A stretch of DNA of 64,000 nucleotides. Origin: Engelhardtia mirabilis (GTDB taxonomy: Bacteria; Planctomycetota; UBA1135; GCA-002686595). Position 1 is the first letter of the stretch; each line of letters starts with the position of its first letter. The stretch lies in assembly GCA_007751255.1 (NCBI GenBank), contig CP036296.1, positions 6,014,001-6,078,000 on the forward strand. Reading direction: 5' to 3'. Shown here in pieces: positions 1 to 64,000 of this stretch. The notes under the pieces were generated by a model. It saw nothing but the letters and a program-made list of their open reading frames with translations, was not told the origin of the DNA and ran no database searches. The translations under genes and the position numbers were made by a program.

Positions 1-493
1 GGCCCAGCACCGAGCCGCCCTCGTGGAGCTTGGCCCGGAAGGCCATCGGCATGAGCGTGCGCTCGCCGGCGAGCTCACTGAGCGCTATCGCGAACCAAAC
101 GATCTGCGAGTCGGGCTCGACTCCGCTCAGGGCTTGGATCGTCGCCGCGCGGACGCCGTCGACCGGAGCTAACTCGCCGCGGTGTGCGTCGGCGAATTCG
201 ATCGGCTGCCACGCGCCGCCCCCCGTGCGCCAGGACCAGCGCACCCCCAGGGGAGTCGAGTGGTCCGCGTCCGCCGCGACGCGCAGCGGCATCAGGTAGC
301 CGTGACTGCCCAGCAGACGCTGCGGCCAGGAGCTCCCCTCCGACCGGTCTCCGAGCTCAATCTGAACCTCCCAGCCGCCGAAGCTCGCCAACAGGGCGAC
401 CAGGCCCACCGGAACGCCGACGCCGGCGAGGGCACCGGTGAGGACCAGGCAGAACCGGGCCCAGCCGAGGCGATGCGCCCGACCGGAGCTCAC
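1..493 (-). CDS. Hypothetical membrane-anchored protein, 3' end beyond the window
   Basis: An open frame reads leftwards from a GTG at 493 to the window edge without a stop, about 164 residues seen. The start overlaps the TGA of the upstream flavoenzyme in a GTGA arrangement (4 bases shared), which suggests translational coupling in one operon. The N-terminus has a short basic stretch and then a hydrophobic segment (around residues 12-35, including [19 protein letters not shown]), which looks like a signal anchor. The rest is soluble-looking with strongly GC-biased third positions. I recognise no family. Product, full length and link to the flavoenzyme are unknown; the call rests on frame, codon use and the coupled start. 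Confidence 0.65.
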
Positions 494-2775
494 GACTGGC
501 GCAGCTCCCGCGGCACGGCCGGCAGGTACTGCTTGGGCCAGGCGTGCCCCGTGTGCTCGTACTCGAGCGCGGCGCGGTGCGTCAGGTAGGCGTCGTTCAG
601 GTGCGGGCGCGCCATGGCGATCAGGTCCGCTCTGCCGGCGGCGAGGATCGTGTTGGCTTGGTCGGCGCCTTGGATCGCGCCCACGGCCATGACCTTCAGG
701 CCGGTCTCGTGGCGGATGCGTTCGGCGAAGGGCACCTGGTACATGCGGCCGTAGACCGGCACCGACTCGGGGGTGTTGCCGGCGGTGGAGACGTCGACCA
801 CGTCGCAGCCGTGCTCGCCCAGCCAACGGGCCAGGCGCACGCTCTCCTCGGCGGTGATGCCCGCGCCTTCGGTCTCTTCGAGCCAATCGGTGGCCGAGAT
901 CCGCACCGAGATCGGCTTGGCCGCCGGCCACACGGCGCGCACGGCATCCAGCACCTCGAGCGGGAAGCGGGCACGGTTCTCGAGGCTGCCGCCGTACTCG
1001 TCCGTGCGGTGGTTGGAGGCCGGCGACAGGAAGCTCGACAAGAGGTAGCCGTGGGCAATGTGCAGCTCGATCAGGTCGAAGCCGGCCCGCTCGGCGCGCT
1101 CGGCGCCTTGCACGAAGGCGTCGCGCACCGCGTCCATGTCGGCGCGGGTCATCTCGCGCGGCGTGTGCCAGCCGGTGCCGAAGGGCAGGGCCGAGGGGGC
1201 GATCGTCTCCCAGGCCGTGGCGTCCGTGAGCGGCGCGTCGCCCTCCCAGGGCAGCGAACACGAAGCTTTGCGGCCGGCGTGGGCGAGCTGCATGCCGATC
1301 GCCGAGGCGGAGTTGCCGTGCACGAAGTCGACCACGCGCTTCCAGGCCGCCTCCTGCTCGTCGGTGTAGATCCCGGCGCAGCCCGAGGTGATGCGTCCCT
1401 GGGCCGTGACGTCGGTCATCTCGGTGATCACCAGGCCCGCGCCGCCCACCGCGCGGCTGCCCAGGTGCACCAGGTGCCATTCGCCGGGGACCCCGTCCAC
1501 GGCCGAGTACTGGCACATGGGCGAGACGACGATGCGGTTGGCGAGCTCCAGCTCGCGCAGCTTCAGGGGCGTGAAGATCGGCACCGGCGCGCGCCCGTCG
1601 GCCTCCCGCGGCGCGCCCTGTGTGCGGGCGAACCACTCCGTCACGCGCTCGACCAGGGCCGGGTCGCGCAGGGCCAGGTTGTCGTAGGTGATGCGCTTGG
1701 AGCGCGTCATCAGGTTGAAGGTGAACTGCAGCGGATCCTGCCGCACGTAGCGCCCGGCGTTCTCGAACCACTCGAGCGACGTCTGGGCTGCCTTCTGCAG
1801 CTTGAGCGTGTCGACGTAGCGGTCCTGCTGGTAGGCCTCCAGCACCGCTTCGACGCCCTCGCTCACGTGGGCGTCGAGCGCGTCCGCCAGGGCGATGGCG
1901 TCCTCCATCGCGAGCTTGGTGCCCGAGCCGATGGAGAAGTGCGCCGAGTGCGCCGCATCACCCAGCAGCACCACCTTGCCGTCGTGCCAGTGGCGGTTGA
2001 CCACGTTGGGAAAGCGCCGCCAGATCGATCGGTTCGCCAAGAGCCGCTCACCGCCGAGCTCCTGCGCGAACAACTTCTCGCAGTAGGCGACCGTCTCCTC
2101 CTCGCTCGCGCCCTCCATCCCGGCCCGGCGCCAGGTGTCCTCGTGGGTCTCGACGATCCACGTGCCGCGGGCCTCGCCGGCGGCGCCCGAGCCCTCCTGG
2201 AAGGGGTAGGCGTGGACCATCCACAGGCCGTGTTCGTTCTCCTTGAACACGAATGTGAAGGCGTCGAGCAGCCTGGTCGTCCCGAGCCACGTGAAGCGGC
2301 AGTGGCGCCAATCGAGCGACGGCTCGAACACCTGGCGGTGGTCCTCGCGGATCTTGCTGTTGATGCCGTCGCAGGCGATCACCAGGTCCGCCTCGCGGGC
2401 GATCTGGCCTTCGTCGACCTCGCGCTCGAAGACCAACTCGACGCCCAGCTCCGCCGCGCGCTCGTGGAAGATCTGCAAGAGCCGCTTGCGCGCCATGCCG
2501 CAGAAACCGTGGCCCGTGGAGCGCACCAGTTCAGCTCCCAAGTACGTCTCGATGTCGGTCCAGTAGACGAAGCTCTCGCGGATCGCGCGGTAGCTCTCGG
2601 GATCCACCTGCTCGAAGTTGCCGAGGGTCTCGTCCGAGAACACGACCCCCCAGCCGAAGGTGTCGTCGGAGCGATTGCGCTCGTAGACGACGACCTCGAA
2701 GTCCGGGTGGCGGCGCTTGGCCAGGATCGAGAAGTAGAGGCCGGCGGGGCCGCCACCGATGCAGGCGATCTTCAT
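490..2775 (-). CDS. Bifunctional FAD-dependent aromatic-CoA monooxygenase / NADH:flavin oxidoreductase
   Basis: 761 residues. The N-terminal half (about 1-390) is a group A flavoprotein hydroxylase: it opens with the dinucleotide-binding motif GGGPAGLYF and carries the second FAD motif [10 protein letters not shown] near residue 270. The C-terminal half (about 400-761) is an old-yellow-enzyme type TIM barrel starting near [16 protein letters not shown], with active-site-like [14 protein letters not shown] and [14 protein letters not shown]. This order matches the family of 2-aminobenzoyl-CoA monooxygenase/reductase and salicylyl-CoA 5-hydroxylase, in which an aromatic acyl-CoA is hydroxylated and then reduced. 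The length fits that family. No CoA ligase or ring-cleavage gene is in the window, so the substrate is open. Its stop overlaps the start of the following minus-strand gene. Confidence 0.88.
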
Positions 2776-2811
2776 GGGGAGGGGGGCTCGGGTGGCGCGG
2801 GGCGCGGGAGT

Positions 2812-3201
2812 CTAGCTGTTCAGGAGGAACGTCGCCGTGGCGTCGAAGAACGCGTGCAGCCGCGCTCGGGTGTGGGCGTCGGTGTCGAGCTCGCCCAGGG
2901 CCGCCCCCATGTGCTCCATCCAGCGGTCGCGCGCCGCCTGGTCGAGGCGGAAGCGTGCGTGCCGCATTCGCAGGCGCGGGTGGCCACGCGCTTCCACGTA
3001 GCGCGGCGGACCACCGCAGCGACCGACGATGAAGTCGAGCAGGCGCCCCTGCGAGCCGTCCCAATCGTCGTCCGGGTACATGGGCGCCAGCAGATCGTCG
3101 CCGCGGACGCGTCGATAGAAGCTGGACACCAGGGCCGAGAAGCCCTCCTCGCCGAGCTCGTCGTAGAGCTGCTCGAGGCCTGCGTAGGGATCCGTGGGCA
3201 T
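2812..3201 (-). CDS. Truncated hemoglobin, group II
   Basis: 129 residues. Group II truncated globin features are visible: a B-helix Tyr (SSFYRRV), the family hallmark [19 protein letters not shown] with the proximal His, and the G8-type Trp in RDRWMEHMG. Such proteins bind heme and handle O2 or NO and peroxide stress in the cytoplasm. The ATG at 3201 gives the usual family length; the open frame runs further upstream to 3627, but that extension has no globin similarity and overlaps the two neighbouring genes. It lies 36 bp downstream of the start of the flavoenzyme and on the same strand, so they could share a transcript starting here; whether the globin protects the oxygenase is speculation. 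Confidence 0.88.
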
Positions 3202-3354
3202 GATTCGAGGGAGTTCGCGCGCGGGAGTCCGAAGGGCCGACTGCGGACCCCGAGGTCCGAGATTAGCCCAGGGCGGCTTCGCGCGGAATCCGATCCTCGC
3301 ATCTAGTGCCGAGCGTTTAGATTCATCGCCCCGCGAGTCAACTCGCGCCTTCTG

Positions 3355-3582
3355 GTGAAGCAGTCGACCGTCAAACAGCTCCACGACGCCGCCGCAGCTC
3401 GGGGCGACCTCACCTACCTCGACCCGGAAACCGGCTTGGCCGTGCTGACGCGGGTCTTCCTGCGGCGCCGCGGCTACTGCTGCGGACGGGGCTGCCGCCA
3501 CTGCCCCTACCACGACGAAGAAGCGTCCGACGAGGAGCGTCAGCGGCCGCCCGTACGTCCGCCGAAGCGCAACGCCGGCTGA
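3355..3582 (+). CDS. DUF5522-type small cysteine protein
   Basis: 75 residues from a GTG start. The core, YLDPETGLAVLTRVFLRRRG followed at once by YCCGRGCRHCPY, is the pattern of the DUF5522 family: a short beta-hairpin-like segment and a compact Cys cluster (CC-x3-C-x2-CP) that probably binds a metal. The C-terminal 20 residues are acidic then Pro/Arg-rich and look disordered. The family is widespread in bacteria and has no established function. Codon use is typical of the window. It is followed 43 bp later by the SnoaL-like gene on the same strand. Confidence 0.8.
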   Translation: MKQSTVKQLHDAAAARGDLTYLDPETGLAVLTRVFLRRRGYCCGRGCRHCPYHDEEASDEERQRPPVRPPKRNAG

Positions 3583-3625
3583 CAAGGTCCTTCTCGCGCC
3601 GCCCGCGTCGCGTTCCAATCGGTCC

Positions 3626-4048
3626 ATGGGCGACTCCGACTACGACGCGCAGAAGGGCGCCGCCCGCGCCAACCGCGCCTTCTACGCGGCCTTCGAGGAG
3701 TTGGACATCGGCGCCATGACGGCTCTTTGGCACGACGACGACGGCGTCCAGTGCATCCACCCGGGGAGCGAAGTCCTGATCGGCCGCCGCCGCGTGATCG
3801 GCTCCTGGGCGGCGATCTTCGAGCACACCGACTCGATCCGCTTCGAGCTCTCCGACCTGCAGATCCAAGTCCGCGGCGACACCGCCTGGGCCACCATGGT
3901 CGAGCGCATCCGTGCCAGCTCGGGGGGCGAGGACATTCGCTCCGACATGGCCGCGACCAATGCCTTCGTGCGCACGGACGGTGGCTGGAAGCTGGTCCTG
4001 CACCACGCCTCGCCGGTACAGCGGCGATTCTTCCCCGAGGGCTTGTAG
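3626..4048 (+). CDS. SnoaL-like / NTF2-fold protein
   Basis: 140 residues. The sequence has the alternating helix and strand pattern of the cystatin-like NTF2 fold: an N-terminal helix (ARANRAFYAAFEELDIGAM), then ALWHDDDGVQCIHPG, RVIGSWAAIFEHTDSIRF and a C-terminal WKLVLHHASPVQ strand. Members closest to this type are often annotated as nuclear transport factor 2 or ketosteroid-isomerase-like proteins, with varied or unknown roles in a hydrophobic pocket. The ATG at 3626 gives a standard length. It may be co-transcribed with the DUF5522 gene and it is convergent with the next gene, with a hairpin between them. Confidence 0.8.
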   Translation: MGDSDYDAQKGAARANRAFYAAFEELDIGAMTALWHDDDGVQCIHPGSEVLIGRRRVIGSWAAIFEHTDSIRFELSDLQIQVRGDTAWATMVERIRASSGGEDIRSDMAATNAFVRTDGGWKLVLHHASPVQRRFFPEGL

Positions 4049-4082
4049 GCTCCCGCCCGCGGCTGGCCGCGCGGACGGGAGC
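4049..4082. terminator. Hairpin between convergent genes
   Basis: Outer stem GCTCCCG (4049-4055) pairs with CGGGAGC (4076-4082), with a GC-rich inner segment that can also fold. It lies directly after the stop of the SnoaL-like gene and before the stop of the FG-GAP gene on the other strand, so it could end transcription from both sides. There is no T-tract, so intrinsic termination is not certain. Confidence 0.45.
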
Positions 4083-4094
4083 ACGACGCGCGTC

Positions 4095-5675
4095 CTACAG
4101 GTATCCGCCCAGGGTGATCTCGAGCCCATGGGTCAGACGCACCGTCTCGGTCGGCGAGAGCGGCGCCAGGAGAGCACCCTGGGCGTAGATCTGCAGGCCG
4201 GCCAGCCCGGCCACCGACGGGACGCTGATCGAGAAGTCGGCGGGAGCGCCGGTCCACGGCACGATCGACGCGAACAGCTCGCTCGAGGGCGCGAGATCGA
4301 CGAGCAACTCGCCGGCGGTGCCAAAGTCGACGCCGCAGCTCGGCCAGCCGGCGACCGGGGCGGCCGAGACGACCAGCAGTGAAGCGAGTGTGGCCGGTTG
4401 GGCGCCGTCGGTGCGCAGGGTGAGGGTCTGGCCGGCGAAGGGCAGACCAGCGGCCAGGTCGAGGCTGCCCAGGTTGCCGAGGCACTCGGACATGGGCGCG
4501 GCGACGCCGGCGGCCCCGAACAGGTAGGCCGACCCGCAGGCGTCGCCGACGTCGTCGTCCCTGGCGGCGCCGGCCACGATCACGCCGCCGGCAACGCAGA
4601 CCGCCCCGCCCAGCTCGTCCGACGAAGTCGAGTCGCTGGCCAGCAGCTTGGTGACGAAGGACCCACTCGCCGCCTGGTAGACGTACACCGCGCCCGACGA
4701 GAACCCACCCTGGTTGTCCTGCCCCGCGCCGACCACGACCAGTGGGCCTTCGATACCGACGGACGAGCCGAACTCGGCGAAGATGTGGCCGTCATTCGGG
4801 ACCAGCTTCTCGATCTGCTGGCCGGTGACCGCATCGAACATGTAGGCGGCTCCGGAATCCTTGCCCTTGGGGCTCGCCGTCCGCGCGCCGACGACGACCG
4901 TACCGGCGTCGATCGCGACGCTCGAGCCGAAGAAGCTCCAGGCGGTCCCGTCGAGGGCGGACAACTGGCGGATCTGGACGCCGCTCGCCGCGTCGAAGAC
5001 GAAGGCGGTGCCGGTCAACAGCCCCAGCCCGTCCCCTACCTGGGCGCCGACGACCACCAGGCCGGCGTCGATGTCGACAGCCCCGCCGAAGCCGCCGGCG
5101 GAGCCGGTGCCGGAGGGCGCCAGCTTCGCGAGCTCTTGCCCGGTCGCGACGTCGAACACGTAGGCGGCCCCCAGCGCGCCGACGACGGCCAGACCGCCGT
5201 CCATGGCGACCGCCGTGCCGAACTGGACCGCCGCGTCGGAGGGTTGCAGCTCGGCCGACTGGGTGCCGCTGCTCGCATCGAAGAGGTATGCCGCGCCCGA
5301 GTCGGTCCCGGTCACGTCCGCGAACGGCGCGCCGACCAGAGCCAGAGCACCGTCGACGCAGACCGCCGCGCCGAAGCGGTCACCGGCGGACACGCCGGTG
5401 GGGACGAGTTGCACCGACTCGCCGCCCGTCGTGGCGTCGAACAGGAACGCCGACCCGGCGTCCGGTCCCGCCGCGTCCGCGAGGGGCGCGCCGACTGCGA
5501 CGCGCACGCCGTCGGTCCCCACGGACGAGCCGAACTCGTCGCCAGCGAGCACGGCGGCGGCCAGGAGCTTGTGGTCTTCGGAGCCCTGGACTGCGGGCGT
5601 CGCGGCGGCGCCGGCCTGCAAGGCGATGCAGGTGAACAGGAGAGTGGACGACGAGGGTCGAATGGGGTTCTTCAT
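4095..5675 (-). CDS. Secreted FG-GAP beta-propeller protein with shared C-terminal domain
   Basis: 526 residues. An N-terminal signal peptide (hydrophobic stretch STLLFTCIALQAGAAA) precedes about seven repeats of roughly 50-55 residues with the pattern GxxFGSSV..D...VVVGAP..D..G.D.GAAYLFDA.TG, typical of integrin-like FG-GAP blades that form a propeller. From about residue 395 a different domain begins; it ends in SVAGLAGLQIYAQGALL, a motif shared at the C-terminus of three other exported proteins in this window. The protein should act outside the cytoplasmic membrane, probably in adhesion or ligand binding, but no ligand can be read from the sequence. It is monocistronic by layout. Confidence 0.85.
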   Translation of the reverse strand: MKNPIRPSSSTLLFTCIALQAGAAATPAVQGSEDHKLLAAAVLAGDEFGSSVGTDGVRVAVGAPLADAAGPDAGSAFLFDATTGGESVQLVPTGVSAGDRFGAAVCVDGALALVGAPFADVTGTDSGAAYLFDASSGTQSAELQPSDAAVQFGTAVAMDGGLAVVGALGAAYVFDVATGQELAKLAPSGTGSAGGFGGAVDIDAGLVVVGAQVGDGLGLLTGTAFVFDAASGVQIRQLSALDGTAWSFFGSSVAIDAGTVVVGARTASPKGKDSGAAYMFDAVTGQQIEKLVPNDGHIFAEFGSSVGIEGPLVVVGAGQDNQGGFSSGAVYVYQAASGSFVTKLLASDSTSSDELGGAVCVAGGVIVAGAARDDDVGDACGSAYLFGAAGVAAPMSECLGNLGSLDLAAGLPFAGQTLTLRTDGAQPATLASLLVVSAAPVAGWPSCGVDFGTAGELLVDLAPSSELFASIVPWTGAPADFSISVPSVAGLAGLQIYAQGALLAPLSPTETVRLTHGLEITLGGYL

Positions 5676-6090
5676 TGGGGTCGGGTGGGTCAGCGATCAG
5701 TTGCCGACCAGGTCGCGCAGGCGCGGTGGGTCCGGCTCGGTATTGACTCGGGTTCGAGGGGAGGCCGCGGTCGCCGCATCTGTCGCGGCCGGGACCTGCG
5801 GAGCGCCCGGGTTGGCGATCGACCACGGCGCTCGCCGGTGATCGCCGACCCGGTGGGCCCGGCAGGCCCGGTCGGCGGGGAGGTTCGAGGTCGAGCGGGC
5901 TCCGACGACCAGGGCCTCCCAGGTCACGCAGGCAGGCGGGACTCGCTCGACAATGATATTCGAGATCCGCAAGTCCTGTGCCGCACCACCGAGACCCTCC
6001 AGCGGGGTCGAGGAAGGCGTTCGACGTGGATGCCCGTCCACGGCCTCGACGCCCTGTCCACGATCTGGACGAGTAGGGCCGGCGCCCGGC

Positions 6091-6125
6091 GCCTCCCGCC
6101 TCCCGCCTCCCGCCTCCCGCCTCCC
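6091..6125. repeat. Tandem heptanucleotide repeat (GCCTCCC) x5
   Basis: Five perfect copies of GCCTCCC, head to tail, followed by a degenerate GCCCC. A second 7-bp array lies 20 bp away. It is about 80 bp past the stop of the malic enzyme gene, in non-coding sequence. Confidence 0.9.
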
Positions 6126-6144
6126 GCCCCGCGGCCCCGCGGCC

Positions 6145-6172
6145 CCCGGGTCCCGGGTCCCGGGTCCCGGGT
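6145..6172. repeat. Tandem heptanucleotide repeat (CCCGGGT) x4
   Basis: Four perfect copies of CCCGGGT plus a partial fifth (CCCGG). Each unit contains the palindrome CCCGGG, so the array can form alternative hairpins. It lies 35 bp past the malic enzyme stop codon and may affect 3' end formation of that transcript. Confidence 0.9.
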
Positions 6173-6206
6173 CCCGGCGATCGAGCGGGCGATCCGACCC
6201 TCGCCG

Positions 6207-7415
6207 TCAGCCGCGCACGCCCGCGATCGCGCCCTCGCGCACGACGCCGTCGTGGAGTGCCGCGGCCGCCACGGCGTGGGCCACCCGCACGGCGACGGAG
6301 CGGTCGAAGGGCGGCGGCAGGATGCGATGGGGCGAGGGATCGACGACGCAGCCGGCGATGGCCTCCATGGCGGCGAACTTCATGCCGCTGGTGAAGCGCA
6401 CGGCGCGGGCCTCGAGGGCGCCGCGGAACAGGCCGGGGAAGGCCAGGACGTTGTTGACCTGGTTCGGCAGGTCGCTGCGGCCGGTGCCGACGATGGCGGC
6501 GCCGTTGGCCTTGGCAGCCTCGGGGTCCACCTCGGGGATCGGGTTGGCCATCGCCAACACGATCGGGTCCGCGGCCATGGTGGCGATGTCCTTGCCCTCC
6601 AGCACGCCGCCGGCGCTGACGCCGATGAAGATGTCCGCGCCGCGCAGGGCGTCGCGCAACGTCCCGCGCTCGCCCTCGGGGTTGGTCAGGCGCGCCAGCT
6701 CCTCCTTGATCGGGTCCTGGCGCTCGCGCTCGGGCGAGAGGATCCCGCGGCTGTCGCAGATCCGCAGCTGCCCCACGGGGATGCAGCGGTCGTGGCCGTC
6801 GGTGCACGACAACAGGCGCGCGATGGCCCGCCCGGCCGCGCCGGCGCCGCTGATCACGACCTTCAACTGCGAGAGCGAGCGCCCCTGCACCCGCAGCGAG
6901 TTCATCACCGCCGCCAAGAGGACGATGGCCGTGCCGTGCTGGTCGTCGTGCAGCACCGGGATGCCGATGTCCTGGAGGGCGTCCTCGATCTCGAAGCAGC
7001 GCGGCGCGGAGATGTCCTCCAGGTTGATGCCCCCGAAGGTCGGTGCGATGGCGCGCACGGTCTCGATGATCTGGGCCGGCTCGCGCTGGTCGAGCACGAT
7101 CGGGAAGGCATCGACGCCGGCGAATTCCTTGAACAGCACGGCCTTGCCCTCCATCACCGGCAGGGCGGCCTCGGGTCCCAGGTCGCCGAGGCCGAGGATC
7201 GCCGAGCCGTCCGAGACGACGGCGACGGTGCGGCCCTTGAGGGTCAGGTCCCAGGCGGCCGACACGTCCCGGCCGATCACCTCGCAGGGCCGCGCCACGC
7301 CCGGGGTGTAGGCCAGGGAGAGGTCCTCCATCGAGTCCACGCGCGTGCGCGACGAGACCTCGAGCTTGCCTTGCTTCTCGCGGTGCAGGGCCAGAGAGCG
7401 CTCGTAGATGTCCAT
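6207..7415 (-). CDS. Malic enzyme (oxaloacetate-decarboxylating type, short form)
   Basis: 402 residues. Catalyses oxidative decarboxylation of malate to pyruvate with NAD(P)H. Family motifs are present in order: [14 protein letters not shown] near residue 35, [32 protein letters not shown], the metal-site region [23 protein letters not shown], a nucleotide-binding glycine motif [13 protein letters not shown], then [10 protein letters not shown] and [13 protein letters not shown]. Length matches the short bacterial form without the C-terminal phosphotransacetylase-like domain of MaeB. The ATG at 7415 begins [11 protein letters not shown] as in homologs; the frame is open far upstream but that part is the shadow of the divergent DUF4336 gene. 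Cofactor preference cannot be told. Confidence 0.93.
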
Positions 7416-7568
7416 GGATGGGATGGGGTTCGAGGGGGCTGACGACGCGCGATCGCGGAGCTGGTGCGCGACCCTACGGCACTGCCGCGCCCGCCGCGAC
7501 GACCTGGGCTCGACGCGCGTCGATTTGCCGCATGGATTCCCGCGGCGACGTGTGCGAAACCATTCGCC

Positions 7569-8255
7569 ATGGCAGCCACCTCGAGCATCACTCCTCTGAC
7601 CGACGATCTCTGGACGGTCCAATCCGACTTCGGGCTGCTCGGGATGCCCCTCGGGCACCGCATGACGGTCGCCAAGCTGTCCGGCGGCGGGCTCTGGCTG
7701 CACTCGCCGGTGCCGTGGTCCGCGGACCTCGTCGCGCGGCTCGCCGAGTTGGGTCCGATCGAGCACTGGGTCGCGCCCAGCCGCACCCACGACCTGTACC
7801 TCGACCAGTGGTTCGAGCACCTGCCCGCCGCCTCGACTTGGGGTGCGCCCAAGCTGCGACGCCCGCACCCCGAGTGGAACTTCACGGGCTGGCTGGCCGA
7901 GGACCTGGACGCCCCCTGGCGCGGCGAGTTCGAGCTGTTGCCCCTGGAGGGCGCGCCGCGGGTCGGCGAGTGGATGTTCCTGCACCGCGCCAGCCGCACC
8001 GCGATCACCGCCGACGCCGTCTTCAACCTCGGCACGGCGACCGGTGGCTGGGGCGGCCTGATGCAGCGCATGCTCGGGATTCACGGCGAGGCCCGCGCGG
8101 GGCGGCTGATGCGCTCGGTGATCAAGGACCGCGAGGCTTGGAACGCGAGCCTGGGTCGCGTGCTCGAGTGGGACTTCGAGCGTCTGGTCGTCGGCCACGG
8201 CGAGCCGATCACCGAGGACCCCAAGGGCAAGCTGCGCGCGGCCTGGGGGCTGTAG
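7569..8255 (+). CDS. DUF4336 family protein
   Basis: 228 residues. It starts with the family-like pattern LTDDLWTVQSDF...GLLGMPLGHRMTVAKL and continues with GGGLWLHSPVPWSADLVARL, GPIEHWVAPSRTHDLYLDQW and, near the end, VVGHGEPITED. This is the layout of DUF4336, a group related to the metallo-beta-lactamase fold but without the full HxHxDH zinc motif; no enzymatic activity is established. The ATG at 7569 is preferred over the more upstream frame opening, because the extra 35 residues are Arg/Pro-rich. Divergent from malic enzyme with a 153-bp shared upstream region. Confidence 0.78.
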   Translation: MAATSSITPLTDDLWTVQSDFGLLGMPLGHRMTVAKLSGGGLWLHSPVPWSADLVARLAELGPIEHWVAPSRTHDLYLDQWFEHLPAASTWGAPKLRRPHPEWNFTGWLAEDLDAPWRGEFELLPLEGAPRVGEWMFLHRASRTAITADAVFNLGTATGGWGGLMQRMLGIHGEARAGRLMRSVIKDREAWNASLGRVLEWDFERLVVGHGEPITEDPKGKLRAAWGL

Positions 8256-8287
8256 GCACCGCGGCTGCGCGTCGCGCGGCCCCGAGT

Positions 8288-9892
8288 TCACCGCTCGCCG
8301 GTCGGCGCCTCGGCCGGCTCCGGTGCGAGCAGCACGCTCTCCGAGCGCGAGCCGGCGTAGGCTTCGACGACGATCTGAGCCGGCTGGTGTCCGCGCGCCG
8401 TGAGCGTCAGGGTCGTGCGCGCCGCCGGCAGGTTGCCGAGCATCGCCGCGGGCACTGCTTGCGCCAGGCCACCGCCGGCGAACCAGCGGCGCCGGTCGAC
8501 CTCCGCCTCCCACGCGACGCGAATCGATGGGTGGACCTCGGCGGCGTTGAGCAGCTCGAGCTCGAAGCGGACGTAGCCCGGCAGGGCCAGCTCGTGGACC
8601 TCGTCGAGGCGGTGGTCGAGGCGCGTCATGAAGCGCATCGGGTAGACCTCGAGCTCGACGTCGCCGCGCGGGACGTCCTCGAAGACCCACTCGACCCGGC
8701 GACTGCCGGCGCGGGGCAGGAACAGGGGCGGACCCATGACCGAGCGCGAATCGAGGAGCTCGGAGTAGATCCGCAGCCGCACCCGATCGAGGGGCCAGGA
8801 TCCGGGCACGTCGAGCGCCACGTGCAGGTCGCCGAAGATGTCGTCGGGATGCGCGTCCAACGAGAGCCGCAGGGGCAGCCAGCCGCCCGCGGCCAGCTCG
8901 CCCCGGGTGCGGATCAGCTCGAGGTCGTCCACCAGCAGGGCGGCTTCGATCGTCCCCGCCGGGAAGGACGGAAGATCGATCCTCCCCACCTGGGCGGGGC
9001 CCTCCCAGACGGTCTCGCCGCCGCTCGTCAGTCGCAGCACCGAGTTCGCGGGCAGGTCGATCCCCGCGCCCAGGGCGAGCTCGAGTTCGAGGTCGCCGCC
9101 CCGTTCGAGCCGGACCGACACCTGATTGCGCGCGAGAGACGAAACGACGGCGCTCCCGAAGGCGTAGCCCGGCGCGCGCGCGAAGAGCGTCTGCTGCGGC
9201 CCGGCACCGACTCGCTCGCCCGACAGCTCGATCTCCATCGGCGAAGTGCCGCCCTCGACCAGGCGCACCAGGTCACCGCGCGCCGGGCCCGGGTGGCCGA
9301 AGGGATCGGTCCCTGGCCGCGAGCTGACCTCCACGTCGCTCAGGTGCGCGCCGGTCCTGGCGTCCAGGGCCGAGAGCCGCGTCGTGGATTCGCGCACCAC
9401 GATCACCTGCACCCGATCCCCCGGCGGCCAAGCTGCGCGCGGTGACGGCGAGAGGACTCGGCACGGCCCGCCGTCGATCCGCGGCCGGCGGAAGGTCAGG
9501 TTGCCGCGCGAGGGCAGGTCGATACGGAACTGCCCGGCGCGCACGTCGACCTCACGCACCCATTCGACCCCGTCGCTGACGAGCAGCAGCTCGATCGTCC
9601 CACTCGCTTCGTCGAACGCCATGGGCCGCTCGCCCAACACGGCGATCGAACCCGTCAGAGTCAGGCCCGCGACCGCGCGCGCCGATTCAGCCGAGTCGAG
9701 CTCGTGGGCCGCGACCATGACCGGCGCGACGGACGGCGTCGCGTGCGCCGCGGGGGCACGGGGGCTCGCCGCGTCGATGGGCTCCGCGACGTCGCGCAGC
9801 AGGAACCACGGCACCGCGGCGAGCAGGGCCAGGACACCGCACAGGGCGAGGCTGCGCCATGCGGACCCACCGCGCACCAGGTCCGGACTCAC
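8288..9892 (-). CDS. Single-pass beta-rich surface protein, paralog 1 of 5
   Basis: 534 residues from GTG at 9892, which has GGAGG six bases upstream; the frame is open to an earlier GTG at 9958 with only Arg-rich sequence between. A transmembrane signal anchor follows (about residues 12-31, SLALCGVLALLAAVPWFLL). The remainder is a chain of beta-sandwich-like segments. It carries the family marks found in four neighbours: a TG motif (ALDARTGAHLSDVEV), the segment ARAPGYAFGSAV and the glycine turn VRLERGGDLELEL. The domains resemble carboxypeptidase regulatory or prealbumin-like modules only in pattern. The body should lie outside the membrane. No catalytic residues are visible. Function unknown. 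Confidence 0.75.
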   Translation of the reverse strand: MSPDLVRGGSAWRSLALCGVLALLAAVPWFLLRDVAEPIDAASPRAPAAHATPSVAPVMVAAHELDSAESARAVAGLTLTGSIAVLGERPMAFDEASGTIELLLVSDGVEWVREVDVRAGQFRIDLPSRGNLTFRRPRIDGGPCRVLSPSPRAAWPPGDRVQVIVVRESTTRLSALDARTGAHLSDVEVSSRPGTDPFGHPGPARGDLVRLVEGGTSPMEIELSGERVGAGPQQTLFARAPGYAFGSAVVSSLARNQVSVRLERGGDLELELALGAGIDLPANSVLRLTSGGETVWEGPAQVGRIDLPSFPAGTIEAALLVDDLELIRTRGELAAGGWLPLRLSLDAHPDDIFGDLHVALDVPGSWPLDRVRLRIYSELLDSRSVMGPPLFLPRAGSRRVEWVFEDVPRGDVELEVYPMRFMTRLDHRLDEVHELALPGYVRFELELLNAAEVHPSIRVAWEAEVDRRRWFAGGGLAQAVPAAMLGNLPAARTTLTLTARGHQPAQIVVEAYAGSRSESVLLAPEPAEAPTGER

Positions 9893-10048
9893 GGCCGCCC
9901 TCCGGCGACGTCGCGCCCCGTGCTCCGAAGGCCGTGGCCCCAGGATTCCGGGCCGCACCGCATCGAACGCCCCCGCGCGTCGATCGCGATGGATCGCAGC
10001 GTGGCAGCAGTGTCGGGCATCGCGCGCGGAGCCAAGGCGATCGCTCCC

Positions 10049-11950
10049 TCAGGGTCGGCGCTCGAGCGGCACTTCGATGCGGTTGATCCCCGCCGCCAGC
10101 TCGACGATCTGGTCGTTCACCGGTAGGTAGGCCGGCGCCGGAACGATGCCGATTCGATAGCGCCCGGGCTCCGACAGGCCGATGTGGTACACGCCCGATC
10201 TGGACCGGCAGAAGTCGGAGCGCCCCTCGCCGTCGACGGCGGCCGCCGACACGTCGGTGCCGGGCATGGACCTCGCGATTCGGCGGCCGTCGACCGCGAA
10301 CACGATCTGGAGCTCGGTGGGCGGCAGGAATCGCGCCACCAGCCGCTCGGCGCCCGGTGGACAGTCGACGGTGGCGGTCCGACGGGAGATCTGAGGCGAG
10401 CCGATCGTGATGTTCAGTGCGCCGGGAGCGACCTGGACCTGGTAGAGCCCGGGTCCGACCCGCGCGAAGGATCGCGATCGGTGCGGCACCAGCGCGGAGC
10501 CCCGCGACGAGCTGACCGCGATCGTCGGGGCGTCCAGTTGCCGACCCGTCTGCTCGTCGACGCACTCGATCAGGACCGACTCCGGCGGCGGAAGCTCGAG
10601 GGCGACGGTCGTCGGGCCGCTGACCTGGAAGCTCTCGATCCGGGCCAGCTCGTGCAGTTGGAGCGCGTAGGCGCCGGCGCGCAGGGATCCGAGGGAGCCG
10701 GTGAAGTGGTTGTCCTCACTCAGATCGGACGTCTCCAGGCGTACCTGGTCGACGCGGATGAAGCGCTCGCCCCCCAGGTTCCGGTAGACCGAAGCGCTGA
10801 CCCTGCGCCGCTCGGGCCAGCCCCGGGCCGTCAGCTCCACGGCGACCGGATGCTCGGCCAGCAGGGAGTCGAACTCGCCCAGGTCCAAGTCGAACCGGGT
10901 CACCTGGCCCGCTCGCACGCTCAACTCGCGAGCGAGCATCGCGTCCTTCGTCCGCGGGGACTGCCCGGCCGAGATCCGCAGGCTGTAATCCCCCACCGCA
11001 AGACCGTCCAGGCGCAGCTCGCCGCCGCTCGAGAGGGCCTCCGAAGCAATCGAGGAACCGCCGGCCGCGTCCGCCAGGCTCAGGCTCACGCGCTGGGTCG
11101 ACTCCCCGACGACGCGTACCCGCAGGTCCCCGCCGGGCTCGAGCTCGACCCGCTGCTGACCAGAGGACCCGAGCCACACGCATCGCCAAGCGTGGTCCCT
11201 GGCCCTGACCCAGGCCGCGAAGGTCGTCTGGCCCGGAAACAGCCGCGGCAGCCGACCGAGGGTCAACGGAGAGCGCGCGCCCCGCGCCAGCCAGCGCCCG
11301 GGCGAAAACCGTTCCGGTCGAGGGACGCCCGACGGCAGGGCGTTCCCGCGCTCCAGGACGATGATCTCCACGCCATCCAAGTGCTCGCCGGTCGCGCGCG
11401 AGCACACCTCGATCGACTCGGCCCCGCGGTGGTCGACGCGCACCGTCGCGAAGGGACCCGCGACCTCCTCGGCGCGCCCCTCGCCCACGACGGGCACGCG
11501 CACCCCGTCCATCCAGGCGCCGTCGACCCGCAGGCTTTGCAGCGCGCCGACGACGCCCGGGATCGTGAAGAGGCCACCGCGAAAGGCCAGCGAGTCGTGC
11601 TGGACGCGTGTCTCGGAGACCGCCACGAGGCTCAGGGTCCCGTCGCCGTCGCGCACCACGCCCCCCTCCTCCATCACCAGCACCAGGCCGGCGAAGCCCG
11701 CGTCGCCGGCCGGCCGCCGAGCACCGGGCTCGCTCGCCTGAGGCTCTCTTGGCGCCAAGGCCTGGGTCGTCGGCGCGACCGGGCTCGTCAGCTCCGCCTG
11801 CCCGGCGACCGGTGTCGGGACTGCCGCCGCGCGGGCGACCGCCGGCGCTTGCCCTGCGGCATCGCCTCGCGGCACCCCGAGCAGGTAGATCCACGTCGCG
11901 GCCGCCAGTACCAGGGTCGAGAGCGCGACAGCCGTCGTGCGCAGCTTCAT
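10049..11950 (-). CDS. Single-pass beta-rich surface protein, paralog 2 of 5
   Basis: 633 residues. N-terminal anchor TTAVALSTLVLAAATWIYLL, then a low-complexity Ala/Pro/Gln linker to about residue 80, then beta-rich domains. Family marks: CSRATGEHLDGVEIIVLERG, VRARDHAWRCVWLG and VELEPGGDLRVRVVGES, in the same order and spacing as in the other copies. The C-terminus ends with a strand pattern (GRYRIGIVPAPAYLPVNDQI) that resembles the ends of the 14750, 16696 and 18643 genes. It is followed after 156 bp by paralog 1 on the same strand, and preceded by the acetylesterase 66 bp upstream. No enzymatic motif is seen. Confidence 0.77.
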   Translation of the reverse strand: MKLRTTAVALSTLVLAAATWIYLLGVPRGDAAGQAPAVARAAAVPTPVAGQAELTSPVAPTTQALAPREPQASEPGARRPAGDAGFAGLVLVMEEGGVVRDGDGTLSLVAVSETRVQHDSLAFRGGLFTIPGVVGALQSLRVDGAWMDGVRVPVVGEGRAEEVAGPFATVRVDHRGAESIEVCSRATGEHLDGVEIIVLERGNALPSGVPRPERFSPGRWLARGARSPLTLGRLPRLFPGQTTFAAWVRARDHAWRCVWLGSSGQQRVELEPGGDLRVRVVGESTQRVSLSLADAAGGSSIASEALSSGGELRLDGLAVGDYSLRISAGQSPRTKDAMLARELSVRAGQVTRFDLDLGEFDSLLAEHPVAVELTARGWPERRRVSASVYRNLGGERFIRVDQVRLETSDLSEDNHFTGSLGSLRAGAYALQLHELARIESFQVSGPTTVALELPPPESVLIECVDEQTGRQLDAPTIAVSSSRGSALVPHRSRSFARVGPGLYQVQVAPGALNITIGSPQISRRTATVDCPPGAERLVARFLPPTELQIVFAVDGRRIARSMPGTDVSAAAVDGEGRSDFCRSRSGVYHIGLSEPGRYRIGIVPAPAYLPVNDQIVELAAGINRIEVPLERRP

Positions 11951-12016
11951 CGCGGCAGCATAGCCCCGATCACGATCGCGGCTCGGGCGGTTACGCGCCC
12001 GTGACCGGCGCGTCGC

Positions 12017-13549
12017 TCACTGCGGCACCCGGCCCTCGACGAAGGGAGTCAGGGGCAGGCCCGTGCCGCCGACGACGTTGCAATCGGGCAGCGGCGCGAA
12101 GGCGTAGCGCGCGGCGACGGGCGTCGGGACCGCTTCCGAGATGACGACGATTCGGTCACCGTCGAGCGTGGCCGCCGCCGGCTGCCAGGTCCCGTCATCG
12201 CCGACCAACTCGAAGCCGCGCGGCGCCGCGCCGTCGGTGGTCGCCAACCCGCCCCCGTCGTCCGCGACTCGCAGATGGACGCGCGCGCCCTCGACCTCGA
12301 ACTCCACCGGGTTCGGGCTGCGGGCACCGACGACTTCGAGCCCAAGGACCTGATCCGCCGCGAGCAAGGCGAGCCGCCGGCCGACTTCGCGCTTGTTGCG
12401 CGGGTGCACGTCGCCCGCATCGCCGATGTCGATCGTGACGGCCATCCCCGTGCCGGGGATCTCCAGGCACCTGCGTTGGGCCTCGCGGAAGGCCGCCCAG
12501 TCGCGCTCGATCCCGGGCAACTGCACGAACAGGAAGGGCAGGTCGGGCATGGCGAAGGTCCGTCGCCAGTTGGCGATCAGGGTCTGCATCGCCACCCGAT
12601 AGCGCTCGGGATCGATCACCGCACCGGCCTCGTCGGTGGCGTTCGACTCGCCCTGATACCAGATCACGCCGCGCAGCCCGAGGCCGGCCAGGGGCCGAAT
12701 CCCCGAGTCGAACAGGAAGCCCGGCAGGAACGGGTGCCCGGGCAGGGCCCCCGTCGGATCGTCAAGCCAACGCCCGAGGTTCTGGCGCGCGCGGGAGCGG
12801 GCCCAGGTCGACTCGCCCTGCTCGAGCCAGGCCCGCGGATCCGACACGAACGCCGGCAGGCGGGTCTCTGCGCCCATGGCTTCGAGGGAGGTCCAGGCCT
12901 CGATCGGGCTGCCGCCGATGGCGTTGCAGATCAGCCCGATGGTTACGCCGGTGCGCTCGTGCAGGTCGCGTCCAAACCAGTAGCCGACGCCCGAGAAGCT
13001 CGCCGCCGTCCGCGGCGTGCAAGGGGTCCATTGGGCCGCTTGGTAGCCGCTCTCGATGCTCGCGTCCGCCAGTTGCCGCTCGCTCCAGGTGCCCGCCAGG
13101 GAGAGGCCACCCTGCATGTCGAACAGCCGCACCTGCGGCAAGTCGGCCCCGGCCGCAGCCGCGTCGCCGCCCTCGGATTGGTCCAGTTGCCAGCGCATGT
13201 TGGACTGGCCCGAGCACAGCCAGACATCGCCGATCAGCACGTCCTCGAAGCTCAGCTCGCGCCCGGCCACGCCTACGACCAGCTCGTAGGGCCCACCCGC
13301 ATCGAGGGCTTCGAGCTCGACCGACCAGGCGCCGAGGGGATCGGTGACGGCGACGGCGGCAGCGTCCCCCAGGCTCACGCCCACCACGACGCCCGCCTCG
13401 GCGCGGCCCCAGATCTCGATCGGCTGACCGCGCTGCAGCACCATGTGGTCGGTGAAGACCGGCGCGAGCTCGAGCGAATCGCGCGCGTCTGCACAGGCCT
13501 GCGACAGGAGCGAGAGGGCGAGGACGGCGCTGGCGAGGTGAGTTCTCAT
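12017..13549 (-). CDS. Sialate O-acetylesterase (SASA/SGNH esterase), exported
   Basis: 510 residues with signal peptide (THLASAVLALSLLSQACA). Removes O-acetyl groups from sialic acids or from other acetylated sugars. A short N-terminal beta domain (FTDHMVLQRGQPIEIWG, as in bacterial members) leads to the SGNH block GDVWLCSGQSNM near residue 108-118 with the nucleophile Ser, then WYQGESNA, and the C-terminal Asp/His block DAGDVHPRNKREVGRRLA. The length fits the family. The ATG at 13549 was chosen because it starts the signal peptide; the frame is open to 13696 across the divergent gene. Head-to-head with a sialidase 46 bp away, which strongly supports a role in sialoglycan use. Confidence 0.9.
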   Translation of the reverse strand: MRTHLASAVLALSLLSQACADARDSLELAPVFTDHMVLQRGQPIEIWGRAEAGVVVGVSLGDAAAVAVTDPLGAWSVELEALDAGGPYELVVGVAGRELSFEDVLIGDVWLCSGQSNMRWQLDQSEGGDAAAAGADLPQVRLFDMQGGLSLAGTWSERQLADASIESGYQAAQWTPCTPRTAASFSGVGYWFGRDLHERTGVTIGLICNAIGGSPIEAWTSLEAMGAETRLPAFVSDPRAWLEQGESTWARSRARQNLGRWLDDPTGALPGHPFLPGFLFDSGIRPLAGLGLRGVIWYQGESNATDEAGAVIDPERYRVAMQTLIANWRRTFAMPDLPFLFVQLPGIERDWAAFREAQRRCLEIPGTGMAVTIDIGDAGDVHPRNKREVGRRLALLAADQVLGLEVVGARSPNPVEFEVEGARVHLRVADDGGGLATTDGAAPRGFELVGDDGTWQPAAATLDGDRIVVISEAVPTPVAARYAFAPLPDCNVVGGTGLPLTPFVEGRVPQ

Positions 13550-13595
13550 CGTGGAGTCCGGCGATCGGTGGCCTCGCATGGTATGGAACCGGTGC
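13550..13595. promoter_or_regulatory. Divergent promoter region of acetylesterase and sialidase
   Basis: Only 46 bp separate the two start codons, so the two transcripts must start within or very near this interval and are likely controlled together. I see no clear operator repeat or classical -35/-10 pair. Confidence 0.4.
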
Positions 13596-14756
13596 ATGGG
13601 AACCGCCACGACGATCTTGCTCCTCACCGCCTTGGCCGGCGCCGCCCAGGACTCCGACGTACCCGTTGCGGAGCCGACGACGCAGGACCTCTTCACGTCC
13701 GGCGTGGCCGGCTACCACACCTACCGCATCCCCGCCCTGGTCACGACCGCGAGCGGCGCGCTGCTCGCCTTCTGCGAGGGACGGCGGACGGGCAGCGCCG
13801 ACTCGGGCGACATCGACCTGCTGCTGCGGCGCTCCACCGATCGCGGGCGCACCTGGTCGGACGTGCAGGTCCTCTGGGACGACGGCACCAACGTCTGCGG
13901 CAACCCCTGCCCGGTCGTGGATCGCGAGAGCGGTGCGATCACCCTCTTGATGACCTGGAGCGACGGCGACGTGCCCGAGTCGGACATCGCCGTGGGCCAT
14001 GGAACCGACTCGAAGCGCGTGTTCCTGAGTCGCTCGACCGACGACGGGCTCACCTGGAGCGAGCCGGCCGACATCACGCCGAGTGTGAAGCCCGTGGAGT
14101 GGAGCTGGTACGTCGCGGGCCCAGGTGCAGGGATCCAGATGGAGCGCGGCGAGCACGCCGGCCGCCTGGTCGTGCCCTGCGACCACAAGACACCCGGTCC
14201 CGAGGGCACGCGCTTCGAGAGCCACGTCATCCTGTCCGACGACGGCGGCCTCACCTGGCGCGCCGGCGGCAGCGCGCCGAGGGACGCGGTCAACGAGTGC
14301 GAGGTGGCGGAGCTGGAGGACGGGAGCCTGCTGCTCAACATGCGGAACTACGACCGCAGCGTGCGCGCGCGCCAGACCTGCACCAGCCGCGACGGGGGCG
14401 AGAGCTGGGGCGATCAGCGCCACGACGAGGCGCTGGTCGAGCCTGTCTGCCAAGCCAGCCTGCGCCGCCTGCGTTGGCGCGCGGGCGACGCGCCCGGTGT
14501 GCTCCTGTTCTCGAACCCTGCGAGTACCGAGGCACGCCACCGACTGACGGTCCGGGCCAGCTACGACGATTGCCGGACCTGGGCCCACTCGCGCCTGCTC
14601 TACGAGGGCAGCAGCGCCTACTCGTGCCTGACCGCCCTCGACGACGGCACGATCGGCTGCTTCTTTGAAGCCGACGACTACGGCCGCCTGGTCTTCGCGC
14701 GCTTCGGCCTCGACTGGGTGCAGGCGGAAGCCGAGGCGTCCCGGCGCGATCAGTAG
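13596..14756 (+). CDS. Exo-alpha-sialidase (neuraminidase), exported
   Basis: 386 residues. Hydrolyses terminal sialic acid from glycans. After a signal peptide (TILLLTALAGAAQ) the sialidase propeller begins with the arginine motif YHTYRIPAL (Arg44) and shows four Asp-boxes: STDRGRTW (80-87), STDDGLTW, SDDGGLTW and SRDGGESW. A catalytic-type Glu region (NECEVAEL), a second arginine block (LNMRNYDRSVR) and the Tyr-containing GSSAYSCL near the C-terminus complete the expected site. Length is that of a single-domain bacterial sialidase. The start at 13596 is preferred over 13551 because it begins the signal peptide. Divergent from the acetylesterase; the 3' end overlaps the end of the opposite gene by 7 bp. 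Confidence 0.92.
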   Translation: MGTATTILLLTALAGAAQDSDVPVAEPTTQDLFTSGVAGYHTYRIPALVTTASGALLAFCEGRRTGSADSGDIDLLLRRSTDRGRTWSDVQVLWDDGTNVCGNPCPVVDRESGAITLLMTWSDGDVPESDIAVGHGTDSKRVFLSRSTDDGLTWSEPADITPSVKPVEWSWYVAGPGAGIQMERGEHAGRLVVPCDHKTPGPEGTRFESHVILSDDGGLTWRAGGSAPRDAVNECEVAELEDGSLLLNMRNYDRSVRARQTCTSRDGGESWGDQRHDEALVEPVCQASLRRLRWRAGDAPGVLLFSNPASTEARHRLTVRASYDDCRTWAHSRLLYEGSSAYSCLTALDDGTIGCFFEADDYGRLVFARFGLDWVQAEAEASRRDQ

Positions 14757-16699
14757 GAGCGCACCAGGTCGATCACCGTCTCCGACACCGTCTCGGCCAA
14801 GATCTCGACCTCGATCGGTTCGATCGACTCGTAGCCGTCGAGGTCGGGGAGGTACAGCCAGTAGGACCCCGGCTGGCCGACAAAGTAGATGTAGGCCCCG
14901 TCGTCGCGGTGCCCCGTGACGTTGCCGGTTGCGCCCCCGACGGCGATCAGGCTCGGAGTCCACAGTCCGGGGAAGCCGATCGGTTGGCCCTGGTCCCGCA
15001 GGGTGACCCGCACGCCGCAGGGTCGTGGCAGCTCGAGCTCGACGGCATTCGGGCCGGAAACCAACTCGACCTGCTCGACCAGTCCGGGGTGCAGGGCCGA
15101 CGGCCGCACGACCACACGCACCGGACCGGCGGCGACACGTGCTCGGAACTCTCCGGGCGCGGTGCGAACCGCCTCGACCGCGACCCTGCAGCGGCCGTCG
15201 GCACCGACGGCGCCGACGTTCACGCTGGGGACGTCGATCGCTCCCCCATCCGGCTCGGCGACGCAACGCAAGCGAAGCTCGGCGGGCGGTGGGAGTCGGA
15301 GCGTCTGCTCGCCAGACTGCTCGACGATCAGGTCCGCGCTGTAGCCCAGATCGACGAACTCCGCTCGATAGCGGCCGGGCCTCTTGCCCTCGACCTGTGC
15401 GCGACCGCGGAGCAGGCCGTCCTCGGCAGACAGTGGGACGTCGAGCCAGGTGTAGGGCTCGGCGGCGGTGGCCGGCTCGCCGGAGACGAGCAGCACCTCC
15501 AGGCGCTTCAGCTCCCAGACCGGGTCCAACTCGAGCACCAGGCTCAGGTCGAACTCGGCAACCACCGCCTCCGCCGCCGGCTGGACGTCGATGCGGATCG
15601 TCGTCGTCTCGCCGCGGGCGACGGGGGCGGCGGCGCCGCCCACCAACCGCTCGCGCTTCGACTCGCCCCCGGCGCGCAGCTCGACGCGGTAGTCGCCCAG
15701 GGGCACGTGGTCGAACACGAGGGTCTGCGGAACGGCGCAGGCCCGCTCGAGAAGGCGCACGAACCGCTGCCCGCGGTAGAGCAGCAGGACGCCCTCGAAG
15801 GGCTCGGAGGGGGTTGCAAGGTCGACGCACAAGCCTCCTCCAGGCTCGAGCTCGACCACGTGGCGCTCGGTGTCCAGGTCCAGCTCGACGAGGCGCCAGG
15901 CGTGGTCTCGCGCCGCGATGAACAGGCGCAGACGCCGCTCCCCCCGGCTGTCCCGAACGGCCGCGCCGAGCCGCACCGGCGAGGACCCGTCCCGCAGGAC
16001 CTCACGGGTTCGCCAGTCGGACAGCGGCAGTGCATCCGCGCCACCGGCCGACGGCATGGCACCTACCAGCAACACGACCCCGTCCAGGTGCTCGCCGGTC
16101 GCCGCGTCGCGCACCTCGAGCCAGTGCTCGGGCTCCACTTGCAGGCGCAGCTCCACGGTCCCGCCGGCCTCCAATGCCGCCTGGAGGTCGGGCAGCGGCT
16201 CGACCAGCCGCGCCTCGCGGCCCTCGGCGCGGCCGAAGCGCAGGGTCGCGTCGGCGATCGTCCCGCCGCTCTCCCAGCGCGCCTGACCGCCGCGGAAGGG
16301 CATCGAGCCCTCGATCCACTCCGCGACGTCTTCTTCCTCTTCGAAGAAGTCCAAGTAGTCGAAGAGCAGCTCCCCGTCCGCGTCGAAGCGCTCGGTGCCG
16401 TCGAGCTCGACCACGACCACGCGCAAGCTGACGTGGTAGCGCGGGTCGGACTCGGCGGCGGGGACGACTTCGGTTGCGGTGTTGCCGGAAGCGTCGGCGG
16501 GAGTGATCGGAGCCGCGCTGCGCTCGACCGGTCGCGGCGCGCCGGCGGCAACCAAGTCAGGGGACCCGGCCTGTTCGATCTGCGCCGCGTGCGCATTGGG
16601 AGCGCTCGCGACCGGGGCTTCGACCTCGCCGCGCGAGAAGAGCCACAGGGCGATCATGGCCACGATTGCCAAGACCGCTGCGATGCCGACGCCCTTCAT
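14750..16699 (-). CDS. Single-pass beta-rich surface protein, paralog 3 of 5
   Basis: 649 residues. Anchor at residues 3-21 (GVGIAAVLAIVAMIALWLF), then an Ala/Pro linker and beta domains. The family block reads EVRDAATGEHLDGVVLLVG, then SPVRLG, FIAARDHAWRLVELD and VELEPGGGLCVDL. A strongly acidic loop (LDFFEEEEDVAEW) near residue 110 is private to this copy. The start codon ATG at 16699 overlaps the TGA of the upstream paralog (ATGA) and has GGAGG seven to eleven bases upstream, so it is translationally coupled and last in a three-gene operon. Function unknown; the C-terminal segment (YWLYLPDLDGYESIEPIEV) closely matches the end of the 18643 gene. Confidence 0.8.
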   Translation of the reverse strand: MKGVGIAAVLAIVAMIALWLFSRGEVEAPVASAPNAHAAQIEQAGSPDLVAAGAPRPVERSAAPITPADASGNTATEVVPAAESDPRYHVSLRVVVVELDGTERFDADGELLFDYLDFFEEEEDVAEWIEGSMPFRGGQARWESGGTIADATLRFGRAEGREARLVEPLPDLQAALEAGGTVELRLQVEPEHWLEVRDAATGEHLDGVVLLVGAMPSAGGADALPLSDWRTREVLRDGSSPVRLGAAVRDSRGERRLRLFIAARDHAWRLVELDLDTERHVVELEPGGGLCVDLATPSEPFEGVLLLYRGQRFVRLLERACAVPQTLVFDHVPLGDYRVELRAGGESKRERLVGGAAAPVARGETTTIRIDVQPAAEAVVAEFDLSLVLELDPVWELKRLEVLLVSGEPATAAEPYTWLDVPLSAEDGLLRGRAQVEGKRPGRYRAEFVDLGYSADLIVEQSGEQTLRLPPPAELRLRCVAEPDGGAIDVPSVNVGAVGADGRCRVAVEAVRTAPGEFRARVAAGPVRVVVRPSALHPGLVEQVELVSGPNAVELELPRPCGVRVTLRDQGQPIGFPGLWTPSLIAVGGATGNVTGHRDDGAYIYFVGQPGSYWLYLPDLDGYESIEPIEVEILAETVSETVIDLVRSY

Positions 16700-18636
16700 C
16701 GCCCACCCTCCGCGCGCGCCAGCTCGACGATCAGGTCGACGAACTCGCCCCGGGCGACGACGACTGCACGCGGGCGCGGCGCGTCGTAGCCCTCGGCCCC
16801 CGCGACTTGCACGCGATAGCGCCCCGTCCCGAGCACGTCGCACTCGACCGACGCGGCGCCGGGCTCGGCGGACACCAGCATCGGGGCGTCGTCGAAGTCG
16901 AGTGGCGACAGGCTCACCGACCACTGGGCCGGTCCCAGGTCGAGCCCGCTAGCCGCGTCGCGCAGCCGCACCCGCACCCCATGCCGCGGCGGGATCGTGA
17001 ATCGCAGGCGGTGCTCGCCGGGCGCGAGGTCGTAGGCGCGCTCGATCTTGCGACCGTCGACGACCGCTCGGATCGCGATCTGGCCCGCGGGCGCGGTGAA
17101 GCGCAGCACGCTCGGCTCGTCCGTGTGCTGCAGGGCGGCCGCCGGCGCGAAGGCGTGGCTGCCGTCCGTTTCGGTGAACGCCCGGCCCAGGGCGGGGCCG
17201 AGCCAGTAGAGCACCGGCGTGTGTGGCAGCGCAGCGCCGAGGTCGTCGGTCACCTCGACCTCGACCCGGGCCGGCTCGGGGACGCGCAGGGTCGTCGTGC
17301 CGGCACCGGTGACGTCGAAGGTCTGCGCCCAACGCAGGTCGCGCAGGTTCGCGCGCCACAGGCCCGCTGGCTGGGCCCCCAGGTCGTAGTGCAGCCAACT
17401 CCGACCCGGTCCCGACTCGACCACTGCGGTCGGTCGCAGCTCGAGCCCGATCGGTCGCGCTCGGTCGCCGCCATCCAGGGCGAAGCAGCCGGGAAGCTCG
17501 TCCCCGCTCCAGGGCGCGGGCACTTCGATCTCGACCTGCAGCTCGAAGCGCGGAGCCTCGCGCTGCTCGAGCTCCGCGGGCGCGACGGACAGGCGCAGCG
17601 GCGTCTCGCCAGCGCCCACGACCTCGCCCCGCGCCGAGGCCAGCACGCGCGAGTTCCCGTAGAGGTCGTCCAGCTCGAGGCTGGCGACGACCTCGCCCGC
17701 GGGGACGCCGCTGAATGGAATGACGGCGTCGAGCCCCACGACCTCGTCGACGATCCGCGTCGCTGGGTCGCCGGCCGCGATCCGCAGGTGCAGCTCGTCG
17801 GTTCGGCCCAGGCCGTGCAGCTCGACGCGGATCGAGCCACCGGGCGCGAGCTCGACCAGGCGCTCGCCCCCGGCGAAGGGGTCGAGCACCACGGGCTGCC
17901 AGGCGTACCCCGCGCCGCCCACGAACCAATTCGCCGCTCGGCCGGGGAGGATCTCGTCGGCGACCGCGGGCGTGACCTCGACCGGCGAGGGCCGGCCCAG
18001 GGTCACGGGTTCGATCAAGCCGTCGGCGCGGCCGGGGTGGTGGGCGCTACCGACCGAGCGCACCACGTCGACCGATTCAACCTGCAGCCCGGTTGCGCGG
18101 TCGCGGACCACGAGCGTCGCCGCCACGGGCGCGCGGTAGACCAGACGCACCCGGCCGTCGTCGGGGAAGCGCCGCGCCTCGGTCCCCACTGCCCGCACCG
18201 CGCTGTCTTCGAGCTTCGCGTCCACGAAGCGCAGCTCTGCCGGTGCGATCCAACCCGTCGGGACCAACAGTTCGAACTGACCGCCGGCGACCACGGGGAA
18301 GTAGGTCCGAAAGCCCTTGGTCTCGATCATCTGCACGGCGACCACGCCCGAGGGCCGCTCGTCGATCGAGCCGTCGCCGCGGATCAGGGTCACCGTCCCC
18401 GTGAGGACGGCGATCTCCGTCGAGTCGGAGGTCGGCGCCTTCGAGCTCGCCGCGCGGCGGTCCGCGGGCTCGGCACCGACCACCGGCCGCAGGCCCGCGC
18501 CCGAGCGCCCGGCCTCGCCATCGACCTCCACCCTCGCCGGGTGGGCGGGTGCGGCTGGCCCGACGCGCCGCGAGGCGGCCCAGAGCGCGAGGCCCAAGCC
18601 GGCGGCGAGAGCGACGATGACGAGGGGCGACTTCAC
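16696..18636 (-). CDS. Single-pass beta-rich surface protein, paralog 4 of 5
   Basis: 646 residues from a GTG start 6 bp after the stop of the upstream paralog. Anchor LVIVALAAGLGLALWAA at residues 5-21. Family block: VRDRATGLQVESVDVVRSVG, the SPVEV segment, VGGAGYAWQPVVLDP and VELAPGGSIRVELHG. The C-terminal domain ends GRYRVQVAGAEGYDAPRPRAV, corresponding to the same region in the neighbours. Middle gene of the three-gene operon, overlapping the next gene by 4 bp. Its length is equal to that of paralog 5, while the sequences differ widely, so the duplication is old. No catalytic residues, repeats of Cys or ligand motif can be seen. Confidence 0.8.
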   Translation of the reverse strand: MKSPLVIVALAAGLGLALWAASRRVGPAAPAHPARVEVDGEAGRSGAGLRPVVGAEPADRRAASSKAPTSDSTEIAVLTGTVTLIRGDGSIDERPSGVVAVQMIETKGFRTYFPVVAGGQFELLVPTGWIAPAELRFVDAKLEDSAVRAVGTEARRFPDDGRVRLVYRAPVAATLVVRDRATGLQVESVDVVRSVGSAHHPGRADGLIEPVTLGRPSPVEVTPAVADEILPGRAANWFVGGAGYAWQPVVLDPFAGGERLVELAPGGSIRVELHGLGRTDELHLRIAAGDPATRIVDEVVGLDAVIPFSGVPAGEVVASLELDDLYGNSRVLASARGEVVGAGETPLRLSVAPAELEQREAPRFELQVEIEVPAPWSGDELPGCFALDGGDRARPIGLELRPTAVVESGPGRSWLHYDLGAQPAGLWRANLRDLRWAQTFDVTGAGTTTLRVPEPARVEVEVTDDLGAALPHTPVLYWLGPALGRAFTETDGSHAFAPAAALQHTDEPSVLRFTAPAGQIAIRAVVDGRKIERAYDLAPGEHRLRFTIPPRHGVRVRLRDAASGLDLGPAQWSVSLSPLDFDDAPMLVSAEPGAASVECDVLGTGRYRVQVAGAEGYDAPRPRAVVVARGEFVDLIVELARAEGGR

Positions 18637-18642
18637 TGCAGC

Positions 18643-20583
18643 TCAGTCCTTCGGCTCGACCTGGATGTCGACGTCGACCATCTCGCCCAGCGCGATCTGG
18701 ACCTCGACCGGCTCGACCGGCTTGTAGCCGTTGATATCGGGAATGGTCACGCGGAAGCGTCCGGGCTCGTCCACGAGCATCGCGAGAGCCGCCCCTTCCA
18801 TGTAGCCAGCGCCTCCGACGTCGCCGTCGCCGCCGTCGTCCGGCAGACGCTCGAGCTTCGGTATCCAACTCCAGTCCGTGGGGTTCACCACCACCTCGCC
18901 GTGCAGCGCGCGCAGCCGAATCCCCTGGCGGGGCGGCAATCGATACTCGAGCCGCTGCTCGCCGGGAACTACCGTGAAGTGCTCCAAATCGAACCCGCGG
19001 TCGGCCGCGAAGACCGAGATCGCGATCTCCCCCACTGGCGCGACGAAGCGGTATTGCCCCGGTTCGTCGAGGGCCTCGGTGCTCTCGTGGGACCAGCCGT
19101 CGCTCGGGCCCGTGTAGACCGAGTACCAGCTGACGCCGACACCTTCGGGCGCGGCGCCGGTCAGCTCGTCCACGACCTCGAGCAGCACGGTGCCGGGCTC
19201 GGGCGCGTGTATCGAGTAGAGGCCGGAGTGGTCGACGACGATACCGCTGCGCCATCCGAGCGACGGGAACTCCAGAAACCAGTCGCCGCCGAGCTCCTGC
19301 TCCAGCTCGAAGCTGAAGCGACGCAGGCCGGAATTCAGCTCGTCGCCGTCGGACGAGGTGAGGTCCCAATCACTCTCCTCGCCACTGGGCGAGTCGATCA
19401 GCTCGCCGCTTACGCGCAGCTCGCTCCGGGCCCAGGCCGCGGGAACGTCGACCTGCAGGGCGAAGTCGAAGCGCGGCGCCTCCTCGCCGGCCGCGGCGTC
19501 GACGATGACCTCGAGCTGGAGTGGCATTCCGGGCACGAGCTGACCCTGGGCCGAGCCGAAGACGCGCGGGCTGGTGAACCACTCGCCGCGCTGCACCCGC
19601 GCGCTGACGCTCCCGGCCTTCAAGCCCGAGAGCCGATGGCGCCCGTCGCCGCGGATCAACTCCTCCGTCAGGAACCCCGCCCCCGTGTCCGCGTAGACGG
19701 CCAGGTACAGCCGCTCCTGCGCGGGCATGCCCGTCACGTCGACGACCACCTCGCCGCCGGGAACGAGTTCGACGACGCGTCCCGCGCCGGCGATGTCCAC
19801 GCCGACCGGCTCCCAAGCGTAGCCGTCCGCGCGTACGAGCCAGTTGCTGCGGCCCGCGGCTCGCTCCCAGGCGGGCAGATCCACCTGCGGCACCCGCACG
19901 GGTGAGACCGCGCCCTGCACGATGAGTCTCGGGCGCAGGCCTGGATGGGACCGGTACTCCTCGCCCTCGGCGATGTCGACGCCTGCCAGGGGAACGCCGG
20001 TCGCGGCGTCGCGCACCTCGAGTAGAAAGGGTTGCACGAGTCGCAAGCGGAAGACCAGCTCCCGGTCCGCAGGCAGCTGGTAGTCCTGGTCTTCGATCGC
20101 CATCGCGAGCAGCTCGTCGAAGTTCCCGCTGCGCAGCTCGATGCGGTCCGCCCCCGCAGCGTCGCCGCCCAGGGGCAGTTCGAACGCTCCGTCGGCGACC
20201 TCGACCTCGCTGCTCTGGCCGCGATTCCCGGTCCAGAAGTTCACGTCCAAGCGGCCCGTCGCGGTGGTCGAGATCGAGCCGTCATCCAGCTCGAGCTCGA
20301 CGCGGCCACGGAGCGCAGTTCCAACAGGTTCAGCCAACGCCGTCGCGCCGTCCGCCTCCGCCGCCTCCGCGGTGGCCGTCTCGACCGACACCCGCTCCTC
20401 GGCCGCCTCGCTCGAGGACACCGGAGCGGACAACTCGCTCGGACCTTCCCGCGCCTGCTCGGACGGTGCAGCAGGGGGCTTCGAGGCCGAATCGACCTGG
20501 TGATCGCCGCTGGTCGAGATCCAGACCACGCAGGCCGAGATGGCGAGGAGCAGCAGCAGGAAGATCCAGGCGGCGCGATTCAC
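18643..20583 (-). CDS. Single-pass beta-rich surface protein, paralog 5 of 5
   Basis: 646 residues from GTG at 20583, which has GGAG six bases upstream; a TTG at 20601 is a weaker alternative. Anchor AWIFLLLLLAISACVVWI, then a long Ser/Ala/Glu linker (about residues 30-100), then beta domains. Family block: EVRDAATGVPLAGVDIAEGE, SPVRVPQVDLPAWERAAG, VRADGYAWEPVGVDIAG and VELVPGGEVVVDVTG. The end reads GRFRVTIPDINGYKPVEPVEV. First gene of the operon that includes the 16696 and 14750 paralogs, with its promoter in the 110-bp divergent region shared with the PhzF-like gene. Secreted, acidic, function unknown. Confidence 0.8.
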   Translation of the reverse strand: MNRAAWIFLLLLLAISACVVWISTSGDHQVDSASKPPAAPSEQAREGPSELSAPVSSSEAAEERVSVETATAEAAEADGATALAEPVGTALRGRVELELDDGSISTTATGRLDVNFWTGNRGQSSEVEVADGAFELPLGGDAAGADRIELRSGNFDELLAMAIEDQDYQLPADRELVFRLRLVQPFLLEVRDAATGVPLAGVDIAEGEEYRSHPGLRPRLIVQGAVSPVRVPQVDLPAWERAAGRSNWLVRADGYAWEPVGVDIAGAGRVVELVPGGEVVVDVTGMPAQERLYLAVYADTGAGFLTEELIRGDGRHRLSGLKAGSVSARVQRGEWFTSPRVFGSAQGQLVPGMPLQLEVIVDAAAGEEAPRFDFALQVDVPAAWARSELRVSGELIDSPSGEESDWDLTSSDGDELNSGLRRFSFELEQELGGDWFLEFPSLGWRSGIVVDHSGLYSIHAPEPGTVLLEVVDELTGAAPEGVGVSWYSVYTGPSDGWSHESTEALDEPGQYRFVAPVGEIAISVFAADRGFDLEHFTVVPGEQRLEYRLPPRQGIRLRALHGEVVVNPTDWSWIPKLERLPDDGGDGDVGGAGYMEGAALAMLVDEPGRFRVTIPDINGYKPVEPVEVQIALGEMVDVDIQVEPKD

Positions 20584-20693
20584 GGGGAGCTCCGGGGGCA
20601 AGGGACGGATTCGGGGGGCCAGGGGGACTCGAGGGCAGCGCGGCCGCCTGACGCAGGCCAGTAGCCGGGGCTTCGGGGTGCTAACCTCCCGCC

Positions 20694-21500
20694 ATGAGCG
20701 GGCAACCGATTGCCGTCGTCGACGCCTTCACCGACCGAGCCTACCGGGGCAACCCCGCGGCGGTGTGCGTCCTCGAGACGGACCGCGACGCGGAGTGGAT
20801 GCAGGCGGTGGCGCGGGAGATGAACCTCTCGGAGACCGCCTTCCTGCGGCGCGAGGGGGACACCTGGCGCCTGCGCTGGTTCACGCCGACGACCGAGGTG
20901 CGCCTGTGCGGCCACGCGACCCTGGCCAGCGCCCACTGGCTGTGGGAGGCGGGGCTGGCGAGCGCCGAGCGGATCGCCTTCGAGACCCTCTCCGGTCGCC
21001 TGGTCGCGGCCCGCGCGCAGGACGCGATCGACCTGGACTTCCCGGCCCGCCCCGCTGCCCGCGCGACGGCGCCGCCGCGGCTCCTGGGTGCTCTGGGCCT
21101 GGCCGCGGGGGCCGCGCTCACGGTGGCGGGGGCCGAGGAGGACTGGCTCGTCGAGGTCGCCGACGAGGCGGCCCTGCGAGGCGTCGCGCCGGACTTCGGC
21201 CTCTTGGCCAAGGTCGACGCCCGCGGCGTGATCGTCACCGCCCGCGCGGGCGAAGGCTCGGAAGTGGACTTCCTGTCGCGCTTCTTCGCCCCGGCCTGCG
21301 GCGTAGACGAGGATCCGGTGACGGGCTCGGCCCACTGCACCCTCGGTCCCTTCTGGGCCGCGCGCATCGGTCGCAGCCGCCTGCGCGCCCACCAGGCCTC
21401 GGCTCGCGGCGGCGACCTGGAGGTCGAGCTGCGGGGCGAGCGAGTCGGCCTGATCGGACGCGCAGTGACGACTCTGAGCGGGGAACTCCTGGCGCAGTAG
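20694..21500 (+). CDS. PhzF family isomerase
   Basis: 268 residues. It has the diaminopimelate-epimerase-like PhzF fold: N-terminal IAVVDAFTDRAYRGNPAAV, the catalytic Glu47 in NLSETAFL, RWFTPTTEVRLCGHATLA and the second-lobe mirror RFFAPACGVDEDPVTGSAH. In phenazine producers PhzF isomerises a dihydro-hydroxyanthranilate, but most homologs like this one are outside phenazine clusters and have unknown substrates. No other phz gene is near. Standard length; ATG start fits. Convergent with the PAS gene with only 9 bp between the stop codons. Confidence 0.9.
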   Translation: MSGQPIAVVDAFTDRAYRGNPAAVCVLETDRDAEWMQAVAREMNLSETAFLRREGDTWRLRWFTPTTEVRLCGHATLASAHWLWEAGLASAERIAFETLSGRLVAARAQDAIDLDFPARPAARATAPPRLLGALGLAAGAALTVAGAEEDWLVEVADEAALRGVAPDFGLLAKVDARGVIVTARAGEGSEVDFLSRFFAPACGVDEDPVTGSAHCTLGPFWAARIGRSRLRAHQASARGGDLEVELRGERVGLIGRAVTTLSGELLAQ

Positions 21501-21509
21501 TCGCCGCGC

Positions 21510-22283
21510 TCAGGTCTCCGCCGAGCGGGGCTCGACGAAGCCGAAGAGCAGCTCCTCCTCACCGTGGCGGACGCGGAAGACCGAGACGCGAACGTCGCTG
21601 GTCGAGCCGTCGCGGCGCCGCTGCTGCGAGCGGAAGGTCACCAGACCACCCTGCCCCAGGGGCTGGTCCGACTCACCGGCGGCGAGCAGCCCGCGCCAGG
21701 CGCCGTCGACTTGATCGATGGTCAGACCGTCGAGCTCGTCGAGGCCGTAGCCCAGGGCCCGGCAGGCGGCGGGGTTGGCCAAGCGGAAACTCCCGTCGGA
21801 ACGCAGCACGAGGACCTGCACCGGTGAGTCCATGAGCGCCCGTGCCAGGAGGTCGCGTTCGTAGGAGGAGTGGCCGCGGGCCGTCAGTGGCTCGAAGCCC
21901 ACCGAAATCACGCCCAGGTCCACAGGACCCAGGCGGCGCAGGCCGACCACGCAGGGCAGATCGATCGCGCCGGCGACGCGCTGGACGAACACGCCGTTGC
22001 CCTCGCCCTCGTTGCGGGCTCGCTCGAGATGTTCGGTCCACAGGTCCGAACTGCGGGTGCCGTCAGGTTGGACAGTCGGGCAGAGGTCGTCGACGGCCAG
22101 GCCCACGAGGTCGTCGGCGCGAACGCCGAAGAGCTTCAGGGCGGCCCGGTTGGCGTCCATCACGACCGAGGAGTCGGCCCCCACCAGGAGCATTGCCTGG
22201 GGGACCAGCTCGATCAGGTCTCGGTGGGTGGAGCCGCTGCCGACGGTGGGGAGAGAAGAGCCAGCGGGATGGGGAGTGGGCAT
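21510..22283 (-). CDS. Two-PAS-domain sensor-type protein without output domain
   Basis: 257 residues. Two PAS-like units are visible: residues about 25-130 (ELVPQAMLLVGADSSVVMDA, ALKLFGVRADDLVGLAVDDL) and about 145-250 (DSPVQVLVLRSDGSFRLANP, CRALGYGLDELDGL, then RRRDGSTSDVRVSVFRVRHG). There is no histidine kinase, GGDEF, or DNA-binding part and no membrane segment, so it probably acts by binding a partner. ATG at 22283 with AGGA eight bases upstream is preferred over an upstream opening at 22370. No partner gene is adjacent. Ligand unknown. Confidence 0.8.
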   Translation of the reverse strand: MPTPHPAGSSLPTVGSGSTHRDLIELVPQAMLLVGADSSVVMDANRAALKLFGVRADDLVGLAVDDLCPTVQPDGTRSSDLWTEHLERARNEGEGNGVFVQRVAGAIDLPCVVGLRRLGPVDLGVISVGFEPLTARGHSSYERDLLARALMDSPVQVLVLRSDGSFRLANPAACRALGYGLDELDGLTIDQVDGAWRGLLAAGESDQPLGQGGLVTFRSQQRRRDGSTSDVRVSVFRVRHGEEELLFGFVEPRSAET

Positions 22284-22458
22284 TTCGGCGTTCCTAACGA
22301 CTCGAAGATCGCGAGCGAACTCCCCAGCCCAGATTCCATCCGAAAGGGGCTGCAAGGGGCCGAGAGCCAAACCAGGTCTTGCGAACCGTTCTCATTTCAA
22401 CCCGTGCGGCCTGGATCTCCGGGCCTATGTTCCCGCCCCGGCGAGGCCCGCCACCCCG

Positions 22459-22578
22459 ATGAGCAAGCACAAGGACAGCAAGCGCAAGGCCCGGGTGAAG
22501 AAGAAGTGCTGCGACAAGCCTCCGCGCAAGAGGTGCAGGCGCTGCCCCAGGCGAGCTGACGCAGAACGCGACACCTAG
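22459..22578 (+). CDS. 39-residue Lys/Arg/Cys-rich protein
   Basis: A short frame from ATG 22459 to TAG 22578, too small for usual ORF cut-offs. The product starts MSKHKDSKRKARVKKK and continues with the cysteine pattern CC-x7-C-x2-CP (KKCCDKPPRKRCRRCP). The four Cys could hold one zinc and the basic charge suggests nucleic acid contact; both are inferences. I recall small bacterial proteins with a similar Lys-rich start and CC...C..CP pattern, but cannot confirm. Codons end mostly in G or C as in real genes here. Divergent from the PAS gene. Confidence 0.55.
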   Translation: MSKHKDSKRKARVKKKCCDKPPRKRCRRCPRRADAERDT

Positions 22579-23165
22579 TGTCCTGGATCCATCACCAGGG
22601 TTCGTGCCCAGCACGCCCGAGCGGCGGCCGTTGGCCGACTCTCGCCTGATCACGGGTTGGACGCACCGGCCCCGAGTCCTGGTGACCGAGGCGGACCTGC
22701 GTGCCTCGGCAACCCGGCGCTCGGCCGCGCAGCTACGCCGTTCCATTCGATGTGGGCGCTTCCGCCGCGGTGGATGGCGCGACTTCGGGTCCCGCCCAGG
22801 TTCGCCGACGATTCGTCAACGGGCTTGTTCGGTCCCGGGAACCCGGCCGTTGGGAGCGCACGAGACGGCCCAGCCGTCCTACGAACTCCCATCGCCCGTG
22901 CCGAGCTCTGGCGCTCCTCCCCGACCCCGCCGTGGGCATCGGTACGGGCATTCACTCCCGAGTGTCGAGCGTCCACTCGAACCGGCCTGAAGGACAGAAG
23001 CCGCAATTGGGGGGCGCGCTGCGTGGGCATTCGGTTGGCATCGATTCCAGTTGGCATCGCGCCGCCGCCTACCTCGCGCCTCGATGCATGGTCGCAGCAG
23101 GCCTCCCGCGACGCTTCGGTTCGCGATGGGTGCAAGCCGCTTCCGTGCCTGCGGCGAGACCTCGA
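22579..23165. other. 587-bp gap, no convincing gene
   Basis: Frames stay open here, including one continuous with the next gene, but third positions lack the near-total G/C bias of true genes in this window and translations are Arg/Ser/Pro-rich. I see no tRNA fold, no insertion-sequence ends and no strong hairpin. A 10-bp direct repeat GTTGGCATCG occurs twice around 23034-23061. It could be a degraded gene or a long upstream region for the 23166 gene. Confidence 0.55.
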
Positions 23166-23789
23166 ATGACTCCCGACTCGATCACAATGCCGAACACCGC
23201 CACGCCGATCGTCGAAGACTCGATCAGCTCACGAGTGCTGCTCTACGGTGGCGCACGAGCCCAGGAGGGCATCGACCTTGCGAGCGAGTTCGGCGTGAAC
23301 GAGCAGGCGCTCGGAGTGCGTCTGGTGCGGGCCCGACGCGGCGCCGATCGCCAGGCGCTGTTCGTGGAAACCGTCGATCCCGAAGCCATCGCGGCGCCCA
23401 TGGCCTGGGCCGCGCGCGTCGCCCTATGGGCCCTGGTGCGCGCCTTGGCCCCCCCGACGGTGCGGGTCGAAGGCCAATTCGACACCCCGCGGCTCGCCCA
23501 CCTCTCGCCGCGGGTGGGTGGTATCGCCGCGCCTGCGATCCCGCTCCCCTCGCTCACGTCGAACAACCACGCGCGGCTGCTCGTCGAGCGACTGGAGGCA
23601 TTGACCTCCGGGCTCGATGGCCCCCATCACTGGGCCTTCTTCCACGAGCAGGAACCCAGCCGTACCGGCCGCACCCGCGTCTTCGCCTGGGACGAGGCCG
23701 AGCGCTCGGGACTGACGGACAGCGCCCGACTGCTATCCAGTGAGCTCGACCTCTTGCGCGGCCTGGCGCGGATCTACGTCGAACGCTGA
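23166..23789 (+). CDS. Hypothetical protein
   Basis: 207 residues from ATG 23166 (an in-frame ATG at 23187 is also possible). No signal peptide or membrane helix. The middle has an amphipathic Ala/Trp-rich helix (MAWAARVALWALVRAL) and the C-terminal third looks alpha-helical (SARLLSSELDLLRGLARIYV). Coding bias starts close to the chosen ATG, whereas the open frame further upstream lacks it. I do not recognise the family. It precedes the SMUG-type glycosylase gene by 45 bp on the same strand, which hints at co-transcription but gives no clear function. Confidence 0.6.
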   Translation: MTPDSITMPNTATPIVEDSISSRVLLYGGARAQEGIDLASEFGVNEQALGVRLVRARRGADRQALFVETVDPEAIAAPMAWAARVALWALVRALAPPTVRVEGQFDTPRLAHLSPRVGGIAAPAIPLPSLTSNNHARLLVERLEALTSGLDGPHHWAFFHEQEPSRTGRTRVFAWDEAERSGLTDSARLLSSELDLLRGLARIYVER

Positions 23790-23834
23790 GCGGGGCGTTC
23801 ACGCCGGGGGCCGCGCGCGTATCCTGCCCCTCCC

Positions 23835-24569
23835 GTGCCCAGCCGCGCCCGCCACCCCGCCGTCCGTATCGCCCGCGACCTGTCCGAAGCCCTCGGCGAG
23901 CTGCGCTTCAAGCCGCCTGTGGCCCACGTCTACGACCCCTCGGACTACGCGCGCGAACCGCTCGAGGCCTACCTGAAGCGCTTCGCCAATCCGGGCGCCG
24001 AAGCGCTGCTGCTGGGCATGAATCCCGGCCCCTGGGGCATGGTGCAGACCGGCGTGCCGTTCGGCGAAGTGGCCATGGTGCGCGACTTCCTCGGCATCGG
24101 CGGCCGCGTCGGCCGCCCCGCCGGCGAGCACCCCAAGCGCCCGGTGCTGGGCTTCGACTGCACCCGCAGCGAGGTCTCGGGCCGTCGAGTCTGGGGCTGG
24201 GCCCAGGAACGCTTCGGCACACCCGAGGCCTTCTTCGCACGCTTCTTCGTCTGCAACTACTGCCCCCTGGCCTTCCTCGAGGAGGGCGGCAAGAACCGCA
24301 CGCCGGACAAGCTGCCGCGCGAGGAGCGCCTGGCCATCGAAGAGCGCTGCGACGAGGCCCTGCGGCGCATGGTCGAGTACCTCGACCCGGCCCGACTGAT
24401 CGGCATCGGGCGCTTCGCCACCGATCGCCTGAAGGCGGCCCTGGGCGACGCGGACGGGCGCCCGATCGGGACCGTGCTGCACCCCAGCCCCGCCAGCCCC
24501 CTGGCGAACAAGGGCTGGGCCGAGCGAGCCGAGGCGGACTTCGCGCGGCAGGGCATCGAGCTGCCCTGA
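23835..24569 (+). CDS. SMUG1-type uracil-DNA glycosylase
   Basis: 244 residues from a GTG start. Excises uracil and related damaged pyrimidines from DNA. The first active-site block LLLGMNPGPWGMVQTGVPFG (residues 58-77) is the SMUG1 signature, with Asn63 in the position that activates the water; the second block near the C-terminus, HPSPASPLANKGW, contains the catalytic-loop His. FVCNYCPLAF in the middle is also family-typical. SMUG1 is best known in animals but occurs in scattered bacteria. Length is normal for the bacterial form. A repair role in this high-GC genome, where cytosine deamination is frequent, is plausible. Confidence 0.9.
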   Translation: MPSRARHPAVRIARDLSEALGELRFKPPVAHVYDPSDYAREPLEAYLKRFANPGAEALLLGMNPGPWGMVQTGVPFGEVAMVRDFLGIGGRVGRPAGEHPKRPVLGFDCTRSEVSGRRVWGWAQERFGTPEAFFARFFVCNYCPLAFLEEGGKNRTPDKLPREERLAIEERCDEALRRMVEYLDPARLIGIGRFATDRLKAALGDADGRPIGTVLHPSPASPLANKGWAERAEADFARQGIELP

Positions 24570-24607
24570 CTCGGACCGCTTCGACGGCCTGGGGTATCCT
24601 CGGAGCC

Positions 24608-25126
24608 ATGAAGCTCGCCCGACCGCTGCCCGCCGCTCTGCTCGCCCCCCTGGCCCTGCTGGCCGCCCAGGCCCTGACCTCCTGCTCCGACGAGAGCGGG
24701 CGTTCGGCCGAGGCCGTCGAGCACCTGCGCCAGGGCTTCGGCGAGGCCATGAAGGACGCCGGCGTGGCGCTCGAAGGGCTCAAGGACCTGACCGCGGCCC
24801 AGAAGGACGTCTTCCTGGAGCGCGCCTCCGAGCAGCTCGAGGCCCTGGACGGGGAGTTGGCCGCCCTGCGCGATGAAGCCGCTGAGAAGGGCGCGAAGTT
24901 GGCCGAGGCCTCGCGCGCGAAGCTCGAGCAGCTCGAGGCCGAGCGTCGCGAGCTCGAGCCCAAGCTCGACCAGCTCCGCAACGCCAGCGACGCGGCCTTC
25001 GGCGAGCTGCGCGACGGGTTCATCTCGGCGGTCGAAGCCTTCCAGCAGGCCGCCGCCGAGCCGGCCGTGGTCCCGGTCGGCGACAAAGTCCCCCATGCCG
25101 CCGACCAGGCCGACGGCGGCCACTGA
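24608..25126 (+). CDS. Coiled-coil lipoprotein
   Basis: 172 residues. Signal peptide with lipobox: the hydrophobic stretch ends ALTSC, so Cys25 would be lipidated after cleavage. The mature part is almost entirely alpha-helical and rich in Ala, Glu, Leu and Lys, with heptad-like spacing from about residue 85 to 135 (LAEASRAKLEQLEAERRELE), forming a coiled coil. It probably spans part of the periplasm or contacts another envelope protein. No conserved domain recognised. It ends 1 bp before the stop of the opposite-strand YjbR-like gene. Confidence 0.78.
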   Translation: MKLARPLPAALLAPLALLAAQALTSCSDESGRSAEAVEHLRQGFGEAMKDAGVALEGLKDLTAAQKDVFLERASEQLEALDGELAALRDEAAEKGAKLAEASRAKLEQLEAERRELEPKLDQLRNASDAAFGELRDGFISAVEAFQQAAAEPAVVPVGDKVPHAADQADGGH

Positions 25127-25127
25127 G

Positions 25128-25466
25128 TCACCCGCGCGCTTCGAGCGCGCGAATCGCGCGCTGGGTCGCCACCCGGCGCCAGGCCTCCAGCAGCAGCGCT
25201 TCGAGCAGGTCCTCGTCGGCCGCAGCCAACGCGACAGCCACACCGCAGACCTTCGAGCCCCAGGTCAACTCCGCGAGGGCCCCCGGCGCCCGGTCGAGCC
25301 AAGCGTCGACACCCTCGACATCGAGCATCACGTTGACGTGATCGGCGTCGGGGACCGTGGCGAAGATGCGCCCCCCCACCCGGAACGAAGCGCGGCCGTG
25401 GTGGCCCTGCTCCGAAGCCTCGGGCAGGGCCAGGGCCAGGCGCCGCACGGTGGAGAGCTCAGCCAC
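25128..25466 (-). CDS. MmcQ/YjbR-like protein
   Basis: 112 residues from GTG 25466. The pattern TVRRLALALPEASEQGHHGR, ASFRVGGRIFATV, then VNVMLD and a C-terminal helix (EDLLEALLLEAWRRVA) matches the YjbR/CyaY-like superfamily often named MmcQ. These small cytoplasmic proteins are sometimes called DNA-binding, but evidence is limited. The start is inferred from the family N-terminus; the frame continues upstream inside other sequence. The stop of the preceding minus-strand frame (25469) lies 2 bp before this start. Confidence 0.78.
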   Translation of the reverse strand: MAELSTVRRLALALPEASEQGHHGRASFRVGGRIFATVPDADHVNVMLDVEGVDAWLDRAPGALAELTWGSKVCGVAVALAAADEDLLEALLLEAWRRVATQRAIRALEARG

Positions 25467-25468
25467 GT

Positions 25469-25798
25469 TCAGTCGACGAGTAGGTTGACCCGGAAGCCGA
25501 TCGTCCCGCCCTGGTTCAGGACCACGTCCGGCAGGCCGTCGTCGGTGACTTCGGCCGCGACGACGATGCCGATCTGGCCGGCAGAGAGCAACGACTCGGG
25601 CGAGCGGAACCGCCACGACACGGGGTTCTCGAACAGGTCGGCCCGCTCGAGCCCGATCGGGTGGCCGCCGGCGTCGAGGGTGGCGGCCGAGACGAAGGCC
25701 CCGCCTGCGGCGCTCGGTCGACATCCGAAGCCACGCGAGCTGGGTCCGCGCCCCACGGGTCGCGGCCCCAGCTCGCGGGGCGCGGGCCCGTCGTTCAA
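25469..25798 (-). pseudogene. Possible C-terminal gene fragment after the sigma fusion
   Basis: A 109-codon frame opens with TTG at 25798 inside the TGA of the sigma-fusion gene (TTGA) and ends at 25469. Only the last 75 or so codons (from about GAFVSAATLDAGGHPIGLER to FRVNLLVD) show the strong third-position bias of real genes; the first 30 lie in an inverted repeat and translate to Pro/Arg/Gly-rich sequence. No good start exists in the coding-like part. It may be the remnant of a longer gene cut by the inverted repeat, or a small coupled gene. Function unknown. Confidence 0.4.
25735..25776. terminator. Imperfect inverted repeat after the sigma-fusion gene
   Basis: Two 20-bp arms (25735-25754 and 25757-25776) pair at 18 positions with a very short loop; the stem core is GCGAGCTGGG/CCCAGCTCGC-like. 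It lies about 20 bp past the stop of the sigma-fusion gene and could terminate its transcript. No T-tract follows. Confidence 0.5.
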
Positions 25799-28485
25799 CC
25801 GCCCGCTTCGCTATCGACGGCGTCGAGAGTGACCTCGAGCGGCGCGCCGCGCTCACCCGCTCGCACTTCGACGTCGAGGGTCCGCGAGAGGTGACCCTCC
25901 GCGTCGAAGCGCAGTTGGTGCCGGCCCGGCGGCAGCAGCACGGCGCGATCGAGGGACGCAGGAAGATTGCCGTTCAGGTAGCGGATGGAGCGCACCCCCG
26001 CGAACTGGGCCTCGACGGTGACGGCGGCATCGCGGTCGCCGTCCACGCGCACGACCTTGGCCTCGATCGGCTGTCCGCCCGAGCCACGGACGGTGACCGG
26101 AAGCTCTCCAGCGGCCTCGGTCGGCAGCCTCAGGCGAGTCGTCTCGCCGTCGACGATGGTCAGCTCGGCGCCGCGGAACAGGGTCGTCGGCTGCACGGCG
26201 TTGATCGGCGTGAACTCCAGGGTCCAGCTCCGTGCGGGGAGGTCTTCGATGCGGTGCTCGCCCCCTGGCGGGAAGACGAACTTCCCCGAGCGCCGCAGTC
26301 CTGCGGCTTCGTCCAGGTGATAGATGAACTCGAGGCCGACGAGGTCGAGCCCCTCGGGCGCGCAGAGCACCAGGTCTCCGTGGGGACCGCCGGGCAGGTC
26401 GAGCTGGTACTCGAGGGTCTCCCCCACCGCGGGAGCCGTAAGGCTGAACGTGAAGTCGTGCCCGGCGTCGCTGGTCACGTGCAACTCGACCGGTCGCTCG
26501 GGGGTGACGACGATCGGCAGGGCGCTGCGCTGGAACGGATCCCAATCGCGCAGGAACGGCTCGCCGTTCTCGGGCCGGACCTCCACCCGCAAGGCGCGCG
26601 CCGCAGTGAAACCCGCAGGCACCGTCAGTCGCACGCGCGCCGCCCGGTCGAGGATCTGCACCTCGTCCGCGCTGGCGACCACGTCGAGCGGCTCGGGCTG
26701 CAGCTCACCCACGCTCACGTAGACGGTGATCGAATAGAGCCTCGGCGCCATGCCCAGGAGCTCGAAGCGTCCGTCCTCCACGACGGCGTTGGCGCAGTGG
26801 ATGTGCTCGAAGGCCCCGTCGATCCAATCCAGCTGCAGCAACTGATTGCCGACGGAGAGCTGGAAGTTGTCCTTGGCGCCGTCGAGGCGGCCGACCACCA
26901 CCGTGCCCTGGGGCTGGAACTCGTCGCCGCTGCGCGCGATCCCGGTGATCGACTCACCGCGCCCGAGCGCCACGTCGCCCAGCTCGAGCGCCGCTCCCGG
27001 CAGGAGCTCGACGATGCGCGTCGCCGGGCGCCGCTTCCACGCGGCCGAGAGCAGCGCGTAGCGCCCGGCGCGCTCGACCGTCAGGCGAAGCCGTCCGTCG
27101 TCGCCGCTCTGGACCTTGACCACCGCCTTCCCCACCGGCGCGTCCGAGCCCGCGGGAAAGTCGAACAGGGCGGCGAAGTGCTGACCGAGCGGATCGCCGA
27201 GCTCGTCCACCAGCCGCAGATCGACGGCGGCCAGGGCCGTCGCGTCGAGCTGCGCCAGGAGCGTGCCCGGAGCTCCTTCCAGGTCGATCCGCACGGGTTC
27301 GGCGCGGTGCAGCCCGTGCTCGAGGGACACGACCAGGGACTGCGGCCTCGGCTCCGCTCCCATGAGCCCCTCCAATGGCGACTCGAAACGCGGCAGCCCG
27401 GAGGCGTCGACGGCCAACTCCAGCTCCAACGGCGTGCCGACCGGTTCGTCGCCGGATCGCCCCTGCACGCGGACCCGCGCCCCCGCAGCGGCGCTCCCAT
27501 CGAGCCCGACGACCGTGCCGACCAACCGCCAGGCCGACCCGTCCGCGAGCGCGGCACTCGGCACGGGCGCGCGGTCGGGAGTCGGGACCGATGTTTCGGC
27601 GAGGACCTGTAACCGATCGGCCTGCGCGCCGGTCCCGGGGGTGGCTGGGCGGGGGCTGGTGGGCCCGTGGGTTGGTGATTCGGACGGAGCCTGGGCCAGC
27701 AGGTCGTCCGCCGCCCCCTCGGCGCCCGGTCCGCTTCCCAAACCGATCCAAGCCGCGATGACAACCAACGCGACAGCGGCAAGGGCGACCAAGGCCTTGT
27801 TCACGATCAGAGCTCCGAGCAGGGGGGTTGCGGGGTGCGCGGCACCGAGGGCGGCGGCGCGGGCCTGGGCCAGGAGGGCTTCGCGGGCGACGCACTGCTC
27901 CAAGGCCCGGGCCTGGGGCGCGGGGGCCAGGCGCAGGGCCACGGCCGTGGCGATCGACGGCGGCAGGATTCGCCGCAACAGCTCGAGGCCGCGGTGGAGT
28001 TGCACGCGTACCGTGCCCGGCTCGCGGCCCAGGTGCGCGGCCACGGACGTGGGCGTCAGGCCTCCGAGCACGGCGCCTTCGACCACCGCCCGGTAGCGCT
28101 CGGGCAAGCGGGCGACCGCCCGCCCCACCAGCTCGCGCAGCTCCCTCGCGGCAACCACCTCGGTCGGGTCGACGGCCCGCTCTTCATCCAGCCGCGCCGG
28201 ATCGGGCCGGCGCGACTCGCCCCGCCGCATGCGCGCCGCGTGGTTGGCCATCAAGCCCACCAGCCAGGGGGTCACCGGACGCGCGGCCTCGTAGCGCTCG
28301 GCGCGCCGGATCGCCGTCAGGAAGGTGGCCTGGACCAGGTCGTCGGCCGCCTCGGCGCCGGGTCCCAGACGCGCGGCCACGCGGACCAGCTCGGGTGACA
28401 GGGCGTCGTGGAGAGCGCCCAGCGCGTCCACATCACCCTGGTCCCGATAGCGCAGGAACAGCCGATCCAGGTCCCGATCACCCAT
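25795..28485 (-). CDS. ECF sigma factor fused to transmembrane helix and large beta-rich extracytoplasmic region
   Basis: 896 residues from ATG 28485 (GGAGG six bases upstream; a GTG at 28500 is less likely). Residues about 8-90 are sigma region 2 (DDLVQATFLTAIRRAERYE, TPWLVGLMANHAARM) and about 118-172 region 4 with its helix-turn-helix (LTPTSVAAHLGREPGTVRVQ). A basic/Ala spacer leads to one transmembrane helix at about 229-249 (NKALVALAAVALVVIAAWIG), then a Ser/Pro/Thr linker and some 580 residues of beta-sandwich-like segments. The exported part resembles the five paralogs near 8-20 kb (compare IVELLPGAALELGDV). The layout would tether a sigma factor to the membrane with a sensor outside. 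No anti-sigma gene is adjacent. Function of the exported part unknown. Confidence 0.85.
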   Translation of the reverse strand: MGDRDLDRLFLRYRDQGDVDALGALHDALSPELVRVAARLGPGAEAADDLVQATFLTAIRRAERYEAARPVTPWLVGLMANHAARMRRGESRRPDPARLDEERAVDPTEVVAARELRELVGRAVARLPERYRAVVEGAVLGGLTPTSVAAHLGREPGTVRVQLHRGLELLRRILPPSIATAVALRLAPAPQARALEQCVAREALLAQARAAALGAAHPATPLLGALIVNKALVALAAVALVVIAAWIGLGSGPGAEGAADDLLAQAPSESPTHGPTSPRPATPGTGAQADRLQVLAETSVPTPDRAPVPSAALADGSAWRLVGTVVGLDGSAAAGARVRVQGRSGDEPVGTPLELELAVDASGLPRFESPLEGLMGAEPRPQSLVVSLEHGLHRAEPVRIDLEGAPGTLLAQLDATALAAVDLRLVDELGDPLGQHFAALFDFPAGSDAPVGKAVVKVQSGDDGRLRLTVERAGRYALLSAAWKRRPATRIVELLPGAALELGDVALGRGESITGIARSGDEFQPQGTVVVGRLDGAKDNFQLSVGNQLLQLDWIDGAFEHIHCANAVVEDGRFELLGMAPRLYSITVYVSVGELQPEPLDVVASADEVQILDRAARVRLTVPAGFTAARALRVEVRPENGEPFLRDWDPFQRSALPIVVTPERPVELHVTSDAGHDFTFSLTAPAVGETLEYQLDLPGGPHGDLVLCAPEGLDLVGLEFIYHLDEAAGLRRSGKFVFPPGGEHRIEDLPARSWTLEFTPINAVQPTTLFRGAELTIVDGETTRLRLPTEAAGELPVTVRGSGGQPIEAKVVRVDGDRDAAVTVEAQFAGVRSIRYLNGNLPASLDRAVLLPPGRHQLRFDAEGHLSRTLDVEVRAGERGAPLEVTLDAVDSEAGG

Positions 28486-28550
28486 CGCACCCCTCCGCAC
28501 GGGAGGTGCATGGCGTTACGGCTGACGGACAGAAACCTGTCGTCCCTCGA

Positions 28551-29864
28551 TCAGTCCTGGCGCGCGGCGGGCACCCGCGGGTTGCCGGCGCCCGTGGCGG
28601 GCAGCGCGGCCTGGAGACCGGCGGACTTGGACGCGGCCAGCCGGCCCTCGACCCCGCGCAGGCAGAAGTAACTGAGGCAGCTGCCGACCACGTACATGCC
28701 GCTGGTGGTCAGCATCAACACCGAGTAGTCGCCGCCCGCGCGCTCGAGGATCATGCCGCCCACGACCGGCCCGACGACCCATCCGAGCCCCCACATGAAC
28801 ATCAAGAGGGCATTCTGCACCTCGCGCAGGCCCGCGGGCGCCGACTCCATCAGGAAGGTCTTCAGGAGCGGGTGGGCCGAGTTCATCAGCGCGGTCCGCA
28901 TCAGGAAGGCCACCACGGCCACGGCCGGACTGGTGGCGAAGGCCAGCATCAAGAAGAACGGCAGCGACAGGAGCTGGACCGTCGCCACGCCCCGCACGTA
29001 GCCGGCCAGCTGCAGGATCCACGGGGTCATCAGGAACCCGAAGCTCATCAACACCTGGCCGCCGGCGAAGAGCACGCCGATGCCGTCGCTGGTGAACTCG
29101 AAGCGCTCCGTGAAATAGAGCGACATGAACGGGATCGTCAGTCCCGAGCCGATCGAGATCCAGACCTGCGGCAGGGCGAAGCGCGCCATCAGGTGGCGGT
29201 GCTTCCAGATCGTGGGCAGGAAGGGCGGGCGCTCGGACGCCGGGGGCGGCGGGTCGTCGATGGCCAGGTAGAAGGGCGTTGCGAAGAGCGGCAAGAGGCC
29301 CGCCATCGACAGGGCCCAGGCGTGGCCGACCATGTCGTCCCCCAGCCAGGCGGACAGGTGACTGGCGAGCCAGCCGGCCAGGAGCGCCCCGACCACCGAG
29401 GCGCCCATGCGCACCGCTTCGCTGACGCTGAACAGGAGCGCCCGGTCGGCCCCGTCCGAGTGGCGGTAGAGGAACGGCGCCCCGGCGACCATGTGGACCG
29501 ACCAGGCGAAGCCGGTGACCACGTTGGCCAGGGTGATCGCCAGCAAGGAGTCCACCCCGATCGGCCCCATGAAGGGCAGCACCGCGTAGCAGAGTGCGGT
29601 GGCCACCGCCGAGAGGCTCAGGATCCGGCGGCCGTTGAAGCGCGAGGCCAGCCAGGCGGCCGGGAGCGCAGCCAACATCTGACCCCAGGCCTGGCCGCCG
29701 ATCACCGTCCCCACCGCGGGCTTGTCGTAGCCGGCGTGGTCCAGATAAAGGGCCAGCAAGGTGAAGGGGAAGGTGAACGACGCCCCCATGAACACCGCGC
29801 CGCACAGGTACATGCGCGCTGGGCGTCGAACGCGGCCCCACTTCTGTCGCCATTCGACGGCCAT
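28551..29864 (-). CDS. MFS transporter
   Basis: 437 residues with about 12 hydrophobic helices, for example MYLCGAVFMGASFTFPFTLL, LLAITLANVVTGFAWSVHMV and SVLMLTTSGMYVVGSCLSYF. The loop after helix 2 (AWLASRFNGRRILSLS) fits the major facilitator motif A region. A central cytoplasmic loop (DDPPPPASERPPFLPTIWKH) splits the two halves. ATG 29864 chosen; the frame is open for another kilobase upstream only as a shadow of the divergent ABC gene. Substrate and direction of transport cannot be told. It lies 65 bp downstream of the sigma-fusion start on the same strand. Confidence 0.88.
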   Translation of the reverse strand: MAVEWRQKWGRVRRPARMYLCGAVFMGASFTFPFTLLALYLDHAGYDKPAVGTVIGGQAWGQMLAALPAAWLASRFNGRRILSLSAVATALCYAVLPFMGPIGVDSLLAITLANVVTGFAWSVHMVAGAPFLYRHSDGADRALLFSVSEAVRMGASVVGALLAGWLASHLSAWLGDDMVGHAWALSMAGLLPLFATPFYLAIDDPPPPASERPPFLPTIWKHRHLMARFALPQVWISIGSGLTIPFMSLYFTERFEFTSDGIGVLFAGGQVLMSFGFLMTPWILQLAGYVRGVATVQLLSLPFFLMLAFATSPAVAVVAFLMRTALMNSAHPLLKTFLMESAPAGLREVQNALLMFMWGLGWVVGPVVGGMILERAGGDYSVLMLTTSGMYVVGSCLSYFCLRGVEGRLAASKSAGLQAALPATGAGNPRVPAARQD

Positions 29865-30023
29865 GGTCAGCCGCGCAGGGTACCCGGGCGAGAGGCATCC
29901 GCGCTGCGGGTCGCTCGGGCGGCGGAAGTCCGGGCCGCGGCCGTGGGAGGCTCCGGACCTTCGGCCTATAGTCGCCGGCCAGCGCCCGGAGCCCCACGAG
30001 GCCGCGGGACCGCCCCGCCGCCC

Positions 30024-31895
30024 ATGGGACTCCACCCCCTCGTCCATCTGCTGCCGTACGTCCGCCGCTATTGGCGGTCCTACGCCCTCGGCCTCGGCTG
30101 CCTCTTCGCGGCCATGGGCCTGCGGCTGTGGATCCCGACGGTTCTGGGCGGCGCGATCGACGAGCTGCAGGGACTGGCGCGCTCGCTCGAGGGCGGCGCC
30201 GAGGACATCGACCGGGCCGCATTCATGGGGCTGGTCGCGCGGGCCGGCCTGCTGATCGTCGCGGCGGCCCTGATCGGCGCGGTGGTCCGCACCGGCAGCC
30301 GGCTGACGATCCTGGGCACCTGCCGGCGGGTGGTGCACGACCTGCGCGAGGTGCTGTTCGCCAAGCTCACGAACCTCGCGCCGTCGTTCTACCTGCGCTA
30401 CACGACCGGACAGCTCATGTCGCGGTCGATGAACGACATCCAGTACGTGCAGGGGCTGACCGGCCCCGTGTTCATGTACATCGCTGAGACGTTGATCCTC
30501 TACATCATCGGTGTGTCGATGATGCTCGGCACCGATCCGGTCTTGACCTTCTGGGCGCTGCTGCCCTTCCCCTTCTTCATCTGGCGCGCGCGGGTGCTGG
30601 CGCGCACGATCCAGGAGGGCTCGCGGGCGGCCCAGGACGCCCTGGGGGTGGTCAGCGAGCGGGTCAGCGAGAGCCTCGGCGCGCAGCTCGTGATCAAGAC
30701 CCTGGGCCTGGAGCCCTTCGACTTCGGCCGCTTCGAGCGCCACGCGCGCGAGTACCGCGACCTGAACCTCGAGGTCACCAAGGCGCGCACGCGGCTGATG
30801 CCGATGATGACGGCCCTGTCCGGGCTGACCCTGGGCATCGCCCTGTGGCTCGGGCCGGGGCGCATCGCCGGCGGGAGCCTGTCGACCGGCGAGTTCGTGG
30901 CCTTCCTGTTCTTCCTGCGCTACCTGGCGGCGCCCACGGCGACCCTGGGCTTCGTGATCTCGTCGCTGCAGCGCGGGGCGGCGGCCCTGGGCCGCATCCA
31001 CGAGGTGCAGGCGGCGCAGGAGACCCTGGTCTCGCCGGGCGCGGACGCGCCGACGCCGGAGCTCTCGGGCGCGCTCGAGATCCGCGGTCTGACCCTGGTG
31101 CGCGAGGGCCTAGCCAGCGTCGCCGGCGCCGCCCAGGGTCGCACGGACGGCGGACCGGCCGACGGCACGGTGCGGCGCACGGTCCTGCGCGACGTCTCCC
31201 TGAAGATCGAGCCCGGGCAGACCCTGGGCATCGTCGGGCACACGGGCTCGGGCAAGACGACCCTGATCCAGGTCATGGCGCGGCTGCTCGAGGTCGAGCC
31301 CGGCACGCTCTTCTACGACGGGCAAGACGCGACGACGATGGACCCGGCGCACCTGCGCGCGGAGATCGGGTGGGTGCCCCAGGAGGCCTTCCTGTTCAGC
31401 GCGACCCTGCGCGAGAACCTGCTGCTCGGCAAGTCCGACGCGACCGAGGGCGAGATCGCCGAGGCCGTGGGCATCGCCCAGCTCGAGAAGGACATGCCCC
31501 AACTCCCGCGCGGGCTCGAGACCATCGTCGGCGAGCGCGGGGTGACCCTCTCCGGTGGCCAACGTCAGCGCGCGGCCCTGGCGCGGGCGGTGCTCGCGCG
31601 GCCGCGGATCATGCTGCTGGACGACACCCTCTCCGCCGTCGACAGCGCCACCGCCGAGGGCATCTTGAGCGGCCTCGAGCCGATCATGGCCGAGCGCACG
31701 ACGGTCATCGTCGCCCACCGCCTGAGCACCGTGGCCCACGCCGATCGCATCGTCGTCTTGGACGAGGGACGCATCGTCGAGAGCGGGACCCACGACGAAC
31801 TGGTCGAGCAGGGCGGCATCTACGCCGAGCTGTGGCGCGCCCAGGACGAGGCGCCCAGCGAGGGTCAGGGCCGGCTGGGCGAGGTGGCCCGATGA
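30024..31895 (+). CDS. ABC exporter half, degenerate-site subunit
   Basis: 623 residues. Six-helix membrane domain (about 15-320) followed by a nucleotide-binding domain (about 345-605). Walker A is GHTGSGKTT, the signature LSGGQRQRAALARA is intact, but Walker B reads RIMLLDDTLSAVD, with Asp in place of the catalytic Glu; the H-loop is IVAHRLST. In heterodimeric exporters of the BmrCD/TM287-288 type one subunit carries exactly this change. The NBD has an unusual insert (VAGAAQGRTDGGPADGTVRR) before Walker A. ATG 30024 was chosen by membrane-domain homology. Its TGA overlaps the ATG of the partner subunit. Confidence 0.93.
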   Translation: MGLHPLVHLLPYVRRYWRSYALGLGCLFAAMGLRLWIPTVLGGAIDELQGLARSLEGGAEDIDRAAFMGLVARAGLLIVAAALIGAVVRTGSRLTILGTCRRVVHDLREVLFAKLTNLAPSFYLRYTTGQLMSRSMNDIQYVQGLTGPVFMYIAETLILYIIGVSMMLGTDPVLTFWALLPFPFFIWRARVLARTIQEGSRAAQDALGVVSERVSESLGAQLVIKTLGLEPFDFGRFERHAREYRDLNLEVTKARTRLMPMMTALSGLTLGIALWLGPGRIAGGSLSTGEFVAFLFFLRYLAAPTATLGFVISSLQRGAAALGRIHEVQAAQETLVSPGADAPTPELSGALEIRGLTLVREGLASVAGAAQGRTDGGPADGTVRRTVLRDVSLKIEPGQTLGIVGHTGSGKTTLIQVMARLLEVEPGTLFYDGQDATTMDPAHLRAEIGWVPQEAFLFSATLRENLLLGKSDATEGEIAEAVGIAQLEKDMPQLPRGLETIVGERGVTLSGGQRQRAALARAVLARPRIMLLDDTLSAVDSATAEGILSGLEPIMAERTTVIVAHRLSTVAHADRIVVLDEGRIVESGTHDELVEQGGIYAELWRAQDEAPSEGQGRLGEVAR

Positions 31896-33805
31896 GCGCA
31901 CCGCGCCGCGAGTACGACCCGGAGGTCGCCGGCAAGAAGAGCGCCTTCGAGCTCACGCTGCTGAAGCGCCTGTGGGTCTACGTCCACCCGCAGCGCTGGA
32001 AGATCGCCGAGAGCCTGGCGCTCTTGCTGTTCAACCAGCTCTGTCGCCTGGCCCAGCCGACGCTGATCGCCCTGGCCCTCGACCGCTACCTGCTGGACGC
32101 GCCGATCGAGGGCAACTGGTCCAAGGTGGTCGACGCCTGGGACCGCTTCGCCCAGTGGGCGCTGGTGGACCTGGGCCTGCCGCTGGCGCCCTACCAGCTG
32201 CTGCTGGCGACCTTCGCCTTCTCGGTGGTGCTCGAGTTCGTCGCGCGCCGGCGCCAGGTGTGGCTGCTGGACCTGGCCGGCCAGAACGCCCTGCTCGACC
32301 TGCGCCTGGCCCTGTTCCGGCACCTGCAGCGCCTCTCGTCGTCCTTCTACGACCGCACCGCCGTCGGCCGCCTGGTGGGCCGCGCGACGACCGACGTCGA
32401 GGCCCTGGCCGAGATGTTCTCCAGCGGCGTGGTCACCATCCTCGGTGACTTCGTGAACATCGCGGCTATGACCGCGGTGCTCCTGTGGCTGTCCTGGCCC
32501 CTCGCGCTGGTCTGCTTCCTGATGGTGCCGGTGCTCCTGGGGCTGACCCTGTGGGTGCGGCACAAGGTGCGCGCCTGCTACGACGTGCTGGTCACGCGCC
32601 GCTCGGCCATGTCGGCCTTCCTGCACGAGCGCCTGGTCGGCATGGCCCTGGTGCAGTCCTTCGTGCAGGAGGCCGCCGCGCGCAGCCGCTTCGGCGAGTT
32701 CAACGTCGACATGCGCGACGCCCAGCTCGTGGCCGTGCGCTGGGAGTCGATCCTCTCCGCCCTGGTCGAGCTGATCGGTTCGCTGACGACGGCGCTGATC
32801 CTGTGGTACGGGGGCTCGCTGGTGCTCGACGGCCTGGGCCTGTCGATCGGCGAGGCCAGCCCGGCCGCCCAGGTGCTGACCATCGGCACGTTGTTCATGT
32901 TCATCGACTACATGACCAAGTTCTTCGAGCCGCTCACCGACCTGAGCCTCAAGTACACGGTGATGCAGAACGCGATGACCGCCGCCGCGAAGATCTTCCG
33001 GCTGATGGACGTGGACGAGATCCTGCCGGAGCCGGCCGAGCCCAAGGTCCCGGCCGCGCGCATGGGGCGGGTCGAGTTCAAGGGCGTGTCCTTCAGCTAC
33101 AACGGGCGCCCGGAAGAGGACGTGCTGCACGGGATCGACCTGGTCCTGGAGCCGGGCGAGCACGTGGCCGTGGTCGGCGCCACCGGCTCGGGCAAGTCGA
33201 CCCTGATGAAGCTGCTCACGCGCCTGTACGAGGTGCGCGAGGGCGCGGTGCTCTTGGACGGGGTCGACGTGCGCGACTACGCCGGCGTCGAGCTGCGCAC
33301 GCGCGTGGGCGTGGTGCCGCAAGAGGTGCTGCTGTTCGAGGGCTCCGTGGTCGACAACCTGCGCCTGGGCCACCCCGAGGTCTCCGACCAGGACGCCATC
33401 GCCGCCGGCCAGCGCCTGCACCTGGACCAGATCGTCGGCCGCTTCGCGAGCGGTTGGTACGAGCAGGTCCAGGAGCGCGGCAAGAACCTCTCCTCGGGCG
33501 AACGGCAGCTCTTGGCCTTCGCGCGGGCCCTGGCCGTGGCGCCGGAGATCGTCGTGCTCGACGAGGCCACCTCCAACGTGGACACCGCCACCGAGGAGCT
33601 TCTGACCGAGGCTCTGCACGAGCTGCTCGCGGGCCGCACGGCGATGATCATCGCCCACCGGTTGTCGACCGTGCGCGAGGCCGACCGCGTGATCGTGATG
33701 GAGAGCGGGCGCATCGTCGAGAACGGCTCCCACGCGGAGTTACTGGCGAAGCGTGGCCACTACTGGCGCCTGCACCAGTCCCAGTTCGGGCGCGAGACGG
33801 CGTGA
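31892..33805 (+). CDS. ABC exporter half, catalytic subunit
   Basis: 637 residues, starting by ATGA overlap with the upstream subunit. Membrane domain about 30-370, NBD about 390-637. Walker A GATGSGKST, Walker B EIVVLDEATSNVD with the catalytic Glu, H-loop IIAHRLST. The signature is LSSGERQLLAF, diverged from LSGGQ. Combined with the partner, the predicted pairing is one competent site (this Walker B with the partner's LSGGQ) and one degenerate site, as in known heterodimeric drug or lipid exporters. Substrate unknown; multidrug, lipid and peptide are all possible. Confidence 0.93.
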   Translation: MSAPRREYDPEVAGKKSAFELTLLKRLWVYVHPQRWKIAESLALLLFNQLCRLAQPTLIALALDRYLLDAPIEGNWSKVVDAWDRFAQWALVDLGLPLAPYQLLLATFAFSVVLEFVARRRQVWLLDLAGQNALLDLRLALFRHLQRLSSSFYDRTAVGRLVGRATTDVEALAEMFSSGVVTILGDFVNIAAMTAVLLWLSWPLALVCFLMVPVLLGLTLWVRHKVRACYDVLVTRRSAMSAFLHERLVGMALVQSFVQEAAARSRFGEFNVDMRDAQLVAVRWESILSALVELIGSLTTALILWYGGSLVLDGLGLSIGEASPAAQVLTIGTLFMFIDYMTKFFEPLTDLSLKYTVMQNAMTAAAKIFRLMDVDEILPEPAEPKVPAARMGRVEFKGVSFSYNGRPEEDVLHGIDLVLEPGEHVAVVGATGSGKSTLMKLLTRLYEVREGAVLLDGVDVRDYAGVELRTRVGVVPQEVLLFEGSVVDNLRLGHPEVSDQDAIAAGQRLHLDQIVGRFASGWYEQVQERGKNLSSGERQLLAFARALAVAPEIVVLDEATSNVDTATEELLTEALHELLAGRTAMIIAHRLSTVREADRVIVMESGRIVENGSHAELLAKRGHYWRLHQSQFGRETA

Positions 33806-34743
33806 GCGAGGGGGCGGTGCGCCGGCTCGTGGTGGTCGGGGCCGGCGCGGTCGGCGCGAGCATCGGTGGACTGTGCTTCGCCGCGCGCTTCCCCGTGGTG
33901 TTGATCGCCCGCGGCGCGCACCTGGACGCCCTCTGCGAGCGCGGGCTCTCGCTGCGCCTGCCGGAGTTGGCCTTTCAGCTCGACGTCCCGGTCGCGGAGT
34001 CCGTGGCCGAGGTGGACTGGCAGCCCGGGGACGTGGCGCTGCTCGCGACCAAGCTCCAGGACGCCGAGCAGGCCTTGGACGCGCTGCTCGCCGCCGCGGG
34101 CGCGAAGGTCCCGGTGGTCTGCGCCGTCAACGGCATCGACGGCGAGGTCTGGGCCGCGGAGCGCTTCGAGACGGTGCTTGCGACCCTGGTCTGGCTGCCG
34201 GCGACCCACTTGATGCCCGGCGAAGTACGCCTGCACAGCGCCGGCGCGCGCGGCGTGCTCGACACGGGCGCTGTGCGCGGAAGCGCGGGTGTTGCGGACG
34301 AGATCTGCACCCTGTTCCGGCGCGCCGGCTTCGAGGCCCTGCGGCGCGACGAGATCCTGCGATGGAAGCGCGCCAAGCTGCTGACCAACCTGGGCGCCGC
34401 GGCCCAGGCTCTCGTCACCGACGACTGGCTCGCGGTGGCCGCGGCAGCACGGGCGGAGGGCACGCACGTCCTGGCCGACGCCGGGCTCGAACACGTACCC
34501 GTGGAGGAGCTGCTCGAGCGCTGCGCCTGCGTGGGTGAAGCGCCCATCGGCGGCGTGGCGCGGGAAGGCGGTTCGACCTGGCAGAGCCGCGCTCGAGGTC
34601 TGCCGCTCGAATCCCCTTGGATCGAAGGCGCCATCGCGCGCATCGCCGGCGAGCACGGCCTCGAGGCCCCGATCAACGCCGCCTTGGCACGCGCGGCGCT
34701 CGCCCCCCGCGACCGACGCGCGGCGGAGTTCCTGCCCGGGTAG
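33802..34743 (+). CDS. Ketopantoate reductase family (ApbA/PanE-like) protein
   Basis: 313 residues from a GTG overlapping the stop of the exporter subunit (GTGA). N-terminal Rossmann motif LVVVGAGAVGASIGGL for NADPH, then LLATKLQDAEQALDAL and VVCAVNGIDGE; the C-terminal helical domain contains RWKRAKLLTNLGAA, with the Lys expected in the active site region, and near the end APINAALARAAL. True PanE makes pantoate for coenzyme A; many paralogs reduce other 2-oxo acids. The link to an ABC exporter, not to other pan genes, makes the pantoate role uncertain. Confidence 0.85.
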   Translation: MSEGAVRRLVVVGAGAVGASIGGLCFAARFPVVLIARGAHLDALCERGLSLRLPELAFQLDVPVAESVAEVDWQPGDVALLATKLQDAEQALDALLAAAGAKVPVVCAVNGIDGEVWAAERFETVLATLVWLPATHLMPGEVRLHSAGARGVLDTGAVRGSAGVADEICTLFRRAGFEALRRDEILRWKRAKLLTNLGAAAQALVTDDWLAVAAAARAEGTHVLADAGLEHVPVEELLERCACVGEAPIGGVAREGGSTWQSRARGLPLESPWIEGAIARIAGEHGLEAPINAALARAALAPRDRRAAEFLPG

Positions 34744-34755
34744 TGGGACGTCCCT

Positions 34756-37578
34756 CTACCCGTCGGAGCTCCGGGCCGCGAGCTCGGCCCAACGCGGATC
34801 GTCCCGCATCTCCGCGAGCTCGGTAGCCTCGTCCATCGACTCACCCAAGACGTAGCCGGCTCGGATCGCTGCATCCAAGTGCTCGAAGGCCCGATCCAGG
34901 TCGGCCGGGAGGACTTCACCGGCGCTCACCCGCAAGCGGGTGCAGTGCAGACTCGCCAACTCGTAGTCGACGCTCGCGTCGCCGCCGAGGTACTCGCGGG
35001 CTTCGCCCTCGACCTGCGCCAAGTTGACCTCCTCGCGGCCCATCAGGCGACAGTCCGCCAGGTCGAGCGTCGCCCGCCCACGCACGTAGCGCGCCATCGC
35101 GTTGTCGGGATCGCTCGCCAGGATCAGATCCCAACACTCCAGGCTCTCCGCCAAGGCCGCGGCTGCCTCGGCCGAGCGCCCCATGCCCATCAGCTGACTC
35201 GAGTGCATCCCGAGCGCCCGACCGAGGGTGTCCAAGTCGTCCAGCGTGCCGGAACTCGCGTGGGCAGCGCGAGCCAGGACGATCGCGTCGAGCTGTGCTT
35301 GCAGCGCCTCGTCCTCGCGCCCCAGGTAGGACAGCATCAGGCCCAGGTTCATGGTCAGCAGCAACTTGCTGGTGCGGACCCGCGCGTCGTAGGGGCGCTC
35401 GGCCAGGAACTGCTCGGTCAACTCCAATCCCCGCCGCGCATCGGCCACGCAGCCGGCCACGTCCTCGAACGACTGCGGCTGGCCGCTGGTCGCCACGAGC
35501 AACCCGATCAGAGCGCGTCGCGGCTCGGGCTCCTCGGGACGCTGCGCGACCTGCTGCTCGAACAGGGCCCGCACCCGCACCTCGAGCCGCGCCCCCCGCT
35601 CGGCGTCGCCGAAGCGAGTTTCGAGCGACTGCAGGTCGCTGAGCACATAGGACACGTCGCGGCCCAGCTGCCAGTCGCCCGGCGATTCCGCCAGCAGGTC
35701 GTCGAGCAAGCCCAGCGACTCTTCCAGGAGTGGCCGCGCCAGCTCGACCTCTCCCCGTCCCAGGTAGCGTCCGCCGCGGTGGCGTAGGACCAGGGCCAGG
35801 TCGGAGCTGAGCTCCGTGTTCTGCGGCTCCGCGCTCCGCGCACGACGCAGCAGTTCGATCGAGCGAGCCAAGTCCTCGTCCATCTCCGCGTTCCGCCCGA
35901 GCAACGCGAGCTGGGCCGCGCGACTGTTCAGCGCCACGCCCAGGTCCCAATCGACGCTCGTGCTCCCCCCGCGCTCTCCCAGAGCCTGGTAGGCCTCGAT
36001 CGACCGATCGAAGTGCACCAGGGCGTCCTGCGGTCGCCCGAGGATCACGACCACCTCGCCCAGCTCGCGCGCCAGTCGTGCGCGATTCGCCAGGGCCGCG
36101 GAGTCCTCCGAGAGCTGCGGCATCAGCGCCTCGAGGCGCGCCTGGGCATCGGCCAGGATCTGCTCCCGGACGCGCTCGACCCCGGGCACGCCGTCCAGAG
36201 ACTCGTGACCCACCTCGCGCACCAGCTCGACGATGGCCTCCACGGCCTGGTCGAGGTTCGCTTCGGCGCGCAGGCGCTGCTCCTCGGCGCGGGAGTAGAG
36301 CAGCCCGAGCCGCTCGTTCGCGATGCCGCGCTGGATCGCGAAGCCAGTCGGCACGCCGACGATGAGCAGCACGGCCAGGACTGCTGCGACCGCGCGCGCC
36401 GGATTGCGCTGGGCCCAGCGCCGCAGTCGCAACCCGGGCCCCGCGGGGCGGACGGTGATCGGACGCCGCCCCAGGAAGTTCTCCAGGTCCGCCGCCAGGG
36501 CCTGGGCACTCTGGTAGCGCCGCGCGGGGTCGCCGTCCATGGCGACCTGGCACACGACATCGATGTCCCGCGGCACGCTGGAGTTCACCGCGCGCACGGG
36601 CGCCCGGTCGCCGGCCAGGATGCGTTCGCGCAGCTCGACCGCACGCCCGCCCTCGAAGGGCGCGCGCAGGCAGAGCAGCTCGTAGAGCGTGACCCCCAAG
36701 CCGTAGACGTCCGAGCGTCGGTCCGCGACGCCACCCGAGACCTGCTCGGGCGCCATGTAGGGCAGCGAGCCCAGGATCGATCCCGAGCGCGTCAGGTCGT
36801 CGACCCAGTCCGAGCTCGAGAGGCCGAAGTCGAACAGCAGCGCGCGGCCGTCGGCCGTCAAGAGGATGTTGGAGGGCTTGAGGTCCCGGTGCAGCACGCC
36901 GCTCTTGTGGGCGTGTTCCACAGCGCGGGCGACCTCGGCGACGATGCGCGCGCAGGCGGCGGCCCAGGTCCCCGTGAAGAACGGTGACGCGGCGACCTCC
37001 ACTGCCCCGTGGCCGCGTCGATCGAGCGCGGCGCGCAGGGCAGAGGCCAGGTCGGCGGCCTCGAGCCGGGCAGGGTCCCGGCCCGCGAGCTCCGCCAACA
37101 CCTCGGCCAGGGTCAGGCCGATCACCCGCTCCATGGCCAGGTAGGGCGTGCCGCGCTCTTCGCCGAACGCGTAGACGGGCACGATCCCGGGGTGTTGGAG
37201 CTTGGCCACGACCTCGACCTCGCGGCGGAACCTGGCGCGGGCCTCGGGGAAGGCCAGCTGGTCGGGGCGGATCAACTTGAGCGCCACCTCGCGGTCGAGC
37301 GACTCCTGGCGGGCGCGGTAGACGATCCCCATGCCCCCGCCCCCGAGGGTGTCGAGGATCCGGAAGTCACCCAGCCGCTCGGGCACGTCCGGCTCGACTT
37401 CCGTGAGCAGGCCCGCGCGGGCCAGGGGCTCGATGCGGCGGCGCAGCTCCGGCGCCTGCTCGGGGTGGGCGGCAAGGAAGGCCTCGAGGCCGCCAGGGGC
37501 GCCGCTCTCGAGCAGCTCTAGGCACTCCAGCATGAGTTCCGAGACGCGGTCGAGGCCGGGCTTCGATCGATCAGCCAT
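34756..37578 (-). CDS. Transmembrane Ser/Thr protein kinase with C-terminal TPR-like region
   Basis: 940 residues. An N-terminal helical segment (about 1-70) precedes the kinase domain (about 72-365): glycine loop LGGGGMGIVYRA, VALKLI, catalytic loop HRDLKPSNILL, DFGLS, activation segment SLPYMAPEQ. One transmembrane helix follows near 395-415 (AAVLAVLLIVGVPTGFAI). The remaining 500 residues are helical, with Ala/Leu-rich repeats typical of TPR, and would lie outside the membrane. A 39-residue insert within the kinase lobe (after LTLAEVLAELAGRDPARLEA) is longer than usual. ATG 37578 chosen over GTG 37587 for spacing from GGAG. Divergent from an ECF sigma gene 43 bp away. Confidence 0.92.
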   Translation of the reverse strand: MADRSKPGLDRVSELMLECLELLESGAPGGLEAFLAAHPEQAPELRRRIEPLARAGLLTEVEPDVPERLGDFRILDTLGGGGMGIVYRARQESLDREVALKLIRPDQLAFPEARARFRREVEVVAKLQHPGIVPVYAFGEERGTPYLAMERVIGLTLAEVLAELAGRDPARLEAADLASALRAALDRRGHGAVEVAASPFFTGTWAAACARIVAEVARAVEHAHKSGVLHRDLKPSNILLTADGRALLFDFGLSSSDWVDDLTRSGSILGSLPYMAPEQVSGGVADRRSDVYGLGVTLYELLCLRAPFEGGRAVELRERILAGDRAPVRAVNSSVPRDIDVVCQVAMDGDPARRYQSAQALAADLENFLGRRPITVRPAGPGLRLRRWAQRNPARAVAAVLAVLLIVGVPTGFAIQRGIANERLGLLYSRAEEQRLRAEANLDQAVEAIVELVREVGHESLDGVPGVERVREQILADAQARLEALMPQLSEDSAALANRARLARELGEVVVILGRPQDALVHFDRSIEAYQALGERGGSTSVDWDLGVALNSRAAQLALLGRNAEMDEDLARSIELLRRARSAEPQNTELSSDLALVLRHRGGRYLGRGEVELARPLLEESLGLLDDLLAESPGDWQLGRDVSYVLSDLQSLETRFGDAERGARLEVRVRALFEQQVAQRPEEPEPRRALIGLLVATSGQPQSFEDVAGCVADARRGLELTEQFLAERPYDARVRTSKLLLTMNLGLMLSYLGREDEALQAQLDAIVLARAAHASSGTLDDLDTLGRALGMHSSQLMGMGRSAEAAAALAESLECWDLILASDPDNAMARYVRGRATLDLADCRLMGREEVNLAQVEGEAREYLGGDASVDYELASLHCTRLRVSAGEVLPADLDRAFEHLDAAIRAGYVLGESMDEATELAEMRDDPRWAELAARSSDG

Positions 37579-37621
37579 GAATCGCACTTCTCCCTAGGAT
37601 GGTCCGACGCGAGCCGTTCCC
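37579..37621. promoter_or_regulatory. Divergent region between kinase and sigma factor genes
   Basis: Just 43 bp separate the two starts, so both promoters must sit inside or overlap the coding ends. GGAG within GGGAGAAG serves the kinase start. No clear -35/-10 pair is visible, which would fit control by an alternative sigma factor, though this is inference. Confidence 0.35.
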
Positions 37622-38209
37622 TTGGATCAAGACAGTATCGAAGACCTGACCGCCGCCGCGGTGCGCGGTGATCGAGCAGCCCTCGAGCTGCTGCTCGTGC
37701 GCCACCTCCCGGACCTGCGCGCCTACGTGCGCCTGCGGATGGGACCCGCCCTGCGCGACCGCGAGGGCGAGTCCGACCTGATCCAGTCCGTCTGTCGCGA
37801 GGTGCTGCTGCGCGCCGATCAGTTCCGCCACGCCGGCGAGGGTGCCTTCCGGGCCTGGCTCTACACCGCGACCCTGCGGAAGATCGTCAACCGCGACGAG
37901 TTCCACCGGGCCCAGCGCCGCGAGGCGGCGCGCGAAGAGGTCGCGCAGGAGTCGGGCCTGCTGGACGTCTACCGCCGCTTCGCCAGCCCCTCCGGTGTCG
38001 CCACCACCGCCGAGGAGCTCGCGCGCATCGAACGCGCGTTCCTGACCCTGAACGACGACTACCGCGAGGTGATCCTGCTCTCGCGGATCGTCGGCCTGCG
38101 GCGCGAGGAAGTGGCGCGCGAGATGGACCGCAGCGAGGCCTCGGTCCGCAACCTCCTGCACCGGGCGCTGGCGCAGTTGGCGCAGGAGCTCGCGACCGAG
38201 GCCCCCTGA
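37622..38209 (+). CDS. ECF-type RNA polymerase sigma factor
   Basis: 195 residues from a TTG start, the only usable start near the domain edge. Region 2 spans about 8-85 (RHLPDLRAYVRLRMG, GESDLIQSVCREVLLR, AFRAWLYTATLRKIVN) and region 4 about 135-190 with the helix-turn-helix LRREEVAREMDRSEASVRNL. This is the sigma type often found beside Ser/Thr kinases in planctomycetes, so phosphorylation by the divergent kinase is a reasonable proposal. No anti-sigma gene is present. It ends 14 bp from the stop of the convergent FG-GAP gene. Confidence 0.9.
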   Translation: MDQDSIEDLTAAAVRGDRAALELLLVRHLPDLRAYVRLRMGPALRDREGESDLIQSVCREVLLRADQFRHAGEGAFRAWLYTATLRKIVNRDEFHRAQRREAAREEVAQESGLLDVYRRFASPSGVATTAEELARIERAFLTLNDDYREVILLSRIVGLRREEVAREMDRSEASVRNLLHRALAQLAQELATEAP

Positions 38210-38223
38210 AGTCGGCTCCAGCA

Positions 38224-41067
38224 TCAGGGCAAGAGTCGCAGGTGCAGGCCGGGGCTGGCCGAGAGGTTCTGCGGCAACTGCGGGCAGGGCGCGGGCACCT
38301 GCGAGAACACGGTCTGGGCGTAGACGTCGAGACCCGCGAGGACCGGGGCGGCGGGGACCGGGGTGGGGAAGGTGAGCCTCCCCGCGCCGTCGGTGACGCC
38401 GCTGGTCAAGAGGAACTGCAGGCCCAGGTCCCAGTGGACCAGGAAGCCCAGGCCCCAGTCGGTCCCGGGCACGTCGGCTCCGAGCGAGAGCGCCAGGTAG
38501 ACCAGGGTCCCCGCGGGCCCGCCGTCGGCGCGCAACTCGAGCACGCTGCCGAGCACGGGCGGCGCGACGGCGATCAACCGCTGGGGACCACCGCAGCCCT
38601 CGGTGCCGGAGCCGAAGTCCCAGGTCGAAACCGCCCGCGGATCGAGGGTCCAAGCGCGGCCGCGCCCCGAGAGCCAACCGGGCGCCGTCGCCGCCAGGTC
38701 GCCCAGGCCGTCGGCGTCGATGTCCGCGCCCGCGGCGATAGCGGAGCCGAGCGCCTCGCTCTGGCTGACGCCCGTCCAGCGGCGCAGCTCCGCGTGGGGA
38801 GCCTGACCGGAGAGGATCGAGACGCGCCCGAGGTTGACGACGGGGGGGAAGACCGAGAAGTCGTCGAAGCCGGGCGCTCCGGCGGCGAGGTCGACCACGC
38901 CGTCGAGATCCACGTCACCGACGACGGCGACCGCGGCGCCCAGGTGCTCGCCGACATAGCTGCCGACCCAGTAGCCGAGGTTCGCGATCGTGAGGGTCGA
39001 GTTGAACCGCACCTCGCCCGCCCCGGCGGCGCCGCCGGGGTCGCCGATCAACAGGTCCTCCATCCCGTCGCCGTCACGGTCCGGCACTGCGGCGAGGGCG
39101 GTCCCCACCTCGCTGGAGCCGAGCGCTTCCCAGAGGACCTGGCCGCTGCCCAGGTACCGCACCGTGACCCGGGCCGAGCCCTGTGACGTGATCGCCAGGA
39201 TCGGATCCACCGTCGACGGGCCGGCGTCCAGGGCGGCGACGGCGGTGCCGAAGCGCGCGCCGGCCGCGGGTCCGTCGATCGAGGCCAGCTGGGAGCCGGC
39301 GGAGCTCGCGTGCACGGCGACGCGGCCGTGGTTGCCGACCTGCGCGCCCTTGTGGAAGTCCGGCGCGCCCACGACCAGGTCTTCGCGACCGTCGCCGGTC
39401 TGGTCGAGGATGGTCGTCAGCGCCGCGCCGAAGCGCTCGCCGGCGGCCTGGCCGCCGATCGTGACGATGCCGGTGCCGTCGGCCCCGGACACGACCCGCA
39501 CGGAGCCCGTGCGGTCGATCCCGGTCTGGAAGGTCCCCGAGTAGGCCCAGGGCTGGCCGATGGCCAGGTCGGCCACGCCGTCGCCGTCGAGGTCCGGCAG
39601 GCTCGCCAGGGCGAAGCCGAGTTGGGCGCCGGTGGGGCCTTCGAGACGCCACAGCTCGCTGCCGTCGGCTCCCGAGCGCACGCTTACCGAGCCGCCGTCG
39701 TAGGCGCCGCTGTCATCGTGGGGCATGCCCACGGCGGTCTCCGCCAGGCCGTCGCCGTCCACGTCCCCCAAGAGCGCCACGCTCGACTCGACCGCCTGCT
39801 CCCTGCGCGGGGCGACATCGAGCAGCTTGGCGCCGCTGCCCCGGTAGACCACCGCGAGACCGGTGTCGGTCCCGGAGCTGTCGGCCAGGGGCGCGCCCAC
39901 GAGGATCTCCGGCAGACCGTCGCTGTCCAGGTCGCCGAGCCCGTCCACGCGGACCTTGTTCTTGCCCAGCTCCAAGAGGTCGATCGACGCGGGGGTCCAC
40001 TCATCCAGGACGTGACCGTCGTCGCCGGCCAGGAGCTTCACGGAGTCGTCCGCCGCCGCGACGATCCAGTTGGGGCCACCGGGCAGCCAGGTGCGGGCCA
40101 GGTCCGAGCCCAGGTGCTCGAGCAGCCCCCCGGTCACCGTCCAAGAGCCACCACTGGTGCCGCCCGCCACCAGGTACACCAGACCGGAGTTGACCACCGT
40201 CGCCCCGGTCGCCGGGTTGACGGCGTCGTACAGCGGCGCGCCGACCGCGAAGTCGGCCCGGCCGTCGCCAGCGATGTCGCCCAGCCCCACCACCGTCGTG
40301 CCCCAGCTCTCGATGGAGCTGGGGAAGTCGAGCAGGAGCTCCGACGTGACGGGCGTGAAGACGACCACCGCGCCCTGGGCCGTCGACGTGCCGATCCCGC
40401 TGGCCACCAGGTCGACCAGCAGGTTGCCGTCGAAGTCGCCGACGTAGTCCACGTCGTGCCCCAGGCCCTGGGCGCTGGCGGTGCCGAGCTGGGTGTCGAT
40501 CAGCCATGCGTCGTCACCGGAGTAGACGAACACGGCGCCGTGGTCGTGGGGGCCGTTGCGCGGCGCTCCGATGGCGTAATCGGCCTTGCCGTCGAAGTTC
40601 ACGTCGTTGAAGCCCGCGACCGAGGTGCCCAGGCGCTCGCCGCCGGCCCCCGTGTGGGTCCGCAGCAGCTCGCCCGTCCGCAGGGAGAAGAGCAGCACCC
40701 GCCCGTTGCCGCCGTCGGCCAGGGGCAGGCCGACCAGCAGCTCGCTGATCCCGTCGCCGTCGATGTCATAGAGCTCGTCCATGCAGACGCCGGTCCCGTC
40801 GACCTGGCCCAGGTCGAAGGAGACCAGGGTCCTGCGATCGGCGCCGGAGTAGACGCGCACGCAGGGGTCGCCCTGCACAGGGCGCGGACTCGCGACGGCG
40901 AAGTCCGGGACGCCGTCGCCGTCCACGTCCTCCAGGCCGGCGACGGCCGTGCCCAGGCCCTCGTCGGTGGAGTCGGAGGGCGACGGGGGTGTCAGGTAGT
41001 GGTGCACGGACTGTGCCGCGGCGAGGGGCGTCAGCAGGAGGCTGGCCGCAAGGGTGAGCGAGCGCAT
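38224..41067 (-). CDS. Large secreted FG-GAP beta-propeller protein with shared C-terminal domain
   Basis: 947 residues. Signal peptide LTLAASLLLTPLAAAQS, then about thirteen FG-GAP repeats of 55-65 residues, many with a calcium-type D-x-D-x-D-G loop (DVDGDGVPDFAVASP, DIDGDGISELLVGLP, DLDSDGLPEILVGAP, DVDGDGLAETAVGMP). Two propellers could fit. From about residue 840 the C-terminal domain begins after a Cys/Gly spacer (GSGTEGCGG) and carries the shared motif PVLAGLDVYAQTVF. Probably a surface adhesion or binding protein. The promoter region contains the 113-bp perfect palindrome. Confidence 0.88.
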   Translation of the reverse strand: MRSLTLAASLLLTPLAAAQSVHHYLTPPSPSDSTDEGLGTAVAGLEDVDGDGVPDFAVASPRPVQGDPCVRVYSGADRRTLVSFDLGQVDGTGVCMDELYDIDGDGISELLVGLPLADGGNGRVLLFSLRTGELLRTHTGAGGERLGTSVAGFNDVNFDGKADYAIGAPRNGPHDHGAVFVYSGDDAWLIDTQLGTASAQGLGHDVDYVGDFDGNLLVDLVASGIGTSTAQGAVVVFTPVTSELLLDFPSSIESWGTTVVGLGDIAGDGRADFAVGAPLYDAVNPATGATVVNSGLVYLVAGGTSGGSWTVTGGLLEHLGSDLARTWLPGGPNWIVAAADDSVKLLAGDDGHVLDEWTPASIDLLELGKNKVRVDGLGDLDSDGLPEILVGAPLADSSGTDTGLAVVYRGSGAKLLDVAPRREQAVESSVALLGDVDGDGLAETAVGMPHDDSGAYDGGSVSVRSGADGSELWRLEGPTGAQLGFALASLPDLDGDGVADLAIGQPWAYSGTFQTGIDRTGSVRVVSGADGTGIVTIGGQAAGERFGAALTTILDQTGDGREDLVVGAPDFHKGAQVGNHGRVAVHASSAGSQLASIDGPAAGARFGTAVAALDAGPSTVDPILAITSQGSARVTVRYLGSGQVLWEALGSSEVGTALAAVPDRDGDGMEDLLIGDPGGAAGAGEVRFNSTLTIANLGYWVGSYVGEHLGAAVAVVGDVDLDGVVDLAAGAPGFDDFSVFPPVVNLGRVSILSGQAPHAELRRWTGVSQSEALGSAIAAGADIDADGLGDLAATAPGWLSGRGRAWTLDPRAVSTWDFGSGTEGCGGPQRLIAVAPPVLGSVLELRADGGPAGTLVYLALSLGADVPGTDWGLGFLVHWDLGLQFLLTSGVTDGAGRLTFPTPVPAAPVLAGLDVYAQTVFSQVPAPCPQLPQNLSASPGLHLRLLP

Positions 41068-41160
41068 CGGATGCCTTGGAGGGTGGTTCGAGGGACCCGC
41101 GCTTCGGGTCCGAACCAGGCATCAGCGAGCCCAGGCCCACGTCTCGGTCATTCCGAAGTT

Positions 41161-41273
41161 CGTGGGACGTACGCTGGCGGGATCATTCGTCCCAGCGGCC
41201 CACCCGGTCGCCGGCGCGGCCGGCGACCGGGTGGGCCGCTGGGACGAATGATCCCGCCAGCGTACGTCCCACG
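41161..41273. repeat. 113-bp perfect palindrome in a divergent promoter region
   Basis: Arms of 55 bp (41161-41215 and 41219-41273) are exactly complementary, with a 3-nt centre GCG. Inside each arm a shorter inverted repeat, TGGGACG (41163-41169) and CGTCCCA (41188-41194), brackets a 32-bp unit. It sits 93 bp upstream of the FG-GAP gene and 75 bp upstream of the deoxyhypusine-synthase-like gene. It could form a long RNA hairpin or DNA cruciform. No protein-coding role: both strands give the same meaningless translation. Confidence 0.97.
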
Positions 41274-41348
41274 GATTCACAGCGCCCGGGCCTGGCCCTA
41301 TCGTGAGCGCCCCCCTGAACCCGCCCCGGCCCCCCAGAGCCCCTCGCG

Positions 41349-42341
41349 ATGAGCACCCCCGTCTCCGACTTCATCCGGCACCACTACCGCCACTTCAACG
41401 CCGCCACCCTGATCGACGCGGCCGACGGCTACGTCAGTCACCTCGAGCGCGGCGGAAAGATGATGGTCACCGTCGCGGGCGCGATGAGCACCGCCGAGCT
41501 GGGCCTGTCCCTGGCCGAGATGATCCGCGCCGGCAAGGTCGACGCGATCACGTGCACCGGCGCGAACCTCGAGGAGGACGTGTTCAACCTCGTGGCGCAC
41601 GACCACTACGTGCGGATCCCGAACTACCGCGACCTGGGCCCCGAGGACGAGAAGAAGCTCGAGGACTCCGGCCTCAACCGCGTGACCGACACCTGTATCC
41701 CCGAGGAGCAGGCCTTCCGCGCCATCGAGGAGCACATCCTGGCCCTGTGGAAGCGCGCGGACGACGCCGGCGAGCGCTACTTCCCGCACGAGTTCATGTA
41801 CCAGCTCCTGCGCGAGAAGCTGACCGCCGACGACTACCACATCGACCCCAAGGACTCCTGGCTCCTGGCCGCCTGCGAGCGCGACCTGCCGATCTTCGTG
41901 CCCGGTTGGGAGGACTCGACCCTGGGCAACATCTTCGTGTCCCACGTGGTGCAGGGCCACCTGGCGAAGTTCTCCACGGTCAAGAGCGGCCCCGAGTACA
42001 TGGGCCGCCTGATCGAGTGGTACCGCGAGGAGTCGCGCCCGGCGATGGCCGACAAGTCGAACCCCGGCATCGGCTTCTTCCAGATCGCCGGCGGCATCGC
42101 CGGTGACTTCCCGATCTGCGTCGTGCCGCTAATCCACCAGGACATGGGCGACGAGGTGCCCTACTGGGGCTACTTCTGTCAGATCAGCGATTCCACCACG
42201 AGCTACGGCAGCTACTCGGGCGCGGTGCCGAACGAGAAGATCAGTTGGGGCAAGCTCGCGATCGACACGCCCAAGTTCGTGATCGAAAGCGACGCCACGA
42301 TCGTGGCGCCGCTGATCTTCGCGCGCGTGCTGGGCTGGTAG
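41349..42341 (+). CDS. Deoxyhypusine synthase-like protein
   Basis: 330 residues. The sequence shows the deoxyhypusine synthase fold: MMVTVAGAMSTAELGLSLAEM, ITCTGANLEEDVFNLVAHDH, FVPGWEDSTLGN, IGFFQIAGGIAGDFPICVVP and the catalytic lysine block EKISWGKL (Lys302). Eukaryotic and archaeal enzymes move an aminobutyl group from spermidine to eIF5A; bacteria lack eIF5A, and characterised bacterial relatives make homospermidine or related polyamines. That is the likely role, on NAD and a polyamine. ATG 41349, standard length. Divergent from the large FG-GAP gene across the 113-bp palindrome. Confidence 0.88.
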   Translation: MSTPVSDFIRHHYRHFNAATLIDAADGYVSHLERGGKMMVTVAGAMSTAELGLSLAEMIRAGKVDAITCTGANLEEDVFNLVAHDHYVRIPNYRDLGPEDEKKLEDSGLNRVTDTCIPEEQAFRAIEEHILALWKRADDAGERYFPHEFMYQLLREKLTADDYHIDPKDSWLLAACERDLPIFVPGWEDSTLGNIFVSHVVQGHLAKFSTVKSGPEYMGRLIEWYREESRPAMADKSNPGIGFFQIAGGIAGDFPICVVPLIHQDMGDEVPYWGYFCQISDSTTSYGSYSGAVPNEKISWGKLAIDTPKFVIESDATIVAPLIFARVLGW

Positions 42342-42354
42342 GTCTCGCGGGGAG

Positions 42355-42369
42355 AGGGGCGATGCCCCT
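42355..42369. terminator. Small hairpin after the deoxyhypusine-synthase-like gene
   Basis: AGGGGC (42355-42360), loop GAT, GCCCCT (42364-42369), 14 bp past the stop codon and in the 106-bp space between convergent genes. Stable stem but no T-tract. Confidence 0.35.
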
Positions 42370-42447
42370 GGTGGTGCGCCATCCAGGTGTGGCCCCCTCG
42401 GGCCGGATCCCTGGCAGCCGCGCCGCCGGGCTCGCCCGCCGCTCTGG

Positions 42448-43914
42448 TCAACGACCCGCGGGGAGCTCCACGACGCTCCACGCCATGTAGTTCACGCCGG
42501 ACAGGTCCTGGACCCGAATGCGCCGATAGCGGCCAGACTCGGGATCGTACTGAACGCGCATGACCTGGTCTTTGTTGTCGTTGGCGACGAACAGGTCGTC
42601 GGCGCCGTCGCCGTCGAAGTCGAGCAGGGCCGTGGCGTGCTCGAAGCCGCCCGTTGCGAAAGGCGGCACGATGCGCTCGTCGATCCACTGTCCGCCGTCC
42701 AGCGTCAGTCGGTAGATGCCACCGTTGTTCGTCGACGCGATCAGCTCATTGCTGCCGTCACCATCGGTGTCGCCGCCGCACAGGAATCGGCACATGGAGC
42801 CCTCGATTGCGACCGACGGACCCGCCACCATCGCGCTCGCAGCCGCGTCCCAGACGAACGACTGAACCTCCACGGGCTCGCTGCGGGCGGCCGAGGCTCC
42901 GAAGCTGGTTTCGCTCTCCACGGCGGCGTAGAGCTCGACCGCGCCGTCCTGGTCGTAGTCGAAGGCCAGGATCTCCCTCGCGCGGCTCGTCGGCAGGTGC
43001 GCGATGACCGAGCGCACGTATTGACCGCGCTCGGGTACGTAGCGGTACATGTCGATCCAGCCGGCCGGTTGCTCGCCGTCCAGACGGTTGGGCTCCGAGG
43101 GGGTGGTGAACAGCTCCGGCACGCCGTCGCCGTCCACGTCGCCGAGCTCGACCTCGTGCACGAAGATGCGCTCACGGGTCTCGTGCAGCCGCAGGGCTTC
43201 GAGCCCGGACGGGGTCTGCTCGAGCACGTACACGCCGCCGCGGTCGTGGGTCACGATCGCCAGCTCGTCCACACCATCGCCGTCCAGGTCGCCAATCTCG
43301 ATGTCACGGAAGCGCTGCTCACGCCCACCGACGTTGGCGGTCCACAGGAGCTCGGGGGTCCAGGTGCCGTCCTCACTGCGCCAGATCTGCAGGAAGGGCA
43401 TGTTGGCCGAGATGGTCAGGATGCCCGGCTCGCCGTAGAGCGGCTCCCACCACAGGGCCTTGTGGAACACGTTGCCACCGGCCATCTCGTAGTTCTTCGT
43501 GAACTCCTTGTCGCCGCGCACCTGCCACTGGACCGAGTCCACCGCGATGTCGTCCGCGGCCACAGGCGCCCAGACACCGTCCGAGGGTTCGAGACGCACG
43601 ACAGCGCCGATGGGCTCACCCGCCTGCGCCACGCGGAAGACCGTCTCTCCACCGGGCGCGGTGCCCGGTTGGACCGTCAGGCTCGAGGGCTCCGTGACGA
43701 TCTCCTCCGAGGTCCACGGGCCGTCCGGTTCGGCGGACGGACGCAGCAGCAACATCGTCGCCGGCTGGGGCGCGGAACCCGCCGCGAAGACGGAGATGGC
43801 CAGGATCAGGCCCGGCTTGGCGTCGTCGTTGGGGCTGGAGCTGGTGGCTTCACCTTGACCGTGGGCGACCAGCGAGAGCAGGCAACAGGCGAGTGAACAA
43901 GGCGACGGTCTCAT
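42448..43914 (-). CDS. Exported VCBS/FG-GAP protein, copy A of a pair
   Basis: 488 residues from ATG 43914, with GGAGG five bases upstream. Signal peptide SLACCLLSLVAHGQG without a proper lipobox at the usual place. The core has at least five calcium-type loops (DLDGDGVDELAIV, DVDGDGVPELFTT, DYDQDGAVELYAA, DTDGDGSNELIAS, DFDGDGADDLFVA). It is very close to the gene at 45557 over its whole length, for example identical EMAGGNVFHKALWWEPLYGE and ILTISANMPFLQIWRS. The end SGVNYMAWSVVELPAGR is also shared. A long palindrome lies just upstream. Function unknown. Confidence 0.87.
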   Translation of the reverse strand: MRPSPCSLACCLLSLVAHGQGEATSSSPNDDAKPGLILAISVFAAGSAPQPATMLLLRPSAEPDGPWTSEEIVTEPSSLTVQPGTAPGGETVFRVAQAGEPIGAVVRLEPSDGVWAPVAADDIAVDSVQWQVRGDKEFTKNYEMAGGNVFHKALWWEPLYGEPGILTISANMPFLQIWRSEDGTWTPELLWTANVGGREQRFRDIEIGDLDGDGVDELAIVTHDRGGVYVLEQTPSGLEALRLHETRERIFVHEVELGDVDGDGVPELFTTPSEPNRLDGEQPAGWIDMYRYVPERGQYVRSVIAHLPTSRAREILAFDYDQDGAVELYAAVESETSFGASAARSEPVEVQSFVWDAAASAMVAGPSVAIEGSMCRFLCGGDTDGDGSNELIASTNNGGIYRLTLDGGQWIDERIVPPFATGGFEHATALLDFDGDGADDLFVANDNKDQVMRVQYDPESGRYRRIRVQDLSGVNYMAWSVVELPAGR

Positions 43915-44011
43915 CTCGACCTCCAAGGTCTTCGATTGCTCGGGAAAAGGCGTGGCCGCCCAGTGTAAAGGCGGGAGGCAAGTTCGAGTGCAGCGTCGAC
44001 GGTGCTCGCGT

Positions 44012-44136
44012 TAGGCGTTCGTACGGTGCCAGGCACAAAACCGCCGCCTAGATGCGTGGGTGAACAGGCGCCTTCGGCGCCTGTTCACCCACGCATCTAG
44101 GCGGCGGTTTTGTGCCTGGCACCGTACGAACGCCTA
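44012..44136. repeat. 125-bp perfect palindrome at the 3' end of the KamA-type gene
   Basis: Arms of 61 bp (44012-44072 and 44076-44136) pair without mismatch around the loop TTC. The outer 39 bp of each arm (44012-44050 and its mirror) is a unit that starts TAGGCG and ends CGCCTA; the same 39 bp occur once more at 57250-57288. The last three bases form the TAG stop of the KamA-type gene, so the RNA hairpin would begin at the stop codon and may act as a terminator before the next minus-strand gene. Confidence 0.97.
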
Positions 44137-45507
44137 GTGCGACCGGGCGTGGGCATGCCCCCGCGCGGGCTCCGACCGACGCACGCCCACGGTCTCGATC
44201 TCGCGCAACTGCGACTCGAAGAAGAACTCGCGCTCGCCGAATGCGGGCACGAGCTCGTCGAACCAGGTGGCACGCGGGTCGAACTTGGCGAAGAACGGCC
44301 GGTTGGTCCACGCGGGATCGCGGGCCTGGATGAAGCGCAGGACGAAGACCTCTTCCCCGGCCACCTCGGCCACGCCCTGGATCTCGACCTTGCCGGGGCC
44401 GCAGCTCATGGACGGGCCGCGCGCGGTGCGCGCGAGGCCGGAGACCTGCTTGATCGCGTCCCGATAGATCTCGTGGGCGCGGGCCAGGGGTAGCTCGAAG
44501 TAGCCGCGGGCCCCCGTGTCGCGCTCGACGAACATGTAGTAGGGAACTATCCCCAGCTGCACCTGCTCGCGCCAGGTGCGGGCCCAGGTGTCGGCGCAGT
44601 CGTTGACGTGGCGCAACACCGGCGCCTGGCTGCGGATCGCGACGCCGCAGTCGCGCAGGCGACGAACCGCGCGCACGGCGACGTCCGTCTCGAGCTCGCG
44701 CCAGTGCTCCAGGTGGGCCATGAAGGCCACGTGCTTGCCGCCGCGCACCAGGCGCTCGAACAGGGCCGCAAGGTCGTCGGCGTCCTCGTCGGAGACGAAG
44801 CGTTGGGGCCAGAAGGTGAGCGCCTTGGAGCCGATGCGGATCGTGCGCACGTGGTCGAACTCGGGCGCGAGCAGCGCCTCGAGGTAGCCGCGCAGCACCT
44901 TGGTACGCATCACCATCGGATCGCCGCCGGTCACGAGCACGTCGCTGACCTCGCGGTGGTCGGCCAGGTAGGCGTGCAGGCGGGTGGCGTCGCGCTCGGC
45001 GAACTTGAGCTCGCGGTCGCCGATGAACTGCGCCCAGCGGAAGCAGAAGGTGCAGAAGCTGTGGCAGGTCTGGCCCTGGCTGGGGAAGAACAGCACCGTC
45101 TCGCGGTACTTGTGCTGCAGACCGGTCAGGCGGTCGCCGTCGAAGACTGGCACGTTCAAGGCCTGTTGGCCCGCCGGGTGCGGGTTGAGGCCGGCGCGGA
45201 TCTCGCGCGCCAGAGCGTCGATCTCGCCGCGCTCGGCCCCGCGGCGGTGCAGGGCCGCCATGCGCTCGAACTCTTCTGCCGCGAGCATCCCCCGCTGGGG
45301 GAAGACCAACTGGAAGATCGGGTCCTCGGGGACCCGATCCCAGTCGATCAGCTCGCGGCAGACGTAGTCGTTGACCCGGAAGGGCAGCACGCTCGCCACG
45401 ACGCGCATCTCGAAGCGCTGCTCGTGGCCGATCCCGGCCAGTTGGGGGATCTGCTCGAGCTGGCCCGCCGAGTACGCACGCAGGCGCGGAGTGCTGGCCT
45501 GGATCAT
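44134..45507 (-). CDS. kamA: KamA family radical SAM protein (lysine 2,3-aminomutase-like)
   Basis: 457 residues. The radical SAM cluster motif is CHSFCTFC (C-x3-C-x2-C), followed by FRWAQFIGDRELKFAERD; the SAM-binding region has LVTGGDPMVM, and later KHVAFMAHLEHW and a PYYMFVERDTGARGYFELPL segment as in aminomutases with PLP. Known KamA converts L-lysine to beta-lysine; this branch, with FRW after the cluster, is often labelled KamA without tested substrate. Length slightly above the classical 416 residues. The C-terminal His/Ala/Arg tail ends in the palindrome, which may have altered the original end. Flanked on both sides by paralogous VCBS genes. Confidence 0.78.
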   Translation of the reverse strand: MIQASTPRLRAYSAGQLEQIPQLAGIGHEQRFEMRVVASVLPFRVNDYVCRELIDWDRVPEDPIFQLVFPQRGMLAAEEFERMAALHRRGAERGEIDALAREIRAGLNPHPAGQQALNVPVFDGDRLTGLQHKYRETVLFFPSQGQTCHSFCTFCFRWAQFIGDRELKFAERDATRLHAYLADHREVSDVLVTGGDPMVMRTKVLRGYLEALLAPEFDHVRTIRIGSKALTFWPQRFVSDEDADDLAALFERLVRGGKHVAFMAHLEHWRELETDVAVRAVRRLRDCGVAIRSQAPVLRHVNDCADTWARTWREQVQLGIVPYYMFVERDTGARGYFELPLARAHEIYRDAIKQVSGLARTARGPSMSCGPGKVEIQGVAEVAGEEVFVLRFIQARDPAWTNRPFFAKFDPRATWFDELVPAFGEREFFFESQLREIETVGVRRSEPARGHAHARSH

Positions 45508-45556
45508 GGAACGGAAGCGTAGCGCCTGGCTCGGGTCGCCACGCGCCCCGGGCGGA

Positions 45557-47008
45557 TCAGTGCCCCGCCGGCAGCTCCATGATGTTCCAGGCCATGTAGT
45601 TCACGCCCGACAGGTCGTAGATCTTGTCGCGCTTGTAGCGCCCGCCCTCGGCATCGAAGCGCACGCACAGGACCTGGTCCTTGTTGTCGTTGGCCACGAT
45701 GACCTCGTCGGTGCCGTTGCCGTCGAGGTCGATCAGGATCGTGGCGTGCTCGAAGCCGCCCGAGGCGTAGGGCGCGACGATGCGGTCGCTCTCCCAGGCG
45801 CCACCCTTGCGCTCGAGCTTGTAGATCCCGCCGTTGTTGGTCGAGGCGATCAACTCGTTGGTGCCGTCGCCGTCGGTGTCGCCGCCGCACAGGAAGCGGC
45901 ACATGCAGCCCTCGATCTCGATCGACGGACCCGCGACCATCGCGCCCTTGGCCGCATCCCAGGTGAACGACTGGATCTCCACCGGGTCGCCCTCGGCGGC
46001 CGACACGCTCTGGTCGGTCTCGGTCTCCACCGCGACGTAGAGCTCGACCTTGCCGTCCTCGTCGTAGTCGTAGGCCAGGATCTCCTTGGCGTGGCTCGCG
46101 GGCATGTGGACCACGACCGAGCGCTCGTACTGGCCGCTCTGTGCGGAGTAGCGGTACATATCGACCCAGCCCGCCTGGTGGTTGCCGTCCAGGCGGTTGG
46201 GCTCCGACGGCGTCACGAACATCTCCGGCACGCCGTCCCCGTCCACGTCGCCCAGCTCGACCTCGTGCACGAAGATGCGCTCTTCGGTCTCGTGCAGTTT
46301 CTGGGCCTCGAGGCCGGTCGGGGTCTGATCCAGCACGTACACCGCGCCACGGTCGTGGGTCACGATCGCCAGCTCGTCCTGGCCGTCCCCGTCCAGGTCG
46401 CCGATCTCGATGTCGCGGAAGCGCTGCTCGCGCCCGCCGACGTTGGCGGTCCACAGGAGCTCAGGCGTCCAAGCACCGCCCTTGCTGCGCCAGATCTGCA
46501 GGAAGGGCATGTTGGCGGAGATGGTCAGGATGCCCGGCTCACCGTAGAGCGGCTCCCACCACAGGGCCTTGTGGAACACGTTGCCCCCGGCCATCTCGTA
46601 GTCCTTGGTGTTCGGCTTGTCGCCCCGCATCTGCCAGTCGACCGAGTCCACGGCGATGTCGTCGGCCGCCACCGGCCCCCAGGCGCCGTCCGTGGGTTCG
46701 AGCCGCACCACGCCGCCCGTGGGCTCGCCGCCCTGCATCAGGCGGAAGACCGAGTCGCCGTTCGGCGCTGTGCCGGGCTGAACGGTGAGGCTGTTCGGCT
46801 TGGTGATGATCTCCTCCGAAGTCCACGCTCCCTCGGGATCCGTGGGCGGACGCAGCAGCATCATCGTCGCCGGCTGGGGCGTGGAGCCCCCGGCGAAGAC
46901 CGACTTGGACAGGATCAGTCCGGGCTGTTTGGATTCCTGGCCGCAGCTCGTGAGGGCGGCGGCGGCGAGGAGGGCGGAGGCAGCGAGGACGGGTCGACGA
47001 TGGCGCAT
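45557..47008 (-). CDS. VCBS/FG-GAP lipoprotein, copy B of a pair
   Basis: 483 residues. Signal peptide with lipobox ending ALTSC, so the mature protein is probably lipidated at Cys22, unlike copy A at 42448. The rest aligns with copy A throughout: same five calcium-type loops (DLDGDGQDEL, DVDGDGVPEM, DYDEDGKVEL, DTDGDGTNEL, DLDGNGTDEV), the same CRFLCGGDTDGD block and the same end SGVNYMAWNIMELPAGH. Upstream of the KamA-type gene with 49 bp between, so the two could be co-transcribed. Envelope-located; ligand unknown. Confidence 0.88.
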   Translation of the reverse strand: MRHRRPVLAASALLAAAALTSCGQESKQPGLILSKSVFAGGSTPQPATMMLLRPPTDPEGAWTSEEIITKPNSLTVQPGTAPNGDSVFRLMQGGEPTGGVVRLEPTDGAWGPVAADDIAVDSVDWQMRGDKPNTKDYEMAGGNVFHKALWWEPLYGEPGILTISANMPFLQIWRSKGGAWTPELLWTANVGGREQRFRDIEIGDLDGDGQDELAIVTHDRGAVYVLDQTPTGLEAQKLHETEERIFVHEVELGDVDGDGVPEMFVTPSEPNRLDGNHQAGWVDMYRYSAQSGQYERSVVVHMPASHAKEILAYDYDEDGKVELYVAVETETDQSVSAAEGDPVEIQSFTWDAAKGAMVAGPSIEIEGCMCRFLCGGDTDGDGTNELIASTNNGGIYKLERKGGAWESDRIVAPYASGGFEHATILIDLDGNGTDEVIVANDNKDQVLCVRFDAEGGRYKRDKIYDLSGVNYMAWNIMELPAGH

Positions 47009-47138
47009 CGCAGGGGGAGCGGAGGGGGTGCGGCGGGAGGGGATCGAAGGCCTTCTACGGTGAACCTACCCCGCCCGTGAGGGTCCGATCGGCGGAAGAG
47101 GGCGACCAGGATAGCGGCCCGCCGCGCCCGCCGCCCGA

Positions 47139-48071
47139 CTACTCGCCGGCCAGCCAATCGCGGGGGACGAGGTAGCGCTCCAGCAGCGCCGCCTCGGGGG
47201 TCCCGGGCTGGGGGGCGTAGTTGTAGGACCAACGCACCTCGGACGGCAGGGAGGCCAGGATCGACTCGATCCGCCCCCCCGACTGCAGGCCGAACTTGGT
47301 GCCGCGGTCGTGGACCAGGTTGAACTCCACGTAGCGCCCGCGGCGGTGCAGTTGCCAATCCCGTTCGGCCTCGCCCCAGGGGGTGTCCTTGCGACGCTCG
47401 AGGATCGGCAGGTAGGCGCTGATGTAGTGGTCGCCGACGCTGCGGTGGAGCTGGAAGCAGCGCTCGAAGCCGAGCTCCGAGAAGTCGTCGTAGAAGACGC
47501 CGCCGATCCCCCGGGGCTCGCCGCGATCGCCGATGCGGCGGTGGGTGTTGACGAAGTACTCGTCGCAGGCGGCCTTGAAGCGGGGGTAGAGGCCCGGATC
47601 CACCGCGTCGCAGGCCGACTTGGCCTCGGCGTGCCAGTGCACGCAGTCCTCGTCGTAGCCGTAGTAGGGCGTCAGGTCGAAGCCGCCCCCGAACCACCAG
47701 ACCGGCTCCTGGCCCTCCTTCTCGGCGATGAAGAAGCGCACGTTGGCGTGGCTCGTGGGCGCGAAGGGGTTGCGCGGGTGGACGATCAGCGAGACCGAGA
47801 CCGCCTCGAAGGCTCGGCCCGCCAGCTCGGGCCGCCGGGCGGTCGCCGCCGCCGGCAGGGAGTCGCCCCGGGTGTGGCTGAAGTTGACCGCGGCCTTCTC
47901 GACCACCTCACCACCCTCGAGGACCCGCGGCCGGGCCAGGCCGCCGCGCTCGCCCTCGAGCACCTCGCGCGAGAAGGTCGCGGCGCCGTCCTGGGCCTCG
48001 ATGCCGGCGCAGATGCGGTCCTGGAGGTCGAGCAGGTAGTCGCGGACGGGTCGGGATTCGGGGCGGGACAT
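47139..48071 (-). CDS. hemF: Oxygen-dependent coproporphyrinogen III oxidase
   Basis: 310 residues. Oxidative decarboxylation of coproporphyrinogen III to protoporphyrinogen IX in heme synthesis. Family blocks are clear: [77 protein letters not shown] and [20 protein letters not shown]. Length and ATG start are standard. Presence of the O2-dependent form points to an aerobic or oxygen-tolerant host. Divergent from the subtilase gene over 218 bp; no other heme gene nearby. Confidence 0.96.
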
Positions 48072-48289
48072 TGTTCCGGATTCTGGGGTCCGTCGCGGCG
48101 GCTGGGCGAGTCAAAAGGAGACCCCTGGATCTCCAATCTCCGTCGAGCCCAATCCTACGCATCCCGAACCGCGCGATCGGCGCTCCAGGCGACCCGACCC
48201 GGTCGAATCGGTAGGAAGCTGTACGCTCGACGGCCCTCGCCCCTCCCAAGCCCCAGGGGGGGTCCGCTGTCCCTCCGACAGACCCTTCG

Positions 48290-49633
48290 ATGAAGCTTCT
48301 CCCCCATACGCTGCTGGGCCTGACCGCGGTCCTGGCCAGCGCCAGCGCCGCGACCGCCCAGCTCGAGGCCCCCAAGGCCCAGCGCGGAGCCTCCGCCGCC
48401 GTGGCCGGTGCGTCCGTCGCCCCCATCGCGCCCATCGTCCTGAACCAGGTCCTGGTCGGGCTCGCTCCGGGCGTGGCTCCGGCCGACGTCGCGGCCCAGG
48501 TTGGCGGGATCCTGATCGACCAGTTCGGTGACCCCCTGGCGCCCCTCAGCGCGGGCGGCCCGGGTCTGGTGGCGCTGCTCCAACTGCCACAGGGCCAGGG
48601 CGTCGACACGGCCCACGCTTTCCTCACGGACGTGCCCGGCGTGATCTTCGTCGAGGGCAACACCGCCGCCGGCCCGCCGGAGGGCTGCGGCGGCAAGGCG
48701 GTGACCGGGCCCCAGCAGTGCACGGCGGCCTTCTTCGACGCCACGCCCACGGGCCCCGAGTACACCGACCAGGCCGCGGTGCCGGCCATCGCGCTGAACG
48801 GTTCGACCGCGCCCCAGGCCGGCTCGCCGACGATCGTCGCGGTGATCGACACCGGCATCGACCTCGCCCACCCCCTGCTCGCGGGCAACATCCACGCGCC
48901 CGGTTTCGACTTCGTGCTCGGCCAGCCGGTGGCGGCCGACCTCGCCAACGGGATCGACGACGACGGCGACGGGCAGGTCGACGAGGCCCACGGCCACGGG
49001 ACCCACATGGCCGGCTTGATCGTGCTCGTGGACCCCATGGCCCGACTGATCCCCTATCGCGTGCTCGACGCCGACGGCGTGGGCACCTCCTACGACGTCG
49101 CGCGGGCGATCTACCGCGCCGCCATCGACGGGGCCGAGGTGATCAACCTCTCGCTCAGCCTCGCGGAGCCCTCCGCCGCCGTGGAGGAGGCGATCGAGTT
49201 CGCCCACGACGAATGCCACATCGCGATCGTCGCGGCCGCGGGCAACACGGGCTCGCTCGGCGTGGTCTACCCGGCGGCCTACCACGAAGTGATCGCGGTC
49301 GCCGCCGTCGGGGTCGATGACGTCGTGGCGCCCTTCTCGGCCTTCGGCAAGGAAGTCGACGTCTGCGCGCCGGGCGTCGACGTCTACAGCGCCATGCCGG
49401 GCAACCAGTACGCCCTGTGGAGCGGGACGTCGATGTCGACCGCGATCGTGAGCGGCGGCGTGTCGCGCCTGCACTCGTGGAGCTCGAAGGCCCACGAGCC
49501 CGAAGCGAACACCGACGCCCTGGCGGACGCCGCGCATTCCCTCGAGTCGACCAATCCGCTGCACAACGACCAACTCGGGTCCGGCCGCATCGACATCGCC
49601 CAAGCCGGTGTCAAGCTCCTCCACCACGACTGA
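48290..49633 (+). CDS. Secreted subtilisin-like serine protease (S8)
   Basis: 447 residues. Signal peptide TLLGLTAVLASASAATA, then a prodomain-like segment (about 50-125, with VLVGLAPGVAPADVAAQVGG and a DVPGVIFVEGN end typical of I9 inhibitors). The catalytic triad is complete: Asp187 in VIDTGID, His236 in HGHGTHMAG and Ser381 in SGTSMSTAI. A calcium-like loop DDDGDGQVDE lies just before the His. The protease acts outside the cytoplasm. Its last 26 bp overlap the start of the ECF sigma gene, so the four genes here probably form one transcript. Two Cys pairs may form disulfides. Confidence 0.93.
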   Translation: MKLLPHTLLGLTAVLASASAATAQLEAPKAQRGASAAVAGASVAPIAPIVLNQVLVGLAPGVAPADVAAQVGGILIDQFGDPLAPLSAGGPGLVALLQLPQGQGVDTAHAFLTDVPGVIFVEGNTAAGPPEGCGGKAVTGPQQCTAAFFDATPTGPEYTDQAAVPAIALNGSTAPQAGSPTIVAVIDTGIDLAHPLLAGNIHAPGFDFVLGQPVAADLANGIDDDGDGQVDEAHGHGTHMAGLIVLVDPMARLIPYRVLDADGVGTSYDVARAIYRAAIDGAEVINLSLSLAEPSAAVEEAIEFAHDECHIAIVAAAGNTGSLGVVYPAAYHEVIAVAAVGVDDVVAPFSAFGKEVDVCAPGVDVYSAMPGNQYALWSGTSMSTAIVSGGVSRLHSWSSKAHEPEANTDALADAAHSLESTNPLHNDQLGSGRIDIAQAGVKLLHHD

Positions 49634-50234
49634 GTCCGGCGCCCGTCCGGGCGCGGACCCGCCGGCCGGGGAGGACGACCAGCTCTTCGCCGGCGTGCGC
49701 GACGGCCGGATCGACGCCTGGGAGCGCTTCGTCGTGCGCTTCGGGCCGATCGTGCGCGCCGCGGCGAGGCGCGCGGGACTCCGTGGGGACGCCGTCGACG
49801 ACGCCGAGCAGTCCACCTGGACCGTGCTCCTGCGCCACGCCTCGCACATCCGCGAGCCGCGCTCGATTCCGGCCTGGGTGATCACGACCGCCACGCGCGA
49901 GGCTTGGCGCATGGGCTCGCTCAAGGCTCGCGAGCACGAGGTCGGCCAGGGCCGCCGGGCCGACCTCGGGCTGCCCACGACCGCGGCGGCGGCCGACGAG
50001 TTGCCGGCGCGGCTCGAGCAGGTGCAACTGGTTCGCGACGAGGTCGCCCGACTCGACGGTCGCTGCCGAGCCCTGCTGACGACCCTGTTCCTGGATCCGG
50101 CTACCCCCTCCTACGAGGAGATCGCCAGCCGACTCGGCATCCCGGCCGGCTCGATCGGTCCGACCCGCCAGCGTTGCCTCGCGCGCCTGGCCCTGGCGCT
50201 CGAACGTCGGGGGTTCGACGACGACTCCTTCTGA
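49608..50234 (+). CDS. ECF-type RNA polymerase sigma factor in the protease operon
   Basis: 208 residues from GTG 49608, inside the end of the subtilase gene. Region 2: about 25-105 (GRIDAWERFVVRFGPIVRAA, DDAEQSTWTVLLRHASHI, SIPAWVITTATREAWRM); region 4: about 135-195 (LDGRCRALLTTLFLDPATPS, then YEEIASRLGIPAGSIGPTRQ). The N-terminal 22 residues are Ser/Thr-rich and probably not part of the fold; a later start is possible. It would direct RNA polymerase to its own regulon. No membrane segment and no classical zinc anti-sigma gene follow; the next gene may take that role. Confidence 0.88.
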   Translation: MSSSSTTTESGARPGADPPAGEDDQLFAGVRDGRIDAWERFVVRFGPIVRAAARRAGLRGDAVDDAEQSTWTVLLRHASHIREPRSIPAWVITTATREAWRMGSLKAREHEVGQGRRADLGLPTTAAAADELPARLEQVQLVRDEVARLDGRCRALLTTLFLDPATPSYEEIASRLGIPAGSIGPTRQRCLARLALALERRGFDDDSF

Positions 50235-50298
50235 CGGAATTCGGAAGCTTGCACGTATCGAACACGGCCTCCGCCGCTCAATCCCGCTGGAGCCAGGC

Positions 50299-50904
50299 AT
50301 GAACACCGACGCTGAACCGGACGACTCGCGGCTGAACCTCTACGGGGATCTGATCGCGCACCTGGAGGGCGAGCCGACGAGTGCGGCGCTCGAGACCCTG
50401 CGGCGCGAAGCTCCGCTGGAGTTCGACCGGCGGCTCGCGCACGTGCGCCAGGTATTGGCCGCCGCGGCCCAGGCGCGGCTCGAGCCCCTGCCCCGCGCCA
50501 GCCTCGATCGCGCCAAGGCCCTGCTCGCCGACGAACGCGGCCGCGGCGGCTGGCGCACCCTAGTCGGCAAGTTGGTTCCGCCGATCGCCGATCCGCAGCT
50601 CGCCCTGCGCCAACAGGTCGCCGGACTGCGCCCCTACCAAGCGCTGTACACGGTGGACGACTACGACGTCGACCTGGCCCTGGATGAGTCCGGTGCGCTG
50701 ATCGGCCAGCTCATGCACCGCGACGGCGACGAGCTGGGCGCGGCGCGCGCGGTGCTGCGCGGCGACGACGGGCGGGTCGCAGGGACCCCGCTCGATGCCT
50801 TGGGCTGCTTCGTCTTCGACCAGCTCCCCGCGGCGCCGATGGAACTCTCGATCGAGCTCGGCACGACCCTGATCGTCCTCGCGGACGTGGATCCGAACCG
50901 GTGA
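50299..50904 (+). CDS. Adaptor-like protein between sigma factor and CHAT protease
   Basis: 201 residues. The N-terminal 80 residues are helical (TLRREAPLEFDRRLAHVRQV). The C-terminal part, about 115-195, is beta-rich with a carboxypeptidase-regulatory or transthyretin-like pattern: LALDESGALIGQLMHRDGDE and GTPLDALGCFVFDQLPAAPM. No transmembrane helix or zinc motif. Its TGA overlaps the GTG of the CHAT gene (GTGA), so the two are made together. By position it could bind the sigma factor or be a target of the CHAT protease; neither can be shown from sequence. No recognised family name. Confidence 0.72.
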   Translation: MNTDAEPDDSRLNLYGDLIAHLEGEPTSAALETLRREAPLEFDRRLAHVRQVLAAAAQARLEPLPRASLDRAKALLADERGRGGWRTLVGKLVPPIADPQLALRQQVAGLRPYQALYTVDDYDVDLALDESGALIGQLMHRDGDELGAARAVLRGDDGRVAGTPLDALGCFVFDQLPAAPMELSIELGTTLIVLADVDPNR

Positions 50905-53756
50905 ACGAAGCGCCGGAAGCCGCGGGCGCGCAGCCCGCGTACCTGGCGCTGCTGCTCGGGAGCGACGAACCGAGCCAGGCGCAGTGGGAGGCGCTCCTCG
51001 CGCGCCAGAACGGTGAGAACGAGGCCCTCGCCGACGAGCTCAAGGCCGAGCTCGACCGCACCGTGCGCCGCGATCCGCCCGCGGCCTTGGTGCTGGCAGA
51101 GCGGCTCGAGCGCCTGACGCGCGGGTTGCCCGAGCGACGCGTGCTGGGCCTGCGTGGACGCGCCGTGGCCTTCCACGCCAACGGCCGCAGCGCGGAGGCC
51201 ATCGTCGACTACCGCGCGGCCGTCGAGCTCTACGACGCCGCGGACGAGGCTCTGGAAGCCGCGCGCGTGCGTCGCAGCCTGGTCGACGTGCTGCAGATGA
51301 GCGGCAACAGCGACGCGGCCCTGGTCGAGGCCGCACGCGCTCGCCGCGTGTTCGAGGCGCGGGGTGAAGAGCGCCTCTTGGCGCAGCTCGAGTGCAATGT
51401 CGGCAACGTGTACTTTCGCCTCGATCGCTACATGGAGGCCAGCGACAGCTACCGCAGCGCCATCGCCCGCTTCGAGCGCATCGACGACGCCCTCGGGCGC
51501 GCCTTCGCGCTGATCAACCTCGGCAACGTCGAGACCAACGCCAACGATTTCGACGCGGCCCAGCACTCCTTCGCCGACGCGGAGCGGGTCTTCGCCGAAC
51601 ACGATCACCAGATCTTGGCCGCCGAGGCGCGCTACGGCTTGGCCTACCTGGCCTTCCGCCGCGGTGACTTCGCGGGCGCCGAGGCCGGACTGCGCGCTAG
51701 CCGCGCGGAATTCGAGGCGCTCGGCAAGGCCAGCGGGCCGCCGCTGTGCGACATGGACCTGGCGGAGCTGCACCTGCGCCTCGACGCCTGGCGCGACGCC
51801 CGCGACCGCGCCGAGGCCGCCGCGCTGCGCTTCGAGGAGTTGGGGATGGACTACGAGCAGGCGCGCTCGACCCTCTTCGCCGGCGTGGCGCACGCGCGTC
51901 TGAGCGCGACCGACGAGGCCGAGCGCGCCCTCGCCGCCGCCGCGCGCCTGTTCGCGCAGCTCGGCAACCGCGTGCTAGGAGCCCTGGTCGCAATCCACCG
52001 CGCCGAGCTGCACGCAGGCACCGCTCGCAGCCCCGCCCTGGCCGCGGCCCTGGTCCAGGCCCGCGACGACCTGGCGGCCAGCGGCGATCGCTTCCTGACC
52101 GACCTGGGGGAGCTGGCCCTAGCGCGCTCGCGGGTCGGGATCGGCCAACTGGACGACGCGCGCAGCGCCCTCGAGGCGCTGCTCGAGCGGCGCGGCGGGC
52201 GGCTGCCTCTGCAGAGTCTGGTGGAGATCGAGGCCTGGACCGCACTGGCGGAGGTGCATCGGCACGCGGGCGACGGGCCCGCCCAGGAGGTCGCCCTCGA
52301 GCACGCCATCGAGGCCGGTGAGGACGCCTTCGCGCGCCTTTCGATCGGCGACGCGCGCCTGGCCTTCTTCCGCGAGCGCCAGCCGGCGATCACGCGCCTC
52401 GTGGCCACGCGACTCGAGCGCCTGGGATCGGGCTACGCACGCGAGGCCGTCGAAGAGCTCGACCGCAGTCGCCAGCGTAGCCTCGACGAGGCGGACGCGC
52501 GCCGCTTCCCGCCGACGCCGGCCCTGCGCGCAGCGCGCGCCCGCCTCAACGCACTCCTGTGTCGCCAGCTCGACGCTTCAACCGGAGCCTCGGCGGAACC
52601 ATCTCGCGGTCCAGCGACGGACCTGAGCGCGGAGTTGCTGCGAGCCCAGGACGAGTTGATGGCGCTGGTTCGCGGGCTCGATCCGGAGCCGACTTCCGCG
52701 CAGCCTGTCATCCGTGGCATCGAGGTCGCGCCCCTGGACGCCGTTCCGAAGGGCGACGCGCTGCTCTACTACGTGCTCGACGGCGACGACGTCTTCGTCG
52801 TCTTCGGCGACCCGCTGCAGATCGGTGACTTGGGCGCGCGCAAGCTCGATTGCAGCGGGCACGACCTGGAGCTCTTGGCCGCAGGCCTGCGCTTTCAGAT
52901 TGGCAAGTTGCGCCTGGGTGCGGAGTACGCAGCGCGCCACGCACGCGCCCTCGAGCGCAGCGCGGCCGCGCTGCTCGACCGAATCGGCCAGCTCTTGCTG
53001 GAGCCGGCGGCCGAGGCGCTCGACGGCCGGCCGGTGACGATCGTCCCGATCGGCGTGCTGCACGAGCTGCCGATCCACGCCGCGACCTTCGACGGTCGAC
53101 CGCTGATCGCCGGCTGCGACGTCTCCTACGCGCGCAGCCTGCGCCAGCTCGCGCGGCTGCGGTCGCCGCGTGCGGTCGACGGCCATTGGCTCGCCTGCTT
53201 TTCGCCCGAGGCCGACCTGCCGGCCATCGCGCGCGAACGCGAGGCCCTGAGCGCGAGCCTCGGCGCGCGCCTGGAGCCGCGCGAACCCGACGACCTGCTC
53301 GAAGCTCTGACCGCCAAGCCATGCCGCCTACGCGCCCTGCACCTGGCGTCCCACGGCGCTTTCCAGCCGGACCACCCGCTCTTCTCCGGCCTGCGCCTGG
53401 GCGACCGCTACTTGACCGCTCTCGACCTGCGTCCGCTGGAGCTCGAGTGCGAGGTCGCGACCCTGTCGGGCTGCGAGACCGGCCGCATGGGCCGCTCGCG
53501 CTCGGACGAGTTGCACGGGCCTGCGCCTGCGCTCCTGGCCGCTGGCGCGCGCTCGGTCGTCTCGAGCCTGTGGCCGGTGATCGACGCGGACTCCGCCGAG
53601 CTGATGGACGACCTCTACCGCGGATTGGCGCAGGGTCAGCCGGTGCGCGAGGCCTACGGCACCGCGGTCCGGGAGCGCATCGTGGGCGGCTCGCGGGCCC
53701 TCGCCTGGGCGGCCTTCGTGCTCGCCGGCGACCCCCTCGCGCGTCCGGGCGCCTGA
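50901..53756 (+). CDS. TPR-CHAT caspase-like protease
   Basis: 951 residues. Residues about 55-480 are TPR-type helical repeats (AFALINLGNVETNANDFDAA, ILAAEARYGLAYLAFRRGDF). The CHAT domain covers about 640-945, with the catalytic dyad His818 (LHLASHGAF) and Cys858 (LSGCETGRM), and the end WAAFVLAGDPL. CHAT proteins are separase/caspase-related proteases with roles in bacterial defence and cell death when activated by a partner. There is no signal peptide, so it acts in the cytoplasm. Coupled by GTGA to the 201-residue protein and preceded by the sigma gene. Target unknown. Confidence 0.93.
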   Translation: MNEAPEAAGAQPAYLALLLGSDEPSQAQWEALLARQNGENEALADELKAELDRTVRRDPPAALVLAERLERLTRGLPERRVLGLRGRAVAFHANGRSAEAIVDYRAAVELYDAADEALEAARVRRSLVDVLQMSGNSDAALVEAARARRVFEARGEERLLAQLECNVGNVYFRLDRYMEASDSYRSAIARFERIDDALGRAFALINLGNVETNANDFDAAQHSFADAERVFAEHDHQILAAEARYGLAYLAFRRGDFAGAEAGLRASRAEFEALGKASGPPLCDMDLAELHLRLDAWRDARDRAEAAALRFEELGMDYEQARSTLFAGVAHARLSATDEAERALAAAARLFAQLGNRVLGALVAIHRAELHAGTARSPALAAALVQARDDLAASGDRFLTDLGELALARSRVGIGQLDDARSALEALLERRGGRLPLQSLVEIEAWTALAEVHRHAGDGPAQEVALEHAIEAGEDAFARLSIGDARLAFFRERQPAITRLVATRLERLGSGYAREAVEELDRSRQRSLDEADARRFPPTPALRAARARLNALLCRQLDASTGASAEPSRGPATDLSAELLRAQDELMALVRGLDPEPTSAQPVIRGIEVAPLDAVPKGDALLYYVLDGDDVFVVFGDPLQIGDLGARKLDCSGHDLELLAAGLRFQIGKLRLGAEYAARHARALERSAAALLDRIGQLLLEPAAEALDGRPVTIVPIGVLHELPIHAATFDGRPLIAGCDVSYARSLRQLARLRSPRAVDGHWLACFSPEADLPAIAREREALSASLGARLEPREPDDLLEALTAKPCRLRALHLASHGAFQPDHPLFSGLRLGDRYLTALDLRPLELECEVATLSGCETGRMGRSRSDELHGPAPALLAAGARSVVSSLWPVIDADSAELMDDLYRGLAQGQPVREAYGTAVRERIVGGSRALAWAAFVLAGDPLARPGA

Positions 53757-53781
53757 GGCGGAAGCGGGGCCCCGCGCGATT

Positions 53782-53799
53782 TCCGCCAGAAAAGGCGGA
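53782..53799. terminator. Hairpin after the CHAT gene
   Basis: TCCGCC (53782-53787), loop AGAAAA, GGCGGA (53794-53799), 25 bp past the CHAT stop. Other GC-rich inverted sequence (GCGGGGCCCCGC) lies just before it. No T-tract. It marks a likely boundary between the protease operon and the ABC operon. Confidence 0.4.
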
Positions 53800-53874
53800 G
53801 GATCCGGGGGCCCCGGGTCATGGACTCTCGCGACCGAAGTCCACGCCTCCCCCCTCCACGCACCGCCACCTGCC

Positions 53875-54810
53875 GTGATCGAAGTCGAGCACCTGCGAAA
53901 GACCTTCGGCGCCAACGTCGCCGTCGACGACGTCAGCTTCACCGCCCGGCCGGGCCGAGTGTTCGGCCTCTTGGGGCCCAACGGCGCCGGCAAGTCGACC
54001 ACCATCGGCAGCCTGTGCGGGTTGGTGCGTCCCGACGGCGGCTCGGCGCGGCTGTGCGGGCGCGACGTGACCGCGGGAGCCTCGGCGCGCGAGGGGCTCG
54101 GGCTCGTGCCCCAGGACCTGGCCCTGTACGAGGAGCTGACCGCGCCCGAGAACCTGCGCTTCTTCGGCGCGGCCCAGGGCCTGCGCGGGGCGGAGTTGGA
54201 ACGGCGCGTGGCCCAGGTCCTCGCGCGCGTCGGCCTGGCGGACCGCGCCAAGGAGCCGGTCTCGCGCTACTCCGGCGGCATGAAGCGGCGGCTCAACTTC
54301 GCCTGCGGCGTGGTGCACGGGCCGCGGGTGCTGCTGCTCGACGAGCCCACCGTGGGCATCGATCCCCAGAGCCGCGTGGCCCTGCTCGACCTGGTGCGCG
54401 AGGAGGCGGCGGTGGGCTCGACGGTGCTCTACACCACCCACTACATGGAGGAGGCCGAGGCCCTGTGCGACGACCTCGCGATCGTCGACCACGGGCGCGT
54501 GATCGCCAGCGGCACCCTCGACGAGCTGCGCGCGCGGGTCGGCGAGCGCGACCTCTTGCACCTGGACGGGACCTTCGACGGGGACGCGGTGCGCGCGGCC
54601 TTCGCGGCCCTGGAGTCCCTGGCGGATGTCGAGGTCGTCGGCGCCGACGCGGAGCTGGTAGCCCTGGCCGCGCCGCGCGCCAACGAGCGCCTGCCCGAGC
54701 TGTTCGCCGTGGTGCAGGGCGCCGGCGGCACGATCCGGGCCACGACCCTGCGGCGCCCGAGCCTCGAGAACCTGTTCATCGAGCTGACCGGTCGGGAGTA
54801 CCGGGAGTAA
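53875..54810 (+). CDS. ABC-2 type transporter, ATP-binding subunit
   Basis: 311 residues from GTG 53875. One NBD with Walker [10 protein letters not shown], signature YSGGMKRRL, Walker [13 protein letters not shown] and H-loop [10 protein letters not shown], all intact, followed by the C-terminal extension usual for the CcmA/DRR-type group. It energises export together with the next two membrane proteins. The typical cargo of such systems is drugs, lipids or polysaccharide, but the substrate here cannot be told. First gene of the operon; a GTG start follows 2 bp after its stop. Confidence 0.93.
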
Positions 54811-54812
54811 CC

Positions 54813-56072
54813 GTGTACGTGCTCCTCGTCGCCGCGCACGAGCTGCGCCGGCGCCTGCGCGACCCGCTGGCGCTGCTGTTGATGGCGGCGGTGCCCCTGG
54901 GCATCGCGGTGGTGCTGCGCTTCGCCTTCGGCGGCACGGGCGAGGACGCGACGACGCCGGTGGCCGAGGTGCTGGTGCTCGACCGCGACCAGAGCCTGGT
55001 GTCGAGCCTGCTGCTGGGGGCCCTGGGCCAGGCGGGCGACAAGATGCCGATCTCGACCGAGGTGGTCACCGACGAGGACCAGGCGCGGCGGCGCATGGAC
55101 CGCGGTGACGCAACGGCGCTCTTGATCATCCCCGAGAGCTTCGACCGGGCGCTCTTGCTGGAGGAGCCGGCGACGCTCGAGTTGGTGGTCAATCCCTCCC
55201 AACGCGTCCTGCCGAAGATCGTCGAGGAGTCCCTGGCGATGCTGGTCGAGGCGCACTTCTACGTGCACCGCGTGGCGGGCTCGACCCTGGCGCGCTTCGG
55301 CGACGGGCCACAGGACGCGTCGGTCTATCCGAACGAGGACATCGCCGCCGTGGCGGTCGAGTTCAACGAGCTCGGCGCGCGCCTGGCCGAGTGGATCGAC
55401 CCGCCGCGGATCGAGCTCGACGTGGTGGTCGAGGGCGACAAGGACGATAGCGGCGAGGCGAGCGCGACCGCCCTCGACACCGGCGGCGTGGTGATGGCGT
55501 CGATCCTGGCCATGACCCTGATCTTCGCGGCCCTGGGCCTGTCCGAGGACCTGTGGGTCGAGAAGAAGTCCGGCACTCTGCGGCGGGCCCAGGCGGCCCC
55601 GCGGCCCCTGGCCGGTTGGCTGGGCGGCAAGCTGCTCGCCCACGGGGCGCTCTTCGCGGCGCTGACCACCGGAGGGATGCTGGCGGCGCGTCTGGGCTTC
55701 AGCGTCCACTTCACCGGCGAGCTGCTGGCGCTGGCTTGGCTGACGACGTCGACCACGGTCTTCGTGACCCTCCTGCTCGTGGCCCAGTCGATGGCGCGCA
55801 CCCAGCGCGCCGGCACCATCGTCGCGAGCCTGTTCGTGTACCCGCTCCTGATGATCGGCGGCGCCTTCTTCCCGCTCGAGGCCATGCCCGACGGCCTGGC
55901 CGCGATCGGCGTGCGCACGCCGGTGGGCTGGGCCCTGGTGCGCTTCAAGTCGATCCTCGCGGGCAGCGCGGAGGCGGGTTCTCTGCTGGTCGACTTCAGC
56001 CTCGTGCTCGCCGTCGGCGCCCTGCTCTTCGTCGTCGCCCTGCGACGCCTGCCCGGATTCTCCGCCCGATGA
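54813..56072 (+). CDS. ABC-2 type transporter, permease subunit 1
   Basis: 419 residues from GTG 54813 with GGGAG five bases upstream. One N-terminal helix (LALLLMAAVPLGIAVVLRFAF), a soluble extracytoplasmic domain of about 190 residues (TTPVAEVLVLDRDQSLVSSL onwards), then about five helices in the C-terminal part (SILAMTLIFAALGLSEDLWV, VFVTLLLVAQSMART, IVASLFVYPLLMIGGAFFPL). This is the ABC2_membrane_3 layout. The ATG of the next permease overlaps its TGA. Confidence 0.9.
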   Translation: MYVLLVAAHELRRRLRDPLALLLMAAVPLGIAVVLRFAFGGTGEDATTPVAEVLVLDRDQSLVSSLLLGALGQAGDKMPISTEVVTDEDQARRRMDRGDATALLIIPESFDRALLLEEPATLELVVNPSQRVLPKIVEESLAMLVEAHFYVHRVAGSTLARFGDGPQDASVYPNEDIAAVAVEFNELGARLAEWIDPPRIELDVVVEGDKDDSGEASATALDTGGVVMASILAMTLIFAALGLSEDLWVEKKSGTLRRAQAAPRPLAGWLGGKLLAHGALFAALTTGGMLAARLGFSVHFTGELLALAWLTTSTTVFVTLLLVAQSMARTQRAGTIVASLFVYPLLMIGGAFFPLEAMPDGLAAIGVRTPVGWALVRFKSILAGSAEAGSLLVDFSLVLAVGALLFVVALRRLPGFSAR

Positions 56073-57241
56073 GCGCCCCCATGCCCAGCCGCAGTTTCCT
56101 GAGCAGTGCCTGGCTCGTGGCCTGGCACGACCTGCGCCTGAACCTGCGTCAGAAGGAGACCCTGCTGTGGACCTTCCTGATGCCGGCGCTGTTCTTCTGG
56201 TTCATCGGCACCGTCACCAGCGGCTTTGGCGGCGCCGACGCGGGGCCCTCGATCGCCCTGCGCAGCGGCGCGGACGCCGGCTTCATCGAGGGCGAACTGG
56301 CGGCGCGACTCACGGACGGCGGTGCGACGGTTGTCTACCCCGACGACGACCCCGAGGGCACGGCCTTCGAGGACTACCGCCGCCGCATCGAGCTCCCCGA
56401 GCACTTGACCGAGCGGGTCCTGTCCGGCGAGTCGGTCGCGCTGACCTTCCGTCGCCGCGAGGCCGGCCTGGGCGCCAGCCTCGACGCGTTCACCGTGCGG
56501 CGCGCGACCTACGGCGTACTCGCGGACCTGATCACCCTGGCCGCCACCGGCGCCGAGATCAACGCCGCGTCGATGCAGGCCCTGCGGACGCAGGAGCGCG
56601 CCCTGAAGGTCGAGGTGTCGACGGCGGGCAACCTCGAACGGGTCCCCTCCGGCTTCCAGCAGGCAGTGCCGGGGACGATGGTCATGTTCACCCTAGTGGT
56701 GCTGTTGACATCCGGCGCGTCGATCCTGATCGGCGAGCGCAAGTCCGGCGCCCTGTTGCGTCTGGCCGCCGCGCCGATCCCGCGCGGCTCGGTGGTGCTC
56801 GGCAAGTGGTTCGGCAACCTGATGCTGGGCGGGATCCAGGTCAGCTTCGCGGTGCTCTTGGGCACCTTCGCCTTCGGTGTGCAGTGGGGCCCCGAGCCCC
56901 TGGCCCTGGCCGCCGTGCTGGCGGCCTACGCGGGCATGATCGCGGCGATCGCGATCTTGCTCGGCAACCTCGCGCGCTCGGAGGGTCAGGCGGTGGGCCT
57001 GGCGGTGGTGGCCGGCAACGTGCTCGGCGCGCTCGGCGGCTGCTGGTGGCCGATCGAGGTCACGCCGAAGGCCATGCAGAGCCTGGCGATGTTCCTGCCC
57101 ACCGGTTGGACGATGGACGCCCTGCACCGGCTGATGGCATTCGGGCAGCCGGCGGTGTCGGTGGTCCCGCACGTGGCGGGTATGACCCTGGCGACGCTCC
57201 TGTGCGGTTGGCTCGCGGCGAAGACCTTCAGGTTCGCGTGA
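56069..57241 (+). CDS. ABC-2 type transporter, permease subunit 2
   Basis: 390 residues, start ATG in an ATGA overlap. Same layout as subunit 1: N-terminal helix (TLLWTFLMPALFFWFIGTV), large soluble domain, then helices (VMFTLVVLLTSGASILIG, IQVSFAVLLGTFAFGV, AIAILLGNLARSEGQAVGLA). The shared layout and ABC-2 motifs (ERKSGALLRLAAAPIPRG) show that both permeases derive from one ancestor and form a heterodimer with the ATPase. A hairpin region follows directly. Confidence 0.9.
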   Translation: MSAPMPSRSFLSSAWLVAWHDLRLNLRQKETLLWTFLMPALFFWFIGTVTSGFGGADAGPSIALRSGADAGFIEGELAARLTDGGATVVYPDDDPEGTAFEDYRRRIELPEHLTERVLSGESVALTFRRREAGLGASLDAFTVRRATYGVLADLITLAATGAEINAASMQALRTQERALKVEVSTAGNLERVPSGFQQAVPGTMVMFTLVVLLTSGASILIGERKSGALLRLAAAPIPRGSVVLGKWFGNLMLGGIQVSFAVLLGTFAFGVQWGPEPLALAAVLAAYAGMIAAIAILLGNLARSEGQAVGLAVVAGNVLGALGGCWWPIEVTPKAMQSLAMFLPTGWTMDALHRLMAFGQPAVSVVPHVAGMTLATLLCGWLAAKTFRFA

Positions 57242-57244
57242 GCG

Positions 57245-57293
57245 CCGAGTAGGCGTTCGTACGGTGCCAGGCACAAAACCGCCGCCTACTCGG
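57245..57293. repeat. Single copy of the 39-bp repeat unit with flanking inverted ends
   Basis: 57250-57288 is identical to the 39-bp outer arm of the 44-kb palindrome. Here it is not mirrored; instead its ends plus 5 flanking bases make an 11-bp inverted repeat CCGAGTAGGCG (57245-57255) / CGCCTACTCGG (57283-57293). It starts 4 bp after a stop codon, in the space between convergent genes. Confidence 0.95.
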
Positions 57294-57305
57294 AGGCACG
57301 GGGGT

Positions 57306-57354
57306 GGGGGGCGGCAACAACATGGTGCCGCACACCGCATAGCTGCCGCCCCCC
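57306..57354. terminator. GC-rich hairpin between convergent genes
   Basis: GGGGGGCGGCA (57306-57316) pairs perfectly with TGCCGCCCCCC (57344-57354), 11 bp, around a 27-nt loop that can fold further. It lies 9 bp from the stop of the minus-strand gene at 57363 and follows the ABC operon, so it may stop transcription from both sides. Confidence 0.5.
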
Positions 57355-57362
57355 CGACAGAC

Positions 57363-58403
57363 CTACTCCCCGTCGTCCTCGATCACCTGCTCGACGGTGA
57401 TCGCGAGGCTGAGCTGCCCCTCTTGCACGTTGGTCATCACCATCTCGCCGCGGCCGGTGCTGCGGATCGTGGTCGACTCGATGCCGACCGTTCCGCCGCA
57501 CTCGAAGTGCACCGGGTGCCTGCCGTCCAGCAGGAAGAGCAGCTCACCCTCGAGGTTGGCCGTGACCGAGCCTTCGGTGCTCGACTCGCCACCGCCTCCA
57601 CCGGGACCGCCGCGACCGCCGCGGGCCGGCGGGTCGCCGGAGCCCTCGGCCTCGAAGGTCAGGCGCGCGGCGGGGCCCCAGTCCGAGTCGACCGACGCCT
57701 CGGCAAAGGTGACCTCGACGTCCCAGTCCAATCCAAGCAGGGCGTCGATGCCACCGCTGCGTCCGCCGCGGAAGCCGCCGCGCCGGCCACCGCCGCGACC
57801 ACCTTCTTCCGACTCTTCCGGCGGCGCGGGTGGAAACAGGGTCGCCTCGAGGTCGAGGCCCAGGGCCTGCAGGAACAGCTCGCCGTCCAACTCCCACGTG
57901 GCGTCCGGCTCGACCTCGCCGGCGGGCAGGAAGTTGTCGAGGGCCAGGCCGAAGGTGAAGGCGTCCAGGCCCTCCTCCTCCACGTCGCCGTCGATCACCT
58001 CGGCCACGGGCGTGCCGTCCTCCATGCGCCACTCGATCTCGGCGCCCTCGAAGGGCGACTCGGCGGTGGTCTCCATCTCGTTCTCGCCGAAGCGCATCAG
58101 GCCCTCACCGGCGACCTCGCCGAAGACGCGGCGCACGGCGGTGGGCTCGCCGGCGGCGTGCTCGAGGATCGTGTGGGTGAAGGACACGGCGCGCACGTCT
58201 TCCGAGCCACCGCCGCCCATGCCGCCGCGCTCCACGGGCTCGCCGTCGATCTCCATCGACGATTCGAGGGTCTCGAGGCTGAAGGAACGCTCGGAGGAGA
58301 CCTTCCAGGTCACCTTGCGGGCGTAGTCGGTGGAGAGTTCGGTCGGGGCGTCGAACAGCAAGGCGGCCGAGGCCAGCCCGAGGGGCAGGGCGAGGCGGAT
58401 CAT
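57363..58403 (-). CDS. Exported hypothetical protein with Gly/Arg-rich insert
   Basis: 346 residues from ATG 58403. Short signal peptide (IRLALPLGLASAALLFDA), then beta-rich segments (VTWKVSSERSFSLETLESSM, AVSFTHTILEHAAGEPTAVR) and a negative central part. Two low-complexity stretches stand out: around residues 205-225 (GGRGGGRRGGFRGGRSGG) and around 265-285 (ARGGRGGPGGGGGESS). The C-terminal strand pattern (GRGEMVMTNVQEGQLSLAIT) suggests a lipid-binding or barrel-like fold but I recognise no family. The upstream frame to 58511 is not coding. Divergent from the FG-GAP gene at 58604. Confidence 0.75.
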   Translation of the reverse strand: MIRLALPLGLASAALLFDAPTELSTDYARKVTWKVSSERSFSLETLESSMEIDGEPVERGGMGGGGSEDVRAVSFTHTILEHAAGEPTAVRRVFGEVAGEGLMRFGENEMETTAESPFEGAEIEWRMEDGTPVAEVIDGDVEEEGLDAFTFGLALDNFLPAGEVEPDATWELDGELFLQALGLDLEATLFPPAPPEESEEGGRGGGRRGGFRGGRSGGIDALLGLDWDVEVTFAEASVDSDWGPAARLTFEAEGSGDPPARGGRGGPGGGGGESSTEGSVTANLEGELLFLLDGRHPVHFECGGTVGIESTTIRSTGRGEMVMTNVQEGQLSLAITVEQVIEDDGE

Positions 58404-58603
58404 CGTGGGTACCGGGGGTCGGGTTACGGGTCTGGGGCAGGGCCCCGGGGAGACAACCGTAGAGCACCGGAGACGTTCCGCTGGCGCCGGAAATTCCGCG
58501 GCCACGCGCACAGGGCCGGAGCACCCCGTGGATCACGCTCGCGCAGCTGCGCGGCCTTGGGCATCGACCCCGAACCTCGAGGGGGGGGGCTAGACTCGGG
58601 AGC

Positions 58604-60202
58604 ATGAAACTCTCCATTGCATTCGTAGTCGCCGTCGCCGCTCCGGCAGCAGGCGCCCAAGTCGCTCTGCCGACCGATTTCATCACTCCCCCCTCTCAGC
58701 CGAACGGAGACTACTTCGGCGGCGACCTCGACCTCGACGGCGGCGTCCTCGCGGTCGGCGCCCGCAACGATTCGGCCCTGGTACCGAGCGCTGGTTCGGC
58801 GTCGGTCTTCGAGCGCAGCCCCGGCGGAGGCTGGGTCTTCGCCGCCCGACTCGATCCGCCTTCGCCCTCGAACCTCGGGTTCTTCGGCTCCGTCGTCGCC
58901 GTGTCGGGTGACCAGGTGCTGGTCGCCTCGCACCGGGACGACACCGTGGGCCTCGACGAGGGCGCGGTCTTCGTCTTCGAGAGGCAGACCGACGGAACTT
59001 GGCCCCTGGTCCAGACCCTGCTCCCGCCGGACTCCGCGCTCACGACCGAGTTCGGTCGGGCCATGGACGCGACCGGCGACCGACTGGTGATCGCGGCGCA
59101 GACCGCCAACTACCAGGTCTCTCCCAACCTGACCTACCTCTACGCCCGACAGGGTGACGGGACCTGGGCGCAGGAACACACGATCGTCGAAGGCCGCAAC
59201 GACGTGCTGGGGGTCGAGTTCTCCGGCGACGGCGGCCTGCTGGCGGCTTCCTGGGCGGACATCGACTTCCTCTCCTCGACCGAGACGGTCTTCGTCTACA
59301 AGCGCGAGCCCGGTGGCAACTGGACGCACTTCTCCGACATGACGATCGCCGCCTTCTCGCCCACCAACGACGACTTCGGCCGCGGCCTCGCCTTCCTGCC
59401 GGAAGCGGGCGAGCAGCGGCTGTTCATCGGCGCGCCCGGCTACGGCAAGGGGACCGTGTTCGTCTACCGGATCGAGCCCAATGGCCAGATGACCCAGCTC
59501 GACACGTTCACGGGCCTCGGCAGCAACCGCTTCGGCTACGAGATCGTGGCCACCCCCGATCGCGTCTACGTCGGCGATCCCGCGCCGGAGCTGCAGCAAG
59601 TGGCGAAGGGCCAGGTCTACATCGTCGAGCGCACCGGACCGACGAACTGGGCGGAGGCGCTGCAGCTCGCCTACACCCCGGTGGATCCGGGCGACGGCGC
59701 AGGCTTCGGACGCAGCCTGGCCCTCGACGGCTCCGAGTTGCTGGTTGGCCGCGCAGGGGTCGGGCCCGTCCAGGCCACGGCGCCGGGCGCCGTCGCGCGC
59801 TTCGCCGACGTGCGCCTGCTGCACCGCGAGATCGAGATCTCGGTCTCGGACGGCGGCACCCAAGAGCTGTTCCTGGCCCACGGCGCGGACCTCGGCGGAC
59901 GACCCTACCTGGTCCTCGGCACCCTCTCCGGGACCGCGCCGGGTCTGCCCCTGCCGGGCGCCATCCACCTGCCGCTCAACCCCGACGCCTACACCGACTT
60001 GACGCTCGCGGGCGCCGGGCCGCTCACGGGCGCGATCGGCATTCTCAAGCTCAATGGAAGGGCTGATGTCACCCTGACCCTGCCCCCGGCCAGCGACCCG
60101 GCCCTGGTGGGTCTCGTGGCGCACCACGCATCGGTGGTCCTCGGCCTGAACCAGACCCTCGCGGCGGTCGGCGGCCCGGCGCCGCTGACGCTGGTGCCCT
60201 GA
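58604..60202 (+). CDS. Secreted FG-GAP protein with shared C-terminal domain
   Basis: 532 residues. Signal peptide LSIAFVVAVAAPAAGAQ, then about seven FG-GAP type repeats (GDYFGGDLDLDGGVLAVGAR, FGFGS-like GFFGSVVAVSGDQVLVAS, GRAMDATGDRLVIAA, GRSLALDGSELLVGRAG). They lack the calcium DxDxDG loops of the 38-kb protein. From about residue 410 the C-terminal domain starts (EISVSDGGTQELFLAHG) and has DPALVGLVAHHASVVLGLNQ, matching the other shared ends. A run of nine G lies 14 bp upstream of the start. Probably a cell-surface binding protein. Confidence 0.86.
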   Translation: MKLSIAFVVAVAAPAAGAQVALPTDFITPPSQPNGDYFGGDLDLDGGVLAVGARNDSALVPSAGSASVFERSPGGGWVFAARLDPPSPSNLGFFGSVVAVSGDQVLVASHRDDTVGLDEGAVFVFERQTDGTWPLVQTLLPPDSALTTEFGRAMDATGDRLVIAAQTANYQVSPNLTYLYARQGDGTWAQEHTIVEGRNDVLGVEFSGDGGLLAASWADIDFLSSTETVFVYKREPGGNWTHFSDMTIAAFSPTNDDFGRGLAFLPEAGEQRLFIGAPGYGKGTVFVYRIEPNGQMTQLDTFTGLGSNRFGYEIVATPDRVYVGDPAPELQQVAKGQVYIVERTGPTNWAEALQLAYTPVDPGDGAGFGRSLALDGSELLVGRAGVGPVQATAPGAVARFADVRLLHREIEISVSDGGTQELFLAHGADLGGRPYLVLGTLSGTAPGLPLPGAIHLPLNPDAYTDLTLAGAGPLTGAIGILKLNGRADVTLTLPPASDPALVGLVAHHASVVLGLNQTLAAVGGPAPLTLVP

Positions 60203-60243
60203 TCCGATGCAGGCTGGCGGCGCGGTAGCGCTAGGATCGGCGT

Positions 60244-60666
60244 GTGAAGAACGACACCCCCGATCCTTCCAACCGCGTCGCCAAGACCGACGACCAGTGG
60301 CGTGCCGAGTTGACGCCGCTGCAGTACCAAGTCGCACGCCAAGGGGGCACCGAGCGTCCCTTCACGGGCGAGTACACCGACACGACCACGGCGGGCACGT
60401 ACCTGTGCGTCTGCTGCGGCACCAAGCTGTTCCGCTCGGACGGCAAGTTCCACTCGGGCTGCGGCTGGCCGAGCTTCTTCGAGCCCCTCGACGGCGCGAA
60501 CCTGATCGAGCTCGAGGACACGAGCCACGGCATGCGGCGCACGGAGATCCGTTGCGGCGGCTGCGACGCGCACCTGGGGCACCTGTTCCCGGACGGGCCG
60601 AAGCCGACGGGGCTGCGTTACTGCATCAACTCCGTCTGCCTCGAGCTCGAGCCGGACGAGGACTGA
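60244..60666 (+). CDS. msrB: Peptide-methionine (R)-S-oxide reductase
   Basis: 140 residues from GTG 60244. Reduces methionine-R-sulfoxide in oxidised proteins. Two zinc CxxC pairs (Cys55/Cys58 in CVCCG and Cys104/Cys107 in CGGC), a [10 protein letters not shown] block with Cys73 and the catalytic Cys127 in RYCINS are all present. Length and motifs are standard for free-standing MsrB. No signal peptide, so cytoplasmic. The next gene starts 3 bp after its stop, so the two are in one operon. Confidence 0.95.
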
Positions 60667-60669
60667 GCC

Positions 60670-62166
60670 GTGGCCGCCGTGCTCTGCAGCCTGATCGCGG
60701 CGCTGGCCCTCGCCACCCAGGAGGGGCCGCCGCGGCCCAACCTGATCCTGGTCATGACCGACCAGCACCGGGGCGACGTCCTCGGCGTCGAAGGCACTTG
60801 GCCGGTGCGAACGCCCAACCTCGATCGCCTGGCGCGGGAAGGCCTGCGCTTCGAGCACGCCTACGCCTCGGTGCCCTCGTGCACGCCTTCGCGGGCCGCG
60901 CTGTTGACCGGGCGCGCGCCCTGGAACCACGGCCTGCTCGGCTATTCGCGCATCCCGACGCGCTACCCCACTGAGCTGCCGCGCCTGTTCTCGGGCGCCG
61001 GCTGGACGACCCACGCGATCGGCAAGAACCACTTCTTTCCCCAGCGAAGCACCCACGGCTGGCAGACGGTCGAGCTGGACGAATCGGGGCGGGTGGAGAG
61101 CGACGACTTCGTCTCCGACTACCGCCAGTGGTTCGCGCGCCGGGCACCGGACGCGGACCCCGACGCCACGGGGATCGGCTTCAACGACCACCGCGCGGGT
61201 GCCTACGTGCTGCCCGAGGCGCTGCATCCGACGAGCTGGACGGGCGATCGGGCGGTGGCGTTCGTCCAGGACTGGCACGGCGAGGCGCCGTTCCTCTTGA
61301 AGGTCAGCTTCGCGCGGCCCCACAGCCCCTACGACCCGCCGGCTCGGCTGCTCGAGCACTACACCGAGGTCGAGATGCCCGCCGCGGCCCGGGCTGATTG
61401 GTCCGACGACCAGTTCGGATCGATCGTCGACGAGGCGGACTTCACGGCGGCGCGCAACAACCTGCCGCAGGCGGCGGTGATTGCAGCCCGACGGGCCTAC
61501 TGCGCCAACGTCGAGTTCATCGACGAGCAGATCGGCCGGCTCCTGGCAGCGCTCGAGGCGCGCGACGAACTCGACGACTGCGTGATCCTGTTCACCTCGG
61601 ATCACGGCGACATGCTCGGCGACCACCACCTGTGGCGGAAGACCTACGCCTACGAGGGCTCGGCGCGGATCCCGATGTTGGTCTGGTGGGGCGAAGACGC
61701 CTTGGGCGAGGAAGCGCCCGAGCGCGGCCAAGTGCTGCCGCAGCCGGTGGAGCTGCGCGACGTGCTACCGACCCTCTTGGACGCCGCCGGACTACCCTGC
61801 CCCGAAGACGTGGACGGCGCGTCGATGCTCGATCTCGGCCGAGGCGGAACGTCGTGGCGTCCCTGGCTCGATCTGGAGCACGCCACCTGCTACTGGCCCG
61901 GCAACGTCTGGACCGCACTGACCGACGGCCGCTGGAAGTACGTATTCCACGCCTTCGACGGCACCGAGCAGCTCTTCGACCTGGACGCCGATCCGCGCGA
62001 AGAGCGCGACCTGGCGAGGGATCCCGACCACGCCACGCTCCTGGCCCTCTGGCGCGCGCACATGGGCGAGCACCTGGCTGAGCGCGGCGAGAACTGGGTC
62101 ACGCAGGATGGTTCACCCGCGGTCCGCACCGGGACGATCCTGCACTCGCCGGGCTACCCTCGGTAG
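60670..62166 (+). CDS. Sulfatase (type I, formylglycine-dependent), exported
   Basis: 498 residues from GTG 60670. Signal-like start (VLCSLIAALALATQ), then the sulfatase core: metal site NLILVMTDQHRGD, the formylglycine signature CTPSRAALLTG with Cys71, FTSDHGDMLGDHHLWRK and the C-terminal WKYVFHAFDGTEQLFDLDAD. It hydrolyses sulfate esters, probably of algal or mucin polysaccharides outside the cytoplasm; exact substrate unknown. A formylglycine-generating enzyme is not in the window. Sulfatases in large numbers are typical of marine planctomycetes. Coupled with msrB. Confidence 0.92.
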   Translation: MAAVLCSLIAALALATQEGPPRPNLILVMTDQHRGDVLGVEGTWPVRTPNLDRLAREGLRFEHAYASVPSCTPSRAALLTGRAPWNHGLLGYSRIPTRYPTELPRLFSGAGWTTHAIGKNHFFPQRSTHGWQTVELDESGRVESDDFVSDYRQWFARRAPDADPDATGIGFNDHRAGAYVLPEALHPTSWTGDRAVAFVQDWHGEAPFLLKVSFARPHSPYDPPARLLEHYTEVEMPAAARADWSDDQFGSIVDEADFTAARNNLPQAAVIAARRAYCANVEFIDEQIGRLLAALEARDELDDCVILFTSDHGDMLGDHHLWRKTYAYEGSARIPMLVWWGEDALGEEAPERGQVLPQPVELRDVLPTLLDAAGLPCPEDVDGASMLDLGRGGTSWRPWLDLEHATCYWPGNVWTALTDGRWKYVFHAFDGTEQLFDLDADPREERDLARDPDHATLLALWRAHMGEHLAERGENWVTQDGSPAVRTGTILHSPGYPR

Positions 62167-62196
62167 CGCCCTCGCTCGGGGCGCGTGAGGCGTTCG

Positions 62197-64000
62197 TCAA
62201 GGCATCCCGACCAGCGGCCGGGCGGGGCTGAAGCGGATCGAGAGCGACGGCACCGTGTCGATCGTCCAGCCCTGGAGCAGCAGTCGCGCGCCGAGCAAGG
62301 CGGGGTCCGGAGGCAGCTCGAAGACGTCGACCACGAGCCCGGCTCCGTCGCCGGCGTAGGTCCCGAGCGGGATCGAGGCGCCGAGCTGCACCACCAGCAG
62401 CATCTGCCAGAGATCCGGGATCAAGATGTCCAAGGGCAGGGTCGTGGCCGCGACGGCCAGCTGTGCGAGCTGCCCCTGGGCGGCGTCGAACGACAGGGTG
62501 AACGGTTCGCCTAGCGACTGGAAGATCGGCACCTCGACCCGCGGGCAATCGCCTTCGAGCAGCTCCAAGGTGGAGGTCCCGTCCTTCAGCTTGAACACCG
62601 GGCTCACCTCGCAGATCCGCAGGGTGCTGAACTGCTTGCTGCTGACGCGGATCATGCTGCCGCCGGTCACGTAGACCTTCGACTGCAGGACTTCGAGGGT
62701 CGGGTCGCCGCCCGTGATGTCGCAGTCCTCGAGGCTCACGGTCGCGCACCCGCTGACGGACAGCGCCGCGCGCCCGAGACCACTGATCGCCCCCACATCG
62801 AGGTCGGCGAAGCTGACGAACCCGTCGCAGTCCACGACCTCGACCAAGGGCTTGATCGAGGTGTTGCCCTTGACGTCGATCCCCAGCAGCAACAGGTCCG
62901 CGCCCGCGGGCACGCCCGCGATCCGTAGGGCGACGTCGTAGTCCTCCACGAGCACACCCGGCCCGTCGGCGACGATCGTCAAGCTGCGCACCGATGGATC
63001 GATGACCTGGAACCCGTCGTAGGTCCCGGGCTCGACGCGGATCACCGTCGACTGGGCGGTGGCGGCGTCGACCGCGGATTGGATGTCGGCGAACATGCCG
63101 CTCGGCCCGACGGTCAGCACGTTGCCGGGCAAGGCGGCCGAGTAGGGCTTGGCGTCGGCCAGGCCGAGCTGGTTCACGGTGCCGTCACCCAGAACCTCCG
63201 ACAGCCGGTAGAAGACGGGCACATTCGCGCCCAGGCCGATGTCGTCGAACAGGTACTGCGCCGGGCCCTGGGCCGGGAGTTCGACCAGGGTCGTGAAGGG
63301 TCCGGCCGCGCCCGGCGCACTCTCGAGCAGGTAGTGATCCGTGGCCAACTCGAAGCCGACCTCGAAGGACAGGGCCACCCGCTCGGGACCGTTCTTCGCC
63401 TCGAACACCGCGACCTGAGTCTGCGCGGGCAGGGGCAGCCAATCGATCAGCCCGTTCGGATCGTCGTCGCCAGACTCGCCGGCGAAGGAGCCGCCCGATC
63501 CATGGAGTGTCACGGGCCCGCCGCCGAGCCGGCGCACGTTGTAGGTGCCGACTCCGAGGGGGTCGCTGAAGGTCAGGCCGTAGCCGGCCTTGGTCGGCGC
63601 ATGGGTCAGGCTCAGCAGGGTCGATCCTGGACTCGGATGGGGCCCGGAGAACTCTCCGCTCCGCATGTCGTCCGGCGCCGGTGCGTAGCTCCCGCCGAGA
63701 GCGAGCCCCGCGGGTCCGACGTCGGCCACGAGGAAGTCCCGCGCGGCGAAGACGCCGTTGACGACGGCCGCATAGCCGCCGCCGGCGTGGCCCACGAGGG
63801 CCGCCGGAGTGCCCGGCGCACCGATCAACTCCAGGCGCCCGAGGTGGTCGACCAGGATCGAGCTGCCCGCGTCCAGGGCGAGCTCGGCACCCGCCTCCAC
63901 CGCCAACTCCCCACTCACCGAGAAGGGCACACCGGCAGTGCTCAGCCGCGCGCCGCCGCCGACCTCGAGCCGGCCACCGAAGAGCACCTCGACGCCATCG
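62197..64000 (-). CDS. Secreted beta-helix protein, 5' end beyond the window
   Basis: At least 600 residues; the frame continues past 64000, so signal peptide and start are not seen. The visible N-terminal part is Gly/Ala/Leu-rich with beta-helix rungs (RLEVGGGARLSTAG, GELAVEAGAELALDAGSSIL). The middle has a pectate-lyase-like turn (GPSGMFADIQSAVDAA, TVIRVEPGTYDGFQVI). The end contains DPALLGARLLLQGWTID, the shared C-terminal motif. It probably acts at the cell surface on polysaccharide, but catalytic residues are not identifiable. Convergent with the sulfatase; 30 bp between the stop codons. Confidence 0.82.
   Translation of the reverse strand, partial: DGVEVLFGGRLEVGGGARLSTAGVPFSVSGELAVEAGAELALDAGSSILVDHLGRLELIGAPGTPAALVGHAGGGYAAVVNGVFAARDFLVADVGPAGLALGGSYAPAPDDMRSGEFSGPHPSPGSTLLSLTHAPTKAGYGLTFSDPLGVGTYNVRRLGGGPVTLHGSGGSFAGESGDDDPNGLIDWLPLPAQTQVAVFEAKNGPERVALSFEVGFELATDHYLLESAPGAAGPFTTLVELPAQGPAQYLFDDIGLGANVPVFYRLSEVLGDGTVNQLGLADAKPYSAALPGNVLTVGPSGMFADIQSAVDAATAQSTVIRVEPGTYDGFQVIDPSVRSLTIVADGPGVLVEDYDVALRIAGVPAGADLLLLGIDVKGNTSIKPLVEVVDCDGFVSFADLDVGAISGLGRAALSVSGCATVSLEDCDITGGDPTLEVLQSKVYVTGGSMIRVSSKQFSTLRICEVSPVFKLKDGTSTLELLEGDCPRVEVPIFQSLGEPFTLSFDAAQGQLAQLAVAATTLPLDILIPDLWQMLLVVQLGASIPLGTYAGDGAGLVVDVFELPPDPALLGARLLLQGWTIDTVPSLSIRFSPARPLVGMP

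Follow-up and report, generated by a model that had tools for sequence, protein, structure and literature searches.

The gene P0001 of Engelhardtia mirabilis encodes a membrane-tethered ECF sigma factor of a family found in planctomycetes, and an embedded Shine-Dalgarno (SD) sequence and start codon at the transmembrane (TM) helix, present in many members, are a selected DNA feature of this family. Translation that also began at the TM helix would give two proteins, and we therefore regard the P0001-type gene as a probable gene within a gene, encoding a tethered sigma factor together with a predicted sigma-less sensor.

P0001 lies in the window analysed, which is a stretch of 64,000 nucleotides (Table 1). 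The first-pass annotation had described an 896-codon frame with ECF regions 2 and 4, a single TM helix, a Ser/Pro/Thr linker and about 580 beta-rich residues; this layout is confirmed, on the minus strand. As an ECF factor the protein has sigma regions 2 and 4 only, according to Pfam and the structure match, and the mean G+C content per codon position across the ORF is typical of coding DNA. Structure prediction bore out the two sigma regions and the single hydrophobic helix, placed at residues 221-248, and gave a whole-chain model (mean pLDDT 56.5, pTM 0.32) that is poor except in sigma2/sigma4 and a single beta domain. Nearly all of the exported half is modelled as strands up to residue 889, with low pLDDT except at about 320-400. 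Phmmer comparison of the juxtamembrane-TM segment with the PDB gave no match. From the sequence we infer the membrane topology of P0001 and a sensing role for its exported half.

Table 1. Features of P0001 and of the five sigma-free paralogs in the window
Feature	Position	Strand	Remarks
Sigma-free paralog 1 of 5	8288..9892	minus	Signal anchor and beta repeats; start codon picked by coding score
Sigma-free paralog 2 of 5	10049..11950	minus	Without clear SD at the start used
Sigma-free paralog 3 of 5	14750..16699	minus	GGAGG...ATG start, then TM
Sigma-free paralog 4 of 5	16696..18636	minus	GTG start, then TM; SD weak
Sigma-free paralog 5 of 5	18643..20583	minus	GGAG...GTG AAT CGC, then TM
P0001, full-length sigma-TM-exported fusion	25795..28485	minus	896 codons plus stop, single ORF
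P0001 full-length start (likelier start)	28485-28483	minus	ATG, with Shine-Dalgarno GGAGG at 28492..28496
ECF sigma region 2	28207..28407	minus	Residues 27-93; Pfam Sigma70_r2, 2.2e-10; pLDDT mostly >90
ECF sigma region 4	27979..28134	minus	Residues 118-169; Pfam Sigma70_r4_2, 7.8e-10; structure model
Juxtamembrane segment (~55 residues)	27805..27966	minus	Residues 174-227; low-confidence helix in model
Embedded Shine-Dalgarno GGAG	27813..27816	minus	In frame: Gly codon GGA plus next base
Embedded start codon GTG (Val228)	27802..27804	minus	GGAG-8 nt-GTG spacing
Transmembrane helix	27739..27795	minus	Residues 231-249, best hydrophobic window; mean Kyte-Doolittle 2.75
Ser/Pro/Thr-rich linker	27541..27738	minus	Residues 250-315; low model confidence
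Beta-rich exported half	25798..27540	minus	Residues 316-896, ~580 residues
CarboxypepD_reg-like repeat	25825..25938	minus	Residues 850-887; Pfam CarboxypepD_reg 1.5e-8
Predicted short product, a sigma-less signal-anchored sensor	25795..27804	minus	669 aa, same frame; inferred

Family members were defined by an HMM built from the sigma part alone of fused proteins. Among 206 unique ORFs of the discovery set, 103 scored at least 112 and were taken as members; one fused ORF with a score of 111.8, just below the threshold, was counted among the low scorers. Three members are cut by contig ends and were left out of the counts, and all of the remaining 100 have the same order of parts, with the TM helix 27-71 residues after sigma4. 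A later set, from which two ORFs cut by contig ends had been removed, contributed 84 new members whose extensions reach at least 120 aa, and the TM score is above 1.4 in 83 of them. Subtraction of four members at least 85% identical at the nt level to discovery sequences, one with a low TM score and two redundant ones left a hold-out of 77. In the multi-genome searches 15, 6, 31 or 21 candidates were scored per genome, and the per-genome match counts are lower bounds. The fusion recurs across the phylum sample and is therefore not an error: a frameshift or sequencing join is ruled out by this conservation and by a junction in P0001 that contains no stop codon between sigma and exported parts in the reading frame. 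The recurrence supports the earlier prediction of sensor, anchor and sigma factor in a single chain.

An embedded zinc anti-sigma domain was rejected, the motif HxxxCxxC being found in 0 of 177 juxtamembrane segments; no zinc-finger Pfam match was obtained in P0001 or 10 relatives. Lys and Arg counts around the TM helix of the 177 members (58 higher inside, 56 higher outside, 63 equal) are such that the positive-inside rule gives no family-wide topology.

The interpretation offered by the first-pass annotation, which is supported in part, did not include the embedded translation start. For its analysis, Met/Val anchors were picked from the protein sequence only and expectations were derived from synonymous-codon shuffles. 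An anchor is present at the TM boundary in 114 of the 177 members, and 71 of these 114 have an SD of at least 4 nt, compared with 14.1 expected (p=2.8e-46), usually 7-8 nt ahead of the ATG or GTG; an SD of at least 5 nt is found at 52 (8.4 expected). Clustering at 75% nt identity leaves an SD of at least 4 nt at 68 of 107 anchors (13.1 expected). The anchor-based rule was devised after inspection of the sequence listing, so the hold-out is the fair test; its 77 members, none of which reaches 85% nt identity with a discovery sequence, have an SD at 34 of 49 anchors, where 6.6 are expected. Under the combined anchor and SD rule, 106 of the 177 members are without the embedded feature. The Gly codon four positions ahead of the embedded start is GGA in 62 of 67 cases (11.0 expected), as compared with 18 of 189 for Gly codons four ahead of other internal Met residues and 16/168, 26/145 and 22/148 at three conserved Gly columns of the sigma domain. 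Val anchors behind an SD are invariably encoded by GTG (26 of 26; 10.8 expected), and those without an SD in 8 of 17 cases (7.2 expected). P0001 on its own is unremarkable (probability of an SD of at least 4 nt 0.155, GTG fraction 0.47), hence its embedded-start case rests on the family.

A first, window-wide SD test on 100 members lacked the anchor rule, and its signal was diluted. At the junction, SDs of at least 4, 5 and 6 nt occur in 50, 31 and 8 of the 100 members against 32.8, 11.8 and 2.3 expected. One of eight control windows (-150) is also high at 4 nt or more, its 47 against 35.6 expected lying near the junction value, but not at 5 (17 against 15.5) or 6 nt (0 against 0.9), and none of the control windows elsewhere in the ORFs has an excess at 5 nt or more comparable to that of the junction.

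Sigma-free sensor genes might be an alternative source of such a feature. P0001 might be a plain tethered sigma factor of the IutY or ECF52 kind with one product, its junction SD and start being an unused relic of the ancestral joining of a sigma gene to a signal-anchor gene, or of repeated module swaps with sigma-free sensor genes. The five sigma-free paralogs do begin at their TM helices with SD-like sequences (clear in three, weak in one, absent in one), and paralog 5 starts in the same pattern as the embedded site of P0001. The feature is also patchy, with 44 changes spread over the sigma tree as against 55.5 in shuffles, and is shared in 21 of the 47 pairs that have at least 55% aa identity and an SD in at least one partner. 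We nevertheless consider this explanation unlikely. Every member that is not truncated by a contig end is a fusion, which suggests an old joining event, and the SD is retained at homologous anchors: of the 20 pairs in which one partner or both have an SD, 17 have it in both, a count made by eye from the pair listing, in which pairs overlap and are not independent, and from which one pair with an anchorless partner was excluded. By comparison, among 88 aligned Gly codons of the sigma domain that are GGA in one partner or both, 7 are GGA in both, and retention persists despite strong synonymous divergence (third-base identity at fourfold sites in homologous-anchor pairs 0.31-0.76). In nine of the 17 SD-sharing pairs the anchor differs between Met and Val, each time as ATG/GTG. 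The exclusive use of GTG for Val behind an SD speaks against a relic.

SD-like pausing within ORFs has been proposed, and the position of the site directly ahead of the TM helix would suit an internal GGAGG pause that slows the ribosome during handover of the helix to the membrane machinery, with no initiation. Such a pause needs no start codon at a set distance, yet in 66 of 138 cases a GGA Gly codon near the TM helix is followed four codons later by ATG or GTG. For the remaining Gly codons this holds in 8 of 164 cases, and the preference for GTG is confined to anchors that follow an SD. Around the embedded site, folding is moreover weaker than in synonymously shuffled sequences (z 0.80+-0.12 over 71 sites, with five shifted controls between -0.21 and 0.20), and it is also weakened, less clearly, at anchors without an SD (0.43+-0.20). 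We judge pausing to be quite improbable, and on the start-codon, retention and folding evidence both pausing and a passive relic were rejected as the main reading. Least credible of all is a pair of products of which the sigma half has degenerated into a leader and only the short exported form has a function, for although the short product is designed like stand-alone surface proteins and an SD is commoner at embedded anchors (71/114) than at the members' own starts (33/153, from approximate starts in 153 of 177 members), the sigma2/sigma4 core has 8 invariant columns among 26 sequences, both sigma Pfam domains are above cut-off in P0001 and all 10 relatives scanned, and the model of the P0001 sigma part agrees with ECF structures.

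The exported half had also been thought to resemble the five paralogs. BLASTP gave no match to them at E<=0.01 and a search with the paralog profile gave no sigma-linked C-terminus at E<=10, whereas profile-profile comparison returned a probability of 87% in local and 97% in global mode at 7% identity; the exported half and the paralogs may therefore share a fold or be very distantly related, and the resemblance is remote at best. CarboxypepD_reg is above cut-off in P0001 and below cut-off in three of the five paralogs. The associated idea of a sensor existing in sigma-linked and sigma-free forms may hold in a different manner, both forms being predicted from the same gene.

Under the gene-within-gene reading, a single TM helix would anchor the cytoplasmic sigma2-sigma4 part to the membrane, with the exported beta-rich sensor in the same chain, and the long tethered sigma factor and the short sigma-less sensor (669 aa in P0001) would have a common anchor and exported half. 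An outside signal on the exported half may lead to cleavage near the TM helix, for example by an RseP-type site-2 protease, which by analogy with IutY would free the sigma part for RNA polymerase. Such proteolytic release is plausible because IutY provides a precedent and M50 site-2 protease genes occur in the genome, but this family is also present in all 14 control genomes and proves nothing about P0001 as a substrate. In the weakest step of the scheme, the short form might make up the bulk of the surface protein, or else serve as a partner or decoy tuning the number of responding sigma-bearing chains.

The genome of P0001 carries a canonical anti-SD tail and seven members of the family, three of them without the embedded SD and start. 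It also has 19 matches to a second sigma-TM family (three genes of the first family set aside), giving 26 candidate self-tethering sigma factors, with the TM helix checked in the seven and in part of the 19. The second family comprises 45 members, of which three have extensions below 120 aa and 41 of the other 42 have a TM helix; an SD of at least 4 nt is found at 7 of its 26 anchors (1.2 expected), a weaker effect than in the first family.

As a rule, an ECF sigma factor is held by an anti-sigma factor that is a protein of its own. The one-protein signalling route that the first-pass annotation had proposed agrees with the layout and is not new: IutY is a known case, and the same route has been proposed for ECF48, ECF52 and ECF53. 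IutY of Pseudomonas putida (ECF243) is a sigma/anti-sigma hybrid activated by Prc and RseP cleavage and, as P0001 does judging from its sequence, combines a sigma domain, one TM helix and an outside domain in one chain (PMC5411451). Its periplasmic part is an anti-sigma domain paired with a TonB receptor (PMC5411451), whereas the exported part of P0001 is beta-rich with CarboxypepD_reg-like repeats, and no anti-sigma (FecR-like) Pfam match was found in P0001 (E up to 1) or 10 relatives (E up to 0.001). The text of the IutY paper does not mention 'internal', 'translation' or 'start codon' (PMC5411451). For ECF48 and ECF53 a one-protein sigma-TM-extracytoplasmic route with proteolytic release has been proposed (PMC8999054), as has proteolytic release for ECF52, represented by SCO4117 of Streptomyces coelicolor, which consists of sigma, TM, Pro-rich linker and extracytoplasmic module (PMC5826349). 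The TM helix followed by a Pro-rich linker recurs in P0001, where alone it was checked. Unlike the P0001 family, which is without the zinc motif and comes from another phylum, Planctomycetota, ECF52 carries a zinc finger between its sigma4 region and TM helix, ends in a carbohydrate-binding module and is described as confined to Actinobacteria (PMC5826349). No Pfam match to such a C-terminal module was found in P0001 or 10 relatives, which have CarboxypepD_reg instead. ECF57 resembles P0001 as a planctomycete ECF group with long C-terminal extensions, which are WD40-like and proposed to act through protein interaction (PMC8999054); unlike ECF57, P0001 and 10 relatives gave no WD40 Pfam match. 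No paper on this family of planctomycetes, or on a start embedded within any sigma factor gene, turned up in the open-access literature searched, from which we do not claim absence from print.

In-frame genes within genes are found in McrB and Cas8/Cas11. Alternative in-frame starts produce N-terminally truncated proteoforms of CheA, InfB, ClpB and MrcB (PMC11005335), and the word 'sigma' has 0 matches in that paper. Unlike in these cases, the truncation predicted for P0001 would cut away the transcription factor in its entirety, with a membrane sensor left over, and the embedded site recurs across a widespread family.

The embedded SD and start at the TM boundary of sigma factors are the new element, and we know of no described sigma factor in which a reporter and its sigma-less twin come from one gene. 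If the embedded start works, a single gene encodes both, and annotation of the long ORF would overlook the short form. On balance we lean slightly towards the broader view that this large planctomycete family of tethered sigma factors is to a substantial degree dual-coding, with both products made from one mRNA, in which case the internal ribosome-binding site would set the ratio of the two products and so tune the strength with which signals are passed to transcription.

The 896-codon frame proposed in the first-pass annotation is a real minus-strand ORF (P0001), with GGAGG upstream of its ATG, and domain, transmembrane (TM) and model data bear out its reading as sigma part, TM helix, Ser/Pro/Thr linker and exported half in one chain. 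Both sigma regions 2 and 4 are found, the TM helix spans residues ~231-249, the linker has no structure in the model, and the exported half is beta-rich. Among solved structures, sequence comparison of the N-terminal part points first to ECF sigma factors (R. sphaeroides SigE/RpoE and M. tuberculosis SigL among them), and fold comparison again places ECF sigma factors first. The one-chain sigma-TM-sensor layout is already known, having been described for IutY and for ECF48, ECF52 and ECF53 (PMC8999054, PMC5826349). IutY is a sigma/anti-sigma hybrid; the P0001 family is likewise a single chain, but one with no detectable anti-sigma domain, as Pfam and a juxtamembrane motif search found none in P0001 and the scanned relatives. 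Elsewhere in the window, a Ser/Thr kinase with a TM helix and TPR-like repeats adjoins a separate divergent ECF sigma factor, and this pair (34756-38209) resembles the kinase-linked planctomycete ECF groups.

Coordinates of P0001, its putative embedded initiation signal and other genes in the window
Feature	Position	Strand	Remark
P0001 ORF	25795-28485	minus	
P0001 start codon	28485	minus	ATG
Embedded Shine-Dalgarno	27816-27813	minus	GGAG, then 8 nt to GTG
Embedded start codon	27804-27802	minus	GTG
SASA-type esterase and neighbour	12017-13696, 13578-14756	minus, plus	
Kinase and ECF sigma factor	34756-37533, 37622-38209	minus, plus	

The P0001 query gave matches in 61 of 61 genomes (60 relatives and its own), many of them plain ECF sigma factors. 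Family A, the relatives of P0001, was defined by an HMM of the sigma part only (score >=112), a threshold reached by 103 of 206 unique ORFs, three of which were cut by contig ends and set aside. The search for the same sigma-TM-beta architecture elsewhere, suggested at first pass, found a TM helix 27-71 residues past sigma region 4 in all 100 uncut ORFs. Below the threshold, 14 of 103 ORFs carry the fusion too; one of these scores 111.8 and most of the others come from family B, a second sigma-TM family. The highest-scoring plain sigma factor reaches 104.4; fused members are well set apart by this HMM. At the level of sequence, the sigma-TM fusion and its conservation across the family are established. 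With the family alignment, a phylum-wide sample of 392 genomes yielded 138 with a match (E<=1e-25, the weak matches including family B), and 51 of 81 genomes within the taxonomic family matched. A family-B search covering 121 genomes from the order matched 83 (E<=1e-30). The genome of the window has seven family-A members (8 matches, one a family-B gene) and 19 of family B (22 matches less 3 family-A genes); as candidates for sigma factors bound to the membrane, these 26 matches to two tethered-sigma families are strikingly many. Family-A fusions also occur in tandem on one strand, with four at L060 in the same genome (G000:C1:4804000-4819000; embedded Shine-Dalgarno in 2/4) and five at L217 in another (G029:C1:4029000-4048900; in the first gene only).

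Codon reading at the junction revealed GGAGG followed by ATG or GTG immediately before the TM helix in family members; in P0001 the junction reads CTC GGA GCT CTG ATC GTG AAC AAG. Anchors were chosen from protein sequence alone (Met <=10 residues before the TM helix, else Val followed by K/R), and Shine-Dalgarno (SD) counts were compared with synonymous shuffles using the codon usage of each gene. In the discovery set an SD precedes 26/45 Met anchors (5.2 expected) and 11/20 Val anchors (2.2 expected); in a hold-out of 77 new members the counts are 19/26 (3.5 expected) and 15/23 (3.1 expected). Over all 177 members the signal is present at 71 of 114 anchors against 14.1 expected, most commonly as GGAGG plus 7 nt (40/71). 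It is patchy on the family tree, and 106 of 177 members have none by the anchor rule, 63 of these having no Met/Val anchor. Since an SD would arise by synonymous chance in ~1 in 6 cases in P0001 alone, the weight of its embedded start rests on the family. The 16S tail of the organism is able to pair with the embedded SD, and RNA structure nearby is weaker than the synonymous expectation; weak local structure is usual at real translation starts. Family B has a weaker SD excess before Met/Val at the TM helix (7/26 against 1.2 expected; e.g. loci L351, L374 and L372).

GGA encodes the junction glycine in 62/67 cases, as compared with ~10-18% at three conserved sigma-domain glycines, so the signal goes beyond glycine conservation. 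A passive relic is unlikely because the SD is kept at homologous anchors in 17/20 pairs of relatives, whereas sigma-domain GGA codons are common to 7/88; when every pair in which one or both partners have an SD is counted (47), it is common to 21. A ribosome pause site hardly fits, as Val behind an SD is always GTG (26/26) and Val without one is GTG at background level (8/17, 7.2 expected). The codon-level evidence shows an initiation signal under selection in many members. In-frame alternative starts are described for other genes (PMC11005335), and searches of an open-access library brought up none described for a sigma factor.

CarboxypepD_reg scores above the cut-off in 8/10 scanned relatives of P0001, Ig-like matches occur in several of the ten, and the P0001 C-terminus matches eight other sigma-linked C-termini (E<=0.01). 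The first-pass annotation had likened the exported half to five sigma-free paralogs in the window; the P0001 C-terminus matched 0/5 paralogs (E<=0.01), and the paralog profile found no sigma-linked C-terminus. Comparing the two profiles directly hints at a relationship (probability 87% in local and 97% in global mode, at 7% identity). A modelled paralog is a chain of beta-sandwiches, and its top structural hits, with low TM-scores, come chiefly from surface and pilin proteins of bacteria. For these reasons the two groups have a common design and perhaps a common fold, with sequence kinship remote at best. Among these paralogs Pfam finds a SASA-type carbohydrate esterase, the neighbour of which we take to be sialidase-like.

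We propose that the sigma part is held tethered and inactive at the membrane, and that predicted cleavage near the TM helix would free it by analogy with IutY, whose sigma part is released in this manner (PMC5411451). The embedded start would yield a predicted sigma-less twin. Because an SD is rarer at family-A full-length starts (33/153, their positions being approximate) than at embedded anchors (71/114), the short form may be better translated than the full-length protein, if the start calls are right. Candidate roles of the twin are those of a bulk surface protein, a partner or a decoy.
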